Shown here: one piece after another, positions 1 to 49,473 of the stretch | Layout of the letters: every line of letters starts with the position of its first letter | How positions within the stretch are numbered: the first letter of the stretch is position 1 | IMG/VR virus record: IMGVR_UViG_3300032116_000316 | Location: 1 to 49,473 of that record | DNA: 49,473 nt | Source of the DNA: a virus | Strand: one strand, 5' to 3' | Translations under genes and position numbers: made by a program | The notes under the pieces: model-generated | Told to the model about the DNA's origin: nothing | Databases searched by the model: none | Seen by the model: the letters and a program-made list of their open reading frames with translations, nothing else

Positions 1-49
1 CAAATAACACTCCAGTATTCTTAAACTTTGAGTGTTTAATTTTTTTCAT
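1..49 (-). CDS. 5' end of a conserved phage gene next to the portal (partial)
   Basis: An ATG at 49 reading leftwards opens a frame with no stop up to the window edge. It gives 16 residues starting MKKIKHSKFKNTGVLF. I recall this lysine-rich opening, with the KNTG(I/V)LF motif, from a protein of unknown function beside the head-assembly genes of marine T4-like phages, but I cannot check it. It follows the portal gene in the same direction after a 66-base gap that contains a copy of the recurrent promoter-like motif. Function unknown. The prohead protease and scaffold genes would be expected further left. Confidence 0.6.
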   Translation of the reverse strand, partial: MKKIKHSKFKNTGVLF

Positions 50-89
50 TTACTTACCCTATATTTATTCTACCCTATAAACTAACACA

Positions 90-98
90 TATAAATAT
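90..98 (-). promoter_or_regulatory. Promoter-like motif ATATTTATA
   Basis: Exact copy of the recurrent 9-mer (TATAAATAT on the plus strand), 40 bases before the start of the partial gene at the left edge. The leader is longer than at the other copies. The promoter role is inferred from recurrence only. Confidence 0.4.
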
Positions 99-115
99 AA
101 ACAAATTTTTCTTTA

Positions 116-1891
116 TTAAATTTTAGAATCATCCAACAGGTTTTTTTCATCGAGCATACCCGATTTTTCATTTAAAACCTTCTTTTTTGATGAAATTCCG
201 TTTATATATTCACGTGCTAGCTTCTTAGCGTTAGTGTTTAATGTTCTATCTTCTCTTTTTCTTTCTTTATGGTTTTCCTTATCTCCCAATGGGTCTCTAC
301 CATATGGATGCTTATCTTTACCATAGGTGTTTCCTTCTTTAGGTCTTCCAACCCCCCTATTTAGTTCGATTTCAGTTTTTAATTTACTGATTTCTTCTTC
401 CACATTTTGAGGTTGTGGTGGGTTTGCTGGGTCCTGTCCTTGCTGTTCTATTGAAGTATGTCTGAATCTGTCTTTAAGGTCTAATATTACTTTAGCTCTT
501 TCAATATCAATCTCATCCTGCGATAATCCAAATACATTATGATAAGCCCAATCAGATGATAACATATTAAGTGCTTTAACATCAGTTGCTAATCTTACTT
601 TTTCAGACCACAAATTAACTTTTTCTTGCTCATATATTGTAGAAGCGTTTGTAAGCATTAATTCAAAGTTTGTCATTTCTGAATCTTCAATACCATTTGC
701 TGCTAAGTGAACTACTGCAATTTTTGCCAATTCACTAACAACTGTTCTTTGAATTCTTTCAATAGTTCTTGCAAAACGAACATCTTCTGCAGCTAAAGTA
801 GCTTTACCATTTACATTTTCATCATAAGATAGATATGCTTTTGGTACTCTTAGAGCTGCAAATAATTTGTTCTTTAAATAATCAATATCCTCAATTGCTG
901 CATACTCTAAACCTTGTAGATTTTCAATATTAGTACCACTATCACTACCACGTACAGGTAGAAAGAAATCTTCGGTAAGGTTTTGAATATTGTATTTTAA
1001 ATTATAATCACCAGTATTTTTATCAACAAATGGAGTTTTCTTCATTTTGTTAATAATTTTTTGCATATAGTTATCTACTTCTTGTGGTGGGATATTACCT
1101 ATATCAATTTTGAATACTCTCTTTTCAGGTGCTCTCATAATACGATGGATTAGCATCGCATCTTCCATAAGAGATAATTGTTTCCAAATTCTTCTTGCAC
1201 CTTCAACCATTGATTTACCATATGGTAAGAAGTTAGTATCTGATAACATACGGAAGTGAGCCATCTCATATTGCTCATATTCCTTCTTACCAAATCTATC
1301 CAATTCTACCTTATATTTTACATAGTCAGGATTATTAGGGTCAGTACCTTCTAATCTTTCTACATTATAAGTTGAGTGAGGTGCTACGTTGATGATACCT
1401 TTACCAGGCATAATTTCCAATGCTAAGAAAGCATCACCATATTTTACAAGGTTTCTAATCCAAGGCCACAAATTAAACTCTACGTTCATAATATCATAGA
1501 ATAGATTATGAAGCATTTCTCTTACATTCTCATTTGTAGATTTGATTTGAAGTACATCACCATATTCGTTCTTAGTTGTACTTTCATCAGCGTATATATC
1601 AAGTGCCGAACCTATAATCGGGTCCATATCCATAGCATCATAATCTCTAAAAAGTTCTCTACGAACTTGATGATATGCCATAGATTGTGCACCCTGATGG
1701 GTTTCGTAATATGAACGTTGTAACTTTGTGTACCTATCTCTAAGGTTTACAAAGTTTGTATTCATTTGTCTATCTTCAACATCTACTACTCTACGTTTAC
1801 CATCTTTATCAACGGTTACGATTGCGTTTGTTGAAAATAGTTTTTTAAGTCTCCCAAAAAAACTTCTATCGTCTTGGAATTGTTCTGCCAT
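116..1891 (-). CDS. Portal protein, T4 gp20-like
   Basis: Predicted portal protein of 591 residues, which forms the dodecameric ring at one capsid vertex through which DNA is packaged and the neck is attached. The middle carries the stretch typical of T4 gp20 relatives, MEDAMLIHRIMRAPEKRVF, followed by a GNIPPQEVDNYM-type segment and later the IEDIDYLKNKLFAALRVPKAYL region. The length is close to T4 gp20 (about 524) plus a charged, probably disordered tail of some 90 residues rich in K, E and N. It lies downstream of the large terminase, separated only by a small tagged gene, which is the usual packaging-module arrangement. The gap to the upstream gene is 8 bases, so it is probably co-transcribed with it. 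Confidence 0.95.
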   Translation of the reverse strand: MAEQFQDDRSFFGRLKKLFSTNAIVTVDKDGKRRVVDVEDRQMNTNFVNLRDRYTKLQRSYYETHQGAQSMAYHQVRRELFRDYDAMDMDPIIGSALDIYADESTTKNEYGDVLQIKSTNENVREMLHNLFYDIMNVEFNLWPWIRNLVKYGDAFLALEIMPGKGIINVAPHSTYNVERLEGTDPNNPDYVKYKVELDRFGKKEYEQYEMAHFRMLSDTNFLPYGKSMVEGARRIWKQLSLMEDAMLIHRIMRAPEKRVFKIDIGNIPPQEVDNYMQKIINKMKKTPFVDKNTGDYNLKYNIQNLTEDFFLPVRGSDSGTNIENLQGLEYAAIEDIDYLKNKLFAALRVPKAYLSYDENVNGKATLAAEDVRFARTIERIQRTVVSELAKIAVVHLAANGIEDSEMTNFELMLTNASTIYEQEKVNLWSEKVRLATDVKALNMLSSDWAYHNVFGLSQDEIDIERAKVILDLKDRFRHTSIEQQGQDPANPPQPQNVEEEISKLKTEIELNRGVGRPKEGNTYGKDKHPYGRDPLGDKENHKERKREDRTLNTNAKKLAREYINGISSKKKVLNEKSGMLDEKNLLDDSKI

Positions 1892-1899
1892 AATTTATT

Positions 1900-2337
1900 T
1901 TACCATTTTCTACAAGACCAATATCTTGCTTTTGTTCTTGGACCAGGATTATCACAATTGTGTCTAGCTCTAAAGTTTGCTCTCCTGCCAGGGTTATTCT
2001 TTTTGATTTTAACTCCCTTCTGACCGAAATTTACTTTAATAACTTTACCAGTCTTAGGGTTTTTTACATATACCTTAAATTTCTTCACATCACCTGCCAT
2101 TGGTTTACCCAACTTCACTTCTCTACCCTGATACTCAGCTTCGTAAACACAACCACAGTTTGCTTCATCTAATGAACTTTGATAAGATTTAAGATAATTA
2201 ATAAAATCATCCATATCTTCTTGCTCTACATCTAATTCATCATAATCATCTATTGGATTATCAGCCGGTGTATCTCCTTTTGAGTATGCTTTATCAATAT
2301 ACTCATCTTCTTTTAGGATATTTGTTAATTTAATCAT
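1900..2337 (-). CDS. Small tagged protein with Cys-rich RARHNC...WSC end, candidate internal head protein
   Basis: A 145-residue protein of unknown function. It opens with MIKLTNILKEDE, almost the same tag as five genes near 45-47 kb. The tag contains ILKE, matching the (L/I)xE cleavage consensus of T4-type prohead proteases. An acidic stretch follows (about 20-50), then a basic domain with VKVNFGQKGVKI and an end containing FRARHNCDNPGPR and YWSCRKW. I recall this C-terminal signature from many uncultured marine phage proteins near head genes. It sits between terminase and portal, again suggesting a head role. It is the one gene I found with a clear Shine-Dalgarno-like AAAGGAG, 7 bases before its ATG. 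Encapsidation is inferred. Confidence 0.75.
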   Translation of the reverse strand: MIKLTNILKEDEYIDKAYSKGDTPADNPIDDYDELDVEQEDMDDFINYLKSYQSSLDEANCGCVYEAEYQGREVKLGKPMAGDVKKFKVYVKNPKTGKVIKVNFGQKGVKIKKNNPGRRANFRARHNCDNPGPRTKARYWSCRKW

Positions 2338-2352
2338 TTTATTCTCCTTTTA

Positions 2353-2389
2353 TTTTGACATATACCATAAATATCAATATTTGTCAAAA
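2353..2389. promoter_or_regulatory. Inverted repeat TTTTGACA / TGTCAAAA in the gap before the tagged gene
   Basis: Two perfect 8-base arms (2353-2360 and 2382-2389) are separated by 21 bases, with three further pairs inside after a single mismatch. The dyad surrounds the promoter-like motif at 2366-2374 and lies in the gap between terminase and the small tagged gene. It could be an operator or part of a weak terminator for terminase. There is no T run adjacent to the 3' arm on the minus strand, which makes an operator or mRNA element somewhat more likely. Confidence 0.45.
2366..2374 (-). promoter_or_regulatory. Promoter-like motif, one mismatch (ATATTTATG)
   Basis: Eight of nine bases match the recurrent ATATTTATA motif. 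It lies 28 bases before the ATG at 2337 and is centred in the TTTTGACA dyad. Confidence 0.3.
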
Positions 2390-2398
2390 CCCTACATT

Positions 2399-4000
2399 TT
2401 ATAACCATTGTGATAGGTCTTCAATATCATCACCAATTCTCATTTTCCAAGGGTTATCATCTCTATCAGAAGGTCCATAAACACCAGCATGCTGCGTGTT
2501 TGAAGAAATACCACCTAAAGTTCTTTTTGTTAGGTCAATACCTTCTTGTCTTAAACGAAGTGCAGTATCCCTTACCCACAACCCAATACTGAACGCCATT
2601 GTCAAGTCATCATTATAACTTTTCATAGCTTCTGCCCTACCATTATTGAATATAAATGTAAATAATTCATCAATTAATCGGTTAGAACGAATTGTAACTG
2701 CTTTCTCTCTAAAATATTCATCCAATTTAGATATAATAAGAGGTCTAGTCTTTGTTGTAGTTGAAAATCCAGCTACCATCTGTCTTTCATCCGCACGATA
2801 TTTGTTTCTCATTTGCTGTTCAACATCTACATACTTCAAATCTTTACTCATATAGAATAGGTTTTTATATTGTCTATCTATACATTGTTGAATACATGCC
2901 CATCCAATGTTTGAGTTTTCCACCACAAGTAATGCATCATTGTATTCAGTAGAAAGATTAACTAAGAAGTTTCCAAAATCTTTTGTATCTATTTTACCTC
3001 TATATTCAGCTACTTGTGTTGCATTTATTATATCCATAACATGACAAGCGGAATAGTCAGAACCATCACCTCTAGCAACGTCAGCTACAACCATATAAGA
3101 ACCATTTGCTGTTGGATATTCCCATCTCCATAGGTTTCCATCAAATCCAGTCTTTTCAATTGGGTCTTGGCAATATGTTTCTTTATAAAACATTAATAAT
3201 TCAGGATCAATTACAGTATCACCAGAAGATACAAAGTCACAATCACACTCTTGAGCTGCTTTCTTTTGTCCTAATAATTTTTCTTGTTCATCTCTCCAAG
3301 TTTGGTCTCTTTCAGGATGTACTGTCCAATGTAGTTTTATAGTATTAAATGGATTTATCCCATCTTCCGCACCTAACCAAGTTTTATGAAACCAGTTACC
3401 CACACCATTTGGTGTAGATAGTGCAATACAACTACCACCCGTTGAAAGTGTAGATTGCGCCGATACCCAAATTTCATCAATATCATCAATGAAGGCGGCC
3501 TCATCAAATATAAGAAGTGATAAGGCTTCAGAACGTCCTGCATCAGGTGAAGAAGCAATGGCCTTAATTTGAGAACCATTTGTTAAACGAAGGGAAAGTT
3601 TATTATCTTCCATAGAACCACCCTTTAACCAACTTGGAAGTAGTTCATGCATAACTCTTACTTTAGTTACTAGGTTTTTAGCAACTTCTTGTTTTGTTGC
3701 AATTACTAATATATTAAAATCAGAATTAAACAACATATTCCAAAGTGAAAATCCGGCACAAAGAGTTGAAATACCAGTTTGGCGTGATTTAAGAACTATA
3801 TTAAAACGATTGTCTTTAAATCCAGTTAATGTTTTTTCCTGAAATGGGAAAAGGTGAAAAGGTATTTTACCTCTCACCGGATGCTGAATCATACAATATT
3901 TTTTCATAAAGTGTATAGGGTCACTAGCACACTTTTTGTATTCTTCTGCTATAATCTCTTTTAAAGATTTCTTTTGTGTTATTCCAGTTGGTGTAGCCAT
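2399..4000 (-). CDS. terL: Large terminase subunit, T4 gp17-like
   Basis: DNA-packaging motor with an N-terminal ATPase and a C-terminal RNase H-like headful nuclease, 533 residues. Visible motifs are Walker A KSRQTGIST (about residue 71), Walker B LLIFDEAAF (about 162) and the coupling motif STP (about 196). The nuclease acidic residues are in VVADVARGDGSDY (about 307), VVENSN (about 361) and YNDDLTMAF (about 464). I chose the ATG at 4000, which starts two bases after the upstream stop codon. A longer frame exists only by using a TTG at 4009, which would overlap the upstream gene. The length is somewhat shorter than T4 gp17 (610). Confidence 0.97.
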   Translation of the reverse strand: MATPTGITQKKSLKEIIAEEYKKCASDPIHFMKKYCMIQHPVRGKIPFHLFPFQEKTLTGFKDNRFNIVLKSRQTGISTLCAGFSLWNMLFNSDFNILVIATKQEVAKNLVTKVRVMHELLPSWLKGGSMEDNKLSLRLTNGSQIKAIASSPDAGRSEALSLLIFDEAAFIDDIDEIWVSAQSTLSTGGSCIALSTPNGVGNWFHKTWLGAEDGINPFNTIKLHWTVHPERDQTWRDEQEKLLGQKKAAQECDCDFVSSGDTVIDPELLMFYKETYCQDPIEKTGFDGNLWRWEYPTANGSYMVVADVARGDGSDYSACHVMDIINATQVAEYRGKIDTKDFGNFLVNLSTEYNDALLVVENSNIGWACIQQCIDRQYKNLFYMSKDLKYVDVEQQMRNKYRADERQMVAGFSTTTKTRPLIISKLDEYFREKAVTIRSNRLIDELFTFIFNNGRAEAMKSYNDDLTMAFSIGLWVRDTALRLRQEGIDLTKRTLGGISSNTQHAGVYGPSDRDDNPWKMRIGDDIEDLSQWL

Positions 4001-4001
4001 A

Positions 4002-4694
4002 TTAATCAACAGGAGGTTTTACTAAATCGTAGTTTTTATCTTTTAATTTATCCCAAGCTTCGTTTCTCCATTTTATTGCCTGTTCAACCTCACCTTCATA
4101 AAATGTAATATCAGAAAGTATTTCTGCTTTTAATTCATCCACATCTTTTTCCAATACCCATTTTTCAATCTTACCATCTTCATGTACAAACTCATATTCT
4201 TGCTTTGCATCTTTGTAAGCTTGATGTAATTGTTCTAAAATATCTTTACCTCTTGAAATAATATTAGATAACATTTTATAATGTTCATATTCTTCCCACA
4301 AACCATCTAATTTTATTAAAGTTTCTTTTTTACCTAAACAAGTTGCACAATATCCAGTTTTAGAAATAAGTTTTTTATCTGCTCTACTCAATTTAATAGT
4401 ATTACAATTTTCAGATTTACAACTATTTAATTTGGATAGATAATCTCTTACTTCAGACATTGTTTCTGATAGTTCATTTATTCTTACTTTACCATACTCT
4501 GTTTGTTCCCAAATTTTTCCTTCTGAATCGGTCCAACGTTCACCTACTTCTTTTTTACGATTATTTTCTGCGGATTTATCAGAGTTTGCGAATGATATTT
4601 GTGTATTTTTTTCATACTCACCACCCTGCAATACCATATTTACCAACTTTCTGCGAGTTGGATGCATGTATTTTTTTTGGAATTCCTTTGACAT
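4002..4694 (-). CDS. Unknown protein upstream of terminase, possible small terminase or zinc-binding protein
   Basis: A 230-residue protein I do not recognise by sequence. The first 60 residues are basic and polar. A possible zinc ribbon follows, with CKSENC at about 93-98 and CATC at about 117-120. The C-terminal half is long, charged and helical, likely coiled coil. It sits directly upstream of the large terminase, where T4-type phages place the small terminase (gp16), and the two are almost certainly co-translated. Position and the helical C-terminus make it a candidate small terminase, but T4 gp16 is not known for a zinc ribbon, so this is a weak inference. Confidence 0.7.
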   Translation of the reverse strand: MSKEFQKKYMHPTRRKLVNMVLQGGEYEKNTQISFANSDKSAENNRKKEVGERWTDSEGKIWEQTEYGKVRINELSETMSEVRDYLSKLNSCKSENCNTIKLSRADKKLISKTGYCATCLGKKETLIKLDGLWEEYEHYKMLSNIISRGKDILEQLHQAYKDAKQEYEFVHEDGKIEKWVLEKDVDELKAEILSDITFYEGEVEQAIKWRNEAWDKLKDKNYDLVKPPVD

Positions 4695-4717
4695 ATTGAT
4701 AGAAATATATTTGTATA

Positions 4718-4726
4718 TATAAGTAT
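4718..4726 (-). promoter_or_regulatory. Promoter-like motif, variant ATACTTATA
   Basis: Variant with C at position 4, lying 23 bases before the ATG at 4694. The longer context ATATACTTATATATACAAA on the coding strand is repeated exactly before the gene starting at 7949, so the two gaps share a 19-base block. Confidence 0.4.
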
Positions 4727-4746
4727 ATCAGAATTAAATAAAACGA

Positions 4747-7512
4747 TTATTTTTCGAAGAAGATACCTAAAATTTGATTTAGGGGAGCAAATGCACCTGT
4801 CAGTTTATAAGTGTTTCCACCATATACAAATACAATACCTTCATTTGGTACAATCTTATCAAATCCACCCAAAGCATTTAATCTTTGCAATTCTAATTTA
4901 AGTTTTTGTATTTGTTTAGGGTCACCACTTGCTTTTACCTGTTGTATAGTTGATTCCAATCTACTTACCATTTGTCTTTTGGCAGATTCTGGATTTGCTG
5001 TGAGAACTGAACTCATAAATGAAAGTACATCCGCACCAACTCCTAAAAATATTTCTTCAAACTTCATTAGATTTTGTTTTGATATTTTTTGTTGGTCTTG
5101 CTTATCAGTTTGTTCAGCCCAAGCTTTTAATTTAGCGTCTTGAATTGTATTAATACGGAATGATTTATCACCAAAAGCCCATCTTTTAACCAATCCTATT
5201 TTTTCTTGTGTATCTAATTTTTTACCACCCTTCTCTACAAAGTTTGCCCACCAAGCTTGATGATAATCAGCTACTCCATCTGAATCATTCAACCCAAACT
5301 CTTTTTGAAGTTTGTTTATCATTCCTATATACTTTCCTTGCAATTTGGTAAGATGTTCGGATTTAGGAAGTTTTTGCATTGGAGGTCCTTGAATTGTATA
5401 TTTCGATTGAACATGTCCATTCACCTGCTTAATCATACCAGCTAATATTTTAGCGGATTGTTGATTTTCTCCAATTATATTTCCTTCTTTATCATACTCA
5501 AACGTTCCGTGAAATACTAATAAAGGTTGTCCATACGGAATTACATTTACCGATGTTGGATATATTACTTCCAAATTCATAAAACAACTACCACCTTTGA
5601 ATATCATTTTACGTTGAGGTTCTGATAATTGTGATATTGCCTGAGAAAGGTCTTTCATAGCAAAATTATATGCATCTGTCAATCCACCCCTTCCTGCAAA
5701 CTTTTGTGCAACTTGTCCAATAGTCATTGCACCTTCACCTTTATTTTTAAGGTGAGATTTATTTCTTGCTGCAACCAATCTACCATTTACCCAACTTATT
5801 GCTAATGCTTGCCCATCGGTTTTTTCTCTTGCTAATTCCAAATCACCATTTAGTGCTTTAGTTACAATATTTTTAAGGTCACCAAATGTAAGATTCATTT
5901 CAATATCAAATGGATGGTTCATATGTCCATATGCACCACCTTCTAAAAGTAAACCCTCACTTAATGGAGTTTCTATTTTAGATAACTTACTATAATAATT
6001 TGGGTCTTCGTATAAATGGTCTAATGCAATTTCTTTTGCAACATCAATATCAGTTGTATGCTCTCTTTCTACCGCATATCCTTTAATAAATTCTTGCTTA
6101 ATATTTGCTACACTTACGTTGTGATGTTTAGCGATATCCGATAAAGTCATACCTTTAGCTAATCCACCAGGTATTTTATCTTCTTTTACTTTAGTGTATT
6201 CTTCACTACCATCTTTATCCAACTTAGATTTTAATTTATTAACATCTTTTGGATTTGGTGCTCCATTGATATATCCACCAGCCAAACTTAAACCAACACC
6301 TGCTCCGCCTGGCAATCCCATTTCATCTAACAAAGAATCTTCAAGCTCATCAATGATTTCGTTTATATCTTCTTTTGATATTATCTGAGTTTTTTGATTT
6401 TTAGGCAATTCCCAAAATCTTTTAGGTTTTTCTAAAGGTGTTTCTCTATTAACTTCTTGCCAATTTTCTATGGTGTGTGGGTCATCTGCTGGATTTAGTG
6501 TACTTTGAACTACATTTTGTACTTTATAAATTGCTTTTCTAAATTGAGATTCTTTATCTTTAGTTTTACCCCTACCCCTCATAGCATCTGCTTTAGGTTC
6601 TTGTAATTGAATATATCCACCTTGCTTATACCAATTTTCAGGTTTAGCTTTATTTAATATTCTTTTTTGTCCATCTGCAACAAATGACATATCTGGTTCA
6701 TCTCCAGCAGTAAAGCCACCACTTCCGCCAGTTGCTTCTTTTAGATTTTCTTTTTTAGGGATTCTAAATGTTACTGCTTTCTTACCATTGATTGTTGGCA
6801 TTCCCCATTCATCTTTTCCAATAGATTTAACAACAACTTTTTTGTTTTTAAATTTACCCATTAGGATTTGGTCACCAACCTTAACATTTAATTTAATTTC
6901 TTCGTTGATATATTCTTTTAAGGATTTAAGTTTGAGTGTTATTAATTTGAATATTTGCTCATCAAACTTAGGATATGCTTTTATAAAGCCTTTCTTTCTA
7001 TCAGCTTCAGTCCCAGCACTTAACCAATATCTTACATCAGTACCACTAATTGCATTTGGTTGTGCAGGTGAAGCATATACATATCCTTTATCTAAATAAG
7101 GTTCAGTAACTTTTCCTTTATATGGTGTAAAGTATTTTCCACCTAAACGATTTTGGTCTTTTTCTCCAACTACAGTTATAAAACCAGTAGTATCTTTATC
7201 ATATTTGTTTAGGATTTCTTCTGGTGCATACGGATTACGAATATTAACAATTTTGTTTGATGGAATACCAAACATCTTTGTCATTATAATTTTCTTTTCC
7301 TTAAAATTAAATGGAGATTTTTTTGAATCGGTTACATTTGAAGTTCCAACATAAACATTATCTTTTCCGAACTTCCTAACCAAATGGTCATACGTTGCGT
7401 AATGACCCTTATGAAATGGTTGAAAGCGGCCAGAATAGACAACAACTACTTTGTCTATCTTTGCCGCTTCTCCCAATATTGTTTCTATTAAATATTTTGC
7501 TAATCCCTTCAT
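4747..7512 (-). CDS. Multidomain tagged protein: NMN adenylyltransferase-like + DUF5661-like + nucleic-acid-ligase-like
   Basis: A 921-residue fusion. Residues 1-15 form a tag with two (L/I)xE sites (LIE 8-10, LGE 13-15). Residues about 20-195 are a nucleotidyltransferase of the NMN adenylyltransferase type: GRFQPFHKGH (28-37) holds the HxGH signature and ISGTDVR (155-161) the second nucleotide-binding motif. A small beta-rich segment covers about 205-255 and ends in NLKEA. Residues about 445-510 (GGLAKGMTLSDIA, then EHTTDIDVAKEIALDHL) resemble DUF5661, from memory. Residues about 525-921 look like an ATP-dependent ligase core: KTDG (564-567), FMNLE (644-648), EGIVF (891-895) and YKLTG (902-906). 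The possible cut LLLE|GGA at 524 is directly before this module. A cytidylyltransferase and a non-ligating ligase-fold protein are alternatives. Virion packaging is inferred. Confidence 0.82.
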   Translation of the reverse strand: MKGLAKYLIETILGEAAKIDKVVVVYSGRFQPFHKGHYATYDHLVRKFGKDNVYVGTSNVTDSKKSPFNFKEKKIIMTKMFGIPSNKIVNIRNPYAPEEILNKYDKDTTGFITVVGEKDQNRLGGKYFTPYKGKVTEPYLDKGYVYASPAQPNAISGTDVRYWLSAGTEADRKKGFIKAYPKFDEQIFKLITLKLKSLKEYINEEIKLNVKVGDQILMGKFKNKKVVVKSIGKDEWGMPTINGKKAVTFRIPKKENLKEATGGSGGFTAGDEPDMSFVADGQKRILNKAKPENWYKQGGYIQLQEPKADAMRGRGKTKDKESQFRKAIYKVQNVVQSTLNPADDPHTIENWQEVNRETPLEKPKRFWELPKNQKTQIISKEDINEIIDELEDSLLDEMGLPGGAGVGLSLAGGYINGAPNPKDVNKLKSKLDKDGSEEYTKVKEDKIPGGLAKGMTLSDIAKHHNVSVANIKQEFIKGYAVEREHTTDIDVAKEIALDHLYEDPNYYSKLSKIETPLSEGLLLEGGAYGHMNHPFDIEMNLTFGDLKNIVTKALNGDLELAREKTDGQALAISWVNGRLVAARNKSHLKNKGEGAMTIGQVAQKFAGRGGLTDAYNFAMKDLSQAISQLSEPQRKMIFKGGSCFMNLEVIYPTSVNVIPYGQPLLVFHGTFEYDKEGNIIGENQQSAKILAGMIKQVNGHVQSKYTIQGPPMQKLPKSEHLTKLQGKYIGMINKLQKEFGLNDSDGVADYHQAWWANFVEKGGKKLDTQEKIGLVKRWAFGDKSFRINTIQDAKLKAWAEQTDKQDQQKISKQNLMKFEEIFLGVGADVLSFMSSVLTANPESAKRQMVSRLESTIQQVKASGDPKQIQKLKLELQRLNALGGFDKIVPNEGIVFVYGGNTYKLTGAFAPLNQILGIFFEK

Positions 7513-7526
7513 ATAGTTTCTTACTA

Positions 7527-7535
7527 TATAAATAT
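7527..7535 (-). promoter_or_regulatory. Promoter-like motif ATATTTATA
   Basis: Exact copy of the recurrent 9-mer, 14 bases before the ATG of the 921-residue gene, in a 29-base gap. Confidence 0.5.
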
Positions 7536-7541
7536 TCGGGA

Positions 7542-7949
7542 TTACTCTTTTACAACTTTCATTGCTGATGCCGAAGAAACCTGCTTAGGTGCTTGATTTT
7601 CAGCCTGAGCTTGCATTTGTTTTCTAGATGGTGCTCCCGGTTGATATGTAATTGTACCATCTTGTAAATTAATTCTACCAGCTGGGTATTTTTCATCTAA
7701 AGCATCTAAAAATTCTCTTAATTCTAAATTTTTTGCTTTAAATTCATCATCAAATCTTTGTTGAAGGTCTTCCAAACCTTTCATTTCTTCAGTAATTTCG
7801 TTTCTTCTTATATAGATTTCTCCAAATCTTTGAACGATAACAGAAATTTCGTTATTTAAATTTTTAACGTTTTCAACAACTGATTCTTCTAATTTTACAG
7901 TTTCAATATCAACTGATTGCTTTTGTGGAATATTATCTAATCCTGCCAT
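7542..7949 (-). CDS. Coiled-coil protein, paralogue of the gene at 11746-11997
   Basis: A 135-residue protein of unknown function. Residues about 15-85 are a heptad-rich coiled coil, followed by a short conserved block LDEKYPAGRINLQDGTITY and a polar Gln/Ala-rich tail. The block closely matches LEKKYPAGEVDLLDGTVTY in the 83-residue protein at 11746-11997, so the two are paralogues. They bracket the sugar-transfer genes. A structural or assembly role with the nearby fibre is possible but unproven. Its own promoter-like motif lies upstream. Confidence 0.75.
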   Translation of the reverse strand: MAGLDNIPQKQSVDIETVKLEESVVENVKNLNNEISVIVQRFGEIYIRRNEITEEMKGLEDLQQRFDDEFKAKNLELREFLDALDEKYPAGRINLQDGTITYQPGAPSRKQMQAQAENQAPKQVSSASAMKVVKE

Positions 7950-7974
7950 AATTTTGTGTATTTATTTTTGTATA

Positions 7975-7983
7975 TATAAGTAT
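7975..7983 (-). promoter_or_regulatory. Promoter-like motif, variant ATACTTATA
   Basis: Lies 25 bases before the ATG at 7949, in the same 19-base context as the copy at 4718-4726. The leader also holds the ACACAAAA element just before the start codon. Confidence 0.4.
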
Positions 7984-7984
7984 A

Positions 7985-8374
7985 TTACTTTTTATTTTTT
8001 AAAATGTTAGATGTACTAAATCCTGATATTTTGCTGAAATACTCGATTTTTTCAACTAATTCGGCGCCTATTATTTGCTCGTAATTATAATCATTTCCAA
8101 TTACCATAATATCAGGTCTCCATTGTTTTATATGTTCTTTTAGAGTTTCATCAGAATCAAATGATACAACACTATCAACAAATCTAATACTTTTCATAAA
8201 AGCCATACGGTCTTTTAAATTATTATAAGGTCTATTTTCACCTTTTTTTTCTCTAACTCTTTCATCGGAATCTATTCCAACACGCAAAGTACCTAAAGCG
8301 GATGCAAATTCTAAAAGTTGAATGTGTCCTATATGTAGGATATCAAATGTTCCGTTTACCCAAATACGTTTCAT
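7985..8374 (-). CDS. HldE/RfaE-type nucleotidyltransferase (ADP-heptose synthase domain-like)
   Basis: A 129-residue protein matching the stand-alone C-terminal nucleotidyltransferase domain of HldE (heptose 1-phosphate adenylyltransferase) or a TagD-like cytidylyltransferase. Visible motifs are NGTFDILHIGH (7-17) with the HxGH signature, GIDSDERVREKKG (about 33-45) followed by RPYNN, VVSFDSDET, and GFSTSNI (118-124) near the end. Its stop overlaps the start of the heptosyltransferase-like gene by one base, so the two form a translationally coupled pair. This pairing favours ADP-heptose as product over CDP-glycerol. The kinase domain of HldE is absent, so heptose phosphate would have to come from the host. 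Confidence 0.85.
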   Translation of the reverse strand: MKRIWVNGTFDILHIGHIQLLEFASALGTLRVGIDSDERVREKKGENRPYNNLKDRMAFMKSIRFVDSVVSFDSDETLKEHIKQWRPDIMVIGNDYNYEQIIGAELVEKIEYFSKISGFSTSNILKNKK

Positions 8375-9519
8375 TATAAAAACTTTTTTAATTCATCAAT
8401 TACAATCTGGCCAGTTATAAATTTAGTACACTCAAATTGCCTATTTGTACCTTTATGTTCTGGGCACCAATTCCAATCCCCAGCATCTAATCTAATTCTA
8501 TTAAAGCACCCTTCGCATTTACCTGGTTGGGCACCTATACGAATACAATCTTCCATCTCTGCCCACTTGTAAGAAAATCCACTTATTAATACAGTAGGAA
8601 CATCTAATGACCAACTTAACCAACTTAACCCACTACCAATACCAATAAATGCTTGTGATTTTTTTAATTCATCCATTACTAATTCAATAGGCCCTTGTGG
8701 ATGATGTACAATTCCATTTGGTAATTTGTTTCCCATATAATCATCACCTTCTTTAGATAATAATTTTACAACATACCCTTTACTATTTAACCAATCAACA
8801 ACTTCTTGCCATCCAGTTGGATTGTTCCAAAATTTAGATTGAGCTGTACCAAATACACCAATACATACTTGTTTTTCTTTTTCTAACTTTGGATTTTTTC
8901 TTTTTAACTTTGGTTTAATTTCTTTAAAATCTAATCCCAAAATATCAGAACACATTTTTTGTAGTGTTACTGACTTAGGGTCAATAGGATTTTTAAAACG
9001 ATTTATACTATTGTCTTCATTATAAAATAAACCAATACAATACATAGCATATAAATTATCTGCAGTATCTCCAGGCTTAATAAATTCTATCTCTGGATAT
9101 TCACTTGCAAAAAAGTCATTCATAAATGTAGATGCTATTAATTTACAATTATGTTTTTTTCTAAATTCATCTAAGTATGGAAACCATGCCAATGAATCTC
9201 CTAATGCTCTCGAATCTAATGCAACATAAACTTTTTTATCAGTAGCATTATAATCAAATTCGTGCCATAGTTTTCCATTTTCATAAATTTTTAATTTCCA
9301 TTCTACAAAATATTCAATACTACACTTACACCAACAATTGTTATTTATTGTTGTTTTGTATTTTATTTCATTGGTTTTTTTATCTATAAACTCAACAGTA
9401 TATTTTGCCGTTTTAGGTCCTTTAATTTCTACAAAAGGACCTCTAACAAAATGATAATATACTTTATTTTGTTTTTCTAAAATAGTTTTATTATTTTTTT
9501 TTAAATTATCGTATATCAT
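8374..9519 (-). CDS. Autotransporter-type O-heptosyltransferase (BAHT/TibC-like)
   Basis: Predicted protein O-heptosyltransferase of 381 residues. Residues about 25-95 form a beta-rich N-terminal domain. The GT9-like core has ALGDSLAWFPYLDEF (about 106-119), FGTAQSKFWNNPTGW (about 223-237) and IGIGSGLSWLSW (about 292-303). The four-cysteine iron/zinc finger of the TibC/Aah family is present: CEGC (335-338), WNWCPEH (C352) and FECTK (C364). In bacteria this family adds heptose from ADP-heptose to serines of autotransporter adhesins. I chose the ATG at 9519, which shares a base with the upstream stop (TAATG). A TTG at 9528 would add three residues. Confidence 0.9.
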   Translation of the reverse strand: MIYDNLKKNNKTILEKQNKVYYHFVRGPFVEIKGPKTAKYTVEFIDKKTNEIKYKTTINNNCWCKCSIEYFVEWKLKIYENGKLWHEFDYNATDKKVYVALDSRALGDSLAWFPYLDEFRKKHNCKLIASTFMNDFFASEYPEIEFIKPGDTADNLYAMYCIGLFYNEDNSINRFKNPIDPKSVTLQKMCSDILGLDFKEIKPKLKRKNPKLEKEKQVCIGVFGTAQSKFWNNPTGWQEVVDWLNSKGYVVKLLSKEGDDYMGNKLPNGIVHHPQGPIELVMDELKKSQAFIGIGSGLSWLSWSLDVPTVLISGFSYKWAEMEDCIRIGAQPGKCEGCFNRIRLDAGDWNWCPEHKGTNRQFECTKFITGQIVIDELKKFL

Positions 9520-11702
9520 TAACTCCAAGTTTTAACTGTTAAATCTAATAATGAAAATCCTTCCGCTTGTCTACTATATTCTTTATTTGTAGTGTATCTA
9601 TTTTTGGGATGATTATAGAATACATGATTATACCAAAGGTCACCAACATCCCATCCACAATCTTTTATTCTATCCATCCACCATCCTTTAGTTCGGTTTG
9701 GTATTAAGTAAGCGTGTGCAAGATCTTGATTGTATGCGGTTTTTGAAAATAAATCATCCACTTTTTCTTTTCCTTTTGATGGGTTGTTAGCAAATGAAAT
9801 AAAATAAACATCATCTCTTTCAGATAAAAAGCATGCCTTATGTATAATATTTACAAACTCTTCTAAACCAGTATAAACAAATGCATCAGCTTCAAAAATC
9901 AATGTATAATCAAAATTTTCATCATCAATTGATTCCAATGCATTTCTGTGTGCCATATAGCACCCATAATGTCTACCGGTTATCCAACCCAATCCAGCGC
10001 CAGGATATAATTCACCTGGCTTATTATCTTTACTAATGTGTTCGGGTCTTCTACAATTTTCAGCTGGGGCAAATCCTTCATAAACTTTGTTATGTATTGG
10101 TTGATACACCATACCATATTTTTGTAATTGCTTTATTGATTGAATACTAACTTTTTCTCTCATATCATCAGGTCGAGTTAGCATATGCTTAATTTGAATT
10201 CTTGGTTTCTTTCTTATATAGGAACGAAATCCTTTAGTAGTTTGATTGTAAAAGAATTCATCAGCTGCTCTAGTAACACCAGGAAAATATGTACCACCAT
10301 AATCATCACCAGTAATATAACCACCTGGTTTTATTTTATTGTACCAAATATTTAAATCATTTGTAACATCTTCGTATGTATGACCTGCGTCAATCATCAT
10401 AAAATCTATACTACAATTTGAAAATTGATTTGCTGCATTTTTAGATGTATCTTTTATAATATCAAATGTATCGTAATTGTTTGACATTACAGTATTATCT
10501 ATAAATTCATAAAATATATCCCCATTAAAACTTCCTACAATATTTTGATGCAAATCTTCATTATCAGTTCCTTTAAATGTATCAATTGTTGTAAACTTAA
10601 TTTTTTTATTAGAATTTTTAATTTTTGCTGCTAAATAATTCGTAGATTTACCAAACCATGTACCAAGTTCAACAACATTTGCAAAAGGTGGAACTTTTTG
10701 TACAACTTCATCATATAAATCTACATAAGAAAACCAACCAGGTATTTCATTAAATTTTGGATTTAATTTTTCTAATATAATTCTTTTTGTAAGTTTTAAA
10801 TCATCATCAATATAAGTTACCAATGGATTATTATCATAGGTATCTAAATAGGTATGAAGTTTTCGAAATATACAATGTAATTTATAAGATAGTGCTTCTT
10901 TAATTGAAAGAGGATTTAACTCTAATTTTGAACTAAAATAAAAAAGGTCAGATGCTTCATAAAAAGTATCAACATCATCTCTCTCACCCCAAATTACACA
11001 ATTATCAGGAACAAATTCCATTAAGGGTGCCCAATAACTTTCATAATTCATAGCTTGGTTTCCAACAAAATGAAATTTAATTTTATATTTTTCCAATTGT
11101 CTTGCTATTGCAAATATTTCACCTTGATTTTTACCCGGTGAAAACAAACCTACCATCAATACATGCTTCCAATCAGATTCAAATCCTAATTTTTTTTGTG
11201 CTTCAACTTTGTCAAAAACATAATCTTCTATTGGGTATTGCCAAACCATAGTTTCAACACCTAAATCTGCATCATCAAATTTTTTCTTACTCCATTCAGA
11301 TACCAACACATATCTATCAGGTTGATAAATAATTTCTTCTGGATTTGTAAAAGAACCATGCGTACTTGCTAAAATAAAATACTCTCTATCTTTTGAAAAT
11401 ATTTTATCTAATATAAATGGTGCTAAATCAAATTGTGGAATCTCTTGGAAGTGAATAATATCTGGCTGAAAATTTTTTATTATAGAAAGTATTTCGGATT
11501 TATCTTCACCCAATGTATGTACCGATACTAATTTTTTAATTCTATTTTTTTGTACTACAAACGCATTACCACCACTGTTGTTTATTTCAACAACTTCGAT
11601 ATTAAAATCATTAATAAAATGTTTAATTTGTTTGTATGTATATTGCGGTTGTCCACCAGTAGATAGGTGCGGACAGACATAAAGTAACTTTTTCTTTTCC
11701 AT
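9519..11702 (-). CDS. Trifunctional glycosyltransferase-methyltransferase-glycosyltransferase fusion
   Basis: A 727-residue protein with three apparent enzyme modules. Residues about 1-310 resemble a GT4/GT-B glycosyltransferase (CPHLSTGGQPQY near the start, VGLFSPGKNQGE, and the acidic pair in LELNPLSIKEAL). Residues about 325-490 are a class I SAM-dependent methyltransferase of the Methyltransf_24 type (VVELGTWFGKST, TTIDTFKG, MIDAGHTYEDV, IKPGGYITGDDY). Residues about 535-727 resemble GT25 (LGWITGRHYGCYMAHRNAL and LIFEADAF). No signal peptide, so cytoplasmic. The ATG at 11702 is preferred over an upstream TTG at 11714. The gene is coupled by TAATG to the heptosyltransferase. Substrates unknown; the modules probably act in sequence on one glycan. 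Confidence 0.87.
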   Translation of the reverse strand: MEKKKLLYVCPHLSTGGQPQYTYKQIKHFINDFNIEVVEINNSGGNAFVVQKNRIKKLVSVHTLGEDKSEILSIIKNFQPDIIHFQEIPQFDLAPFILDKIFSKDREYFILASTHGSFTNPEEIIYQPDRYVLVSEWSKKKFDDADLGVETMVWQYPIEDYVFDKVEAQKKLGFESDWKHVLMVGLFSPGKNQGEIFAIARQLEKYKIKFHFVGNQAMNYESYWAPLMEFVPDNCVIWGERDDVDTFYEASDLFYFSSKLELNPLSIKEALSYKLHCIFRKLHTYLDTYDNNPLVTYIDDDLKLTKRIILEKLNPKFNEIPGWFSYVDLYDEVVQKVPPFANVVELGTWFGKSTNYLAAKIKNSNKKIKFTTIDTFKGTDNEDLHQNIVGSFNGDIFYEFIDNTVMSNNYDTFDIIKDTSKNAANQFSNCSIDFMMIDAGHTYEDVTNDLNIWYNKIKPGGYITGDDYGGTYFPGVTRAADEFFYNQTTKGFRSYIRKKPRIQIKHMLTRPDDMREKVSIQSIKQLQKYGMVYQPIHNKVYEGFAPAENCRRPEHISKDNKPGELYPGAGLGWITGRHYGCYMAHRNALESIDDENFDYTLIFEADAFVYTGLEEFVNIIHKACFLSERDDVYFISFANNPSKGKEKVDDLFSKTAYNQDLAHAYLIPNRTKGWWMDRIKDCGWDVGDLWYNHVFYNHPKNRYTTNKEYSRQAEGFSLLDLTVKTWS

Positions 11703-11745
11703 AAATTGTAACAAATATACGAAATATTTTTGAGATTACCAAATA

Positions 11746-11997
11746 TTAATAGGTAACTGTTCCATCTAGTAAATCAACTTCCCCAGCAGGGTATTTTTTC
11801 TCCAAATCATTCAAAATACCATTAAGTTCGTTTGTTACCTCAAAATAATCGGATTCCATATTTTCAACTACACTTTGGAGTTGTTTTAATTCCAAATGTA
11901 ATTGTCCTATGTTTACTACTAAATCTGTTTGTTTTTGTCTCAATTCTTTGATTTTACCTATCAAAGATTCTTCTAATTTTTCAACTTGCTTTTCCAT
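11746..11997 (-). CDS. Short coiled-coil protein, paralogue of the gene at 7542-7949
   Basis: An 83-residue protein, nearly all coiled coil (residues about 1-65), ending in LEKKYPAGEVDLLDGTVTY. That block matches the conserved block of the 135-residue protein at 7542-7949, which has an additional tail. It is transcribed just downstream of the 2448-residue fibre gene. Function unknown. Trimeric coiled-coil attachment or a fibre-assembly role would fit the position, but nothing in the sequence proves it. Confidence 0.75.
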   Translation of the reverse strand: MEKQVEKLEESLIGKIKELRQKQTDLVVNIGQLHLELKQLQSVVENMESDYFEVTNELNGILNDLEKKYPAGEVDLLDGTVTY

Positions 11998-12013
11998 AAC
12001 TTTTGTGTTTGTA

Positions 12014-12022
12014 TATAAATAT
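12014..12022 (-). promoter_or_regulatory. Promoter-like motif ATATTTATA
   Basis: Exact copy, 16 bases before the ATG at 11997, within a leader reading ATATTTATATACAAACACAAAAGTT before the start. It would allow the sugar-transfer genes to be expressed separately from the fibre. Confidence 0.5.
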
Positions 12023-12033
12023 ATATCTAATCT

Positions 12034-15000
12034 TTAAGAATTCAATTTATTTTCTAAATCTTTGACTTTTTGTGATAATTCTTGTACAGCTTTCCATAAT
12101 ACAAATACTAATTCTTGTTTAGCAATACCAGAAGTCATCCATTTTTTAGGTCCTTCTGGATTATCAGGATCTTCAAACCAATCATAGTCTACATATTCTT
12201 CCAATCCACCTGCTTCCAATTCTTCAGCAATTATACCTATTTGTTGCGGTCTTTTTTCTGCATCTTTATCAATTTTCCAATAATAAGTCCTTATTGGTAC
12301 GTTATTTACAGCATCTAATATAGATGGATGTTGCCAATCTTCTATTTCTTCTTTAAATCTTCTTGCAGATGTATTTCTACCAACTCTCCAAGTAGATAGT
12401 GATATTTCCATACCTCTAATCGTACCTCCACCAGGACTACCAACATTATTTAATATAATTGCAGGTCTAACTCCACCATCAACATAAGTTGTTATTATAC
12501 CAGAATTACCTCCAGGATTCCAATTTATAGCTCCACTACCCAATTCAATATTATTGCCATTCATAGCAATTTTACCAGTACTAGCTGCTATATCAATAGC
12601 AGTTCCACCAGTTGTGCCACTTAATCCTAAAATTGAATTTGTACCATCACCAACTAAAGTAATCCTGCCTTGCCCTGATAAAATAGGTAAAGCAGAATTT
12701 CTTTCTAATTTAATATATCTCGTTTGTGATGTTGCGATTTGAATACCATCATTTGTAAGTTCCGTAACATCAATATTTTTTGAAGCTCCTATTGCTGGTG
12801 TGTTTATATAAAAATATACGTTAAACGTATCACCACCAAAACCACCTCCAGTTAGGTATTGATAACCTTCTACTTCTATAAACCATTTTAGTTCATATTG
12901 AGTTGATGCTTCTTCTGGTGCGGTAAAACTAAAATTACCACTATATCCATTAATTGTGGATGAATATTCACCAACACCACCATTCCAATAAGTACTAGCT
13001 ATATAACCCGTTGCAACTAAAGAACTATCAGAAACTTTATATATATGATATCCCCAATATGCGTTTACATATCCTGTTCTGTTATTTGAATAAATAAAAT
13101 CATAAAAAGATGGATATGTCACAACAGAATCAAAATATGTACCACCCGTAACTGTAAATGTACCAGCAGAAATTTCATATACCTCATTCAAAGTTACACC
13201 TGAGGTAAAGTTATCAGAATCAGAAAAAGATACTGAACTTATATTTAATGTACCTCCTGCTAAATTTGTTAGCGTACCTGCGTTTATTTTTAATTGAGTA
13301 ACTCCTGCTGTTTTTAACTCAATACCCGGTAAGTTTGGATTTAAAAATATTCGATTTCCATTATCTTTTAAATTTTGGTTTTCATCAACTTCCCAGTTTC
13401 CAATTTCTCCAGCAGTTGCAAATACTTTACCAGACATTGTTACATCGGTAACAGAAAGACCTGTGTGTCTTAGTGCAAAGTTAGGTCCAACTAAACTTCC
13501 TGTACCATTTGCATCAAGCAATAAAGCCACACCAGCACTACCCGTTCCAACTTGAACCGAATCTCTAAATATACCACTCGCTCCATTAATATTTCCCCTA
13601 AAATATGCATTACCAGATGAATCTACTGCAAATCCTTGCGTTCTAATTGAACTTCCAGCTAAATTAATAAAAGTACCAACCGATGAAAAATATGGATGCG
13701 AACCTGCTACATAATTTGTAGATTGAATAGCAGTACCAGCAAACATATTTGCAACAATAACACCAGGTCCAATAAATGTTGTAGCATTACCACTATTAAT
13801 AGAATTAATAGCTGCCATAGCACCCAATGAACCACTTAATGCATTTACAGCTACTGCCGTTTGTACAGCTGCCACACCTATTGATGTTGCCGAACCAGAA
13901 GCAACCGAACCACTAACTGCATTTTGCGTTGCTGCATTACCGCCCGTTACTGTTATATCTCCTGCAATTTCCAATCCACTACCATTCCATTTTAGGTATC
14001 TATCTTGTGCGCCATTTACAATAGAGAATCTACCAGTAGTACCACCAGACCCAATTGGTTGTTCATAAATTCCTAAGAATATACCCGGTCTAGCATAACC
14101 AATAACAGCCTGCCCAGTAGTATAATTTCCACCGGGATTTAAAGTTGTACCAGCAGTACCAGATGTACCAACCGTTGCATTTTGTCCAATAGCAATATAT
14201 GGGTCAGTTCTACCACCAGCAATTACAATGTTTGCAAATGCACCAGTACCATTTACAGTACCAACGTTAATCGTATTCTTAACATAAGATTCTTCAAATA
14301 TTGCAATCTTAGCTGCTACGAAAAATTCTTCTTGTCCTAAAAATTCCCAAAAATCAGGTTGTGTATCAGGCTGCTTTGCTCCAATTAAATTAAATCCGCC
14401 AGGAGGAGATGCACCAACATAAAATGTGGATGTTGTTGGATTTACATATGTGTTTGGACCCGAACCACTAACTGCTGCGTAGTAATTTGTAGTACCAGGA
14501 ACTGCGTTATAAATTACAGCATCTCTACGATTATTTGTTGTTTCAACTTGTCCAATATAATCAGTTTGATTACTCCACTCACCTCTCATTACAATACCAG
14601 GCCCTACAGCGCCTTCAAATTGAATTGATAAAGATTGTGTTTTATATAAAAGTTGTCTTCCTTCACAATTAATTTCATAAACAATTTCTGCTGTTGGATT
14701 ACTATCAGGATCTGTCCATCCAACAATACCAGGGAATGTTGCCGGATTGCCCGGAACTAATGAGTTTGGTGCTAATGCACCACCTAAAGTTATATGAGAT
14801 GATTTTGAATAAATTTCAACTTGACATTGATTTTTATATCCCCAATTTCCATAAGCATCTCTTTGTGTAGTCCCCCACCCAGTAGGTCTATGTGTTAATT
14901 CTTGATTACCTCTATAAACTCTTATTATATTAGATGTACTTCCAAATTCTAACTCACCAGAAACTCTATATACAATTGATGAGTTTTCATTTTGCATTTT

Positions 15001-18000
15001 TACATCATACGGAGCGGGTGGTGTAAACTGAACAGATATTGATTGTGTTACAAAATCAATTTGTCTTGCTTTTTCATAATCAACTTTATAAACAATTTGT
15101 GCAGAAGTATTAGTTGCCCAGCCATCCCAATCATATAAATCACCAATTGTTGCTGGGTTGGATGGTGGAAATTTAGTTTCACCAATTGGAGAACCAACTG
15201 CACCAGACATTGTTACGAAGCCCGGTTTTGAAAATATTGATGCTGATGAGAACCCTAAATTACCGATAAAATTACCTAAATAATCATAAACTTCTTGAGA
15301 AGGTACATAAGATGATGTATTATTTAATTGATTAATTCCTTTAAATGTGGTTATTTTTATACCAGTTCCAGTTAAAGTTTTATCCCATAAATCTCCAGTA
15401 ATTGAGCAGTTTTCATTTGTAGCAGATAATTTGTAAGCATCTGCTCCAGCTTTTACACCAACTATTGTAAGTGATGATTGTGCTCGTATTGGTGCGGTTG
15501 ATGCATTATTACCATCCCTAATTCTTACAGTCCAAGTTGAATTTTCACCCGGCCCAGTAATATCACCACCACCAACTTCTAATGTTGCGTATTTAGAATT
15601 TGGAGCATCTTCTCCCACAATACCAGAATAATCAATATCATCTTTAAAAAACTGAAACCAAACTGCTCCAGTTGTATTTGTTGCTGTTGCTGTTAATGTA
15701 ATTGGGTCCAATGGAGCCGTTACAACACCATCTCTATCAAAGTTTACAGTTTCATAAGTTGCTTTTAAATCTACATTTCTAGCGTTTGGTGGCGCAACGT
15801 TTTTAGTAAATGTTTGAGTTCTTTGATATATTGATGATGTGTATAAATGCCCAGCACCCAATGCAAATGGATATACTTGAATAGTATAAACTGCACTTCC
15901 GGATACATAAGGATAATCAAATCTATTGAAATTTAATGTAGCTGTACTCAATGAAGATGATGATAATGAACCTGTTCTTATATTCCAAATTCCACTATTT
16001 CGTGTTTCAACAGAATTTATTCTCCAAGTTCCTGGTGCTACTGAGCGAGTTGTGAAAGTAAGAAAATCATCACCTTCTTTTACTGTTATTGTAGTATTGG
16101 CGTTTGTATAAGTTGAAATATAACCAACTTCATCCGCAGGTATCGCAACTGATGTAGGTGATATTACAATTTGAATTGGTGGCGCACCTTCTAAAGTTTT
16201 ATTATATTGTTGTACAAAACTACCCGTATAAACAGAAGATGTATAATATGGTTGTATCTCTAAATTATATGTAACACTTCCACTCAACTGAGTCATATCT
16301 GATGCTGGTCCAATTCTTAATGAACCAGTATTATCTGCATTAAATCCAATTGGTGAAAGTGAATTTAAAACTGTACCGGGAGTTATAGAACTTCCTGTAA
16401 TTGATGATTGCGCTACCCAGAAAGTACCCGCTACTCTACTTGATGTAAACGAAAGGTATCTTGAACCTTGCTTAATTTTTATATCAGTAATTGATGCAGA
16501 ATAACTTGTTACTATACCTCTTGAGTTAGCATTAAGGTTTACTACCGCAGGACTAACTTCATAAATAATTGTTTCATCACCAGGTTTACCTTCTGGTACA
16601 ATACTAAATACTTTTGTTACGTTTACTGACTCAGATGAGTATGGTTCTAAATAAGTTGCCGTTACCGTAAGTGTTTTACTTTGTGATAATGGAGAACGTA
16701 CATATGAACCCAAAGGTAATGATGGTATTATAAAATTATTATCATCAGTTGCTACAACACTAATATCCGCATTTACACTTGATGTATAATAATACATCCA
16801 ATATTCAGGAACAAAATCCTTATTAATTGACATTGATGGGAATACAAATACTGATGCTGATATTGGATATAAATTTGTACCCCTTCTATAAAATGATGCA
16901 GTTGCTGATGCTGATGGTGGTGTAAATGTATTTGATAATCTTGGATTAATTGTAAATGTATCATTATCATAAACAAATACACCCGCATCCAATCCATCTA
17001 ACAAATCAGTAAGTGTCAACGTTGTTAAAATAGAAGCTGAGTAATTTATTGAACTAGATGGTATTAAATAAATTGTTCTCTGACCATCTATTGAATCTCT
17101 ATTAAATGTAGCGTTGTAATTTAATTCTTTAGAACCACTCACACCCGGATAAACTCCTTTTAAAAAACCACTAGCCGATGCTTCACTTAACAAAAGATAT
17201 TTAGAACCAGACAAAACGTGCATTTGAACCAAAGAACGACCAGATGGTAATCCTGCTCTTAAATTAATTTCATTAATACCATCTATACGAATTGCCTGTA
17301 CCTCTAGCGAACCGGATGGGTCATTGTTTCGTATTGTTGTTCCTCTATAAGGTCTAATTTCAAAATTCACACCACCTTTACCATCAACAACTCTTGTAAT
17401 AACAATAGTATCGGTTACACCTTCACATTCTCCAGTAAATTCAATAAATTGAACAGGTATATCTTCTCTTGAACCTGTAAAGTTTTCTACCGTTAATCTT
17501 ACCGTATCCAATTCTCTATCTAATAATAGTCCGGGAAATTGACCAGGCGTATATTGAGATTGTGATAATTCATTATTAAAAAAGTCAAAAGAACGTGATG
17601 TAAAGTTTACTGAACCTGTTAAATAACTTTTTACAATATCAATGAATATTGTTGTTGGTGGAACTGGATTACCAAATCCAGAACCAGAATCAAATTGAAA
17701 ATATAATGAAGATGGTATTAGTTGTAAATCTTTATTAATTACATTTAAATTACCACCATCAAATGTTTTACTTTCTTCAACAAGAACAGGAATGTAATTA
17801 TTGTTTATATCATAAAATTGAAATCTAAAATCAAATGTTTCTCTTGGTAAAGTTCTTGGTATTGGTTGTACAAAAGATATTTCGTTTGGTGAGAATGAAC
17901 TTTCTTGAGATGCTCTTAAACTCACATCTGATAAATGCCATCCTAACCCTTTTACTTCAACATATAATTTTGCATTATCAATTTGTTCAGATTGAAAATT

Positions 18001-19380
18001 AGCTGTTATTTGCGATTTTTGCAATAAACTATTATCAGATGTTACTGTTAAAATATTTTGAGATACTCCTGTTGTTACATTATTTGATGTTCTAGAGCCA
18101 CTTATAAAAAATTTAATATAGTTTGCTTTAGATAAATTTTGTGTAAGTCTTGTATTAAAAGTTAAAGTATATTCCGTATTTTGTGTTACATCAATTGATT
18201 TGGATGTAAAGAAATTATATGCATTTGCACCATTACCATCTAATTTAACCGAATTAAATAAGAATGTTTGATTAAATGATGTTTGTAAATCATTTGATGA
18301 TGTTATCCAATAATTTTTAAAATTAAATTGGTCAAATATACCATAAAATTCTTCGTTCTTTGTAGTGGACTCTAAATCTTTTAATAATTCATTTGATTCT
18401 AATTGAATTTCTTGAATGAATTGATAATCCGCTAAATCGGATTGAGATTTTCTATAAATTTTTACTCTAGCAACATCACCAACAAATGTTTCTAAATCGC
18501 TTATTGTAATTTTTGCAAAAGAACCTGTTAAAGCCGTTTTTAAATTATCAACACCTTCTACATAATTAAAAGATGCTGTATATCTTGTATTATCAAAATC
18601 CGATACAACTCCATTTGGAGCATAGGGTGAAGCTACTCTTAAATTTGTTTTATTTACAACATCATCAGCTAATAATGATACACCTAAATCAGTAAACTCC
18701 ACATATGTTCCAGCTACAGATCCAGTCCAAGCACTATTATCTGTTGTTGTTACTAAATAAGATGTTGGTAAAGTATAATCTGAAAGTTTTGTACCAATTG
18801 TAGGAGTTTGTGCAGTTCCTACCGCAAAACCTTTTTGAATAATAGGTGTTACTATGTTACTAAAAATTGGTTTTACAATTTCGTTAATTGAAATTTCCGG
18901 TCTTCTATAAAATCTTACTCTATCTTCGTTTGCTAATAATCTATTAATTGTAAATTCTCTTTCCCACTTTAGGTTATAAACATTTTTCCATTCTTCTGGT
19001 ATTTGCTGTAATATTCCATTTTCATCAACATATGTTTTTAACTCACCTAAAATTGTAATTTTAGCATTTCCAATTGGAGTATCTTCATAAACATAAACAG
19101 CAATTAATTTTGATACACCTTCATAATATTCAGGTATACCATTACCGGGTTCATAATAAACTGGATTTCCGTTTACATCTAAAATTTCAATTTTAATTTC
19201 AGTTGATTCTTTTAAGTGTTCAGAACCCTCTATTAAGAATCCATTTTTACCTCCAGTGAAAATATCTTTAAACTCGGTAACTCTAAAATACTTAGAATTT
19301 ACATCCGTATCAGTAATGTATGTCTGAAATAAAGTTAAATTTTGTGTTAAAACTTCTGGGTATTTTTTTATTATCGCCAT
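12034..19380 (-). CDS. Giant tail fibre / receptor-binding protein with Peptidase_S74 chaperone end
   Basis: A 2448-residue virion fibre, the largest gene of the window. The N-terminal ~180 residues are likely the attachment part. The middle is a chain of Ser/Thr/Asn/Gly-rich beta domains. These include two Ig-like repeats (each with an I.V.P..V.. opening, near residues 950 and 1060). Downstream are two tandem copies of a longer domain (about 1330-1600), each with NEN(C/S)SI near the start and NPAT...GW...A(Q/E)IVY...TQS(I/L)S(V/I)QF near the end. A glycine/serine-rich shaft follows. The last ~120 residues are an intramolecular chaperone of the Peptidase_S74 family: RNTSARRFKEEI holds the Ser/Lys autocleavage pair, then a terminal coiled coil. 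Self-release of the chaperone after trimer folding is known for this family. Receptor specificity is unknown. Confidence 0.92.
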   Translation of the reverse strand: MAIIKKYPEVLTQNLTLFQTYITDTDVNSKYFRVTEFKDIFTGGKNGFLIEGSEHLKESTEIKIEILDVNGNPVYYEPGNGIPEYYEGVSKLIAVYVYEDTPIGNAKITILGELKTYVDENGILQQIPEEWKNVYNLKWEREFTINRLLANEDRVRFYRRPEISINEIVKPIFSNIVTPIIQKGFAVGTAQTPTIGTKLSDYTLPTSYLVTTTDNSAWTGSVAGTYVEFTDLGVSLLADDVVNKTNLRVASPYAPNGVVSDFDNTRYTASFNYVEGVDNLKTALTGSFAKITISDLETFVGDVARVKIYRKSQSDLADYQFIQEIQLESNELLKDLESTTKNEEFYGIFDQFNFKNYWITSSNDLQTSFNQTFLFNSVKLDGNGANAYNFFTSKSIDVTQNTEYTLTFNTRLTQNLSKANYIKFFISGSRTSNNVTTGVSQNILTVTSDNSLLQKSQITANFQSEQIDNAKLYVEVKGLGWHLSDVSLRASQESSFSPNEISFVQPIPRTLPRETFDFRFQFYDINNNYIPVLVEESKTFDGGNLNVINKDLQLIPSSLYFQFDSGSGFGNPVPPTTIFIDIVKSYLTGSVNFTSRSFDFFNNELSQSQYTPGQFPGLLLDRELDTVRLTVENFTGSREDIPVQFIEFTGECEGVTDTIVITRVVDGKGGVNFEIRPYRGTTIRNNDPSGSLEVQAIRIDGINEINLRAGLPSGRSLVQMHVLSGSKYLLLSEASASGFLKGVYPGVSGSKELNYNATFNRDSIDGQRTIYLIPSSSINYSASILTTLTLTDLLDGLDAGVFVYDNDTFTINPRLSNTFTPPSASATASFYRRGTNLYPISASVFVFPSMSINKDFVPEYWMYYYTSSVNADISVVATDDNNFIIPSLPLGSYVRSPLSQSKTLTVTATYLEPYSSESVNVTKVFSIVPEGKPGDETIIYEVSPAVVNLNANSRGIVTSYSASITDIKIKQGSRYLSFTSSRVAGTFWVAQSSITGSSITPGTVLNSLSPIGFNADNTGSLRIGPASDMTQLSGSVTYNLEIQPYYTSSVYTGSFVQQYNKTLEGAPPIQIVISPTSVAIPADEVGYISTYTNANTTITVKEGDDFLTFTTRSVAPGTWRINSVETRNSGIWNIRTGSLSSSSLSTATLNFNRFDYPYVSGSAVYTIQVYPFALGAGHLYTSSIYQRTQTFTKNVAPPNARNVDLKATYETVNFDRDGVVTAPLDPITLTATATNTTGAVWFQFFKDDIDYSGIVGEDAPNSKYATLEVGGGDITGPGENSTWTVRIRDGNNASTAPIRAQSSLTIVGVKAGADAYKLSATNENCSITGDLWDKTLTGTGIKITTFKGINQLNNTSSYVPSQEVYDYLGNFIGNLGFSSASIFSKPGFVTMSGAVGSPIGETKFPPSNPATIGDLYDWDGWATNTSAQIVYKVDYEKARQIDFVTQSISVQFTPPAPYDVKMQNENSSIVYRVSGELEFGSTSNIIRVYRGNQELTHRPTGWGTTQRDAYGNWGYKNQCQVEIYSKSSHITLGGALAPNSLVPGNPATFPGIVGWTDPDSNPTAEIVYEINCEGRQLLYKTQSLSIQFEGAVGPGIVMRGEWSNQTDYIGQVETTNNRRDAVIYNAVPGTTNYYAAVSGSGPNTYVNPTTSTFYVGASPPGGFNLIGAKQPDTQPDFWEFLGQEEFFVAAKIAIFEESYVKNTINVGTVNGTGAFANIVIAGGRTDPYIAIGQNATVGTSGTAGTTLNPGGNYTTGQAVIGYARPGIFLGIYEQPIGSGGTTGRFSIVNGAQDRYLKWNGSGLEIAGDITVTGGNAATQNAVSGSVASGSATSIGVAAVQTAVAVNALSGSLGAMAAINSINSGNATTFIGPGVIVANMFAGTAIQSTNYVAGSHPYFSSVGTFINLAGSSIRTQGFAVDSSGNAYFRGNINGASGIFRDSVQVGTGSAGVALLLDANGTGSLVGPNFALRHTGLSVTDVTMSGKVFATAGEIGNWEVDENQNLKDNGNRIFLNPNLPGIELKTAGVTQLKINAGTLTNLAGGTLNISSVSFSDSDNFTSGVTLNEVYEISAGTFTVTGGTYFDSVVTYPSFYDFIYSNNRTGYVNAYWGYHIYKVSDSSLVATGYIASTYWNGGVGEYSSTINGYSGNFSFTAPEEASTQYELKWFIEVEGYQYLTGGGFGGDTFNVYFYINTPAIGASKNIDVTELTNDGIQIATSQTRYIKLERNSALPILSGQGRITLVGDGTNSILGLSGTTGGTAIDIAASTGKIAMNGNNIELGSGAINWNPGGNSGIITTYVDGGVRPAIILNNVGSPGGGTIRGMEISLSTWRVGRNTSARRFKEEIEDWQHPSILDAVNNVPIRTYYWKIDKDAEKRPQQIGIIAEELEAGGLEEYVDYDWFEDPDNPEGPKKWMTSGIAKQELVFVLWKAVQELSQKVKDLENKLNS

Positions 19381-19400
19381 TAAGTTATTTGATTATATAA

Positions 19401-19409
19401 AATAAATAT
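19401..19409 (-). promoter_or_regulatory. Promoter-like motif, variant ATATTTATT
   Basis: Eight of nine bases match the recurrent motif, 20 bases before the fibre ATG at 19380. The same variant lies before the gene at 27566. Confidence 0.4.
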
Positions 19410-19432
19410 TGAGATTATTTTTTATCTCAATA
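19407..19432. promoter_or_regulatory. Inverted repeat TATTGAGAT / ATCTCAATA between divergent genes, candidate operator
   Basis: A perfect 9-base inverted repeat (19407-19415 and 19424-19432) with an 8-base A/T spacer sits in the 89-base gap between the fibre gene (minus) and the ribbon-helix-helix gene (plus). Ribbon-helix-helix proteins bind paired half-sites and often control their own promoter, so this is a natural candidate operator for both genes. A hairpin in the mRNA is the alternative. It is not a terminator for either flanking gene because transcription diverges here. Confidence 0.45.
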
Positions 19433-19469
19433 ATTATATATAGAATTCTAAAGAAAACTAAAGAACTAT

Positions 19470-19646
19470 ATGAAAAAATACGCAATGATACAAATTGATG
19501 CCGAAATACATCAATTATTAAAGGATTTTTGTAAAGAGAAAGGATATAAAATAAATGGGCTTGTGGAAACCCTTATAAAAGAAAAAGTGGAATCCGTTAA
19601 AAAGATTCCACCAAAAAATATATTACCAGTTAATTCTAAAACTTAA
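19470..19646 (+). CDS. Ribbon-helix-helix DNA-binding protein, only plus-strand gene
   Basis: A 58-residue protein with the layout of an Arc/MetJ-type regulator. A short strand (YAMIQID, residues 4-10) precedes helix A (EIHQLLKDFCKEKG) and helix B (KINGLVETLIKEKV), ending in a basic tail. The strand-helix-helix pattern with I-D-x-E-I-H is typical of the fold. It is transcribed opposite to every other gene of the window, diverging from the giant fibre. Its last 11 bases overlap the 3' end of the convergent SbcD-SbcC gene. It could repress the fibre operon or act as an early/late switch. No DNA target is proven; the nearby inverted repeat is the obvious candidate. Confidence 0.8.
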   Translation: MKKYAMIQIDAEIHQLLKDFCKEKGYKINGLVETLIKEKVESVKKIPPKNILPVNSKT

Positions 19647-22600
19647 TCTTAGAGAATCCGTGCTCTTTCTTAATCTCAATCAATCCATCCACAATATCTC
19701 TCATTTGTTCCAAGTGAGAAATTACCCAAATAAAATCAAATTGAGTTTTTAGATATTGCATCATCATAAAGAGAGAAGATAAGTTATCTGCATCTAAAGT
19801 TCCGAATCCTTCATCTATTACTAAGAAGTTAGGTCTAGGAAGTCCGCATATGTTAATTAGAGCCACTCTAATCGCTAGTCCCGATATGAACTTCTCCATA
19901 CCACTACACATCTCTAGAGTCCACTCCTGGTCTTCATAAACGATTTTAGCATTAATGTTCTTTCCATCCGTATCCATTAAAAGAGAGAAATCCACAACCT
20001 GTGCTAAGATATTATTCACTTCGTTCTCAATAACCGGCATTGCTTTAGAAATTAATTCATAAGGAACACCATCCTTCTTTACCGCATCTAAGTAGTAAGT
20101 GTAAAGGTTACTTTTAGATTCCAATTCCTTAACTTCTTCCATTTGTTTCTTTGTAGAATCAATGAAAGCCTGAATAGAACCTATCTTCATTGTAGATGCC
20201 GTAATCTTTTTGTTTAATTCCGTAATCTTTTTATCAACTTCTTTTTTATCAAACTCTAATAATTTGATTTGGTTGTTTATTTCTATATTCTTTTGGATAG
20301 TTGCTTCACTTTCATAGTACTTTGCTATATCAGCTTCAGTAGTATCTAATTGATTTTGGAGTAACTGCTTTTGAGTTTCCAATGTTCCCAATTCCGCTTC
20401 AGCCTTTTCTCTAACCACAACCCCTTTATGATATTTGTTACGAAGTTCTACCAACTTAGTCCAAACATCATCTACTTCTGAATATGGTTCAGTACTCTTA
20501 ATTAACATTTGGTGTGATAAATTAAGAACTTCTAATTGAGATTCTTGTGTTTTAACAATTTCTTTAGTTGCAATAGCATCCTTAACAAATACATTGTTCA
20601 TACAAAACTGACAATTTGGGTCATACTCATGTTGTTCCAAATGTTTAAGTTTCTCTAAATTAGATTCGTATTGAGATTCCAATTTATCTATTTGCGTTTG
20701 TATATCTGCTATCTTACCCTTAGCCAAATCCCATTCTTTTTTAGCATCATCAATATCCATTCCGTTTACTACTGCATGTTGGTTGATTGATTGGGATACC
20801 TCTCCTAATAACTCACCATATTCGTTTATTTTGCTTCTTTTACTTTCCTTATCAGTTTCATTGGTTTGGATTTTGGATTCAATAGTGCTCTTAGAAACAC
20901 CCAATGCTTTGATATCTAACTTAGTATCAATTGGTGTTAGGGATTCCTTTAAATCAGATATTCCGTTTTGAATTCCTTCTTTATCTTTGTTTAAAGTTTT
21001 AGATTGGGATTCCAAGTCGGATAACTCTTTTTTGGTTTCTTTTAAGTCGGTCTCTTTTTGGGCTAATTCAGTCGTAAAATCCGTCCTTTTGAAATTTCTG
21101 ATTAGTACGGCCACTTCCTTAATCTCATTTGATGCAGCCTCATACAGCTTATCAAATATGTCCAATCCCATAAATTGTGCAAGTAAGTCCTTCCTTTCCG
21201 ATTGTGATTTATCAATGAATAGAGCATTGTTACCTTGCAAACTTAGTGCAGTCATAACGAAATCTTCATACCTTCCCACATATCCTTCAATGACTTGGTT
21301 TGTATCTCTACGTTCCGTTCCGTTTAAGGATTCCGTTACCCCATCTACCACTCTCCAAAATTGTACATCTACCTTTACGTTCTTTCCCTTATTAATAGTA
21401 CGTGCTTCCCTACGGATGAAGTATTGTACACCTTCTACTTCAAAATCTAATTGGCAATGGAAGTCAGCCTTTCTATTGTTCATAATGTGAGATGCCTTAT
21501 AGGCTCTACTACACTTATCGAACAGGCAGAATGATATTGCGTCAAACAAAGATGATTTACCTGCTGCGTTTGGTGCGAATAATCCCATCAGTCCGTTTAC
21601 TTTGCTGAAGTTAATTACATTATCTTCACCATATGAGAACATATTAGAGAATTCAAATCTTACCGGCTTCCATTTTACGTTTCTTGTCAGTTCATCTAAT
21701 TCTATCCTTCCGTTTATCTCTTTGTTAAGGGATTGTATGCCTTGGATTTCTTCATCAGTCACAAATGGCATCATCCTTCCTATGTAATCCGTTATTAAGG
21801 AGTTTTGGTAGGTTATATCCGTAATATCTTCTAACTCTAATTGATTATCTCTATCACCGGTCTTTTTCTTTGCCAATGAATCAGTACGAATTGTTGTAAA
21901 GTCCTCAACACCATACTTCACTTTGATTTCGGTGATTGCTTTCTTAGTATCAACCGCATCGGTATTAGAGAATCTTACCCTAAGCCTTGGATACAAAGGT
22001 AAATCAGTAACGTCAGGTACAACTCCTCCGATAATATCCATAGTGTAGTACCCATAATCATTTTTAATATCAACTTCTTCATATGTTAATGTTTCTAAAT
22101 CCCAAACTAAGAAACCATGCTTATCTAAAGTTTCTCCAAAGTTTTGTTGCACCAACGAACCTGCGTAAACACACTTACAACCTTTAGGGGAGATTAGTTC
22201 TTGTCTTTTGTGGATATCACCTAACAATGCTAAATGGAAACCATCAAACATATCGGTTGTGAAATGACGAGAAGATACAACGTATCCTACATCAGTTTGA
22301 GAATGGTCAACAGGTCCGTGGAAAAGTGCAACTTTTAATCGTGCGGATGAAAGACTGAAATCATCAGCCATTATCCAATTATCTTTATTATCAAAAATAC
22401 TAAATACTGAAAATGCTACTCCATCTAACCAAAATGTTTGTGTATCTTTTAGATAGTGGAAGTTTTCTAAATTCAAAGCCTCTACGATTGGAGTTAATAC
22501 ATCCAAACGGTCAGAGTTATTCATATTACAATCGTGATTACCAGCGATTAGGATTGTAGGACAGTGTTTTGTACATTCGGTAAACAACCAACTAATCTCT

Positions 22601-22788
22601 TTCACCAATTCAGGTGACATTTCTAATTTAGCATGTGCAATATCGCCTGCCAAATAAATGATTGAATCTTCCGTACCTCTACTACGGATTTCTTCAAACA
22701 TCTTTTCAAATACACCTCTAAATTCTTTGTGCCTCTTTACGTTACGGATGTGTATATCCGCTATATGATAAATTCTTTTTAAATTCAT
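19636..22788 (-). CDS. SbcD-SbcC (Mre11-Rad50, T4 gp47-gp46) single-chain fusion
   Basis: Recombination/repair nuclease-ATPase of 1050 residues carrying both subunits in one chain. The N-terminal metallophosphatase half (about 1-340) has ADIH (10-13), AGDIAH (47-52), GNHD (83-86), FHGPVD (156-161) and GDIHK (190-194). The C-terminal Rad50-like half starts near 375 with Walker A GLFAPNAAGKSS (402-413). A long coiled coil follows with a zinc-hook CQFC (726-729). The ABC signature region is CSGMEKFISGLAIR (961-974) and Walker B is FLVIDEGFGTLD (988-999). In T4 these are two genes, gp47 and gp46, needed for recombination-dependent replication. The start overlaps the primase stop by 4 bases (ATGA). 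Confidence 0.95.
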   Translation of the reverse strand: MNLKRIYHIADIHIRNVKRHKEFRGVFEKMFEEIRSRGTEDSIIYLAGDIAHAKLEMSPELVKEISWLFTECTKHCPTILIAGNHDCNMNNSDRLDVLTPIVEALNLENFHYLKDTQTFWLDGVAFSVFSIFDNKDNWIMADDFSLSSARLKVALFHGPVDHSQTDVGYVVSSRHFTTDMFDGFHLALLGDIHKRQELISPKGCKCVYAGSLVQQNFGETLDKHGFLVWDLETLTYEEVDIKNDYGYYTMDIIGGVVPDVTDLPLYPRLRVRFSNTDAVDTKKAITEIKVKYGVEDFTTIRTDSLAKKKTGDRDNQLELEDITDITYQNSLITDYIGRMMPFVTDEEIQGIQSLNKEINGRIELDELTRNVKWKPVRFEFSNMFSYGEDNVINFSKVNGLMGLFAPNAAGKSSLFDAISFCLFDKCSRAYKASHIMNNRKADFHCQLDFEVEGVQYFIRREARTINKGKNVKVDVQFWRVVDGVTESLNGTERRDTNQVIEGYVGRYEDFVMTALSLQGNNALFIDKSQSERKDLLAQFMGLDIFDKLYEAASNEIKEVAVLIRNFKRTDFTTELAQKETDLKETKKELSDLESQSKTLNKDKEGIQNGISDLKESLTPIDTKLDIKALGVSKSTIESKIQTNETDKESKRSKINEYGELLGEVSQSINQHAVVNGMDIDDAKKEWDLAKGKIADIQTQIDKLESQYESNLEKLKHLEQHEYDPNCQFCMNNVFVKDAIATKEIVKTQESQLEVLNLSHQMLIKSTEPYSEVDDVWTKLVELRNKYHKGVVVREKAEAELGTLETQKQLLQNQLDTTEADIAKYYESEATIQKNIEINNQIKLLEFDKKEVDKKITELNKKITASTMKIGSIQAFIDSTKKQMEEVKELESKSNLYTYYLDAVKKDGVPYELISKAMPVIENEVNNILAQVVDFSLLMDTDGKNINAKIVYEDQEWTLEMCSGMEKFISGLAIRVALINICGLPRPNFLVIDEGFGTLDADNLSSLFMMMQYLKTQFDFIWVISHLEQMRDIVDGLIEIKKEHGFSKIKF

Positions 22789-23720
22789 ATATTATTTAGT
22801 TTTGCCATCATCAAGTCTTCCCACGAAGTTTCTTTGGCATCTTTTAAAATTTCATTTACTTTTTGAAAACCCATCTCACCAGCATCTTTATCGGTTGGAA
22901 TGATATTACGAACTCTTATACCATTCTTCATAAACCAATCAGTATGTTTAGTGGAATCTTCAACGGCATCAGAATCTAACATAATCGTTACATCCTTAAC
23001 ACCTTTCTCTAATATTTTATTCTTTAATTTACTTAGCAAGAACTTGCCTAATAACGGAATTACATTTCTCTTTACCGAGAATGAATCAAATACACCTTCA
23101 ACGAGGGTAATTGGTTCGTTCCAATTAATCATATTCTCAAATACAATTACATCTCTGCTAATTGGTGGGTTCTTATACTTCATTTTATCATCTTCATAGA
23201 ATGAACGAGCTACAAAGTAATTAAGGTCACCATTATCATCGTAAGAAGGTATAATAACTCTGCCACCATAAAGTCCATCTTCACAATATCCGATGTTATA
23301 CTTTACAATATCAGCTTTAGTGATACCCCTTTTATTTAAATAGTGTATAGCTTGATTATATGAAGGATTGATACCCTTTGGTTTGAAGTATAGTTGTTTA
23401 AATTCTTTTGGTAGTTGTAATTTGGCTACATATTCCTCTTTGGAATCGTATTCAGGTTCGTCACCATATACATCCTTTACAACTGCTATATCCCTAAGGT
23501 CTACATTTAATTTACGAAGAAGTGAACTTATACTTCTACCCTTAGAATCACATACCCAACAATGCCATCTTTGAGTATCTAAGTTTACTTGCAACTTCTT
23601 TTTGTGGTGGTTACAAAACGGACAATGGTGTGCCTGCTCATTTCCCTTTAAGGATGAACCCACTCCTAATGCCGAGTCTAATATGGTGATTATTTTTAAT
23701 TTGTTTCTACCCGATAGCAT
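22785..23720 (-). CDS. DNA primase, zinc finger + TOPRIM (T4 gp61-like)
   Basis: A 311-residue primase that makes RNA primers for lagging-strand synthesis. The N-terminal CHC2-type zinc finger is visible as CPFC (33-36) and CWVC (54-57). The TOPRIM core shows LVEGVFDS (206-213) with the catalytic glutamate and IMLDSDA (246-252) with the DxD pair. The length fits T4 gp61 (342) and it lacks a helicase domain, so a separate helicase should be encoded elsewhere. The gene is coupled to the SbcD-SbcC fusion. Confidence 0.93.
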   Translation of the reverse strand: MLSGRNKLKIITILDSALGVGSSLKGNEQAHHCPFCNHHKKKLQVNLDTQRWHCWVCDSKGRSISSLLRKLNVDLRDIAVVKDVYGDEPEYDSKEEYVAKLQLPKEFKQLYFKPKGINPSYNQAIHYLNKRGITKADIVKYNIGYCEDGLYGGRVIIPSYDDNGDLNYFVARSFYEDDKMKYKNPPISRDVIVFENMINWNEPITLVEGVFDSFSVKRNVIPLLGKFLLSKLKNKILEKGVKDVTIMLDSDAVEDSTKHTDWFMKNGIRVRNIIPTDKDAGEMGFQKVNEILKDAKETSWEDLMMAKLNNI

Positions 23721-23746
23721 ATTTTAGATTATATCCACAAAAACTA

Positions 23747-23755
23747 CGTAAATAT
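23747..23755 (-). promoter_or_regulatory. Weak promoter-like motif (ATATTTACG)
   Basis: Seven of nine bases match the recurrent motif, 26 bases before the primase ATG. It may be chance in A/T-rich sequence. Confidence 0.2.
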
Positions 23756-23785
23756 ACAACATTTTTCGGATATATCCAAATTATT

Positions 23786-23989
23786 TTAGCCCCAATTTGA
23801 ATTTTTAACATCGGATAAGAAATCTGCCAAAAATTGAAGTTTATTTGCAATTTCTTGTCTAGGTTTATCCGATAATACCATACCTTTAAGGTCTATTAGT
23901 GATGCAGCTGCAATAGAATGTGCATCATCTTTTGAGTTTAAATATGCATCTGAAATGCCATATTTTTTACAAATTTCAGTAAGTGTCAT
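23786..23989 (-). CDS. Small protein of unknown function
   Basis: A 67-residue protein. The sequence MTLTEICKKYGIS followed by alternating hydrophobic helices suggests a compact helical domain, perhaps with a helix-turn-helix-like start, but I do not recognise it. It lies between the GIY-YIG nuclease and the primase, 12 bases after the former, and a 65-base gap follows before the primase. The replication-region context is the only functional hint. Confidence 0.6.
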   Translation of the reverse strand: MTLTEICKKYGISDAYLNSKDDAHSIAAASLIDLKGMVLSDKPRQEIANKLQFLADFLSDVKNSNWG

Positions 23990-24001
23990 AACGTGTGTTT
24001 A

Positions 24002-24409
24002 TTAATATATATCCTTTCGGAAGAATTTTCCTAAGATATTTTCGTTTAAGGAATTAGGGTCAGATAAGACTTCCATCTTAAACTGCCACCAAACTTCCCA
24101 ATAAGTCAATGATTTTTTAGAAAAGCAAAATTGTATAATTTCTCTTTCAAAGTCCTCAGCTCTACCTTCTTTTATTTCGTTTTTAATCCATTCGTTTGAT
24201 GAATAGTACTTCTCCCAATCGGATGCTTTACGAACTACTCTTTTACGAACCTTTCCCTTTAGAGGTTTTAGGCGGCGGACTTGATTTAATGATTTTTTAC
24301 CAATATAGGTTTTACCAGTAGGGATGTGTGTAATCTTATAGACAAAACCTATCGCACCCTCTGGAGTGTTTTCTTCTGTAACATTATTTCCCTTAAATTT
24401 CCAAGACAT
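24002..24409 (-). CDS. GIY-YIG family endonuclease
   Basis: A 135-residue single-domain nuclease. GFVYKI (21-26) supplies the GIY-equivalent tyrosine and TYIGKKS (34-40) the YIG element. SDWEKYYSSNEW (63-74), the glutamate in YWEVWW (103-108) and the asparagine in LNENILGK (121-128) fit the remaining conserved positions of phage GIY-YIG nucleases. There is no extra DNA-binding domain as found in I-TevI. It may be a resident phage nuclease or a small homing enzyme. The genes on either side are not visibly interrupted, so insertion as a recent mobile element is not evident. The stop of the preceding gene is 3 bases upstream. Confidence 0.83.
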   Translation of the reverse strand: MSWKFKGNNVTEENTPEGAIGFVYKITHIPTGKTYIGKKSLNQVRRLKPLKGKVRKRVVRKASDWEKYYSSNEWIKNEIKEGRAEDFEREIIQFCFSKKSLTYWEVWWQFKMEVLSDPNSLNENILGKFFRKDIY

Positions 24410-24412
24410 TAA

Positions 24413-24604
24413 TTATTTCTTTGTAATACTATCAGAGTATTTCTTTTCATTTAATGTACCACCTCTAGCTTTAAATAATGCTTTATCATCTTTAGATAAA
24501 TTAAGACCACCATCAGCTTCAATTTTTGTTTTATCTCCACCTTTGGTATCAGCCTTTCCAGTTTTTGGAAGGGATTTTTCGTACATTTCTAAAATACTTG
24601 CCAT
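24413..24604 (-). CDS. Small conserved phage protein, probably virion-related
   Basis: A 63-residue charged protein beginning MASILEMYEKSLPKTG and containing DGGLNLSKDDKALFKARGG near the middle. I recall similar short proteins beside structural genes in uncultured Bacteroidota phages, but function is unknown. It has its own promoter-like motif 22 bases upstream and lies directly after a 313-residue structural gene. Confidence 0.65.
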   Translation of the reverse strand: MASILEMYEKSLPKTGKADTKGGDKTKIEADGGLNLSKDDKALFKARGGTLNEKKYSDSITKK

Positions 24605-24626
24605 TTTATATAATATTAGTTTCCAG

Positions 24627-24635
24627 TATAAATAT
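24627..24635 (-). promoter_or_regulatory. Promoter-like motif ATATTTATA
   Basis: Exact copy, 22 bases before the ATG at 24604. It would drive the 63-residue gene and possibly the following nuclease and replication genes. Confidence 0.5.
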
Positions 24636-24639
24636 AACC

Positions 24640-25581
24640 TTATGTATCAAAACGAATGATAAAATTTAATGGATAATCAGGTAAACACTTTATAGGTTGT
24701 GGTAATTTTGCGATAGCAATCATATCCAAATTATTATCATATAATCCAATTGTGGTAATAAATGGTGCTAAATAAGAACCAGTTGGGTCTAAAGAACTAC
24801 TGTACTCATAATCATCAAAACTACCATAAATATCTTTATTTACCACAGATTGGTATGGATATTTTGAATCTCTAATCCATTTAACGCCGGCATCATAATA
24901 AGATGATGTAACTAAATCTCCTATTCTAGTAGAACCAGGTCTTTGAATAATTTCAGTTTTTTTACTCCCCCCATCTTCATAAACCGCAGATGGGTTTTGT
25001 GAAACATTAAATTCACTTTCCAATACTGAAATAAATACTTCATTTTCGTATATGGTTTTTGTAGAACGATAATTTAATGTGAATTGAGAAAATACAGATT
25101 GAGAAACTATATCTCTTGTCATTACTATTAAACCTCTATCGTAAAAAATATTTCCAGCAACATTACTTCCAGAATCTAATAAATTAGAGTAACCATCATC
25201 AGTATAAATTTTTCCAGTTTGTTCATCTTGCAATTCAACAGTACCATTTTTTATACCCTCACCATAATATTTTTGAGGAATACTAAATATAGTAATATCA
25301 TCATTTATAACTCTTTCATTAGTGGATGCATATGATTTTCTTCTACCAACTTCAAACAAAACAGAAGCAGTAGCTGAATTTGTGTAAAATTGAGATTTGA
25401 TAGATTCGTAAATTACTTTTTTATTGAATCCTTGACTTTTTTCATCGTTATCAATATCAATTAATGTATTATTTGGGTTTTTACCAAATATAGGGTAGAC
25501 ATCGTTTTCATCCAATGTCCATTCTTTATAAACCTTTAAAGGTCTATTAATTATATCTGATTTTGGGATTTCCTTAAACAT
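24640..25581 (-). CDS. Virion structural protein, paralogue of the next gene upstream
   Basis: A 313-residue beta-rich protein. It shares three blocks with the 421-residue protein at 25660-26925: NIFYDRGLIVMT against GLFYPDRGIIVLN, SEFNVSQNPSAVYEDG against REFNYSNNPTYIDADG, and FITTIGLYDNNLDMIAIAK against YITTIGLYNDANELIAVAK. The two are therefore diverged copies, with the larger one carrying an N-terminal extension. The ITT(I/V)GLY...AVAK ending is one I associate with structural proteins of marine T4-like phages. Tail tube, neck or capsid decoration roles are all possible. A terminator and a promoter-like motif separate it from its paralogue. Confidence 0.75.
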   Translation of the reverse strand: MFKEIPKSDIINRPLKVYKEWTLDENDVYPIFGKNPNNTLIDIDNDEKSQGFNKKVIYESIKSQFYTNSATASVLFEVGRRKSYASTNERVINDDITIFSIPQKYYGEGIKNGTVELQDEQTGKIYTDDGYSNLLDSGSNVAGNIFYDRGLIVMTRDIVSQSVFSQFTLNYRSTKTIYENEVFISVLESEFNVSQNPSAVYEDGGSKKTEIIQRPGSTRIGDLVTSSYYDAGVKWIRDSKYPYQSVVNKDIYGSFDDYEYSSSLDPTGSYLAPFITTIGLYDNNLDMIAIAKLPQPIKCLPDYPLNFIIRFDT

Positions 25582-25596
25582 TAATTTTGTGTTTTA

Positions 25597-25605
25597 TATA
25601 AATAT
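25597..25605 (-). promoter_or_regulatory. Promoter-like motif ATATTTATA
   Basis: Exact copy, 15 bases before the ATG at 25581 and just after the hairpin terminator at 25616-25637. The terminator-promoter pair marks a transcription-unit boundary and is the best single argument that this motif is a promoter. Confidence 0.55.
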
Positions 25606-25615
25606 TTCTTAAACG

Positions 25616-25637
25616 AAAAACCCCCTTTCGGGGGTTT
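25616..25637 (-). terminator. Intrinsic terminator after the 421-residue structural gene
   Basis: On the minus strand AAACCCCC, a GAAA loop and GGGGGTTTTT form a G/C-rich stem (arms 25621-25625 and 25630-25634, extended by A-T pairs) followed by a T run. It lies 23 bases after the stop at 25660, in the right orientation to end transcription from the right. It is the only strong GC hairpin I noticed in this A/T-rich window. Confidence 0.88.
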
Positions 25638-25659
25638 CTATATTAAAGTTTAAGTTTTA

Positions 25660-26925
25660 TTAGAATGAAAGTTTAACTTTTATTAATACTTCTTTATCAA
25701 ATGATTTTACAATTGGTTGAGAAGTTTTTGCTACTGCAATTAATTCATTTGCATCATTATACAATCCGATTGTTGTAATATAAGTTTGCGGGTCAGTTTC
25801 AAATGTAGATTCAATAAAGAAACCATCTGCATCAATATATGTTGGATTATTTGAATAGTTAAATTCTCTATTAGTAGCTCTTACAAAGAAATGTTGAGTA
25901 GAGATATTTTCGGTTCTACGTGCTTCAAAATCACCACCTGCTTCTATTGCTTTGTGTAATCTAAATTGATTAAATTGCTCTCTATCTTGGTTGATTGAAC
26001 CACTTAAACTTCCACTTAGTAAATAAGAACCATCTTTTGTATAAACTCTGAATGCATCAATTGAACCAACAACTGAACCTATTGCTTTTGCGTTCAATAC
26101 TATAATACCTCTATCAGGATAGAATAAACCATATCCTTCTCCTGTTGCTGGTTTTCCTACTGCTAAATCTGTTGCTGTATCTGCTGTGTTTTTGATTGTA
26201 GCTTCACTTTCAGTTCCTAAGTTTAGAGAACCAGAAACAACTTTGAATGTTCTACCACTCAATCCTAAATCATCACCAAACTTTTTACCACTATTATCAA
26301 TAAAAGTAAATTTACCATTTGAACCCTGTAATTTAAGAGACCAGTTACCGGCATCCATTTTTTCTCTAAATCTACCTCTTGCTACGTTAATAACATAGAT
26401 TCCGTTAGCATCGGTTGAAATACCAGAAGAATTTTCAAATGAAAACTTTGTATCGGTTGGGTCTAATAACATTGAACGATATTGAGCGTATGTTGCTTTT
26501 GTTGCTAACAATGCATTATCATTATCTGCTAAATTCATAGAACCGCTACCATTAACATGCCCATATGCAATAGCATATTGAATTTCTGCTGTATCGGCGT
26601 ATGCTATCGGGTTATAATCGTAAATGTTTGTATAATAATATCCACTTGTTCCTAATGTTTGTGAGGAAGCAGTGTAGAATTGATTAAGTGAACCAGAATC
26701 ACCAGTCCACAAACCAGTTGTTACAACTTCTACTTTAGCGTTTACTTTATCAAAGTCACCAAATCTTTTGTACACACCAGTTGTAAAACCGGCATTAGTT
26801 GCGATTTGCTGACCAGCTGGTAGCACACTATTAAGAAGTGTTACTAATTGGTTTGAATCAATTGTACCCGTATTAGCTAAATCCCTAATTTGGGCGGTTA
26901 TGTTTGGATCTGTAATTAATGCCAT
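25660..26925 (-). CDS. Virion structural protein (larger paralogue)
   Basis: A 421-residue protein with many Ser, Thr and Gly residues and no enzyme motifs. Its C-terminal ~170 residues are homologous to the 313-residue protein downstream (see that entry). The N-terminal half starts MALITDPNITAQIRDLANTG and contains SGSLSGS-type turns typical of beta-rich virion proteins. It is followed by a strong terminator, consistent with high expression as the last gene of the structural operon. It might be a major component such as tail sheath or tube, but I cannot assign it. Confidence 0.75.
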   Translation of the reverse strand: MALITDPNITAQIRDLANTGTIDSNQLVTLLNSVLPAGQQIATNAGFTTGVYKRFGDFDKVNAKVEVVTTGLWTGDSGSLNQFYTASSQTLGTSGYYYTNIYDYNPIAYADTAEIQYAIAYGHVNGSGSMNLADNDNALLATKATYAQYRSMLLDPTDTKFSFENSSGISTDANGIYVINVARGRFREKMDAGNWSLKLQGSNGKFTFIDNSGKKFGDDLGLSGRTFKVVSGSLNLGTESEATIKNTADTATDLAVGKPATGEGYGLFYPDRGIIVLNAKAIGSVVGSIDAFRVYTKDGSYLLSGSLSGSINQDREQFNQFRLHKAIEAGGDFEARRTENISTQHFFVRATNREFNYSNNPTYIDADGFFIESTFETDPQTYITTIGLYNDANELIAVAKTSQPIVKSFDKEVLIKVKLSF

Positions 26926-26939
26926 TTTATATATCTATT

Positions 26940-27566
26940 TTATGCTTTATAAGTTACTGTTACAGGGATTGTTTGAGAACCTCCAGTTTCATTTCCATAA
27001 ACAGTAATAGTTGTTGCAATATCAATTGTTAAGTTTGGATTAGGAGTAAAGTTAAATCTCTTACCACTTACAACTTGTGCAGTTGTTGTAATTTCTTCTC
27101 CTAAGAATACAGGCACAGTTCCGTTTCCAGCTGTTGCTCCTTCTGTTGCAACAATTGTTCCTGCTCTTTGGTCTGCTAATACTACAGTGTAACCAGCACT
27201 TGAGTTACCAGTTGGTGTAGTTGTTGGTGTTAATGGAACAACACCTTCGTTTTGATTTACAGCTATTTGAGGATATCCCAATCTTACGGTTGGAATTTGT
27301 GTAGTTCCTTTTGGAAGAGTCACCAATTTATATCTCAATACTTGAGTTTCATCAGGTGATGCTTCAGTTACAGGAATAGCTCTAATTGCTGAATCGTAAT
27401 AAGCTGAACCCTTTGGGTGAGCTGGTTCGTAAAGTGTATAATCAATTTCGTCATCTCCCAAAGCGAATTTGGTGATGTTAAGAGATTGACCGGATGCTAG
27501 TTTTTGTCTACCTTTTTTGGTAAGGATTGCATCTACGGTAATTTCGGTATTATCTAAATATGCCAT
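26940..27566 (-). CDS. Virion structural protein with conserved VDAILTKKGR opening
   Basis: A 208-residue protein beginning MAYLDNTEITVDAILTKKGR and continuing with TKFALGDDEIDYTLY. I recognise this opening from structural proteins of many uncultured marine phages. The C-terminal part is a beta-rich domain with TTP, GTV and TVT repeats. It lies between the 1754-residue baseplate-associated protein and the 421-residue structural protein. Function is unknown beyond the virion. Confidence 0.75.
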   Translation of the reverse strand: MAYLDNTEITVDAILTKKGRQKLASGQSLNITKFALGDDEIDYTLYEPAHPKGSAYYDSAIRAIPVTEASPDETQVLRYKLVTLPKGTTQIPTVRLGYPQIAVNQNEGVVPLTPTTTPTGNSSAGYTVVLADQRAGTIVATEGATAGNGTVPVFLGEEITTTAQVVSGKRFNFTPNPNLTIDIATTITVYGNETGGSQTIPVTVTYKA

Positions 27567-27597
27567 TTGATATTGTTTTTTAATGCTTTATTTCTAA

Positions 27598-27606
27598 AAT
27601 AAATAT
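27598..27606 (-). promoter_or_regulatory. Promoter-like motif, variant ATATTTATT
   Basis: Eight of nine bases match, 31 bases before the ATG at 27566, in a 61-base gap. The block GGTTATATTTAT is shared with the gap at 24.63 kb. Confidence 0.35.
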
Positions 27607-27627
27607 AACCATTTAGTATTTTCAATC

Positions 27628-30600
27628 TTAATCAACTTCAAGTATTGGTTCACCACTACCTCTACCAGTCTTAGCCACTCTAAGAATGTTAGGATTTGTT
27701 GTAAATGTTTCTACTGGAGATAATCCGTCCGGCGTTGTTGCTGCTGTTTGCTGCGAACCTTTCCAAAATGAACGTATCATACCTTCTGCCAAATTATTTT
27801 TAAATTTATAGTGAGATGGTAAGTAACCATTTACTGATTGTACCTCAACTACATCATTTCCTATTTGAACACTTCCACTAAAAGGTAAAGTTGACACTCT
27901 ATATTTGTATTTTGTAACAGGTTGTTTTTTATATTTTACTTGGTCTCCCGGTTGGTATCCAGAAACAGGATATCCAGATATTTGCTCATTAACAAATTCT
28001 GTATATTGCTCTTTTACTAAGAATATAGATTTTCTACTTCCCGTAAGTTGACAATTTCCAAACACTCCTTCCCAATTTCTTACAATACCATTACCTTTCT
28101 TTGCATACAAACCAAATCCCGCATTTGCTAAAGAATCTTTTTCCATTCCAATTTGTGTAGAAGTAAATACATCCACACTTCCCAACAATGTTTCACCCAA
28201 TGGGAATGTAATATTAATTGAGCCTGTATTTGGATATGTAGGATATGCAGTTTCAATTAAATTATCAAAACTATAATTTATTTTAGAATCATAGGTTGGA
28301 TTTGTACTTTCTAAGATTACTATATTATTTGCATCAACCGATGTATCATAATTTGGTAAATCAACTAAAAATGATGTTACTTCTTCATTATTAATAAAAG
28401 CATTCTTTACTGAATATTCTAATTCAATTTGATTATCATCTGCTGTATTTATTTTTGTTTCGTAGTCATTTCTTAAAGATTCCGGTTTACTCCATTTAGT
28501 TTTACTTCTTTCCAAATAGTGAGGTTCAATTAATAAACCTTTAGATATTTTTGCTCTAGCTGGTGCTAAATCAGCAAGAACTTCAAATAAAGATTTATCA
28601 ATGTATTTTATTAATCTAATATATTCGTAAATGTCTCTGTTTTCAAGTCTTTCAAAATAGTAACTTCTTAAATCATCTAAAGTTTTATATCTATCTCTAT
28701 AATCATCCGATGGGTCACCTATATAGTTATCAATATTAAAATCACCAAACGCTTTTAATATATCCATATTCAACTCCTTAATTGGAGAGAAAAATAATCC
28801 TAAACGAGATGAATCAATAGGGGCTTGGTCAAAAGATTTTTTAGTTGCTCTTGTTTTATAAGAAAGGTCAGTTACTAATGATGCGGATTCAAAACGAATT
28901 TTATTTGAATATGTAAATCCTAAAGATGGAACTGTTGCTGTTACAGTTCTATCGTATGGTGTATATTGATATGGATATGTTGATGCAGAATACATCATAC
29001 TTGCTGATGCGAACTTAACATCATAGCTTGTATTTATAGATACGTTTTTAATACCAATATCAGATGTTCTATCTTTTGGATATTCAAAATCTAAACGGAA
29101 TACTAAATCAGCGGTCGATGCTGTATATGAGTTTCCATTTATTGCGTCTGGAAATAATGTATGGTTTTCAAATTTACTTCTTAACAATGGTGTTTTCCAT
29201 AAACGGAATTCATCCACATTACCTTCATAGTTATTTCCACCAATTTGTAAGAATGAACCAGTTTCCCATTCGGTATCATCTGTTTGTAAAGACATACTAA
29301 CAAATGTTGTAATTCTTGTACCATTTGTAGTTGCATATAATACTTCAAACCACGAAGAGGAATCTGGATTATTATGTCTATTAATTAAAACATTTGAATA
29401 GTATTCAGTTGAAACAGGAAAATGTAAACTTCCAGTTTTATAATCAGGTCCATATGCATAAGGTTCATCATTTATATATTCAATATAAACAGTTGAAACA
29501 AATGGAGAACCACTTACAAATGGTTCATCAAAGTATGTACTTGTTGATTTATCACCACCAAAGTTTAATTCTAATTTAGCAAATGAACCGGTAGTTTTTA
29601 CTAAATCCAAACTCCACTCACTACCTGATATTAGAGTGTATATTGGATTTGGTGTATATGTTGGTTTAATTCTAAATTCAACTGCATTTGGGTAATCTCC
29701 AAAGCCAGTAATAGTTTTCCAAGGTATTTTTACATTTGCATCATCTTTTAAATAAATTGCTGCTGTTCTATCATCAAATGTAAATTGAGATGATGCACCT
29801 TTAGTTGGGTCTTGCGGTCCACCAAATTCCATAATCGTTAACATGGATTGTGGTACACCATAACAAGCCATTACAGCTTTCATTGCTCTTGCTGTACCTT
29901 TATGTTTTAACAAATATGGTAAGTTATTTAAAATTCTTCTCCACACTTCGTTATTGGCATCCTCTAAACTTCTTCCATATTTATAACCACCTTCTTTTGA
30001 TGTTCCTAAAACATATTCCCACAAAAATTGAGAATCAAATGCTCTTTTACCTTTCCAACCCAACGAATCCAACATTTGATATACCATAGCATTTGATATA
30101 CCAACATCTTGCTTATGTTCTAAATTTTTATTTGCTTTTAATGCGTTTATATAACACCACAATATATCAAAGTGTTGACCAACCATATCTAAGAATAACA
30201 AAAATTCTGCATTTTGATAGTCTTCGATAATATGTTCAGGCATATTGTTTTTCATAGAGTGTGGATTATCCACATCATAAATTGCTCCAGAGTTTGAAGC
30301 AAAATCTAGCCAACTTTGAGCTTGAGAAGTTTGCCATCCTCTAACAACTCTAAAAACAACTCCGTTTGGTGCTATATAATTTTCTTTTGGAAATGCTAAA
30401 TAATGCTCTGTTTTGTATAGCCATTTTTCAAATCCATCGAAACTTTTTATTAAATTATTAATTTTATTAGCTAAGGATTCCAGTTCTTCAGTTTGTGATA
30501 ATCCTTGCTGTAAATAAACTTCCCAATTTAATGAATATAATGCATCTTCAGTTTGTATTTCTTCATTACCATCTATTTCGGGAGTACCAGCGCCACCAAC

Positions 30601-32892
30601 ATCTTCAGTCAATAATGCAGCTTGCAAATATTCATAAGGTGGTGTAAAAGTTTCTGCATAAAGAGTTTTATATTTTATTGTTAAATTTTCTAAAACTTTT
30701 AATTTATAAAAGAAATTATTAACTCTTTCTTCAGCCGAACCAAAGTGTACATAGTTATCCCACACATAATCAGAACCACTTACATATTGAATGTTTAATT
30801 TTTCTGTATCAATTGTGTTTTGTTCTGCGAATTTATTAATTAATTCTGCGGATGTATTAGAACCGCTTGCTATTAATTCATCAAAAACTTTAAATCCAAT
30901 CCCATTATCAGGCTCTAATGAAAAATTAGGTCCTTTTAATGGTGGGCAATAAGAAGTATCAACGCCACTTATTGTGATTGTTTCTACAATAGGATTTGCT
31001 TGTAATTTTGAAATCCAAACTTGTTGGTTTGGTTGTACCGAGGTTGGTAATGGTTCGTATAGTTTTAAAATTAAAGAACCTTTATGTCCTGTCCAAGTAG
31101 TAATTACTTTATTATCACCTCCACCTAAATGTAATAAGTGAGTTAAATATTTAGATGTATCTATGTTAAATACACTATCATTAAATTGATTAATAAATCC
31201 TTCAATAATTCTATTGATAGCTAAATCTCTAGGTATTGTTAAATCACCTTTATCAAACTTAATAGTAATTATTTCTTCTTTTCCAGTTACTACTTCGTTT
31301 CCTTCTTCATTATAAGGTACTAATTTTAAAACAACAGATATTTTATCTACATCATCAAAATTTGATGAACCATCTAGTAATAAAAGTTGTTCAAAATTTA
31401 AATCAATTTTTCCACTAGGTGCAGCTTTTATAAATTTATCAGTTCCTACTTTATAAATTCTTACATAATCAGTATTTACCGAATCGTATGATATTGAAAA
31501 ATCAACATTTGTACCTACATAATCAGGTCCAAATAATTCAGATGGATATGTTATATTTCTTATATCAGGAACACCAACATAAAATTCATCAACAACATTA
31601 ATTGTTAATTCTAAAAACTCACCATCTCCTCTTGTATTAGATGGTAAAAGTAAAACCTTATATGCTCCTAATCTAGTAAAATTGTTAGATGGTATAGAAA
31701 TTATAAATTCATTTGTTTGTGGTACATTGAACTCTATTTCTTTTTCATTTATATAAACTTTTAAATTAGAAACAGTTGTAAGTTTTCTTAATCCAATTGG
31801 TATATCTGAATTAGAATTTATATTATACTCTCTGCTTGTTTCCGAATTAATAAATTCTAATTTTGCAAAATCATCTAATTGTACAACAGGCACTTCTTCT
31901 ACAACTAAATTTATAATATCTCCAGCTGCAGGTGAATACGTTAAACTTAAACTTTCTGTTGGTAATGCAGTTTTATCTTCATTAAAATTATTAATTGTAG
32001 AAATGTATTGTAAAGAAGAAATCCTATATGTTCTATTTGTTGCCTTTAAAATATATGTTGTATTAGTATCTAATGATAATTCATTTGTACCAACTGATAA
32101 ATTTAATGGCGTTCTTCTAATTGATATCCCAGATGGTGCTATTTCAGCAGAACCATCTATACCTTTTAAATTTATTTTAACATTTACAAAATTATCCACC
32201 GGCGGAGTATCAATTGGTGGTGTATCTTTTGGTATTTCTTTTGTTACTTTTGTAAATTCTAATATTTTTAATAACGAATCTATATTATATGGATATTCTT
32301 CAATAGTATTTTCATCACTATAATATAAAATCTTAACTGTCCATAATGGTGTATTAGAGTATGCAATATTTGAGTTTGATATATCAATAATTCCTCTATT
32401 TGCATATCCAAATAAACTATCAAACGGATTTATATTTAAATTTAAATTAAAATTTGGATTTTCAACAACTGTAATTACAAATTTTTCTTTTGATGTATAA
32501 CCTAATTTTTCTAATGTAACTTCAATAGGGTTTACTAAAATTTCACTTATTTTTTTAGAAAATGTATGTGGCGTTGTTTGAAATGTATTTTCTTTATTAA
32601 AAAATACAGAAGCTCCTTCAATATTAGATGAAACTCTAAATCTATAAAAAATATCAGATGTTGCCGTACCACTTTGCTCTGTAATTGGAAGGTATCCTAA
32701 ATTAGTTGATTCTCCTTTTGGTGATGTGATAACAGTATCGGTTGTATATGGTACAGCTACTCCGGTAAAATTATAGTTATCTCCACCCACCACACTTGGG
32801 CCGGCAAATCCAGATCCGCCACCAAAAGAAACACCGTTTCTAAATGGTACTGCATCATCTAAGAGATAACTATTGAATTCCTTTTCTATCAT
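27628..32892 (-). CDS. Large baseplate-associated structural protein with lectin-like (LamG) domain
   Basis: A 1754-residue virion protein. The first ~600 residues are beta domains with a Pro/Thr linker (TPPIDTPPVD near 228). Residues about 870-1085 contain a helical region with LNNLPYLLKHKGTARAMKA followed by CYGVPQSML and EFGGP, a signature I associate with tail-protein-I-like baseplate proteins of marine phages. Residues about 1110-1300 look like a concanavalin/LamG fold, with VDEFRLWKTPL near its end. A second helical region (about 1400-1500) contains YEYIRLIKYIDKSLFEVLADLAPARAK. It sits among baseplate genes, so a wedge-to-fibre connector with a carbohydrate-binding module is plausible. 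Confidence 0.8.
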   Translation of the reverse strand: MIEKEFNSYLLDDAVPFRNGVSFGGGSGFAGPSVVGGDNYNFTGVAVPYTTDTVITSPKGESTNLGYLPITEQSGTATSDIFYRFRVSSNIEGASVFFNKENTFQTTPHTFSKKISEILVNPIEVTLEKLGYTSKEKFVITVVENPNFNLNLNINPFDSLFGYANRGIIDISNSNIAYSNTPLWTVKILYYSDENTIEEYPYNIDSLLKILEFTKVTKEIPKDTPPIDTPPVDNFVNVKINLKGIDGSAEIAPSGISIRRTPLNLSVGTNELSLDTNTTYILKATNRTYRISSLQYISTINNFNEDKTALPTESLSLTYSPAAGDIINLVVEEVPVVQLDDFAKLEFINSETSREYNINSNSDIPIGLRKLTTVSNLKVYINEKEIEFNVPQTNEFIISIPSNNFTRLGAYKVLLLPSNTRGDGEFLELTINVVDEFYVGVPDIRNITYPSELFGPDYVGTNVDFSISYDSVNTDYVRIYKVGTDKFIKAAPSGKIDLNFEQLLLLDGSSNFDDVDKISVVLKLVPYNEEGNEVVTGKEEIITIKFDKGDLTIPRDLAINRIIEGFINQFNDSVFNIDTSKYLTHLLHLGGGDNKVITTWTGHKGSLILKLYEPLPTSVQPNQQVWISKLQANPIVETITISGVDTSYCPPLKGPNFSLEPDNGIGFKVFDELIASGSNTSAELINKFAEQNTIDTEKLNIQYVSGSDYVWDNYVHFGSAEERVNNFFYKLKVLENLTIKYKTLYAETFTPPYEYLQAALLTEDVGGAGTPEIDGNEEIQTEDALYSLNWEVYLQQGLSQTEELESLANKINNLIKSFDGFEKWLYKTEHYLAFPKENYIAPNGVVFRVVRGWQTSQAQSWLDFASNSGAIYDVDNPHSMKNNMPEHIIEDYQNAEFLLFLDMVGQHFDILWCYINALKANKNLEHKQDVGISNAMVYQMLDSLGWKGKRAFDSQFLWEYVLGTSKEGGYKYGRSLEDANNEVWRRILNNLPYLLKHKGTARAMKAVMACYGVPQSMLTIMEFGGPQDPTKGASSQFTFDDRTAAIYLKDDANVKIPWKTITGFGDYPNAVEFRIKPTYTPNPIYTLISGSEWSLDLVKTTGSFAKLELNFGGDKSTSTYFDEPFVSGSPFVSTVYIEYINDEPYAYGPDYKTGSLHFPVSTEYYSNVLINRHNNPDSSSWFEVLYATTNGTRITTFVSMSLQTDDTEWETGSFLQIGGNNYEGNVDEFRLWKTPLLRSKFENHTLFPDAINGNSYTASTADLVFRLDFEYPKDRTSDIGIKNVSINTSYDVKFASASMMYSASTYPYQYTPYDRTVTATVPSLGFTYSNKIRFESASLVTDLSYKTRATKKSFDQAPIDSSRLGLFFSPIKELNMDILKAFGDFNIDNYIGDPSDDYRDRYKTLDDLRSYYFERLENRDIYEYIRLIKYIDKSLFEVLADLAPARAKISKGLLIEPHYLERSKTKWSKPESLRNDYETKINTADDNQIELEYSVKNAFINNEEVTSFLVDLPNYDTSVDANNIVILESTNPTYDSKINYSFDNLIETAYPTYPNTGSINITFPLGETLLGSVDVFTSTQIGMEKDSLANAGFGLYAKKGNGIVRNWEGVFGNCQLTGSRKSIFLVKEQYTEFVNEQISGYPVSGYQPGDQVKYKKQPVTKYKYRVSTLPFSGSVQIGNDVVEVQSVNGYLPSHYKFKNNLAEGMIRSFWKGSQQTAATTPDGLSPVETFTTNPNILRVAKTGRGSGEPILEVD

Positions 32893-32901
32893 TATAATTT
32901 T

Positions 32902-34476
32902 TTATAAATCATTTGTTGTTCTTATTTCTTCAATAACTACTTCACCAGAAGGATTTTCATATTCTACTGTTCTTGTTTTTACCGAAGAACCCCCACTCAT
33001 ATATTTTACAGGTTCTTCATCACCACCCATTGCTCTTTTTGGATTTGTTGTAATAACAATTGGAGTATCACTTGATGGTTTTGGAACTTCAACCACCGGC
33101 AATGGTATCTCAACAGCAGGAACTGGTGTTTCTAATTGTGGAGTTAAAATTATTGGTGGTGGTGAGTCTGTCTCAATTAATATTGGTATTTCTTTTTTTG
33201 CAACATAAATTGGTTCTTCCTCCCTAGCCGGCGGAAAATATACTTGTATATCTCCTGCAGGAGTTGATATTATCGGTGGTGGTGAATCTTCTTCAATTAT
33301 TATTGGTATTTGTTTTTTAGGAACAGGTACCTCTATAACAACTGGGTCAGGCTCATAATATGGTGGTGATTCAATAGGAGTTTCGATTGGAATATCAATC
33401 ACTGGTGGTGGGTCATCCACTTCTACCGGATTGGGTAATTCCTTTTTAAGCTTTCTTTTGAACTCTAATAATTTATCAGAAATTTCTGGCTTTTCTATCT
33501 TAACAATTTTTTTCTCAGGCATTGAAGTATCTACTTTTGTACTTGCAGTATATCTCTTTAGTACATTAGTTACGTCATCCATACTAGCATCTGTTTGCGA
33601 TTTGAATGTTGCTGTTTTCTTAACCTCTAATCTAGTAAGATAAAAATCAGTTGCGTTTGCTAATAATTGTTTACAAATTTCTTTTACTTCATTTTTAGAT
33701 AAATCAAGTTTTGGTTTTGCTTTAGATGGTTTTCCATAATTTAAACTACCAACAATTGAATTTCTATTAGTAAAAGCATAGGTTGCAGATTCTATAAATT
33801 TTTTATATATATCGTTTACTAATACATCAAAATTTTTTATTTTATATTCAGATTTTAATTTTTCAAGCCAAGCGTCACTATATTTTGATTTAATAAATTC
33901 TTGAATTTTAGATGGGGTAATTTGTTCTATAAAAATAAATGCAGCATTAATTACATCATCTCTAAAATGTTGATTTGCCACAAACATATTATATCTTTTC
34001 TCTAACTCTGGGTTACTATAAGATGCGTTTCTTATTGGAAAAAGTCTTACCTCAGTTCTTGAAGGTGAGATTTCTGAAATCCATAATTTGTTTTGGTTTT
34101 CATTACTTCCTACTCTTTTATTTATTAAAGTAATTTGTGTTTTAAAAATACCATTATCATACCCAGATTCTCTTAAAATTCTTTCCACATCTACAAAATA
34201 TTCAGATGGGAATTGGTTTTGCTGAAACAACGTACCTTCTGCTATTAAAAAATAATCTGCAATATTCTCTGTTGTCATAGGAATATACCTTACTAACTCA
34301 TCATTAATTTGTGGTAATTGATTATCGTTTATATCATATACTACAAATTCAATAGCATCACTTTCACCAAATCCAAAAAATGTCTGAAGATTTCCTTCTT
34401 CAAAAATTTTTCTATCTTTTGAATTTATACGATAGCCTTTGTTATTGATAATATCTTTAAAAGTTTTTAATGCCAT
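32902..34476 (-). CDS. Structural protein with proline-rich duplicated C-terminal arm
   Basis: A 524-residue protein. The first ~330 residues are a mixed alpha/beta domain starting MALKTFKDIINNKGYRINSK. Residues about 340-480 are very rich in Pro, Ile, Val and Glu and contain a tandem duplication: KKQIPIIIEEDSPPPIIS and KKEIPILIETDSPPPIIL about 50 residues apart. Such arms are usually extended spacers. The end (about 485-524) has GGSSVKTRTVEYENPSGEV. It lies between the 337-residue coiled-coil protein and the 1754-residue structural protein. The family is not recognised; a baseplate or tail-fibre connector is my inference from position. Confidence 0.72.
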   Translation of the reverse strand: MALKTFKDIINNKGYRINSKDRKIFEEGNLQTFFGFGESDAIEFVVYDINDNQLPQINDELVRYIPMTTENIADYFLIAEGTLFQQNQFPSEYFVDVERILRESGYDNGIFKTQITLINKRVGSNENQNKLWISEISPSRTEVRLFPIRNASYSNPELEKRYNMFVANQHFRDDVINAAFIFIEQITPSKIQEFIKSKYSDAWLEKLKSEYKIKNFDVLVNDIYKKFIESATYAFTNRNSIVGSLNYGKPSKAKPKLDLSKNEVKEICKQLLANATDFYLTRLEVKKTATFKSQTDASMDDVTNVLKRYTASTKVDTSMPEKKIVKIEKPEISDKLLEFKRKLKKELPNPVEVDDPPPVIDIPIETPIESPPYYEPDPVVIEVPVPKKQIPIIIEEDSPPPIISTPAGDIQVYFPPAREEEPIYVAKKEIPILIETDSPPPIILTPQLETPVPAVEIPLPVVEVPKPSSDTPIVITTNPKRAMGGDEEPVKYMSGGSSVKTRTVEYENPSGEVVIEEIRTTNDL

Positions 34477-34487
34477 TTTTATTTATT

Positions 34488-35501
34488 TTAACCCCATTGG
34501 TCTCCTCTTTGTTTTTGTAAAGCAACAGGAATATTAAGTGTACCAACTGCTGATTTTAAAATAAGATTGCCATTATATTCAGTATCACCAATTAATCCAA
34601 ATCCTGCGCTAGGGCTAAATCCGTCTACTTTACTATCTATTGTTTCAACTTTAAGTCCTTTATTTTCACCAGGTTGTAATGTAATAGAAGGTATTGGTTT
34701 AAATATACCCTTTATATCTCCATCTTGGGTAAACGATATAGTTACGGGTTTTTTTGTAAAATTAGAAACTCTAAGCTCAGGACCATTAATAAATCTACCC
34801 CTACCATCATCTTTAGCTCTACCTCTAAACGTTAAATCAGGATATTGTTTATCCGATATATTAACAACTTTTGCTGCGAAATCATCTGATACTTTAAATC
34901 CTTCTTGTATTTTTGCAGCTTTTCCAAATAATTCTTCTCTTAGTGCTTCAATTTGTTTTTCCAATGATTGATTAATTGCAAATAAAGATGCTCTTTGTAT
35001 TGATTCAGCTGTTGCTTTTTGTATAGAATTTTGTAACTCCACAATTGTGCTTGACACTTTTGAATTTGCTTGTTGTGTTTGATTTTCAGCAACAGCTACT
35101 ATTAATTCTTTACCATCAATTTCTACTCTTAAACTTTGACTTACTATTTCTAATTCTTTTACTTTTGCTCTTAAATCTAATATATTAGCATTTAGTTGTG
35201 TAATTATAACATCTCTATTAGCTATTTCTTGAAGTGCCGCATCATACAAACTTTTTAAAACCATTTCCGGCAAAACAGGTGGTTCTACCGGAATCAATTC
35301 TATAATCGTTGTATCAATTGATTTTAATAGTTCTGATTCTTTGTATTTTGGTTTTGTCAATACTCCAGCAACAATACCATCATCTACAACAGATCCACTA
35401 AATACATGGACACCAAAATTGTTTTTAGTTTTAATGGCTAAAGAACCACTAACTAAAATTTCACCAACTTTTTCTTCATTTCTTAGACCTGTTTTAATCA
35501 T
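34488..35501 (-). CDS. Coiled-coil structural protein with Ig-like end
   Basis: A 337-residue protein. Residues about 85-200 form a long coiled coil. Residues about 205-337 form a beta domain (RVSNFTKKPVTISFTQDG, then GFGLIGDTEYNGNLILKSA) that looks Ig-like. The N-terminal 50 residues (EILVSGSLAIKTKNNFGVHVF) are beta-rich too. It lies 2 bases downstream of the DNRLRE-type protein and is clearly in the baseplate operon. A trimeric connector or short fibre is possible. The family is not recognised. Confidence 0.72.
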   Translation of the reverse strand: MIKTGLRNEEKVGEILVSGSLAIKTKNNFGVHVFSGSVVDDGIVAGVLTKPKYKESELLKSIDTTIIELIPVEPPVLPEMVLKSLYDAALQEIANRDVIITQLNANILDLRAKVKELEIVSQSLRVEIDGKELIVAVAENQTQQANSKVSSTIVELQNSIQKATAESIQRASLFAINQSLEKQIEALREELFGKAAKIQEGFKVSDDFAAKVVNISDKQYPDLTFRGRAKDDGRGRFINGPELRVSNFTKKPVTISFTQDGDIKGIFKPIPSITLQPGENKGLKVETIDSKVDGFSPSAGFGLIGDTEYNGNLILKSAVGTLNIPVALQKQRGDQWG

Positions 35502-35503
35502 TT

Positions 35504-36589
35504 TTAATTATTAACAAGTTTAAACGTTATATCATCATCAAAATATTGCACATCACCATCATTTTCAACTTTAAATTCAATTTTGTAAACTCTGTTTGAT
35601 TCCCAATTTGAAAAATTTGGTTTTATAAAATTACCATTAGAATCACAACTTATTTTTGAGTAGTTTCCAAATGGTATAATAATATCATTAGATTCAAAAT
35701 CTCTTATTTGATAATACGATGTGATTGGTAAATATTTTGTAGTATTATATGAAAAAGAATTACTAAATGTTCTTAAAGGATACAATTCTCTAGCAAATAT
35801 AGATAGTTTAGGTTCTGACCCTACTTTGTATTCTTTTTTTAAATTGGTAACTCCTATTTTAATATCGTTTGCTGTAAGTTCGTTTAAAGAACCTGTTGTA
35901 TAAGTTTGCGAATCCCACCCAATTCTAATTTTTGGTTGGTATATTGTATGAGTTTCTTTACTGAACAATTTAATAATACCATAATCAGCTGTATTTGATT
36001 CTACATCATTTGAATTATCAAAATTTGCATATTTTAATATAAATCCATCATTTGGTTTTGAACCACTCATCCAAACCTGTAAAAGTGATTTAACATCCAT
36101 TTCAATATCTGCTGATTGGTAATCAAAATTTTGTGATGCTCCATGCTGAGTCCACCAAGTTCCACCACCACCATTATTTTGGCTTGCTGTTGTATATGAA
36201 TTAAAATTATTTTCTAACCATTCTAATTTACTATCACCTTCTCTATAATTCCAAGTTACCCCTTGAGTTGAAATATTATCAAATCTAGTTCCTTTACCCA
36301 TTTCCCAACTTCCACTCAAAGGTGATGCATAAATTGTATATTTTAATGCAATTTCTTCAGTTTCAGTTTCTTTAAGTAATAATTTTGCATCACTCATTTT
36401 TATAGACGTATCTGATAAAGATGCTGATAGATATCCTAATTCAAATTTTATTAAAGCATGGGATACATCTTTTATGTTTCCATAATATACTTTACTTATT
36501 TCCAAAATTTCATCTAAACCAGTATTCTGATTAGGTTGTTGGAGATATATCGTTGCATCTTTTGATGCTGTTAAAAAATAGTATGCCAT
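35504..36589 (-). CDS. Baseplate-region protein with DNRLRE-like beta domain
   Basis: A 361-residue protein. The opening (SKDATIYLQQPNQNTGLDEI, then HALIKFEL and later YTIYASPLSGSWEMGKG) resembles the DNRLRE/CBM-like beta-sandwich found in surface and virion proteins. WNYREGD and TWWTQHGAS continue that domain to about residue 215. The C-terminal ~130 residues are another beta region. Its start shares a base with the gp6-like gene stop, so the two are co-translated. Position immediately after gp6 and before the coiled-coil protein suggests a wedge-outer or fibre-holding role, but I cannot equate it with a T4 protein. Confidence 0.75.
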   Translation of the reverse strand: MAYYFLTASKDATIYLQQPNQNTGLDEILEISKVYYGNIKDVSHALIKFELGYLSASLSDTSIKMSDAKLLLKETETEEIALKYTIYASPLSGSWEMGKGTRFDNISTQGVTWNYREGDSKLEWLENNFNSYTTASQNNGGGGTWWTQHGASQNFDYQSADIEMDVKSLLQVWMSGSKPNDGFILKYANFDNSNDVESNTADYGIIKLFSKETHTIYQPKIRIGWDSQTYTTGSLNELTANDIKIGVTNLKKEYKVGSEPKLSIFARELYPLRTFSNSFSYNTTKYLPITSYYQIRDFESNDIIIPFGNYSKISCDSNGNFIKPNFSNWESNRVYKIEFKVENDGDVQYFDDDITFKLVNN

Positions 36590-38625
36590 TATCTTACTCT
36601 ACCTTTAATGTCTGAATCAGGAAACTTTATTTCAAAAACTGAAGGGTCTAAAGATGGATAAATAATTTTATCTTTAGTAGCTGCTTCAATATTATAAGAA
36701 TTGGAAGAATACTTTCCTCCGCATTTATTTGTAAATTTTAACATTGGTACAGATGAAACACCTTCTACATTTGCTATTAACAATTCTACCTCACTCAAAT
36801 TAATTGTCTGATTAAATGTCCAATTATCGATATTAAAATAATCTTTAAGTTCGTTTATTACTTTTAAAAGAATTTCACTTTTATTGTAATTTCCATAAAC
36901 AACAATTTCAAAATCTAAACCAATATTAATTACAAATCCATCATTTATGTTAATACCATCTGTTAAAATTCTATATTCATTTAAGTAAGTTTTAAGATTT
37001 TCTTTGACACCTCTATTAAGGTTTGTTAAGTTTCCTCTATTATCATATCCCAACAAATACAAATTTATTGCAAACGGATTATTTTTTTCATTTTCATTTG
37101 AAGTTTTGCCAATTAAATATTTTGTTATTTCTTCTTTTATACTTTGTTGAGTTGGTTCTTCAGCATCAGGCTTATTAACAAAACTCATTACTAAATCAGT
37201 AAATTCTTGCAAATGATTTGGTGATGCTAATATAGAAGATGGTGAGTTATTATCTAATGTACCATCTGCTACAGCGTATGCTTTTGCAATAGCACCATAT
37301 TTTGCAGGCATTGATAACGTTCTTACTTGATAATCTTTTGCAGTTACTGCTCTATTTTGTGCTCCAAAGAAAGCTAAAGCGTTTTGTCTAATTTCTTCTA
37401 AACTTTCAGCACTTCTACCACCAGTAGCTGGTACTTCATTATCAATTGCTACTGAAGCTTTGATTGTATTGTAAATTGCTTTTTCTGCAGTTGTAAAAGC
37501 GTCTGTATCTTCATCCAATTCAATCTTACTTATTCTAGTAAGTTGTCCTACTGCTATATTAGATTGAACACCTCCGCCAACTAAATACTTTACAGTCATT
37601 GTTGTATTTGATGGGGATGTACCATAAGTTTTTGTTTTTAGAAAGTTAGTAGGGTCAAATGATTCATCTAATCTATCTATTGAGTTTGGTAAACCAAGTC
37701 CTACATTTTTTAAATTTGGTATTAATTGTTCATCACTAGCTGATGAATCGCCTGCACCAAATTGTATTGTTGTTGTATTATTTTGATTTACTTTTGAAAC
37801 ATATCGTCTTGATGTCTTTATAGTTTTTAAGATATAAGGAACAGTAGATTTAAATTGATACAAATCAGGATCATTTTTTTCTAAATTAGGTTCATCTAAA
37901 AAAACCATTTCTTGAGCTAAATATGGAACTTCATACCATTTGTTTCCATTACCATCTCTTACATCATAAATTTGTATAACATTTGTATCATCTAAAGTAA
38001 TTTTTTGGAAAGGGGAGTATGCATCAAAAGTAACTGATTTTTGTTTCAGTTCTCCAGATATTGCTTGAACGTATTTTTTAACTAAATAAAATAAAGGTTC
38101 ACCAGTATTAGCATCTCTTTGATATATTGTAATTTCTCTATTTGTTTCATCTGAAAAATCTACAACATCAGTTGTTCTAAATGTTATAGCTGCTTTGTTT
38201 GATTTTGTTATTAATCCTTCTTTAATTCTTAAATAATATTTTGAATCAGGAATGTTATTAATACCAGTTCCAATTGATGGAACTAACTGATATATACTTA
38301 AATTTGTAACAGCTGGCGCAGATACTTTTGGTTTATATCCCAAATATTGTGCCAATGCTAAAACACTTTGAGGGTCTTCCGCATACACCATTAATGATTC
38401 TTTTAAAGTATCATCAATATAATATGATAATGAATCACCTATGTACGATGCCATTTCAATAAACATCATACCGGGTGATGATTCATTAAAATCTGAATAA
38501 GTTTTAGGAAAATACGTTTTAGCAAATTCTATTAAGTTGTTTCTAAATGATACAAAATCTTTATTAAGATACTTAATATCTTTTCCTTTATTTTTAAAAT
38601 TTTTATTTGTAATTGTTACTGACAT
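36589..38625 (-). CDS. Baseplate wedge protein, T4 gp6-like (Baseplate_J)
   Basis: A 678-residue wedge protein; in T4, gp6 dimers form the inner baseplate ring. The N-terminal part has FRNNLIEFAKTYFPKTYSDF followed by ESSPGMMFIEMASYIGDSL, the standard gp6 start. The centre has GGRSAESLEEIRQNALAFF and QNRAVTAKDYQ, the Baseplate_J core. The C-terminal third covers the repeated alpha/beta domains. The length matches T4 gp6 (660). It directly follows gp25, as in T4-like phages. The stop shares a base with the next start. Confidence 0.92.
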   Translation of the reverse strand: MSVTITNKNFKNKGKDIKYLNKDFVSFRNNLIEFAKTYFPKTYSDFNESSPGMMFIEMASYIGDSLSYYIDDTLKESLMVYAEDPQSVLALAQYLGYKPKVSAPAVTNLSIYQLVPSIGTGINNIPDSKYYLRIKEGLITKSNKAAITFRTTDVVDFSDETNREITIYQRDANTGEPLFYLVKKYVQAISGELKQKSVTFDAYSPFQKITLDDTNVIQIYDVRDGNGNKWYEVPYLAQEMVFLDEPNLEKNDPDLYQFKSTVPYILKTIKTSRRYVSKVNQNNTTTIQFGAGDSSASDEQLIPNLKNVGLGLPNSIDRLDESFDPTNFLKTKTYGTSPSNTTMTVKYLVGGGVQSNIAVGQLTRISKIELDEDTDAFTTAEKAIYNTIKASVAIDNEVPATGGRSAESLEEIRQNALAFFGAQNRAVTAKDYQVRTLSMPAKYGAIAKAYAVADGTLDNNSPSSILASPNHLQEFTDLVMSFVNKPDAEEPTQQSIKEEITKYLIGKTSNENEKNNPFAINLYLLGYDNRGNLTNLNRGVKENLKTYLNEYRILTDGININDGFVINIGLDFEIVVYGNYNKSEILLKVINELKDYFNIDNWTFNQTINLSEVELLIANVEGVSSVPMLKFTNKCGGKYSSNSYNIEAATKDKIIYPSLDPSVFEIKFPDSDIKGRVR

Positions 38626-38635
38626 ACTTTATAAA

Positions 38636-39064
38636 TTATGCTGCTACGTTAAATGTTACTGTATTTAAATTTGCGTTACCCAAAACATTAAATTGAATTG
38701 ATACTTTTACTGTATTTGTATCTTTATCATAATTTGTTGCTTCAACATCTATTTGTTGAATTGTTATATAAGGTAACCAAGTTGTAACCGCATTATTGAT
38801 TGTTTCTTCAATTTTTCCTGCTAATTCATCATCATTAAAATCAAATAACAATTCTTGCAATCCACTACCAAATTCAGGTTGCATAATTCTTTCACCTCTT
38901 TTAGTTAGTAATAAATTTTTTATATTAGAACTTGCTTGTTCAGCTGTTTTAAATGATTGATTAAAAGCAGTATTACCTATTTGAATAGGTAGTGTTATAC
39001 CAACAGCATAATCATCAAATTTTTTTGTATCTTGTACAAGCTTTTGTCCTAATACTACTGCCAT
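38636..39064 (-). CDS. Baseplate wedge protein, gp25-like
   Basis: A 142-residue protein with the GPW_gp25 fold, which joins the sheath and the baseplate ring. KTAEQASSNIKNLLLTKRGE followed by MQPEFGSGLQELLFD is the diagnostic core, and the remaining beta-strand segment ends VSIQFNVLG. The length is normal for the family (T4 gp25 is 132). It sits next to the gp6-like gene, as in T4. It shares one base with the upstream gene stop. Confidence 0.93.
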   Translation of the reverse strand: MAVVLGQKLVQDTKKFDDYAVGITLPIQIGNTAFNQSFKTAEQASSNIKNLLLTKRGERIMQPEFGSGLQELLFDFNDDELAGKIEETINNAVTTWLPYITIQQIDVEATNYDKDTNTVKVSIQFNVLGNANLNTVTFNVAA

Positions 39065-39534
39065 TACTTCTTAAATCTTTTGACAAGCTCAGAATAATCT
39101 CTATTCAATGCTTTGTCTAATTCAGCTACACCAGTTTGAACCCCCAATCCAGTCTTTTGAGGTCCACCACCAGCGAAATCACCATAACCCATTTTTTCAG
39201 CAATTGCTGTTCTACCTACTATTGAACCCATATCACCTTGTCCAAAACTCATAGTTCTATAACCACCATCGTTTGATACTGCGGCTCTAGTTTCGTTAAG
39301 GATTTGATTAATCATTGGGTTTTTAGTATAAGTTTTTTGTTCTGCTAATTTAGGTTCATCATCACCTAAAATAGCTTTAGCCATACTCAAACCAGTATTT
39401 TTAGGTTGCTTTTGTTCAGCTAATACCTTTTTCATTTCAGCTCTTACAGCTTCCTTAATTATACCAGAAAGTTGTTGTTTAACTTCTTCTTTAACTAAGA
39501 TTTGGATGGCTTGTAATAATTTATCAGTATTCAT
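39064..39534 (-). CDS. Unknown protein between lysin and gp25
   Basis: A 156-residue protein. Residues 1-45 form an amphipathic helix rich in Val, Lys and Glu (LVKEEVKQQLSGIIKEAV), possibly a coiled coil. The rest is polar, with TKNPMINQILNETRAAV and a Gly-rich patch (GGGPQKTGLGVQTGV). I recall similar proteins near baseplate genes of uncultured phages but no function. It is preceded by a promoter-like motif and leads the gp25-gp6 group. Confidence 0.7.
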   Translation of the reverse strand: MNTDKLLQAIQILVKEEVKQQLSGIIKEAVRAEMKKVLAEQKQPKNTGLSMAKAILGDDEPKLAEQKTYTKNPMINQILNETRAAVSNDGGYRTMSFGQGDMGSIVGRTAIAEKMGYGDFAGGGPQKTGLGVQTGVAELDKALNRDYSELVKRFKK

Positions 39535-39554
39535 ACATTATCGTTTGTTATGTT

Positions 39555-39563
39555 TATAAATAT
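39555..39563 (-). promoter_or_regulatory. Promoter-like motif ATATTTATA
   Basis: Exact copy, 20 bases before the ATG at 39534 in a 51-base gap. It would start the gp25-gp6 baseplate group. Confidence 0.5.
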
Positions 39564-39585
39564 TTCAATTGATTATTTTTGGGTT

Positions 39586-40554
39586 TTATGCCCATAATGT
39601 GTTATCTTTTTGCAAATCTGTCCAATACAATGTAAATTTCTTAATTCTGTCATCCAATCCATTATATCCACCATTAATACGTTTTGTTACAACTTTAATT
39701 GTTGTGGTTGATGAATCTACACATTTAGCACCCAATTTATTTGCTTTCCAAAATAAACAAGCTGTGTCAGCGAAGTATTTTGTACCTACTATTGTTGGAT
39801 TACTTTCAAAATCAGCTCCAGCAACAGGTCCAAACTTTCTATAATTAGCTCTACCTGTTAATTGAATATATCCTCTACCTTTGTATCTAGGTCCATCACC
39901 AGGTTGAGTATTTCCCAAATCTTTTCTACCTTCGTATGCTTTTCCAGATGCAATTTCTTCTTTATATATAAAATTACCTGATTCGTGATTTGTTTGTGCT
40001 AAAAAATGTGCTCTTTCCAAAGGTGTTCTACCTACACTATATTTTCTCATTGCTAAAACCAATTCATTTGGTACTTTAAGTTTACTTTTATAATTTGGTT
40101 CTTTTGGTATATCATTTTTAGGTTTTTCCTCATCTGTTAATGGTGGGTCTGGTGTATTACCTGCCTCTTGTTCTAATTGTTTTTCTATTTCTTCTAATTG
40201 TGCAGTAACATTTTCTGTTTCTTCCGGTGTAGCTGGTTCAACAACTACTTCTTCATCAAATGCAACCGCTGTTGCTTCGTTTATATCAGCGCCTTCTAAA
40301 GTTGCTTCTTCTGATGCTAATAATTGTGCATCGGTCATTTCAATTTCTTCAGTACTAACTGTTGTGGTAGATGGATTTGGTGGTTCTACATTATATCCCT
40401 GCCAATTAGCTATACCAGGTCCTGGTGTATTGGCTGGTGGATATGTTGATACCGTATTAACAATACCACTAACTGTGGTTAAATGCTGCTGGGCATACCT
40501 AATAAATTCATCAATTAATAATTCGTAATTTTTAGTAGGAGGTATTGCTGCCAT
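39586..40554 (-). CDS. Virion-associated GH19-type muramidase/chitinase-like lysin
   Basis: A 322-residue peptidoglycan hydrolase. Residues about 160-322 are a glycoside hydrolase 19 domain. AHFLAQTNHESGNF (182-195) supplies the first catalytic glutamate, YEGR (207-210) the likely second, then GRGYIQLTGRANY (227-239) and RINGGYNG (292-299). Residues 1-60 form a probable docking domain that ends GPGIANWQGYNV. Residues 60-160 are an acidic, proline-rich linker. Encoded in the baseplate block next to the spike and an M15 peptidase, it is more likely a tail lysin for entry than a late endolysin. No signal peptide. Confidence 0.88.
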   Translation of the reverse strand: MAAIPPTKNYELLIDEFIRYAQQHLTTVSGIVNTVSTYPPANTPGPGIANWQGYNVEPPNPSTTTVSTEEIEMTDAQLLASEEATLEGADINEATAVAFDEEVVVEPATPEETENVTAQLEEIEKQLEQEAGNTPDPPLTDEEKPKNDIPKEPNYKSKLKVPNELVLAMRKYSVGRTPLERAHFLAQTNHESGNFIYKEEIASGKAYEGRKDLGNTQPGDGPRYKGRGYIQLTGRANYRKFGPVAGADFESNPTIVGTKYFADTACLFWKANKLGAKCVDSSTTTIKVVTKRINGGYNGLDDRIKKFTLYWTDLQKDNTLWA

Positions 40555-40555
40555 A

Positions 40556-42232
40556 TTATGCTTCTCTTTGTTGTTTTGTCAATGTTTGAAATCCCCAATA
40601 TTCCCAATGCCAAGCTTCATCACACCCCTGCCCATCTGCTAGTCTATATGGATTATACCAACCAAATGCAGGTCCATTCTTTGCTAACCATTGATAAATT
40701 TTAGAGTTTTCTCTGGTATATTTTGCTGGAGCTGGTTTTGCTCTACCAACGCCCAATTGTTTTGCTTTAGCCTCTTGCATACCACATATCTCACCAAAAT
40801 CTAAAGATAATCCCCAACCATGTGGTGATGAACCTGGCTTAGCAGCACTGCTGGGTCCATACTTTTCATAACAAGCAAGTTGACCAGCATAGTCTCTATA
40901 TGTAGATGATACTCTCCATTTTATTCCATCTTTTTTTGCTCTAGCAATAAGTTTGTTATACATTTTTGCAGCCTCAACGTGCAATATACCACTACCATAA
41001 GATGAATCAATATTTCCTAATTTATCTTTTGGAATTTTACCATTTCCAAAGCTAGCTAAACCTGGAGGTGGTGGTGGTGCAGTTGCTCCAACATTTGTTG
41101 CAATTTTAGGAGGGTCTCCACCTTCTGATACTGTTGTTGGCTTTCTTTCTGTTGTTACTAAATTTGCTTTTTCTTTTCCAACATATGTAAGAGAACCCCA
41201 ATGACTTATTCCGCTTGGTGTTTTTGAAGTACCACTTATAGCACTACCTCTAGCTTCGGTAGGACCTGAATAAACATTTAGTATTGGTACACCATTTTTT
41301 ATTGCATTTAAAATTATTTCTTTTGTATTTGCAGATTCGGTAAATGGTTCTATTATAAATAATTTTGATTTATCAACAATTTCACTATTCGATAATTCAA
41401 AAGCTCTAACACATCCTGCACTAAATAAAAATACAGGAACTTTAGGACTATTTTTCATACCCAAAATTACTTCAGCTGAAGTTGTTGTATATCTAAATCC
41501 TTTTACTTTTTTATTTTTTCCAAAACCATCTTTAAATAATTCAACTTGCTTATCAATATTATAATCACCATCTCTATAATCTAATCCACCAACTAAAATT
41601 GCATCAAATTCTGGTAGCGGTTCTGTTTCTTCAACTGGTTCTTCTTTTACTTCACCAATTTCTACTTCTTGTGGTTCATAAAGTTCAACAGTAACTTCTT
41701 CTACAGATTCAACTTCTACCGCAACATCATCAATTGGTACTTCACCTAAAATTTCTTCCGTTTCGCCAATTTCAACTTCAGGCATATCATCATCTTTTTC
41801 ATTTTCATTTCTTATATCAGGTTCTTCTCCCAAAACTGGTTGCTGCCAAGTTCCAGCATTTGTACAAGTCATACTTACAATTTGAATATTTTGCACTGCG
41901 CCTGTTGCTGGTGGTGTTTGTGGTGGATTTTGTATTGATGTTGGGTCTAATTGAGCCCCATTCCAATATGCTAATACACCCTTTCCCATTTCTCCTACCA
42001 AATCATATGGTTCTGTCTGAGAATTTCCTTTTTCTAAAGCTAATTTAAATAAATCTTTTAATGAGCCGGAATTACCCATTTTAAATTTAGCTTGAAACAA
42101 ATTATCTTTTCCTCTTTTTATTGCTTCATCATATTCAGTTGCATAAGCTGTTGCAACCACTTCAATATCGTTTATTGATTCTGGATTTTGTGCTAATCTT
42201 AATATATTTTGCTTAAAAGTTTCCCAAGACAT
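40556..42232 (-). CDS. Virion-associated M15 (VanY-like) D,D/L,D-peptidase with extra alpha/beta domain
   Basis: A 558-residue protein. Residues about 1-100 form a helical docking domain ending GKGVLAYWNGAQL, similar to the corresponding motif of the adjacent GH19 lysin. A very acidic linker covers about 140-205. Residues about 210-345 look like an alpha/beta domain (FDAILVGGLDYRDGD, VPVFLFSAGCVRAF, GVPILNVYSGP) of unknown role. The C-terminus (about 410-558) is a peptidase_M15 zinc enzyme: VSSTYRDYAGQL, SSPHGWGLSLDFG with the His and Asp ligands, and EAWHWEYW with the Glu-x-x-His-type end. The two lysins cut different peptidoglycan bonds. Confidence 0.88.
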   Translation of the reverse strand: MSWETFKQNILRLAQNPESINDIEVVATAYATEYDEAIKRGKDNLFQAKFKMGNSGSLKDLFKLALEKGNSQTEPYDLVGEMGKGVLAYWNGAQLDPTSIQNPPQTPPATGAVQNIQIVSMTCTNAGTWQQPVLGEEPDIRNENEKDDDMPEVEIGETEEILGEVPIDDVAVEVESVEEVTVELYEPQEVEIGEVKEEPVEETEPLPEFDAILVGGLDYRDGDYNIDKQVELFKDGFGKNKKVKGFRYTTTSAEVILGMKNSPKVPVFLFSAGCVRAFELSNSEIVDKSKLFIIEPFTESANTKEIILNAIKNGVPILNVYSGPTEARGSAISGTSKTPSGISHWGSLTYVGKEKANLVTTERKPTTVSEGGDPPKIATNVGATAPPPPPGLASFGNGKIPKDKLGNIDSSYGSGILHVEAAKMYNKLIARAKKDGIKWRVSSTYRDYAGQLACYEKYGPSSAAKPGSSPHGWGLSLDFGEICGMQEAKAKQLGVGRAKPAPAKYTRENSKIYQWLAKNGPAFGWYNPYRLADGQGCDEAWHWEYWGFQTLTKQQREA

Positions 42233-42233
42233 T

Positions 42234-43484
42234 TTAAGATGTTTTATTAAGTTCGCTCAATACTGATTTTAATTTGGATTTGATTGTATTAAATTTAGGA
42301 ACATTTGTTGGTCCTGTTGCAGATGGACCTGCTGGTGTTAAGAATACTTGTTGAACTATTGCATCTATTAATTCTTCCATCAATGAAACCCAAGCATCAC
42401 CTTTTACCAATGGTTCTAATTTTGTATTTCCCAAATTAATTTTTCCATTACCAGTATTTAAATTTATATCTCTATCGTTAGTATTATAATTTGTAGAATC
42501 ACCAACGTTTACATCAACTCCTAATTTATTATCAATAGAAAGAGAACCATCTGAAATAAATCCATAATTTTTCTTTGAATAAAAAATCATTTCAGCGTTT
42601 TTAGCCGAAAGAATAATTCTTCCAGAATTTATTAATATTTGGTCTCCAATTAATTTAGATGGATACGCTTTAAACGTATTTGGTTTCGTTTCAAAATCAG
42701 TAGAACCTTTATCATCAACAGTTCCAGGTTGAAATGGTAATTGATATTGATTTGATGATAAAACAATTATACTACCATCTCTATTAATATCTTCTTCAGT
42801 AGAAACCTTTAATTCTTTCTTTTTTGATTCAGCATTTTCAGAATTTCTTATAATAGTTGTTGGAGAAAATATTTTTTGAGAATTGTTATATCCACTAAAT
42901 CTTATAGATTGTCCAAATCTTGTCTCTATTAAACTATCACCTTCATATAATTTTAATTTATGAATTCCAGCTTCACCTTCAAAATAATTTCCATATTTGT
43001 CATACTTTGATGATTCTTTTACGTTAGTTTTTGGCGTATTGGTTTCTGCTGTTGTTTTATATGATGTATTTTTGTCTTCTGGAATTTGGGTTGGCGGAAA
43101 TGTTTCAGAAATTATTGTTTTTTTAGCATCAACATTTGGTGTTTTTTCTTGACCAATTCTTTTATAATATGATGTACCACCATTTTGAAATATTTCTACC
43201 GATTCATTTATTAATGGTAGTGTTTTAAAATTTTTATCAAAAGGAAATGCAACTGGTAAAGATGCATCATCTGAAGATGGTTGTCCAACTAATCTATATT
43301 GAACTGCTCCTATATAAGATGTTTCTCCAAAAAATTCTAAATCTTTATCACCAACGTGCTTAATATACTCATGCGTTTCATCAAGTATGATAGAATACAC
43401 TATTCCAAACCCCTTTGGTGCACCAGATCCCGCCGTTTGTGCCGATTGAGCCGCTGCTGATTGTGGACTTGATAATTCTGCCAT
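42234..43484 (-). CDS. Baseplate hub/spike protein, T4 gp5-like without lysozyme
   Basis: A 416-residue protein. Residues about 25-110 look like an OB-fold domain (GFGIVYSIILDETHEYIKH, then YIGAVQYRLVGQ and TLPLINESVEIFQNG). A charged linker of about 60 residues follows. Residues about 165-345 are repeated short beta strands typical of a trimeric beta-helix spike (GIHKLKLYEGDSLIETRFGQ, INSGRIILSAKNAEMIFYS, DINLNTGNGKINLGN). The C-terminal helix may be a coiled coil. Unlike T4 gp5 there is no lysozyme domain; the two neighbouring genes may provide that activity. The assignment rests on pattern and context. Confidence 0.72.
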   Translation of the reverse strand: MAELSSPQSAAAQSAQTAGSGAPKGFGIVYSIILDETHEYIKHVGDKDLEFFGETSYIGAVQYRLVGQPSSDDASLPVAFPFDKNFKTLPLINESVEIFQNGGTSYYKRIGQEKTPNVDAKKTIISETFPPTQIPEDKNTSYKTTAETNTPKTNVKESSKYDKYGNYFEGEAGIHKLKLYEGDSLIETRFGQSIRFSGYNNSQKIFSPTTIIRNSENAESKKKELKVSTEEDINRDGSIIVLSSNQYQLPFQPGTVDDKGSTDFETKPNTFKAYPSKLIGDQILINSGRIILSAKNAEMIFYSKKNYGFISDGSLSIDNKLGVDVNVGDSTNYNTNDRDINLNTGNGKINLGNTKLEPLVKGDAWVSLMEELIDAIVQQVFLTPAGPSATGPTNVPKFNTIKSKLKSVLSELNKTS

Positions 43485-43485
43485 T

Positions 43486-43878
43486 TTACTTTATTGATTT
43501 TTTAAGTTCTTCTAATTCAAACTCCAAATCATCCACTCTTTCAACTTCTTGCTTAGTTTCTTCCAACTCTTTAAGTAGTTGATTTTTTTCAAATTCCGTA
43601 AGAAATCCATCCTGTCCTTCAGTCTTTTTATCAGCTGCTATAATCTTTGTTGCAATAGTTGCTAACTTAACTAATTGGTCATCATTCTTTACAGAACTAT
43701 CAATAAGCGAAGATAGTACAGGTCCTACGGTAGCAACATCACCTGCATGCTTTACCATTTTTTTCAGTTCTTCTATAAGACCTGATATTTTTTGTTTTTT
43801 GGAAAGTTGGTTGTTATAGATATCCTCAAATAGAGAACTTAGGTTTTTTCCTTTAAATAACTCGAATTCTGTTGACAT
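43486..43878 (-). CDS. Coiled-coil protein upstream of the spike gene
   Basis: A 130-residue acidic helical protein. The end (about 95-128) is heptad-like (LLKELEETKQEVERVDDLEF) and the centre holds GDVATVGPVLSSLIDSSVKND. I do not recognise the family. It is the first gene after the promoter-like motif at 43901-43909 and its stop is a single base from the start of the spike gene, so it should be expressed with the hub. A small structural or chaperone role is a guess. Confidence 0.68.
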   Translation of the reverse strand: MSTEFELFKGKNLSSLFEDIYNNQLSKKQKISGLIEELKKMVKHAGDVATVGPVLSSLIDSSVKNDDQLVKLATIATKIIAADKKTEGQDGFLTEFEKNQLLKELEETKQEVERVDDLEFELEELKKSIK

Positions 43879-43900
43879 ACTTTTAGTTTTAATGTACGTC

Positions 43901-43909
43901 TATAAATAT
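43901..43909 (-). promoter_or_regulatory. Promoter-like motif ATATTTATA
   Basis: Exact copy, 22 bases before the ATG at 43878, in the gap that divides the tagged cargo cluster from the baseplate block. Confidence 0.5.
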
Positions 43910-43929
43910 GTATTATGAAAAAAGTGGGG

Positions 43930-44742
43930 TTATTCTGCGATTACCTCAATCTTAATCTTTGGTTGATAATCTTTTGGTAATTTGTTAGTAATACCTTTAA
44001 ATTCTTTTACTTTGTTCTTAAAATAAGTAATTTGTAAGATTTTATCAGTAAGATTCATTACAGTCTGAGAAGAAGTTGACATCTCATTTGTATCTCTTTT
44101 CATATTCAATTGAGGTCTTTTTGGGAAGAACTCTTTTCTCATAGCTGCTGCTATTTCTTTCCAATCTTCAACTCTATCAACTGATTTTTCAGCTGATATC
44201 TTTCTCATTTTTGATGATAGGTATTTCTCACCATGTGTGTATCCGGCATCAGTAAAAAGATGTCCGTGATTTGTACGAACAACTGGTGATTCGGAGTTTT
44301 GAAGTTTAACATCAGGCTTATGCTTTGATGTAGTTTCAATACTAATCAAATGTTTTGGTGATGATACGAAAGTGTGACCTTTAAGAGATAAACCACTACT
44401 ACCTTTATAAGATATTGCAGCTCTAACGGCTTTTATTAGTGTAGGTTGTTTAATAATATTTCTCATCTTATCACCATCAGGACCCGGCTTACCACCTTTC
44501 TTTACTATCTTAGCTTCTGCTTCATCATGTCCAACAAGTAATGCTGAGTTTACTACACCAATACCATGTTCATTCAAACCTTCACTCCAATCAGTAATTA
44601 AATCATGCAAATACGCAACTTCTACACCATCAATAATGGTATGGACAATTTCAAGTTCTGGATTATACATTCTATCCCTATTTTTAGCAAGGATAAATTT
44701 ATCACCAACTTCTTTTGATACAATAATACATTCGTTTATCAT
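43930..44742 (-). CDS. Ntn-hydrolase (TANGO2/NRDE or C45-like), nucleophile cysteine at position 5
   Basis: A 270-residue N-terminal-nucleophile amidohydrolase. MINECIIVSK places the likely catalytic cysteine at residue 5. LAKNRDR (18-24) is the conserved Asn-Arg-Asp element, GLNEHGIGVVNSA (55-67) the oxyanion-loop region, and VRTNHGH (155-161) a further conserved block. Family members cut amide bonds of small acylated molecules or peptides; the substrate here cannot be told. The ATG overlaps the upstream TGA (ATGA), so the start is secure. The four residues before Cys5 end in INE, a match to the (L/I)xE prohead-protease consensus, so cleavage would yield N-terminal Cys. The gene closes the tagged cargo cluster. 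Confidence 0.78.
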   Translation of the reverse strand: MINECIIVSKEVGDKFILAKNRDRMYNPELEIVHTIIDGVEVAYLHDLITDWSEGLNEHGIGVVNSALLVGHDEAEAKIVKKGGKPGPDGDKMRNIIKQPTLIKAVRAAISYKGSSGLSLKGHTFVSSPKHLISIETTSKHKPDVKLQNSESPVVRTNHGHLFTDAGYTHGEKYLSSKMRKISAEKSVDRVEDWKEIAAAMRKEFFPKRPQLNMKRDTNEMSTSSQTVMNLTDKILQITYFKNKVKEFKGITNKLPKDYQPKIKIEVIAE

Positions 44743-44972
44743 CTTACAGTACTGCTAAATGCTTTTTTTAAATCGTATGTTTGTGAAAGGTCTATAACCT
44801 GGACTCTTAATTTTGTCAAACCATGTTTTTGTTTAAGAATATCCATTACCTTCTTAGCTTCAGGCATACTCTTAGCTTTTGTATATGCTACAACTTCATC
44901 TCTTTCACCAGGAGGAACTCCCCAAATGATGAATTCTTTTTCTTCTTTTAATAATGATTTAAGAGTTATCAT
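44739..44972 (-). CDS. Small tagged protein, candidate internal head protein
   Basis: A 77-residue protein. The tag MITLKSLLKEEKE ends with LKE, a (L/I)xE site at 8-10. The remainder (IIWGVPPGERDEVV, MPEAKKVMDILKQKHG, LRVQVIDL) resembles a single small alpha/beta domain. Function unknown. It overlaps the Ntn-hydrolase start by 4 bases and the upstream tagged gene stop by 4 bases. Confidence 0.72.
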   Translation of the reverse strand: MITLKSLLKEEKEFIIWGVPPGERDEVVAYTKAKSMPEAKKVMDILKQKHGLTKLRVQVIDLSQTYDLKKAFSSTVR

Positions 44973-45517
44973 ATAGTTTGTAGCCCTTGTTTTTCTGCGT
45001 ATTGATTAATAAAACCTTTTACTTGTCCACTTTTTAAAACATCGGTAAATTCTTCAACTGCTTTATTTAATGTATTTAATTTCCATTGTGAATATGTAAG
45101 TTCTAATTTTGTATCACCAGGTATATCCTTTGAATTTTTATCTTTAGATGGATATAATTCTTTAAACACTTTATCTAACTCATCTTCTGCAGGCTTACTT
45201 GTCAACCATTTTTTAACTAATGATTTTTCATAAACAAAAGCCTCAAAGTTAAACTTACCATCTTTTGATTTTGATTCTAAACTTTTTAGCTTATTATCAT
45301 TTTTTAAAGTGTAGTAAACAAACTTATTAAACTTATCATTTTTATCTAATCTATCTAACCACTTTAAATAAGCTTTACCAATTTCTTTTTCTTTTACCGA
45401 ACCACTTCTGAATGAAAGGATAGCTTGTTTAATTGCCCATATAGCAGCGGTTACTGCTATATTAATTAATATAGTTGTAGTGATATCTTCTTTTAAAAGT
45501 GATTTAAGTTTTATCAT
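44969..45517 (-). CDS. Tagged protein with a membrane-type helix, candidate internal head protein
   Basis: A 182-residue protein. MIKLKSLLKEDI is the tag with a possible cut after LKE (8-10). It is followed at once by a hydrophobic stretch at about 12-36 (TTILINIAVTAAIWAIKQAI), long enough to cross a membrane. The rest is lysine-rich and helical. If the tag is removed, the hydrophobic helix would become the new N-terminus. That could suit an ejected protein that inserts in the host inner membrane, but this is inference. Its ends are tightly coupled with both neighbours. Confidence 0.72.
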   Translation of the reverse strand: MIKLKSLLKEDITTTILINIAVTAAIWAIKQAILSFRSGSVKEKEIGKAYLKWLDRLDKNDKFNKFVYYTLKNDNKLKSLESKSKDGKFNFEAFVYEKSLVKKWLTSKPAEDELDKVFKELYPSKDKNSKDIPGDTKLELTYSQWKLNTLNKAVEEFTDVLKSGQVKGFINQYAEKQGLQTI

Positions 45518-45999
45518 TATCCTTTACAGGTTTTCCAGCCACCACCTTTTGATTTGTAATTTTTTGCAGCCCAACCATTTGCGTAAGCCGATGGATATAC
45601 ATCAAACTTTCTTTTTGCTGCTGCTTTTGATGCTGACCATTTTGCTGGGTCAGTTGGACAATTCTTTTCTAAGAATAATTCTATTGCTTCTTCAACAACT
45701 TCTCTTTTCTTTCTACCCTGACAATGTGCTTTTTGAGAAAATCCTTTTGGGTTATTACAATCAATAGAACGTTTATAAGATGTACTCCATTTTTCATTCA
45801 TTTCACCAAGCCCACATCTTTCCATAAACTCATCGGCGTTTACATCAATACCTTCTTTTTTGAAATCTCTTAATCTATCCAATGCCATTTGTTTGCGGTT
45901 ATCTATATCTTTAACCTGAACTAGCATTTCAACAATACCATCAATCATTTCTTTTTGATGAGGTTGTTCTTCTTTTAATAAATTACTTAACTTAATCAT
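45517..45999 (-). CDS. Tagged two-module protein (DCNNPKGFSQKAHC and WSASKAAAKRKF modules)
   Basis: A 160-residue protein. The tag MIKLSNLLKEEQ contains LKE. A helical segment follows, then a first short Cys/His motif, SIDCNNPKGFSQKAHCQGRK (about 93-112), and a second module, CPTDPAKWSASKAAAKRKFD with YPSAYANGWAAKNYKSKGGG near the end. Both modules are ones I recall from many small uncultured-phage and algal-virus proteins, the second perhaps linked to DUF5872, which I cannot verify. They are basic and might bind nucleic acid. Stop and start share one base with each neighbour. Confidence 0.75.
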   Translation of the reverse strand: MIKLSNLLKEEQPHQKEMIDGIVEMLVQVKDIDNRKQMALDRLRDFKKEGIDVNADEFMERCGLGEMNEKWSTSYKRSIDCNNPKGFSQKAHCQGRKKREVVEEAIELFLEKNCPTDPAKWSASKAAAKRKFDVYPSAYANGWAAKNYKSKGGGWKTCKG

Positions 46000-46313
46000 T
46001 ATGCACCTGTTTTAACAAATGTTGGTTTTTGGCCTTTTGATTTTTCGCCACCTTTCTTAACATCTCCTGCTTTAGATTGTGCTGCTCTTTTTCTTTTTAC
46101 AAATGCTGCTCTACCATCGGGTCCTAACTTAGCTGCTTTTTCTTTTGATAAACAAGCTGCATAAGATGAACCTTCTTTACTATCACCACATTTACCTACC
46201 TTCTCACCTTTAGAGTTATATCTATCCCAACCACCACCGGTAGTAGAACCAGTCTTACCTTTACCAAACCACTTACGAAGGTCTTCAGCCATTATGTCTC
46301 TTAGTAGTATCAT
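45999..46313 (-). CDS. Small basic protein of the tagged cluster (DUF5872/6321-type)
   Basis: A 104-residue, strongly basic protein. EDLRKWFGKGK is followed by a GGGWDRYNSKGEKVGKCGD segment, SSYAACLSKEKAAKLG and an Arg/Lys-rich end (AAFVKRKRAAQSKAGDVKKG). I recall this layout from small phage proteins assigned to DUF5872 or DUF6321, uncertainly. The start MILLRDIMAED resembles the cluster tag but has MxE rather than LxE, so processing is less certain. High positive charge fits DNA contact inside a head. Confidence 0.72.
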   Translation of the reverse strand: MILLRDIMAEDLRKWFGKGKTGSTTGGGWDRYNSKGEKVGKCGDSKEGSSYAACLSKEKAAKLGPDGRAAFVKRKRAAQSKAGDVKKGGEKSKGQKPTFVKTGA

Positions 46314-47524
46314 TATTGGATATAGGCATTTAATTCATAAGAATTCTTCATACCATAAACCTGAATATGTAGCATTTTTCTTTGAGGTTTACCATCTTTA
46401 GTTAATTCAATAGAAAATCTATTTGTTTTTCCCGGTGATGGTTTTCTAGGACCTACACCTATTTTTGTAAAAGCATCATCATTGTTTATTTCATATCCTT
46501 TTTTCTCCGCATAATTTCTAGCTGCTTCAATAGCTGATGTATATGATTTATGATATACTTCGTAATCCGATTTTGCTTCACTAACTACTTTCTTACTTGG
46601 AAATGATACCGTTGGTATATTTCCAAATGTTTTATCAATTTTAGCATCAATACCAAATTTTGATTTTAACATCTTTACAACATCATTACCAAACTTTATA
46701 TCAGTAAGTTTAAGATAAATGTAATTTCTATTAGGTGCATTTTCAACATGTCCTTTTACCATTTTTGAACCTATTGCTTTAACAATATCATCCACTACAT
46801 CTGCTGCAAGATATCCTTTAAGTTGAGATTCTCTGATTGGGTTGCCATCTTTATCTGCTACATAATACGCTGTCATATTACTTCCACCTTTCATTAACTT
46901 TTCAGTTTTTTCTACTTCTTTTTTTGCAGCATCGTATGATGTAAATACATCCTTAAATACTCCCGTACCCTGTCCTCTACCTTTGTTATATCCAACATAA
47001 TATTTCCCATCTGATACGTTTACTCCTTGTAAGTAAGTACCCATACTATCGGAATATTGCATAATATATTTAGTACCATCCTGTCCAATGTGTTTATTAT
47101 ATTTAGGTATTCTATCCCACTCTTGCTTAGAGATGGTTTTTTTAAGCTTAACAGTTGCTTCGTTTACTAAATTTTCAAATTCCTCTCTTAGATATGCAGG
47201 TGAATACTTATCATATTTTGCAGTACCATTCAGAATATTACCTCTAGCGTTTTTAGCAGGAGTGTTATATCCTGCTGCTTTTAATAGGTCTCCTTTTTGG
47301 AATCCTTTGGATGGGTTATCAACTAATGCAATAAATCCCCAAGCAGATTCCTGTCCACCTTTTCTATTTTTGTGAGTAATTCTTGCATACTTACCACCAC
47401 CAGAAGATACAGTGTATTCTTGGTCTGGAAATTGTTTGTTTAACTTATCAATAAACTTATCAATATCTCTTTTGATATCTTCGTTTAATGTTCCTTCGAT
47501 TAATAATGATTTTAAAGATATCAT
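46313..47524 (-). CDS. Tagged three-module protein, candidate polyprotein of the head
   Basis: A 403-residue protein. The tag MISLKSLLIEG has LIE (8-10), and LNE (13-15) follows. Module 1 covers about 16-118 (a helical opening, then ARITHKNRKGGQE and GDLLKAAGYNTPA). Module 2 covers about 123-313, with a repeated KYYVGYN/YVADKDGNP-type beta pattern and an end resembling a small alpha/beta domain. Module 3 covers about 317-403 (SDYEVYHKSYTSAIEAARNY, then SIELTKDGKPQRKMLHIQVYG), recalled as a common uncultured-phage module. Between modules stand LVNEA (119-123) and VVSEA (313-317), near-matches to the (L/I)xE cleavage rule. Function unknown. Confidence 0.75.
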   Translation of the reverse strand: MISLKSLLIEGTLNEDIKRDIDKFIDKLNKQFPDQEYTVSSGGGKYARITHKNRKGGQESAWGFIALVDNPSKGFQKGDLLKAAGYNTPAKNARGNILNGTAKYDKYSPAYLREEFENLVNEATVKLKKTISKQEWDRIPKYNKHIGQDGTKYIMQYSDSMGTYLQGVNVSDGKYYVGYNKGRGQGTGVFKDVFTSYDAAKKEVEKTEKLMKGGSNMTAYYVADKDGNPIRESQLKGYLAADVVDDIVKAIGSKMVKGHVENAPNRNYIYLKLTDIKFGNDVVKMLKSKFGIDAKIDKTFGNIPTVSFPSKKVVSEAKSDYEVYHKSYTSAIEAARNYAEKKGYEINNDDAFTKIGVGPRKPSPGKTNRFSIELTKDGKPQRKMLHIQVYGMKNSYELNAYIQ

Positions 47525-47525
47525 T

Positions 47526-48182
47526 TTATTTCTTTACTTTGATTTTCCAATATGTACCAAATCCAACATAAGGTGAGAATGCTCCATTAGTTCCATCGGT
47601 AGTTCTATTATTAACACCAATACCCAATTGGTAGATTTTATCCTTCTTAGTTTTAAGTATTACACCAGCTCCAATTGCCGATACATAATCTTCTTTATTA
47701 AATCCTGCATTCAAACCATAATATACTTGATTCTTTGCAGGCTCTTTAACAATAAGTTCTTCTTTGATTACTCTTTCCTTTACTTTAGCATCCCAAGTTC
47801 TACCTAAGATTCTATTCTTTGTAATAGTATCGGTAAGAGCGATAGTTCCCAATCCACCATCTAATACCAATGTATCTTTGTAAACGATTTTAGCTAAGTA
47901 ATCTTTTAGGATTGCTGCGCTATCTACATTTACCAATTCTTTAAGTACTAAAGTATCTACATCAATTACTTCATGTACAATATCTTTTCCTTTTTTAGTA
48001 ACAACCTTTACTTTTTCAACTTCTACAGTATCTATTGTGTGTTTAATTACTTCATATTTTTTACCATCAATTCTGATAGTTCTTCCACCCGGCATAACTC
48101 CACCTGGGTTAAACCACTGTAATAAAATCCAAATTACCAATGCTACAATGGCAATATTCTTAAAATTAACGTATTTTTTCAT
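47526..48182 (-). CDS. Membrane-anchored protein with beta-rich C-terminus
   Basis: A 218-residue protein. One N-terminal transmembrane segment at about 10-24 (IAIVALVIWILLQWF) has two lysines before it, so the bulk should face the periplasm. A Val/Lys/Asp-rich region with TVEVEKVKVVTKKGKDIVHE and VDSAAILKDYLAKIVYKDTL follows. The last ~65 residues (YGLNAGFNKEDYV, IGAGVILKTKKDK, PYVGFGTYWKIKV) look like beta strands. I recall similar phage proteins from Bacteroidota metagenomes but no function. An envelope role during lysis or superinfection exclusion is conceivable. It follows the low-complexity protein and has its own promoter-like motif. Confidence 0.72.
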   Translation of the reverse strand: MKKYVNFKNIAIVALVIWILLQWFNPGGVMPGGRTIRIDGKKYEVIKHTIDTVEVEKVKVVTKKGKDIVHEVIDVDTLVLKELVNVDSAAILKDYLAKIVYKDTLVLDGGLGTIALTDTITKNRILGRTWDAKVKERVIKEELIVKEPAKNQVYYGLNAGFNKEDYVSAIGAGVILKTKKDKIYQLGIGVNNRTTDGTNGAFSPYVGFGTYWKIKVKK

Positions 48183-48199
48183 AATGTATTATTTTTGTG

Positions 48200-48208
48200 T
48201 ATAAATAT
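48200..48208 (-). promoter_or_regulatory. Promoter-like motif ATATTTATA
   Basis: Exact copy, 17 bases before the ATG at 48182. The leader also contains ACACAAAA, as in three other gaps. Confidence 0.5.
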
Positions 48209-49473
48209 TTAAAAAACCATTTTAGAACCAATTTGGAAGTTATTCATCAAATTAAACTTTGGTTCTAATGACATAACCGCTTTATAGGATGCAGAAAATG
48301 CAAATCTTCTACTTAATCGGTAATCAAATCCGCTACCCACTATAAAACCAGGTGTTCTGGTTACCATAGTTGCCTGTGTGAATGTATTAAAACTAATTGG
48401 AGAATTCATAAAGAAAACTTGCGGAGATATAGTAATCTTTTTATTGTATTGATATGGTTTAGTCCAAAATGCCACAAAAGATGTCATCAAACTCAAGTCA
48501 TAACCACTGCCATCCATCTTCTTCATCTCTAATCCAATTAAACCCACATTATAACCGTATGTTCCGTATTTTGGATGTGGTTTGATATAAGTGTATCCCA
48601 ACATCTGCATTAACGTTCCTTTAAGGTATGCAGCCGTTACTGAGTATGAATGTATTGCGTTTAGTTTACCCTCTTCAAAGTCCATCTTTGTCATACCACC
48701 ACTTAATGCAAATTGGTCTAAGGTACTCCAAACTAATGCCGTAGCTGAATATGATTTATCACCCATTAGAGATGATTTAGAAATACCAGCACTCATCATT
48801 ACGGCATACTTTCCTTCCGCATCTTCCGTACCTGCTAAATCAGATGAAAGCATCATTGGATTAGCTCCAACTTTTTTCTCTTTCTTTTTTTCTTCTTTTT
48901 TCTTTTCTTCCTTCTTCTCCTCTTTCTTTTCCTCTTTAGATTCCTCTTTCTTTTCTTCCTTTTTTTCTTCCGATTTTGATTCTTCTTTCTTTTCCTCACT
49001 CTTGCTTTCGGATTTTGATTCTTCTTTAGATTCGGATTTACTTTCTGATTTTGTTTCAGATTTAGTTTCACTCTTTTGTTCCGATGAAGATGAACTACCT
49101 CCGCTAGATGAACTTCCCTCCGATGATGAACCACCACCTCCGGATGAAGATGATGAACTACTTGATGATGAACTACTACTTGAAGATGAAGCGGTTGAAC
49201 CACTACTTGCTGGCGGTGGTGAAGATGATGTTGGTGGTGGAGTTGATGCCGCCGATGAAGCCGCTGCTGATGATGCTGAACTACTTGCGGCAGAACTTGC
49301 TGATGAAGATGCTGCTGAACTTGCAGCCGATGAAGCTGCAGAAGCGGCTGCTGATGCAGCTTGAGAAGTTGCCTGATTTACAGTTTGGTTTACTGTCTGC
49401 TGAACAACTTGGTTTGTAGGACATCCCATAGTTGAGTATGCTGCATAAACTCCATTTAACCAAGCCTGAACTA
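48209..49473 (-). CDS. Low-complexity Ser/Ala- and Lys/Glu-rich protein with beta-strand-rich end (5' partial)
   Basis: The first internal ATG is at 49429, but the frame stays open to the right edge (reading VQAWLNGVYAAYST before that ATG), so the start probably lies outside the window. The visible part has a Gln/Thr opening, about 90 residues of Ser/Ala then Ser/Gly repeats, about 70 residues of Lys/Glu/Ser repeats, and a C-terminal ~200-residue beta-rich domain. That domain shows alternating strands (SYSVTAAYLKGTLMQMLGY, GSGFDYRLSRRFAFSASY) and ends in phenylalanine (GSKMVF), as outer-membrane barrels do. An outer-membrane or virion-surface protein is possible; a signal peptide cannot be judged without the missing end. 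Confidence 0.72.
   Translation of the reverse strand, partial: VQAWLNGVYAAYSTMGCPTNQVVQQTVNQTVNQATSQAASAAASAASSAASSAASSSASSAASSSASSAAASSAASTPPPTSSSPPPASSGSTASSSSSSSSSSSSSSSSGGGGSSSEGSSSSGGSSSSSEQKSETKSETKSESKSESKEESKSESKSEEKKEESKSEEKKEEKKEESKEEKKEEKKEEKKKEEKKKEKKVGANPMMLSSDLAGTEDAEGKYAVMMSAGISKSSLMGDKSYSATALVWSTLDQFALSGGMTKMDFEEGKLNAIHSYSVTAAYLKGTLMQMLGYTYIKPHPKYGTYGYNVGLIGLEMKKMDGSGYDLSLMTSFVAFWTKPYQYNKKITISPQVFFMNSPISFNTFTQATMVTRTPGFIVGSGFDYRLSRRFAFSASYKAVMSLEPKFNLMNNFQIGSKMVF

What the first reader, a model, noticed from the sequence alone, without database searches (positions are those of the whole stretch)
7985..9519. Phage-borne protein O-heptosylation pair beside the giant fibre
An HldE-type nucleotidyltransferase and a BAHT/TibC-like heptosyltransferase with its four-cysteine finger are translationally coupled. 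In bacteria BAHT enzymes heptosylate serine-rich autotransporter adhesins. Here the nearest Ser/Thr-rich beta protein is the 2448-residue fibre, just upstream in the transcription direction. The likely purpose is glycosylation of the fibre or another virion protein, possibly for adhesion, protease resistance or shielding. A host protein could be the target instead.
Basis: partly seen in the sequence, partly recalled or inferred. Interest (0 to 1): 0.7.

Follow-up and report, generated by a model that had tools for sequence, protein, structure and literature searches.

The report
Phage sugar-tagging genes for collagen-like fibres
A phage fragment from the IMG/VR virus collection carries an enzyme of the kind bacteria use to attach heptose sugars to surface proteins, and related enzymes in phages and bacteria sit beside collagen-like proteins, which suggests that these phages sugar-coat collagen-like fibres on their particles, a pairing I did not find described.

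Summary
8374-9519(-) is a TibC/AAH-type (BAHT) heptosyltransferase: NCBIfam TIGR04414 287.7 bits against a 200-bit cut-off, model TM 0.84 to TibC, with catalytic Asp, Lys, Trp and four finger cysteines kept. 7985-8374(-) is an HldE-C-like nucleotidyltransferase overlapping it by one base. A three-domain GT4/methyltransferase/GT25-like enzyme is coupled upstream. The enzyme is syntenic in all 80 IMG/VR relatives retrieved with it; the nucleotidyltransferase is in half, often followed by an HldE-type kinase. The acceptor needs revision. Phage BAHTs form a separate clade (100% SH-aLRT) and sit with Ser/Thr-rich collagen-like (GTSGTSG) proteins: 41/55 phage loci against 4/33 controls. In Methylococcales plus Polaromonas, 9/10 phage-type BAHTs adjoin such a gene, against 0/8 canonical BAHTs, and in several genomes nearly all GTSG repeats lie beside the BAHT. 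In the window's clade the collagen-like gene follows the major capsid gene, about 17 kb downstream, off the window. The 2448-residue fibre has only three short GXY elements. I propose O-heptosylation of collagen-like virion appendages. Enzyme family is near certain; the acceptor is inferred (about 0.65); the donor is probable, but TibC's adenine-contacting Arg is Val here.

The parts
8374..9519 (-). BAHT/TibC-type O-heptosyltransferase, 381 aa from the ATG at 9519 (a longer ORF starts at TTG 9528)
   Evidence: TIGR04414 287.7 bits over the 200 cut-off; TibC by phmmer 202 bits; AF2 pLDDT 87, Foldseek TM 0.84 to 4rap; D111, K232, W303 and four Cys conserved, TTG-start numbering
7985..8374 (-). 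HldE-C/HldC-like cytidylyltransferase-fold nucleotidyltransferase, 129 aa, probable ADP-heptose synthesis step
   Evidence: PHROG 7878 131 bits; TIGR02199 109 bits, TIGR01518 67 bits; 1-base overlap with the BAHT stop
9519..11714 (-). Three-domain enzyme: GT4 glycosyltransferase, Methyltransf_24 (sugar O-methyltransferase-like), GT25-like domain; probable glycan extension and decoration. Likely ATG at about 11702
   Evidence: Pfam; Foldseek MeT1/SpnH/MycF and BshA (model pLDDT only 61); in 78 of 80 syntenic relatives; GT4 domain also near BAHT in 21/30 and 23/37 dereplicated loci of other phage groups, 0/59 controls
11746..11997 (-). 83-aa coiled-coil-like small protein between fibre and glycosylation genes, function unknown
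   Evidence: ORF; homologue in 78 of 80 loci, median identity 36%; only weak coiled-coil matches
12034..19380 (-). 2448-aa tail fibre with C-terminal Peptidase_S74 chaperone; possible minor acceptor
   Evidence: Peptidase_S74 31 bits; no autotransporter-repeat match; orthologues in relatives carry collagen-like GTSG runs
14143..14169 (-). Short collagen-like element GTSGTAGTT in the fibre (residues 1738-1746)
   Evidence: several orthologous fibres have GTSGTSGTS or longer runs in the same region
14026..14052 (-). Short GXY element GSGGTTGRF in the fibre (residues 1777-1785)
12601..12627 (-). Short GXY element GLSGTTGGT in the fibre (residues 2252-2260)

Best explanation
The locus is a phage protein O-glycosylation module. 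The TibC-type enzyme transfers a heptose from a nucleotide-activated donor (most likely ADP-D,D-heptose) onto serines of collagen-like Gly-X-Ser/Thr repeats in virion appendage proteins, probably in the cytoplasm before or during virion assembly. The HldE-C-like nucleotidyltransferase, with an HldE-type kinase in some relatives, supplements the donor pool; earlier steps (GmhA, GmhB) come from the host or from elsewhere in the phage genome. The coupled GT4/methyltransferase/GT25-like enzyme then extends and methylates the glycan. In this clade the main acceptor is the collagen-like protein encoded directly after the major capsid gene, about 17 kb downstream and off this fragment; the giant fibre with its short GTSG elements may be a second one. 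The appendages are almost proline-free, so the sugars may stabilise the triple helix as well as tune adhesion, protease resistance or shielding. Shown: enzyme family, catalytic residues, gene coupling, synteny, and the genomic pairing with collagen-like genes. Inferred: sugar identity, acceptor, site and biological role.
For: Family and fold. Synteny in 80/80 relatives retrieved by BAHT similarity. Donor supply: NTase in 39/80, followed by an HldE-type kinase in 24; gmhA in 3/20 and an HldE-C-like gene in 5/20 large records of other BAHT phages. Acceptor: (1) Methylococcales plus Polaromonas, 9 of 10 phage-type BAHTs adjoin a collagen-like GTSG gene (signal-peptide-like N-terminus), 0 of 8 canonical BAHTs (Fisher about 2e-4 by hand); (2) genome-wide, GTSG pattern matches are all beside the BAHT in G001, G149 and G218, and mostly so in G050, G145 and G002; the two genomes without the neighbour (G205, G192) have no match anywhere and one has a broken BAHT; (3) phages, dereplicated: 41/55 BAHT loci against 4/33 length-matched controls, p=1e-8; (4) GTSG-pattern loci picked without regard to BAHT: 10 of 120 carry one; (5) canonical BAHTs 0/42; (6) tree: phage/collagen type is one clade with full support; (7) window clade: all five contigs that cover the stretch after the major capsid gene have a collagen-like gene there. 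Y positions of the triplets are 62-63% Ser, proline under 1%; TibC modifies Ser, not Thr (PMC4358343).
Against: TibC Arg286, which contacts adenine and is needed for activity (PMC4358343), is Val in the window and Arg in only 18 of 60 phage-type enzymes, so the nucleotide could differ. The NTase is below its curated cut-off. The window itself contains no long collagen-like run; in two of the five informative relatives the post-capsid protein has only about two GTSG triplets, though one of those genomes has giant collagen-like proteins elsewhere. One BAHT relative, Burkholderia BimC, is reported to lack transferase activity (PMC6439308). Collagen-like phage proteins also occur in some controls without a BAHT in the locus, with the same triplet composition. 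Loci are not phylogenetically independent, and the control is one phage group.
Confidence: 0.63

Rival explanations
1. The 2448-residue fibre itself is the main acceptor: the BAHT heptosylates its Ser/Thr-rich beta regions, as AAH/TibC do with autotransporter beta-helices.
For: Fibre lies just upstream and is Ser/Thr-rich, 9.4% S and 9.7% T; orthologous fibres carry GTSG runs; fibre-BAHT synteny is seen in 49 of 80 relatives, mostly those whose contig reaches far enough upstream.
Against: No TIGR04415-type repeat match; only three 9-residue GXY elements in the window fibre; bacterial phage-type BAHTs pair with collagen-like genes, with no fibre present.
Confidence: 0.18
2. The module modifies a host surface target (lipopolysaccharide or a host protein), for example to block superinfection.
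For: Family GT9 also contains LPS heptosyltransferases, and weak GT9 similarity is seen; many cyanophages carry HldE-like nucleotidyltransferases.
Against: The protein is TibC-type with the iron finger, not WaaC-like (TM 0.84 against about 0.4); it is embedded between fibre and terminase/portal genes; pairing with collagen-like genes.
Confidence: 0.08
3. The enzyme is a BAHT-fold glycosyltransferase with another donor (not ADP-heptose), or the nucleotidyltransferase makes another nucleotide-sugar.
For: R286 to V284 and S/P300 to G298 in the donor pocket; NTase below its HldE cut-off, with glycerol-3-phosphate cytidylyltransferase among the next families.
Against: HldE-domain-I-like kinase directly downstream in 24 relatives; catalytic Asp, Lys and Trp invariant in 60/60 phage-type enzymes.
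Confidence: 0.2
4. The protein is a non-enzymatic BAHT-fold adaptor, as reported for BimC.
For: BimC precedent: iron-binding, binds its autotransporter, no transferase activity (PMC6439308).
Against: Catalytic residues kept in 60/60; linked donor-synthesis genes in half of the clade.
Confidence: 0.04

Closest known systems
TibC/AAH bacterial autotransporter heptosyltransferases (BAHT family; TIGR04414; PDB 4rap/4rb4)
   Same: Whole-length similarity, fold (TM 0.84), catalytic Asp, donor-binding Lys/Thr/Trp, four-cysteine finger
   Different: Separate deep clade; adenine-contact Arg replaced by Val; Gly in place of Pro/Ser 300; phage gene; neighbours are collagen-like appendage proteins instead of self-associating autotransporters
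HldE C-terminal domain / HldC nucleotidyltransferase (TIGR02199)
   Same: Best curated family match, HIGH motif, same size, next to an HldE-N-like kinase in many relatives
   Different: Below the curated cut-off; separate polypeptide; gene order reversed relative to HldE; kinase missing in the window
Glycosylated bacterial collagen-like proteins such as BclA of Bacillus spores (PMC8968730)
   Same: Sugar on a collagen-like surface protein, thought to help triple-helix hydration and stability
   Different: No BAHT described there; bacterial collagen regions are reported as proline- and threonine-rich, whereas here they are Ser/Thr-rich and nearly proline-free
Virion glycosylation in mycobacteriophages (Freeman 2023, as cited in PMC12619734)
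   Same: Glycans on phage virion proteins
   Different: C-termini of capsid and tail-tube subunits there; no BAHT or collagen-like acceptor mentioned
Mimivirus collagen glycosylation (PMC8968730; details from general knowledge)
   Same: A virus that glycosylates its own collagen
   Different: Hydroxylysine-directed chemistry as in eukaryotes; unrelated transferase

Membership tests
BAHT (TibC/AAH) O-heptosyltransferases | Scores above the curated TIGR04414 cut-off | tested here: met
   287.7 bits against 200
BAHT (TibC/AAH) O-heptosyltransferases | TibC fold: N-terminal beta-barrel, GT-B core, finger insertion | tested here: met
   AF2 pLDDT 87; TM 0.84 to 4rap chains, about 0.4 to WaaC
BAHT (TibC/AAH) O-heptosyltransferases | Four cysteines of the iron finger (C339, C342, C358, C370) | tested here: met
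   C338, C341, C355, C367; 59 of 60 phage-type enzymes
BAHT (TibC/AAH) O-heptosyltransferases | Catalytic Asp110 and donor residues Thr226, Lys230, Trp305 | tested here: met
   D111, T228, K232, W303
BAHT (TibC/AAH) O-heptosyltransferases | Adenine-contacting Arg286 | tested here: not met
   V284 in the window; Arg in 18/60 phage-type and 20/20 canonical enzymes. A functional residue of TibC said to be highly conserved in the family (PMC4358343), not a curated criterion
BAHT (TibC/AAH) O-heptosyltransferases | Neighbouring autotransporter with strand-loop-strand repeats as acceptor | tested here: not met
   No TIGR04415-type match in the fibre or the other large proteins scanned; neighbours of this clade are collagen-like. 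So: a BAHT-family enzyme, but not an 'autotransporter' BAHT
BAHT (TibC/AAH) O-heptosyltransferases | Heptose transfer to Ser; dodecamer | not testable with these tools
   Needs biochemistry
HldE domain II / HldC (ADP-heptose synthase step) | Above the TIGR02199 cut-off | tested here: not met
   109 bits against 181.5, but still the best family
HldE domain II / HldC (ADP-heptose synthase step) | Linked heptose-7-phosphate kinase | tested here: inconclusive
   Present in 24 of 39 NTase-bearing relatives, absent in the window; the kinase is also below its cut-off (87-90 against 345 bits)
Collagen-like proteins (proposed acceptors) | Uninterrupted Gly-X-Y runs | tested here: met
   Runs of 18 to about 2000 residues in BAHT loci; 652-aa protein after the capsid gene in a window relative; only short elements in the window

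The most novel reading that the evidence does not exclude
A deep branch of the BAHT family is dedicated to collagen: a 'collagen O-heptosyltransferase' spread through aquatic phages and passed to bacteria (the Methylococcales and Polaromonas enzymes nest inside the phage clade). It heptosylates Ser in the Y position of nearly proline-free Gly-Thr/Ser-Ser repeats, and the sugar takes the stabilising role that hydroxyproline has in animal collagen.
Probability: 0.45. Interest if true: 0.86.

Novelty: new variant of a known kind. Interest (0 to 1): 0.7.

Why it matters
BAHT enzymes are described as modifiers of bacterial autotransporters, and I found no described modification of GTSG-type collagen-like phage proteins (neither a phage BAHT nor this pairing turned up in my literature searches of an open-access library). 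If the pairing is real, many aquatic phages build glycosylated collagen-like appendages with their own dedicated enzyme. That offers a simple answer to how nearly proline-free phage collagens could be stable, a new acceptor class for a structurally solved enzyme family, and a self-contained bacterial gene pair that can be expressed and tested in E. coli.

Tried and rejected
Autotransporter-type repeats in the fibre: no match. Collagen-like runs in the window: only three short elements, which led to the search in longer contigs. NTase elsewhere in contigs that lack it beside the BAHT: none in four, all fragments. Mel-JY01's fusion protein against the window's GT4/MT/GT25 enzyme by BLASTP: no meaningful match, although both hold GT4 domains. 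Terminase-anchored phage loci gave no BAHT at all, so they served as a control but not as a within-clade 2x2 test. The three-domain enzyme's model is of low confidence (pLDDT 61), so its Foldseek matches are only supportive. Ser-rich low-complexity protein 48209-49429 considered as acceptor: it lacks GXY runs and was left aside. Literature: no paper on phage BAHT or on BAHT with collagen found in the open library; a 2025 paper on aquatic 'moraphages' mentions core glycosyltransferases and virion glycosylation as a possibility, without heptosyltransferases.

Full report
What is there. All window genes of interest run on the minus strand. In transcription order: 2448-aa fibre (12034-19380, Peptidase_S74 C-terminus), an 83-aa ORF, a 731-aa three-domain enzyme (9519-11714), the BAHT-like protein (8374-9519), the nucleotidyltransferase (7985-8374), then further genes including terminase and a T4-type portal. 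The window is a 49-kb IMG/VR virus record. The BAHT assignment is strong: TIGR04414 287.7 bits over a 200-bit cut-off, phmmer to TibC 202 bits, an AlphaFold2 model with pLDDT 87 whose best solved matches are all TibC chains at TM 0.84, with WaaC and other LPS heptosyltransferases at about 0.4-0.5. The nucleotidyltransferase is best matched by HldE domain II families but below the curated cut-off. Three genes are coupled by TAATG overlaps.

Conservation. A scan of viral contigs with the BAHT gave 113 relatives, 80 kept. All 80 are syntenic: the three-domain enzyme precedes the BAHT in 78, and terminase and portal follow where the contig reaches. The nucleotidyltransferase is present in 39: followed by a PfkB-type kinase in 24, alone in 14, one cut; 40 have neither, and one further locus is cut. 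The kinase is best matched by HldE domain I (TIGR02198, 87-90 bits, far below cut-off). So a split HldE set accompanies the BAHT in part of the clade, and the NTase-less genomes look like a separate lineage by terminase identity. Among 20 large records of other BAHT phages, 5 have an HldE-C-like gene; among 20 (overlapping set) 3 have a gmhA-like gene. ADP-heptose supply is therefore a recurring but optional part.

A family of phage BAHTs. Further scans with BAHTs from a marine Flavobacteriales-binned contig, from a 735-kb phage and from Microcystis phage Mel-JY01 gave 80, 3 and 80 loci, with 138 and 300 relatives reported for the first and last. Only four INPHARED records match the window BAHT. 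In a tree of 81 sequences, phage-type BAHTs are separated from autotransporter-type BAHTs by a long branch with full SH-aLRT support. The enzymes of Methylococcales and Polaromonas form a fully supported group inside the phage clade, beside the window's lineage. Catalytic Asp, Lys and Trp are invariant in 60/60 phage-type sequences and the four cysteines in 59/60. TibC's Arg286 is not kept in most (Val in the window), and position 300 is Gly in 51/60, against Ser in 18/20 canonical enzymes. In TibC, Arg286 contacts adenine and residue 300 sets heptose stereoselectivity (PMC4358343), so donor details may differ.

The acceptor lead. The first hint was a collagen-like GTSG protein divergent from the BAHT operon of the 735-kb phage and GTSG runs in fibres of the window's relatives. 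In the 80 genome-collection loci, Ser/Thr-rich collagen-like ORFs occur only in four of the seven loci closest to the phage enzyme and in none of the other 73. Several of those seven are probably phage contigs binned in MAGs, but L086 (Polaromonas) and L089 (Methylococcaceae) lie among ordinary bacterial genes.

Natural experiment in bacteria. A search of 301 genomes of the order of L089's genome and 401 of the family of L086's genome gave ten intact phage-type BAHTs and eight canonical ones. Nine of ten phage-type enzymes adjoin a protein with a signal-peptide-like N-terminus and GTSGTSG-type repeats; none of eight canonical ones does, and several of those adjoin repeat-rich, autotransporter-like proteins (Fisher about 2e-4, computed by hand). 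A genome-wide pattern search shows the adjacency is not a by-product of common GTSG genes: in G001, G149 and G218 every match, and in G050, G145, G002 and G191 most matches, lie in the gene beside the BAHT. G133 and G134 have further clusters elsewhere. G205 (the exception) and G192 (a BAHT fragment with an internal TGA) have no match at all.

Phages. After 85% dereplication, 41 of 55 non-window-clade phage BAHT loci of at least 9 kb contain a Ser/Thr collagen-like ORF, against 4 of 33 terminase-anchored control loci of the same mean length (Fisher p=1e-8). In the reverse direction, 10 of 120 loci found only by a GTSGTSGT-coding DNA pattern contain a BAHT, whereas 0 of 59 control loci do. In the window's own clade the long collagen-like gene is not near the BAHT. 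Longer contigs have it directly after the major capsid gene, for example a 652-aa protein with dozens of GTSG triplets in L523 and at least 1175 aa in L524; all five contigs that cover that stretch have such a gene, two of them short, and one genome carries giant proteins of 3970+ and 1662+ residues elsewhere. The window ends at the portal gene, before that point. The window fibre itself has only three 9-residue GXY elements.

Mechanism. Established: TibC-type enzymes transfer heptose from ADP-heptose to Ser, not Thr, of their acceptors (PMC4358343). The collagen-like runs have Ser in 62-63% of Y positions, Thr as the commonest X residue, and under 1% proline; control collagen runs look the same, so composition alone is not specific. 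Inference: heptosylation of Y-position Ser, giving hydration and stability to proline-free triple helices, as proposed for glycosylated BclA (PMC8968730), and shielding or adhesion. The GT4/MT/GT25-like enzyme's GT4 domain accompanies BAHT in phages (28/29 window clade, 21/30 and 23/37 in other groups, 0/59 controls) but not in the Methylococcales loci (0/12), so phages probably build a longer, methylated glycan, whereas the bacterial version may stop at heptose.

Limits. No biochemical or proteomic evidence exists here. Association tests use loci that share ancestry, one control group, and short flanks for some loci. The window's own collagen-like gene is inferred from relatives. The host is unknown. 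BimC shows that a BAHT homologue can lack activity (PMC6439308).

Verdict. It is a new variant of a known kind: a phage-centred BAHT branch paired with collagen-like proteins.

Noticed in passing
window 48209-49429 (-): Protein with long Ser/Ala and Lys/Glu/Ser low-complexity stretches followed by a C-terminal part that looks like an outer-membrane barrel; its wider open frame is 21.9% Ser. Odd for a phage.
   Followed up: no
window 4747-7512 (-): 921-aa protein with N-terminal cytidylyltransferase/NMN-adenylyltransferase-like domain and DUF5661, with homologues in 78 of 80 relatives; a cytidylyltransferase-like gene lies between BAHT and terminase in Mel-JY01 too.
   Followed up: partly
L083 4870-7086; L082 4750-8430; L248-L312: BAHT is often fused to GT4 or methyltransferase domains in other phages (27 of 37 dereplicated Mel-type loci have a BAHT protein over 550 aa).
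   Followed up: partly
L525 1-19001 (136-kb window relative): Two giant collagen-like proteins of at least 3970 and 1662 residues with about 400 and 200 Gly triplets.
   Followed up: no
L526 8413-9021 and L529 4716-5279: ORFs that look like GIY-YIG-type homing endonucleases between the major capsid gene and the collagen-like gene.
   Followed up: no
L339 (G192): A phage-type BAHT fragment with an internal stop in a Methylococcales genome that has no GTSG match, as if the enzyme decayed with the loss of its acceptor.
   Followed up: partly
L085, L087, L088, L090, L091: BAHT loci titled as bacterial or archaeal MAGs look like phage contigs (structural genes, GT cassettes), probably binning contamination.
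   Followed up: partly
W03 (LR756504) 430182-430640: A gmhA-like gene above the curated cut-off in a 636-kb phage that also has a BAHT.
   Followed up: no

Follow-up and report, generated by a model that had tools for sequence, protein, structure and literature searches.

Several genes of the viral DNA stretch analysed here (the window, 49,473 nucleotides in full) share an N-terminus of about ten residues, and this shared N-terminus probably serves as a T4-type capsid-targeting sequence, which would imply docking to the head, a protease cut after Glu10 and delivery along with the DNA. Computation shows that the tag exists, that it obeys the T4 rule and heads unrelated bodies, and that relatives have the protease and the conserved capsid-protein site; packaging, cutting and ejection of the tagged proteins are inferred, not shown. 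The features concerned are collected in Table 1.

Table 1. Features of the window (a slash follows the glutamate of a tag, leader or candidate site)
Feature	Position	Strand	Remark
Portal protein	116..1891	-	Marks the window end adjoining the head-maturation genes of relatives
145-aa tagged ORF	1900..2337	-	MIKLTNILKE/D; between terminase and portal
Terminase large subunit	2399..4009	-	
921-aa multi-module ORF	4747..7512	-	Looser tag-like start MKGLAKYLIETILGE/AA
Baseplate-wedge genes	36589-38625 and 38636-39064		About 5 kb from the cluster
270-aa untagged ORF within the cluster	43930..44742	-	Leader MINE/C
77-aa tagged ORF	44739..44972	-	MITLKSLLKE/E
182-aa tagged ORF	44969..45517	-	MIKLKSLLKE/D
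160-aa tagged ORF	45517..45999	-	MIKLSNLLKE/E
104-aa tagged ORF	45999..46313	-	MILLRDIMAE/DLRKWF
403-aa tagged ORF	46313..47524	-	MISLKSLLIE/G; several modules
Candidate prohead-protease site, codon of E316 in the 403-aa ORF	46577..46579	-	VVSE/AKSDYEVYHK
Candidate site, codon of E122 in the 403-aa ORF	47159..47161	-	LVNE/ATVKLKK

Under the strict rule ^M..[LIVMFY]..[LIVMF][LIVMF].E, that is, M-x-x-φ-x-x-φ-φ-x-E at the N-terminus, six of the 39 window ORFs were tagged. Chance would yield 0.2 ORFs, as estimated by shuffling residues 2-10 of each N-terminus; none of 300 shuffles reached six, and the maximum was two. Across the 15 gene pairs, 17-28 of the first 33 bases were identical, compared with 15-24 of the next 66, and the best BLAST alignment among the six bodies had an E of 0.02 and included the tag. 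Chance likeness of the N-termini was ruled out by these shuffles and by the scrambled DNA pattern described below. The five cluster genes and the one between terminase and portal listed in an earlier note on this DNA were all present with the N-termini quoted there, and its view that the tag rather than the body is shared, also in the DNA, agrees with the sharp drop in identity after the tag and the lack of a BLAST relationship between bodies. The description needed amendment in places: the range 43930-47524 holds the five tagged genes, but its first gene is untagged (MINE/CIIV...); the list of six was sound but omitted the looser seventh start, MKGLAKYLIETILGE/AA, of the 921-aa ORF, which breaks the strict rule at position 7; and the bodies are unrelated as claimed, but that of the 403-aa ORF comprises several modules rather than one.

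Positions 4, 7, 8 and 10 of the tag are kept, and positions 5, 6 and 9 are variable. The kept positions coincide with those critical in T4 IPIII, for which the available part of a mutagenesis study (PMC9026906) assigns residues 4 and 7 to targeting and residues 8 and 10 to processing. In a T4 control, the rule picked three of 72 ORFs in a 60-110 kb stretch, namely IPII, IPIII and gp24. IPI was missed, Alt was absent from the features of that stretch, and both proteins have propeptides of other lengths. As in the T4 targeting sequences of IPII and IPIII and the gp24 propeptide, the tag comprises about ten N-terminal residues with hydrophobic positions 4, 7 and 8 and Glu10; the bodies behind it are likewise unrelated, related phages carry a T4-type protease, and their capsid protein has an (L/I/V)xE site. 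Unlike in T4, the residues are others (MIKLxDILxE), the candidate cargo families are many more and more enzymatic, cargo modules are also found fused, and cutting and packaging are inferred. The earlier reading of the tag as capsid-targeting is supported by its position-by-position fit, by the T4 control and by conservation of the capsid-protein site, with packaging still an inference.

Scanning for the tag had been suggested as a way to uncover further cargo, and it yielded many more candidate genes. The tag pattern matched at least 120 viral stretches, compared with nine for the scrambled pattern. Each of the 134 matches listed begins an open frame that either spans at least 60 aa or runs off the contig, and for 125 of them a stop codon lies no more than 20 codons upstream. 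Matches running off the contig or shorter than 60 aa were left out, as were census genes cut by a piece boundary; the 170 items from tag scan and census gave 134 distinct bodies, and removing four judged to be chance matches left 130. Among the matches listed, these 130 bodies of at least 60 aa formed 68 BLAST families, which include polynucleotide-kinase-like and zeta-toxin-like P-loop enzymes, 5'-nucleotidases and nucleotidyltransferases. Pfam ART-PolyVal, an ADP-ribosyltransferase domain, was found in one of the 130 bodies, and PADLOC reported six families, each on one or two members, again among the matches listed. The pattern also matched 99 stretches of the bacterial and archaeal genome collection, where 23 of 104 matches lay at ORF starts. 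Limited literature searches found no description of the tag, and six tag strings gave no match.

The observed number of tags was out of reach of all 300 shuffles in 10 of the 13 sequence sets; the excess was weaker or unclear in G008 (26/300 shuffles), Microcystis phage Mel-JY01 (17/300) and G003 (2/300). Flavobacterium phage immuto, a cultured relative, has tagged genes starting MIKLIDLLTE, MGNLADLLLE, MISIYNILKE and MQKLAGIITE. A further sample came from relatives fetched by the portal gene or by the neighbour gene 42234-43484, not by the tag. There, 37 of 55 distinct MIxL ORF starts also had hydrophobic residues 7 and 8 and Glu10, compared with none of eight in control contigs. These 37 starts represent seven BLAST families, the largest of 18 members, and the remaining 18 starts represent ten. 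A further conservation table drew partly on loci that the tag itself had selected and so gives no independent evidence.

The earlier note had predicted a gp21-like protease, whose absence would have counted against its reading. A T4-type protease (Pfam Peptidase_S77) was found in 18 of 20 relatives or tag-bearing contigs, though outside the window, so that refutation failed. The searched records comprised 12 large tag-scan contigs and eight relatives obtained via the portal or gene 42234-43484; all 14 searched contigs of at least 90 kb had the protease, and the two tag-bearing contigs without it (73 and 78 kb) are perhaps fragments. None of 14 control contigs had it; these were fetched by a neutral 20-mer, are smaller (35-99 kb), and are those of at least 35 kb among 27. 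The gene is missing from the window because the window ends before it, just short of the head-maturation genes, and there a T4-type protease is encoded in a contig whose portal is 97% identical. At the column of gp23 Glu65, all 12 capsid proteins other than that of T4 carry [LIV]xE, with V common at P3.

On the preferred reading, the hydrophobic face of positions 4, 7 and 8 would dock the tagged protein on the core of the assembling head late in infection. After shell closure, the T4-type prohead protease would cut behind Glu10 and free the body, DNA would be packed around the freed bodies, and these proteins would reach the next host together with the DNA. It is unlikely that tagged proteins dock at the head core with the tag left in place, or that only some tags are cut. 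Targeting and processing are separable, since T4 IPIII with Asp at position 10 is targeted and remains unprocessed, according to the portion of the study at hand (PMC9026906). Moreover, of 129 distinct tagged bodies among the matches listed, 47 have Ile or Val as residue 11, whereas in T4 the residue after E10 is Ala, Arg or Ser, with Ala in IPII, Ala in IPIII and Ser in gp24; cutting of every tag is therefore not assured. Against uncut tags stand the Glu10 of the 37 rule-meeting starts among the 55 MIxL starts not chosen by the tag, with Asp in only one, and the sites at the capsid-protein column ([LIV]xE) and at module junctions ([LIVMF]xE).

The sharp fall of similarity past the tag and the overlap of cluster genes with their neighbours by 1-4 bases would also suit a translation-start or recombination cassette, in which the first 30 bases matter and the peptide has no function. 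This is very improbable, and in its pure form it is ruled out by the position-specific conservation: residues 4, 7, 8 and 10 are kept while 5, 6 and 9 vary, and distant phages keep the pattern with different residues, namely MKTYQEFIAE in T4, MKKFSAFLNE in S-SM1 and MQQLAGLLKE in G009. An address to some other late structure, the baseplate or tail for instance, could draw on the baseplate-wedge genes near the cluster and on the neighbour gene 42234-43484, which has no family match. We give it equally little credence, as the T4 matches are head proteins, the sixth window tag lies between terminase and portal, and G007 has five consecutive MIKL-start genes, three of which meet the rule, between the protease and capsid genes. 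An amphipathic N-terminal helix for early, membrane-bound host takeover, unrelated to the head, is the least credible, since it accommodates the takeover-like bodies (P-loop kinases, nucleotidase, ADP-ribosyltransferase domain) but leaves Glu10, the junction sites and the head-operon tags unexplained.

For capsid targeting, some virion evidence comes from the T4-like cyanophage S-SM1. In the accessible part of a proteomic study (PMC3037559), the T4-GC190 protein of S-SM1 (a cytidyltransferase, SSM1_190) is among 41 proteins detected in purified virions, and it is said not to have been detected in an earlier S-PM2 study. SSM1_190 starts with MKKFSAFLNE/A, which meets the tag rule, and it has PHROG 395 in common with the 921-aa window ORF; it is only 387 aa long, and direct homology is weak (25.6% over 121 aa, E 0.032). 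S-SM1 has three rule matches, one of which, the tail protein gp5, was also detected in the virion as far as that part of the paper goes and is probably a chance match. Given 41 virion proteins, the detection is weak support alone. No virion proteomics of the lineage of the window phage was seen in a limited literature check.

Modules that are separate tagged genes in one phage sit inside longer ORFs in another, an arrangement absent from the earlier note's account. The body of the 182-aa ORF follows an internal KLSEILKE/G of a longer tagged ORF in G001 (L096:7192-7959), and the DLRKWF body of the 104-aa ORF is preceded by PISE/ inside a longer ORF in G002. Exactly at the module junction, (L/I/V/M/F)xE occurred in 84 of 294 contexts, compared with a mean of 6.7 at far offsets, counting only offset 0, or -1/0. 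A count of sites over a broad window around junctions gave 35 of 41 module groups but was not relied on, since offsets +2 to +5, with 36, 10, 44 and 32 sites of 294, fall inside the shared module. The density of [LIV]xE[AGS] per 1000 aa was 3.47 in tagged ORFs (shuffled 2.42) and 3.08 in untagged ones (shuffled 2.53); with so small a difference, it is where the sites lie, not how many there are, that carries the junction claim.

Such junction sites suggest cargo polyproteins cut by the prohead protease, the cutting being inferred. As an extension of the preferred mechanism, several cargo bodies would be made as one polyprotein and cut at (L/I/V)xE/(A/G/S)-like junctions, and the 403-aa and 921-aa ORFs are the candidates in the window. 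For the E316 site of the 403-aa ORF, a body homologous to the one that follows is a separate G001 gene starting MIKLKDLITE/AKSDYQVYHK, and the site lies in a low-confidence segment (311-321) of the structure model. The E122 candidate is weaker because the model places it in a predicted helix. The models of the two ORFs are weak (mean pLDDT 58 and 61) and were used only for linkers. The 921-aa ORF begins with an NMN-adenylyltransferase-like domain and also contains DUF5661; its C-terminal module has a KTDG motif and is found elsewhere as a separate gene. Candidate junctions of this ORF are LKE/A (E259), LSE/G (E519) and LLE/G (E524). That the C-terminal module is a ligase is a lead only, based on the motif and on T4 Rnl1 at rank 47 (E 0.29), and BLAST gave no real match between it and SSM1_189, which has a KxDG-like motif.

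The polyvalent proteins of Iyer et al. 2017 (PMC5512222) likewise carry many effector domains per polypeptide, and the 921-aa ORF meets their criterion of at least two unrelated domains. In the part of that article available, those of phages are thought to be head-packaged and are compared with viral polyproteins, and embedded peptidase domains are credited with their release; in the present case the candidate cutter is a separate prohead protease, and Pfam found no peptidase domain in the 403-aa and 921-aa window ORFs. The ejection proteins of SPN3US/phiKZ-like phages also have N-terminal propeptides, which a related protease removes there from head and ejection proteins; in the sections available (PMC5694885), several exceed 100 residues and the site is A-x-E or S/A/G-x-E, compared with about 10 residues and L/I/V-x-E here. 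We advance only tentatively, at slightly under an even chance, the fuller proposal that a single tag carries a string of two to several effector modules into the head, that the shared prohead protease rather than an embedded peptidase cuts it within the closed capsid at E-S-(V/I/L)-x-E/(A/G/S)-like junctions, and that modules switch between tagged gene and fused form across phages. If true, polyprotein cutting would be a mode of processing that a limited literature search did not find for T4-like head cargo. Likewise, if the targeting reading is true, a ten-residue rule would tell the head-borne proteins of a large, mostly uncultivated T4-like group, and many genes of unknown function would become a testable list of early effectors.

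Two cluster genes gave minor observations. The 160-aa ORF matched DUF5872 only weakly, with an E of 0.0026 that falls short of the curated cut-off. The 270-aa gene had no PDB sequence relative at E up to 1, and the AAT (acyltransferase) family was matched weakly by one of 13 homologues; its leader MINE/C sits before an invariant Cys.

The 49,473-base window is a fragment of a T4-like phage, in which SbcC- and primase-like genes are also present. The tag described in the earlier note, a shared N-terminus of about ten residues (MIxLxxLLKE-like), was confirmed at the starts of five adjacent ORFs and of a sixth one. The proteins behind it, here called bodies, are unrelated as claimed; the best alignment among these tagged ORFs has an E of 0.02 and includes the tag itself. 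The rule M..[LIVMFY]..[LIVMF][LIVMF].E at the ORF start was met by exactly these six ORFs out of 39, versus a mean of 0.2 and a maximum of 2 when residues 2-10 of every N-terminus were shuffled among themselves 300 times. The likeliest reading of the tag is a T4-type capsid-targeting sequence cut by the gp21-like protease of the phage, although both packaging and cutting are inferred. Tag-based loading of various proteins by T4-like phages was proposed earlier (PMC9026906); what is new is the form of the tag, the phage group, how broad the candidate cargo is, and the fusion of modules at protease-like junctions.

Features of the window (a slash marks a proposed cut site)
Feature	Positions	Strand	Remark
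Portal	116-1891		
Sixth tagged ORF	1900-2337		
Large terminase	2399-4009		
921-aa ORF	4747-7512	minus	seventh, looser tag MKGLAKYLIETILGE/AA
Baseplate-wedge genes	36589-39064		
VanY-domain gene and endolysin/chitinase-like gene	39586-42232		
Five adjacent tagged ORFs	44739-47524	minus	

The conserved columns of the tag are the critical positions of the T4 internal protein IPIII, where, according to PMC9026906, mutagenesis assigned residues 4 and 7 to targeting and residues 8 and 10 to processing. Between 60 and 110 kb of T4, the rule was met by 3 of 72 ORFs: IPII and IPIII (MKTYQEFIAE), annotated as internal virion proteins, and gp24 (MAKINELLRE), annotated as cleaved by gp21. IPI was not matched in this stretch because its propeptide is longer, and Alt is absent from the features of the stretch. 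In the phage S-SM1, 3 of 226 ORFs met the rule: SSM1_190 (MKKFSAFLNE/AERSF), the tail protein gp5, and one uncharacterised gene. SSM1_190 is T4-GC190, a putative cytidylyltransferase that shares PHROG 395 with the N-terminal part of the 921-aa ORF (E 3e-13). In Sullivan et al. 2010 (PMC3037559), GC190 is among the 41 proteins detected in purified S-SM1 virions, having been undetected in an earlier S-PM2 study; gp5 was likewise detected, and its rule match is probably due to chance. The detection of GC190 fits the capsid-targeting reading, but by itself is weak evidence.

The earlier note held that the absence of a prohead protease would refute this reading. The window ends just past the portal, and in contigs with 96-97% identical portals a Peptidase_S77 match (the T4 gp21 family) lies among the next genes. 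Of 20 records that bear the tag or are related, 18 encode such a protein, including all 14 of at least 90 kb and 10 of 12 picked from the tag scan itself. None was found in 14 control contigs selected with a neutral 20-mer (35-99 kb), a comparison weakened by the difference in size between the two sets. The capsid gene of one relative matched Pfam Gp23 (E 3.6e-75). At the column of the T4 gp23 cut site (FLTE/A, Glu65), each of the group's 12 other capsid proteins has [LIV]xE followed by Ala, Ser or Thr. The scaffold gene of the group gave no family match and was named by position only. In the contig G007, five consecutive MIKL-start genes (123311-125921) lie between the protease, from which one untagged gene separates them, and the capsid gene; three of the five meet the full rule, and for two of the three the match starts at an internal Met.

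Scanning for the tag, suggested earlier as a route to further cargo, was productive. A codon-degenerate pattern of the tag occurred in at least 120 IMG/VR stretches, and a control pattern with the same codons reordered in 9 stretches of the whole collection. Every one of the 134 tag matches listed heads an open frame that either spans 60 aa or more or continues to the contig end; in 125 of them an upstream stop lies within 20 codons. Among the matches listed, BLAST sorts the 130 bodies that are 60 aa or longer into 68 families. Bacterial and archaeal contigs (257 billion bases by the tool's description) gave 104 pattern matches, 23 at ORF starts. Relatives chosen without the tag scan have 55 distinct MIxL starts, of which 37 carry hydrophobic residues at 7 and 8 plus Glu10, against 0 of 8 in the control contigs; the excess is smaller by family than by count, because the 37 make up 7 families and the other 18 make up 10. 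No shuffle reached the observed rule count in 10 of 13 sequence sets, the exceptions being contigs G003 and G008 and the cultured Microcystis phage Mel-JY01. Two tagged genes of Mel-JY01 (L312:10276-10926, MIKLKSLLQE; L312:12056-12718, MIKLMSLVTE) look alike by eye, and the first had no PHROG match. A second tag, MQ(Q/K)LAG(L/I)(L/I)xE, occurs in the Flavobacterium phage immuto and in contigs G009 and G012, immediately adjoining the protease in G012; it was also seen in G011, close to the protease and behind a leader such as MKQPINEIKR.

On 130 distinct tagged bodies from the matches listed, Pfam (25 of 30 families tallied) gave Zeta_toxin 10, AAA_33 9, DUF5872 3 and DUF6934 3, with single matches to ART-PolyVal, NT5C, RNase_T, dUTPase and cytidylyltransferase. 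PHROGs (25 of 46 families tallied) gave an ATPase family 12, polynucleotide kinase 7 and 5'-3' deoxyribonucleotidase 5; three bodies matched terminase small subunit, which is unlike cargo. These matches overlap. At its N-terminus the 921-aa ORF has a domain similar to NMN adenylyltransferase, both by Foldseek (E 7.8e-5) and by profile (E 1.9e-5), and head cargo may therefore include NAD metabolism. Its C-terminal module has a KTDG motif, which we take, without proof, to resemble nucleotidyl ligases.

Longer ORFs were searched for bodies that have a tagged gene of their own in another contig. In 84 of 294 distinct contexts, the end of a [LIVMF]xE coincided precisely with the homologous junction, against a mean of 6.7 and a maximum of 20 at far offsets (8 to 20), and Ala, Gly or Ser directly followed in 57 of the 84. 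Counted by module group, 28 of 41 had it at offset -1 or 0 (background mean 4.6, maximum 8). Counts were also raised at +2, +4 and +5 (36, 44 and 32), all within the shared module. In a control of 308 queries, with starts of untagged genes that recur within longer ORFs, the count at offset 0 was 29 of 1741 contexts, and some other offsets scored higher (129 at +2, 83 at -5). For example, the last module of the 403-aa ORF (46313-47524, minus) follows VVSE/AKSDYEVYHK, and its counterpart in contig G001 is a separate gene beginning MIKLKDLITE/AKSDYQVYHK, with both Glu in the same alignment column. Strict [LIVMF]xE[AGS] sites fell in model segments with pLDDT below 50 in 4 of 4 cases for the 921-aa ORF, where such segments cover 287 of 921 residues, and in 3 of 4 for the 403-aa ORF, where they cover 107 of 403. 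The total number of such sites in tagged ORFs showed no clear rise. The placement of protease-like sites at junctions is thus well supported, whereas cutting there is an inference. For the fusions, the nearest idea is that of polyvalent proteins, but their release is ascribed to embedded peptidases (Iyer et al. 2017, PMC5512222).

The near-identical relatives L109:4244-5296 and L110:3631-4749 differ from the 403-aa ORF by mid-protein deletions, in frame, of 53 and 31 residues. The untagged cluster gene at 43930-44742 (minus) has a Cys at residue 5 that is invariant among homologues; 12 of 13 distinct homologues have a leader ending in [LIVM]xE before it (MINE/C, MKLSE/C, MKLKE/C), and the thirteenth starts MC. 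One of the 13 matched Pfam AAT (E 0.005). The product may be an N-terminal-nucleophile hydrolase, whose Cys could in principle be exposed by the prohead protease. A single ORF at 19636-22788 (minus) has N-terminal metallophosphoesterase matches with an SbcC match behind, and from its sequence looks like a fusion of the T4 genes gp47 and gp46, as named in the S-SM1 record. The 406-aa ORF at 48209-49429 (minus) has long Ser/Ala, Ser and Lys/Glu repeats behind MGCPTNQ, a start that appears lipoprotein-like by eye.
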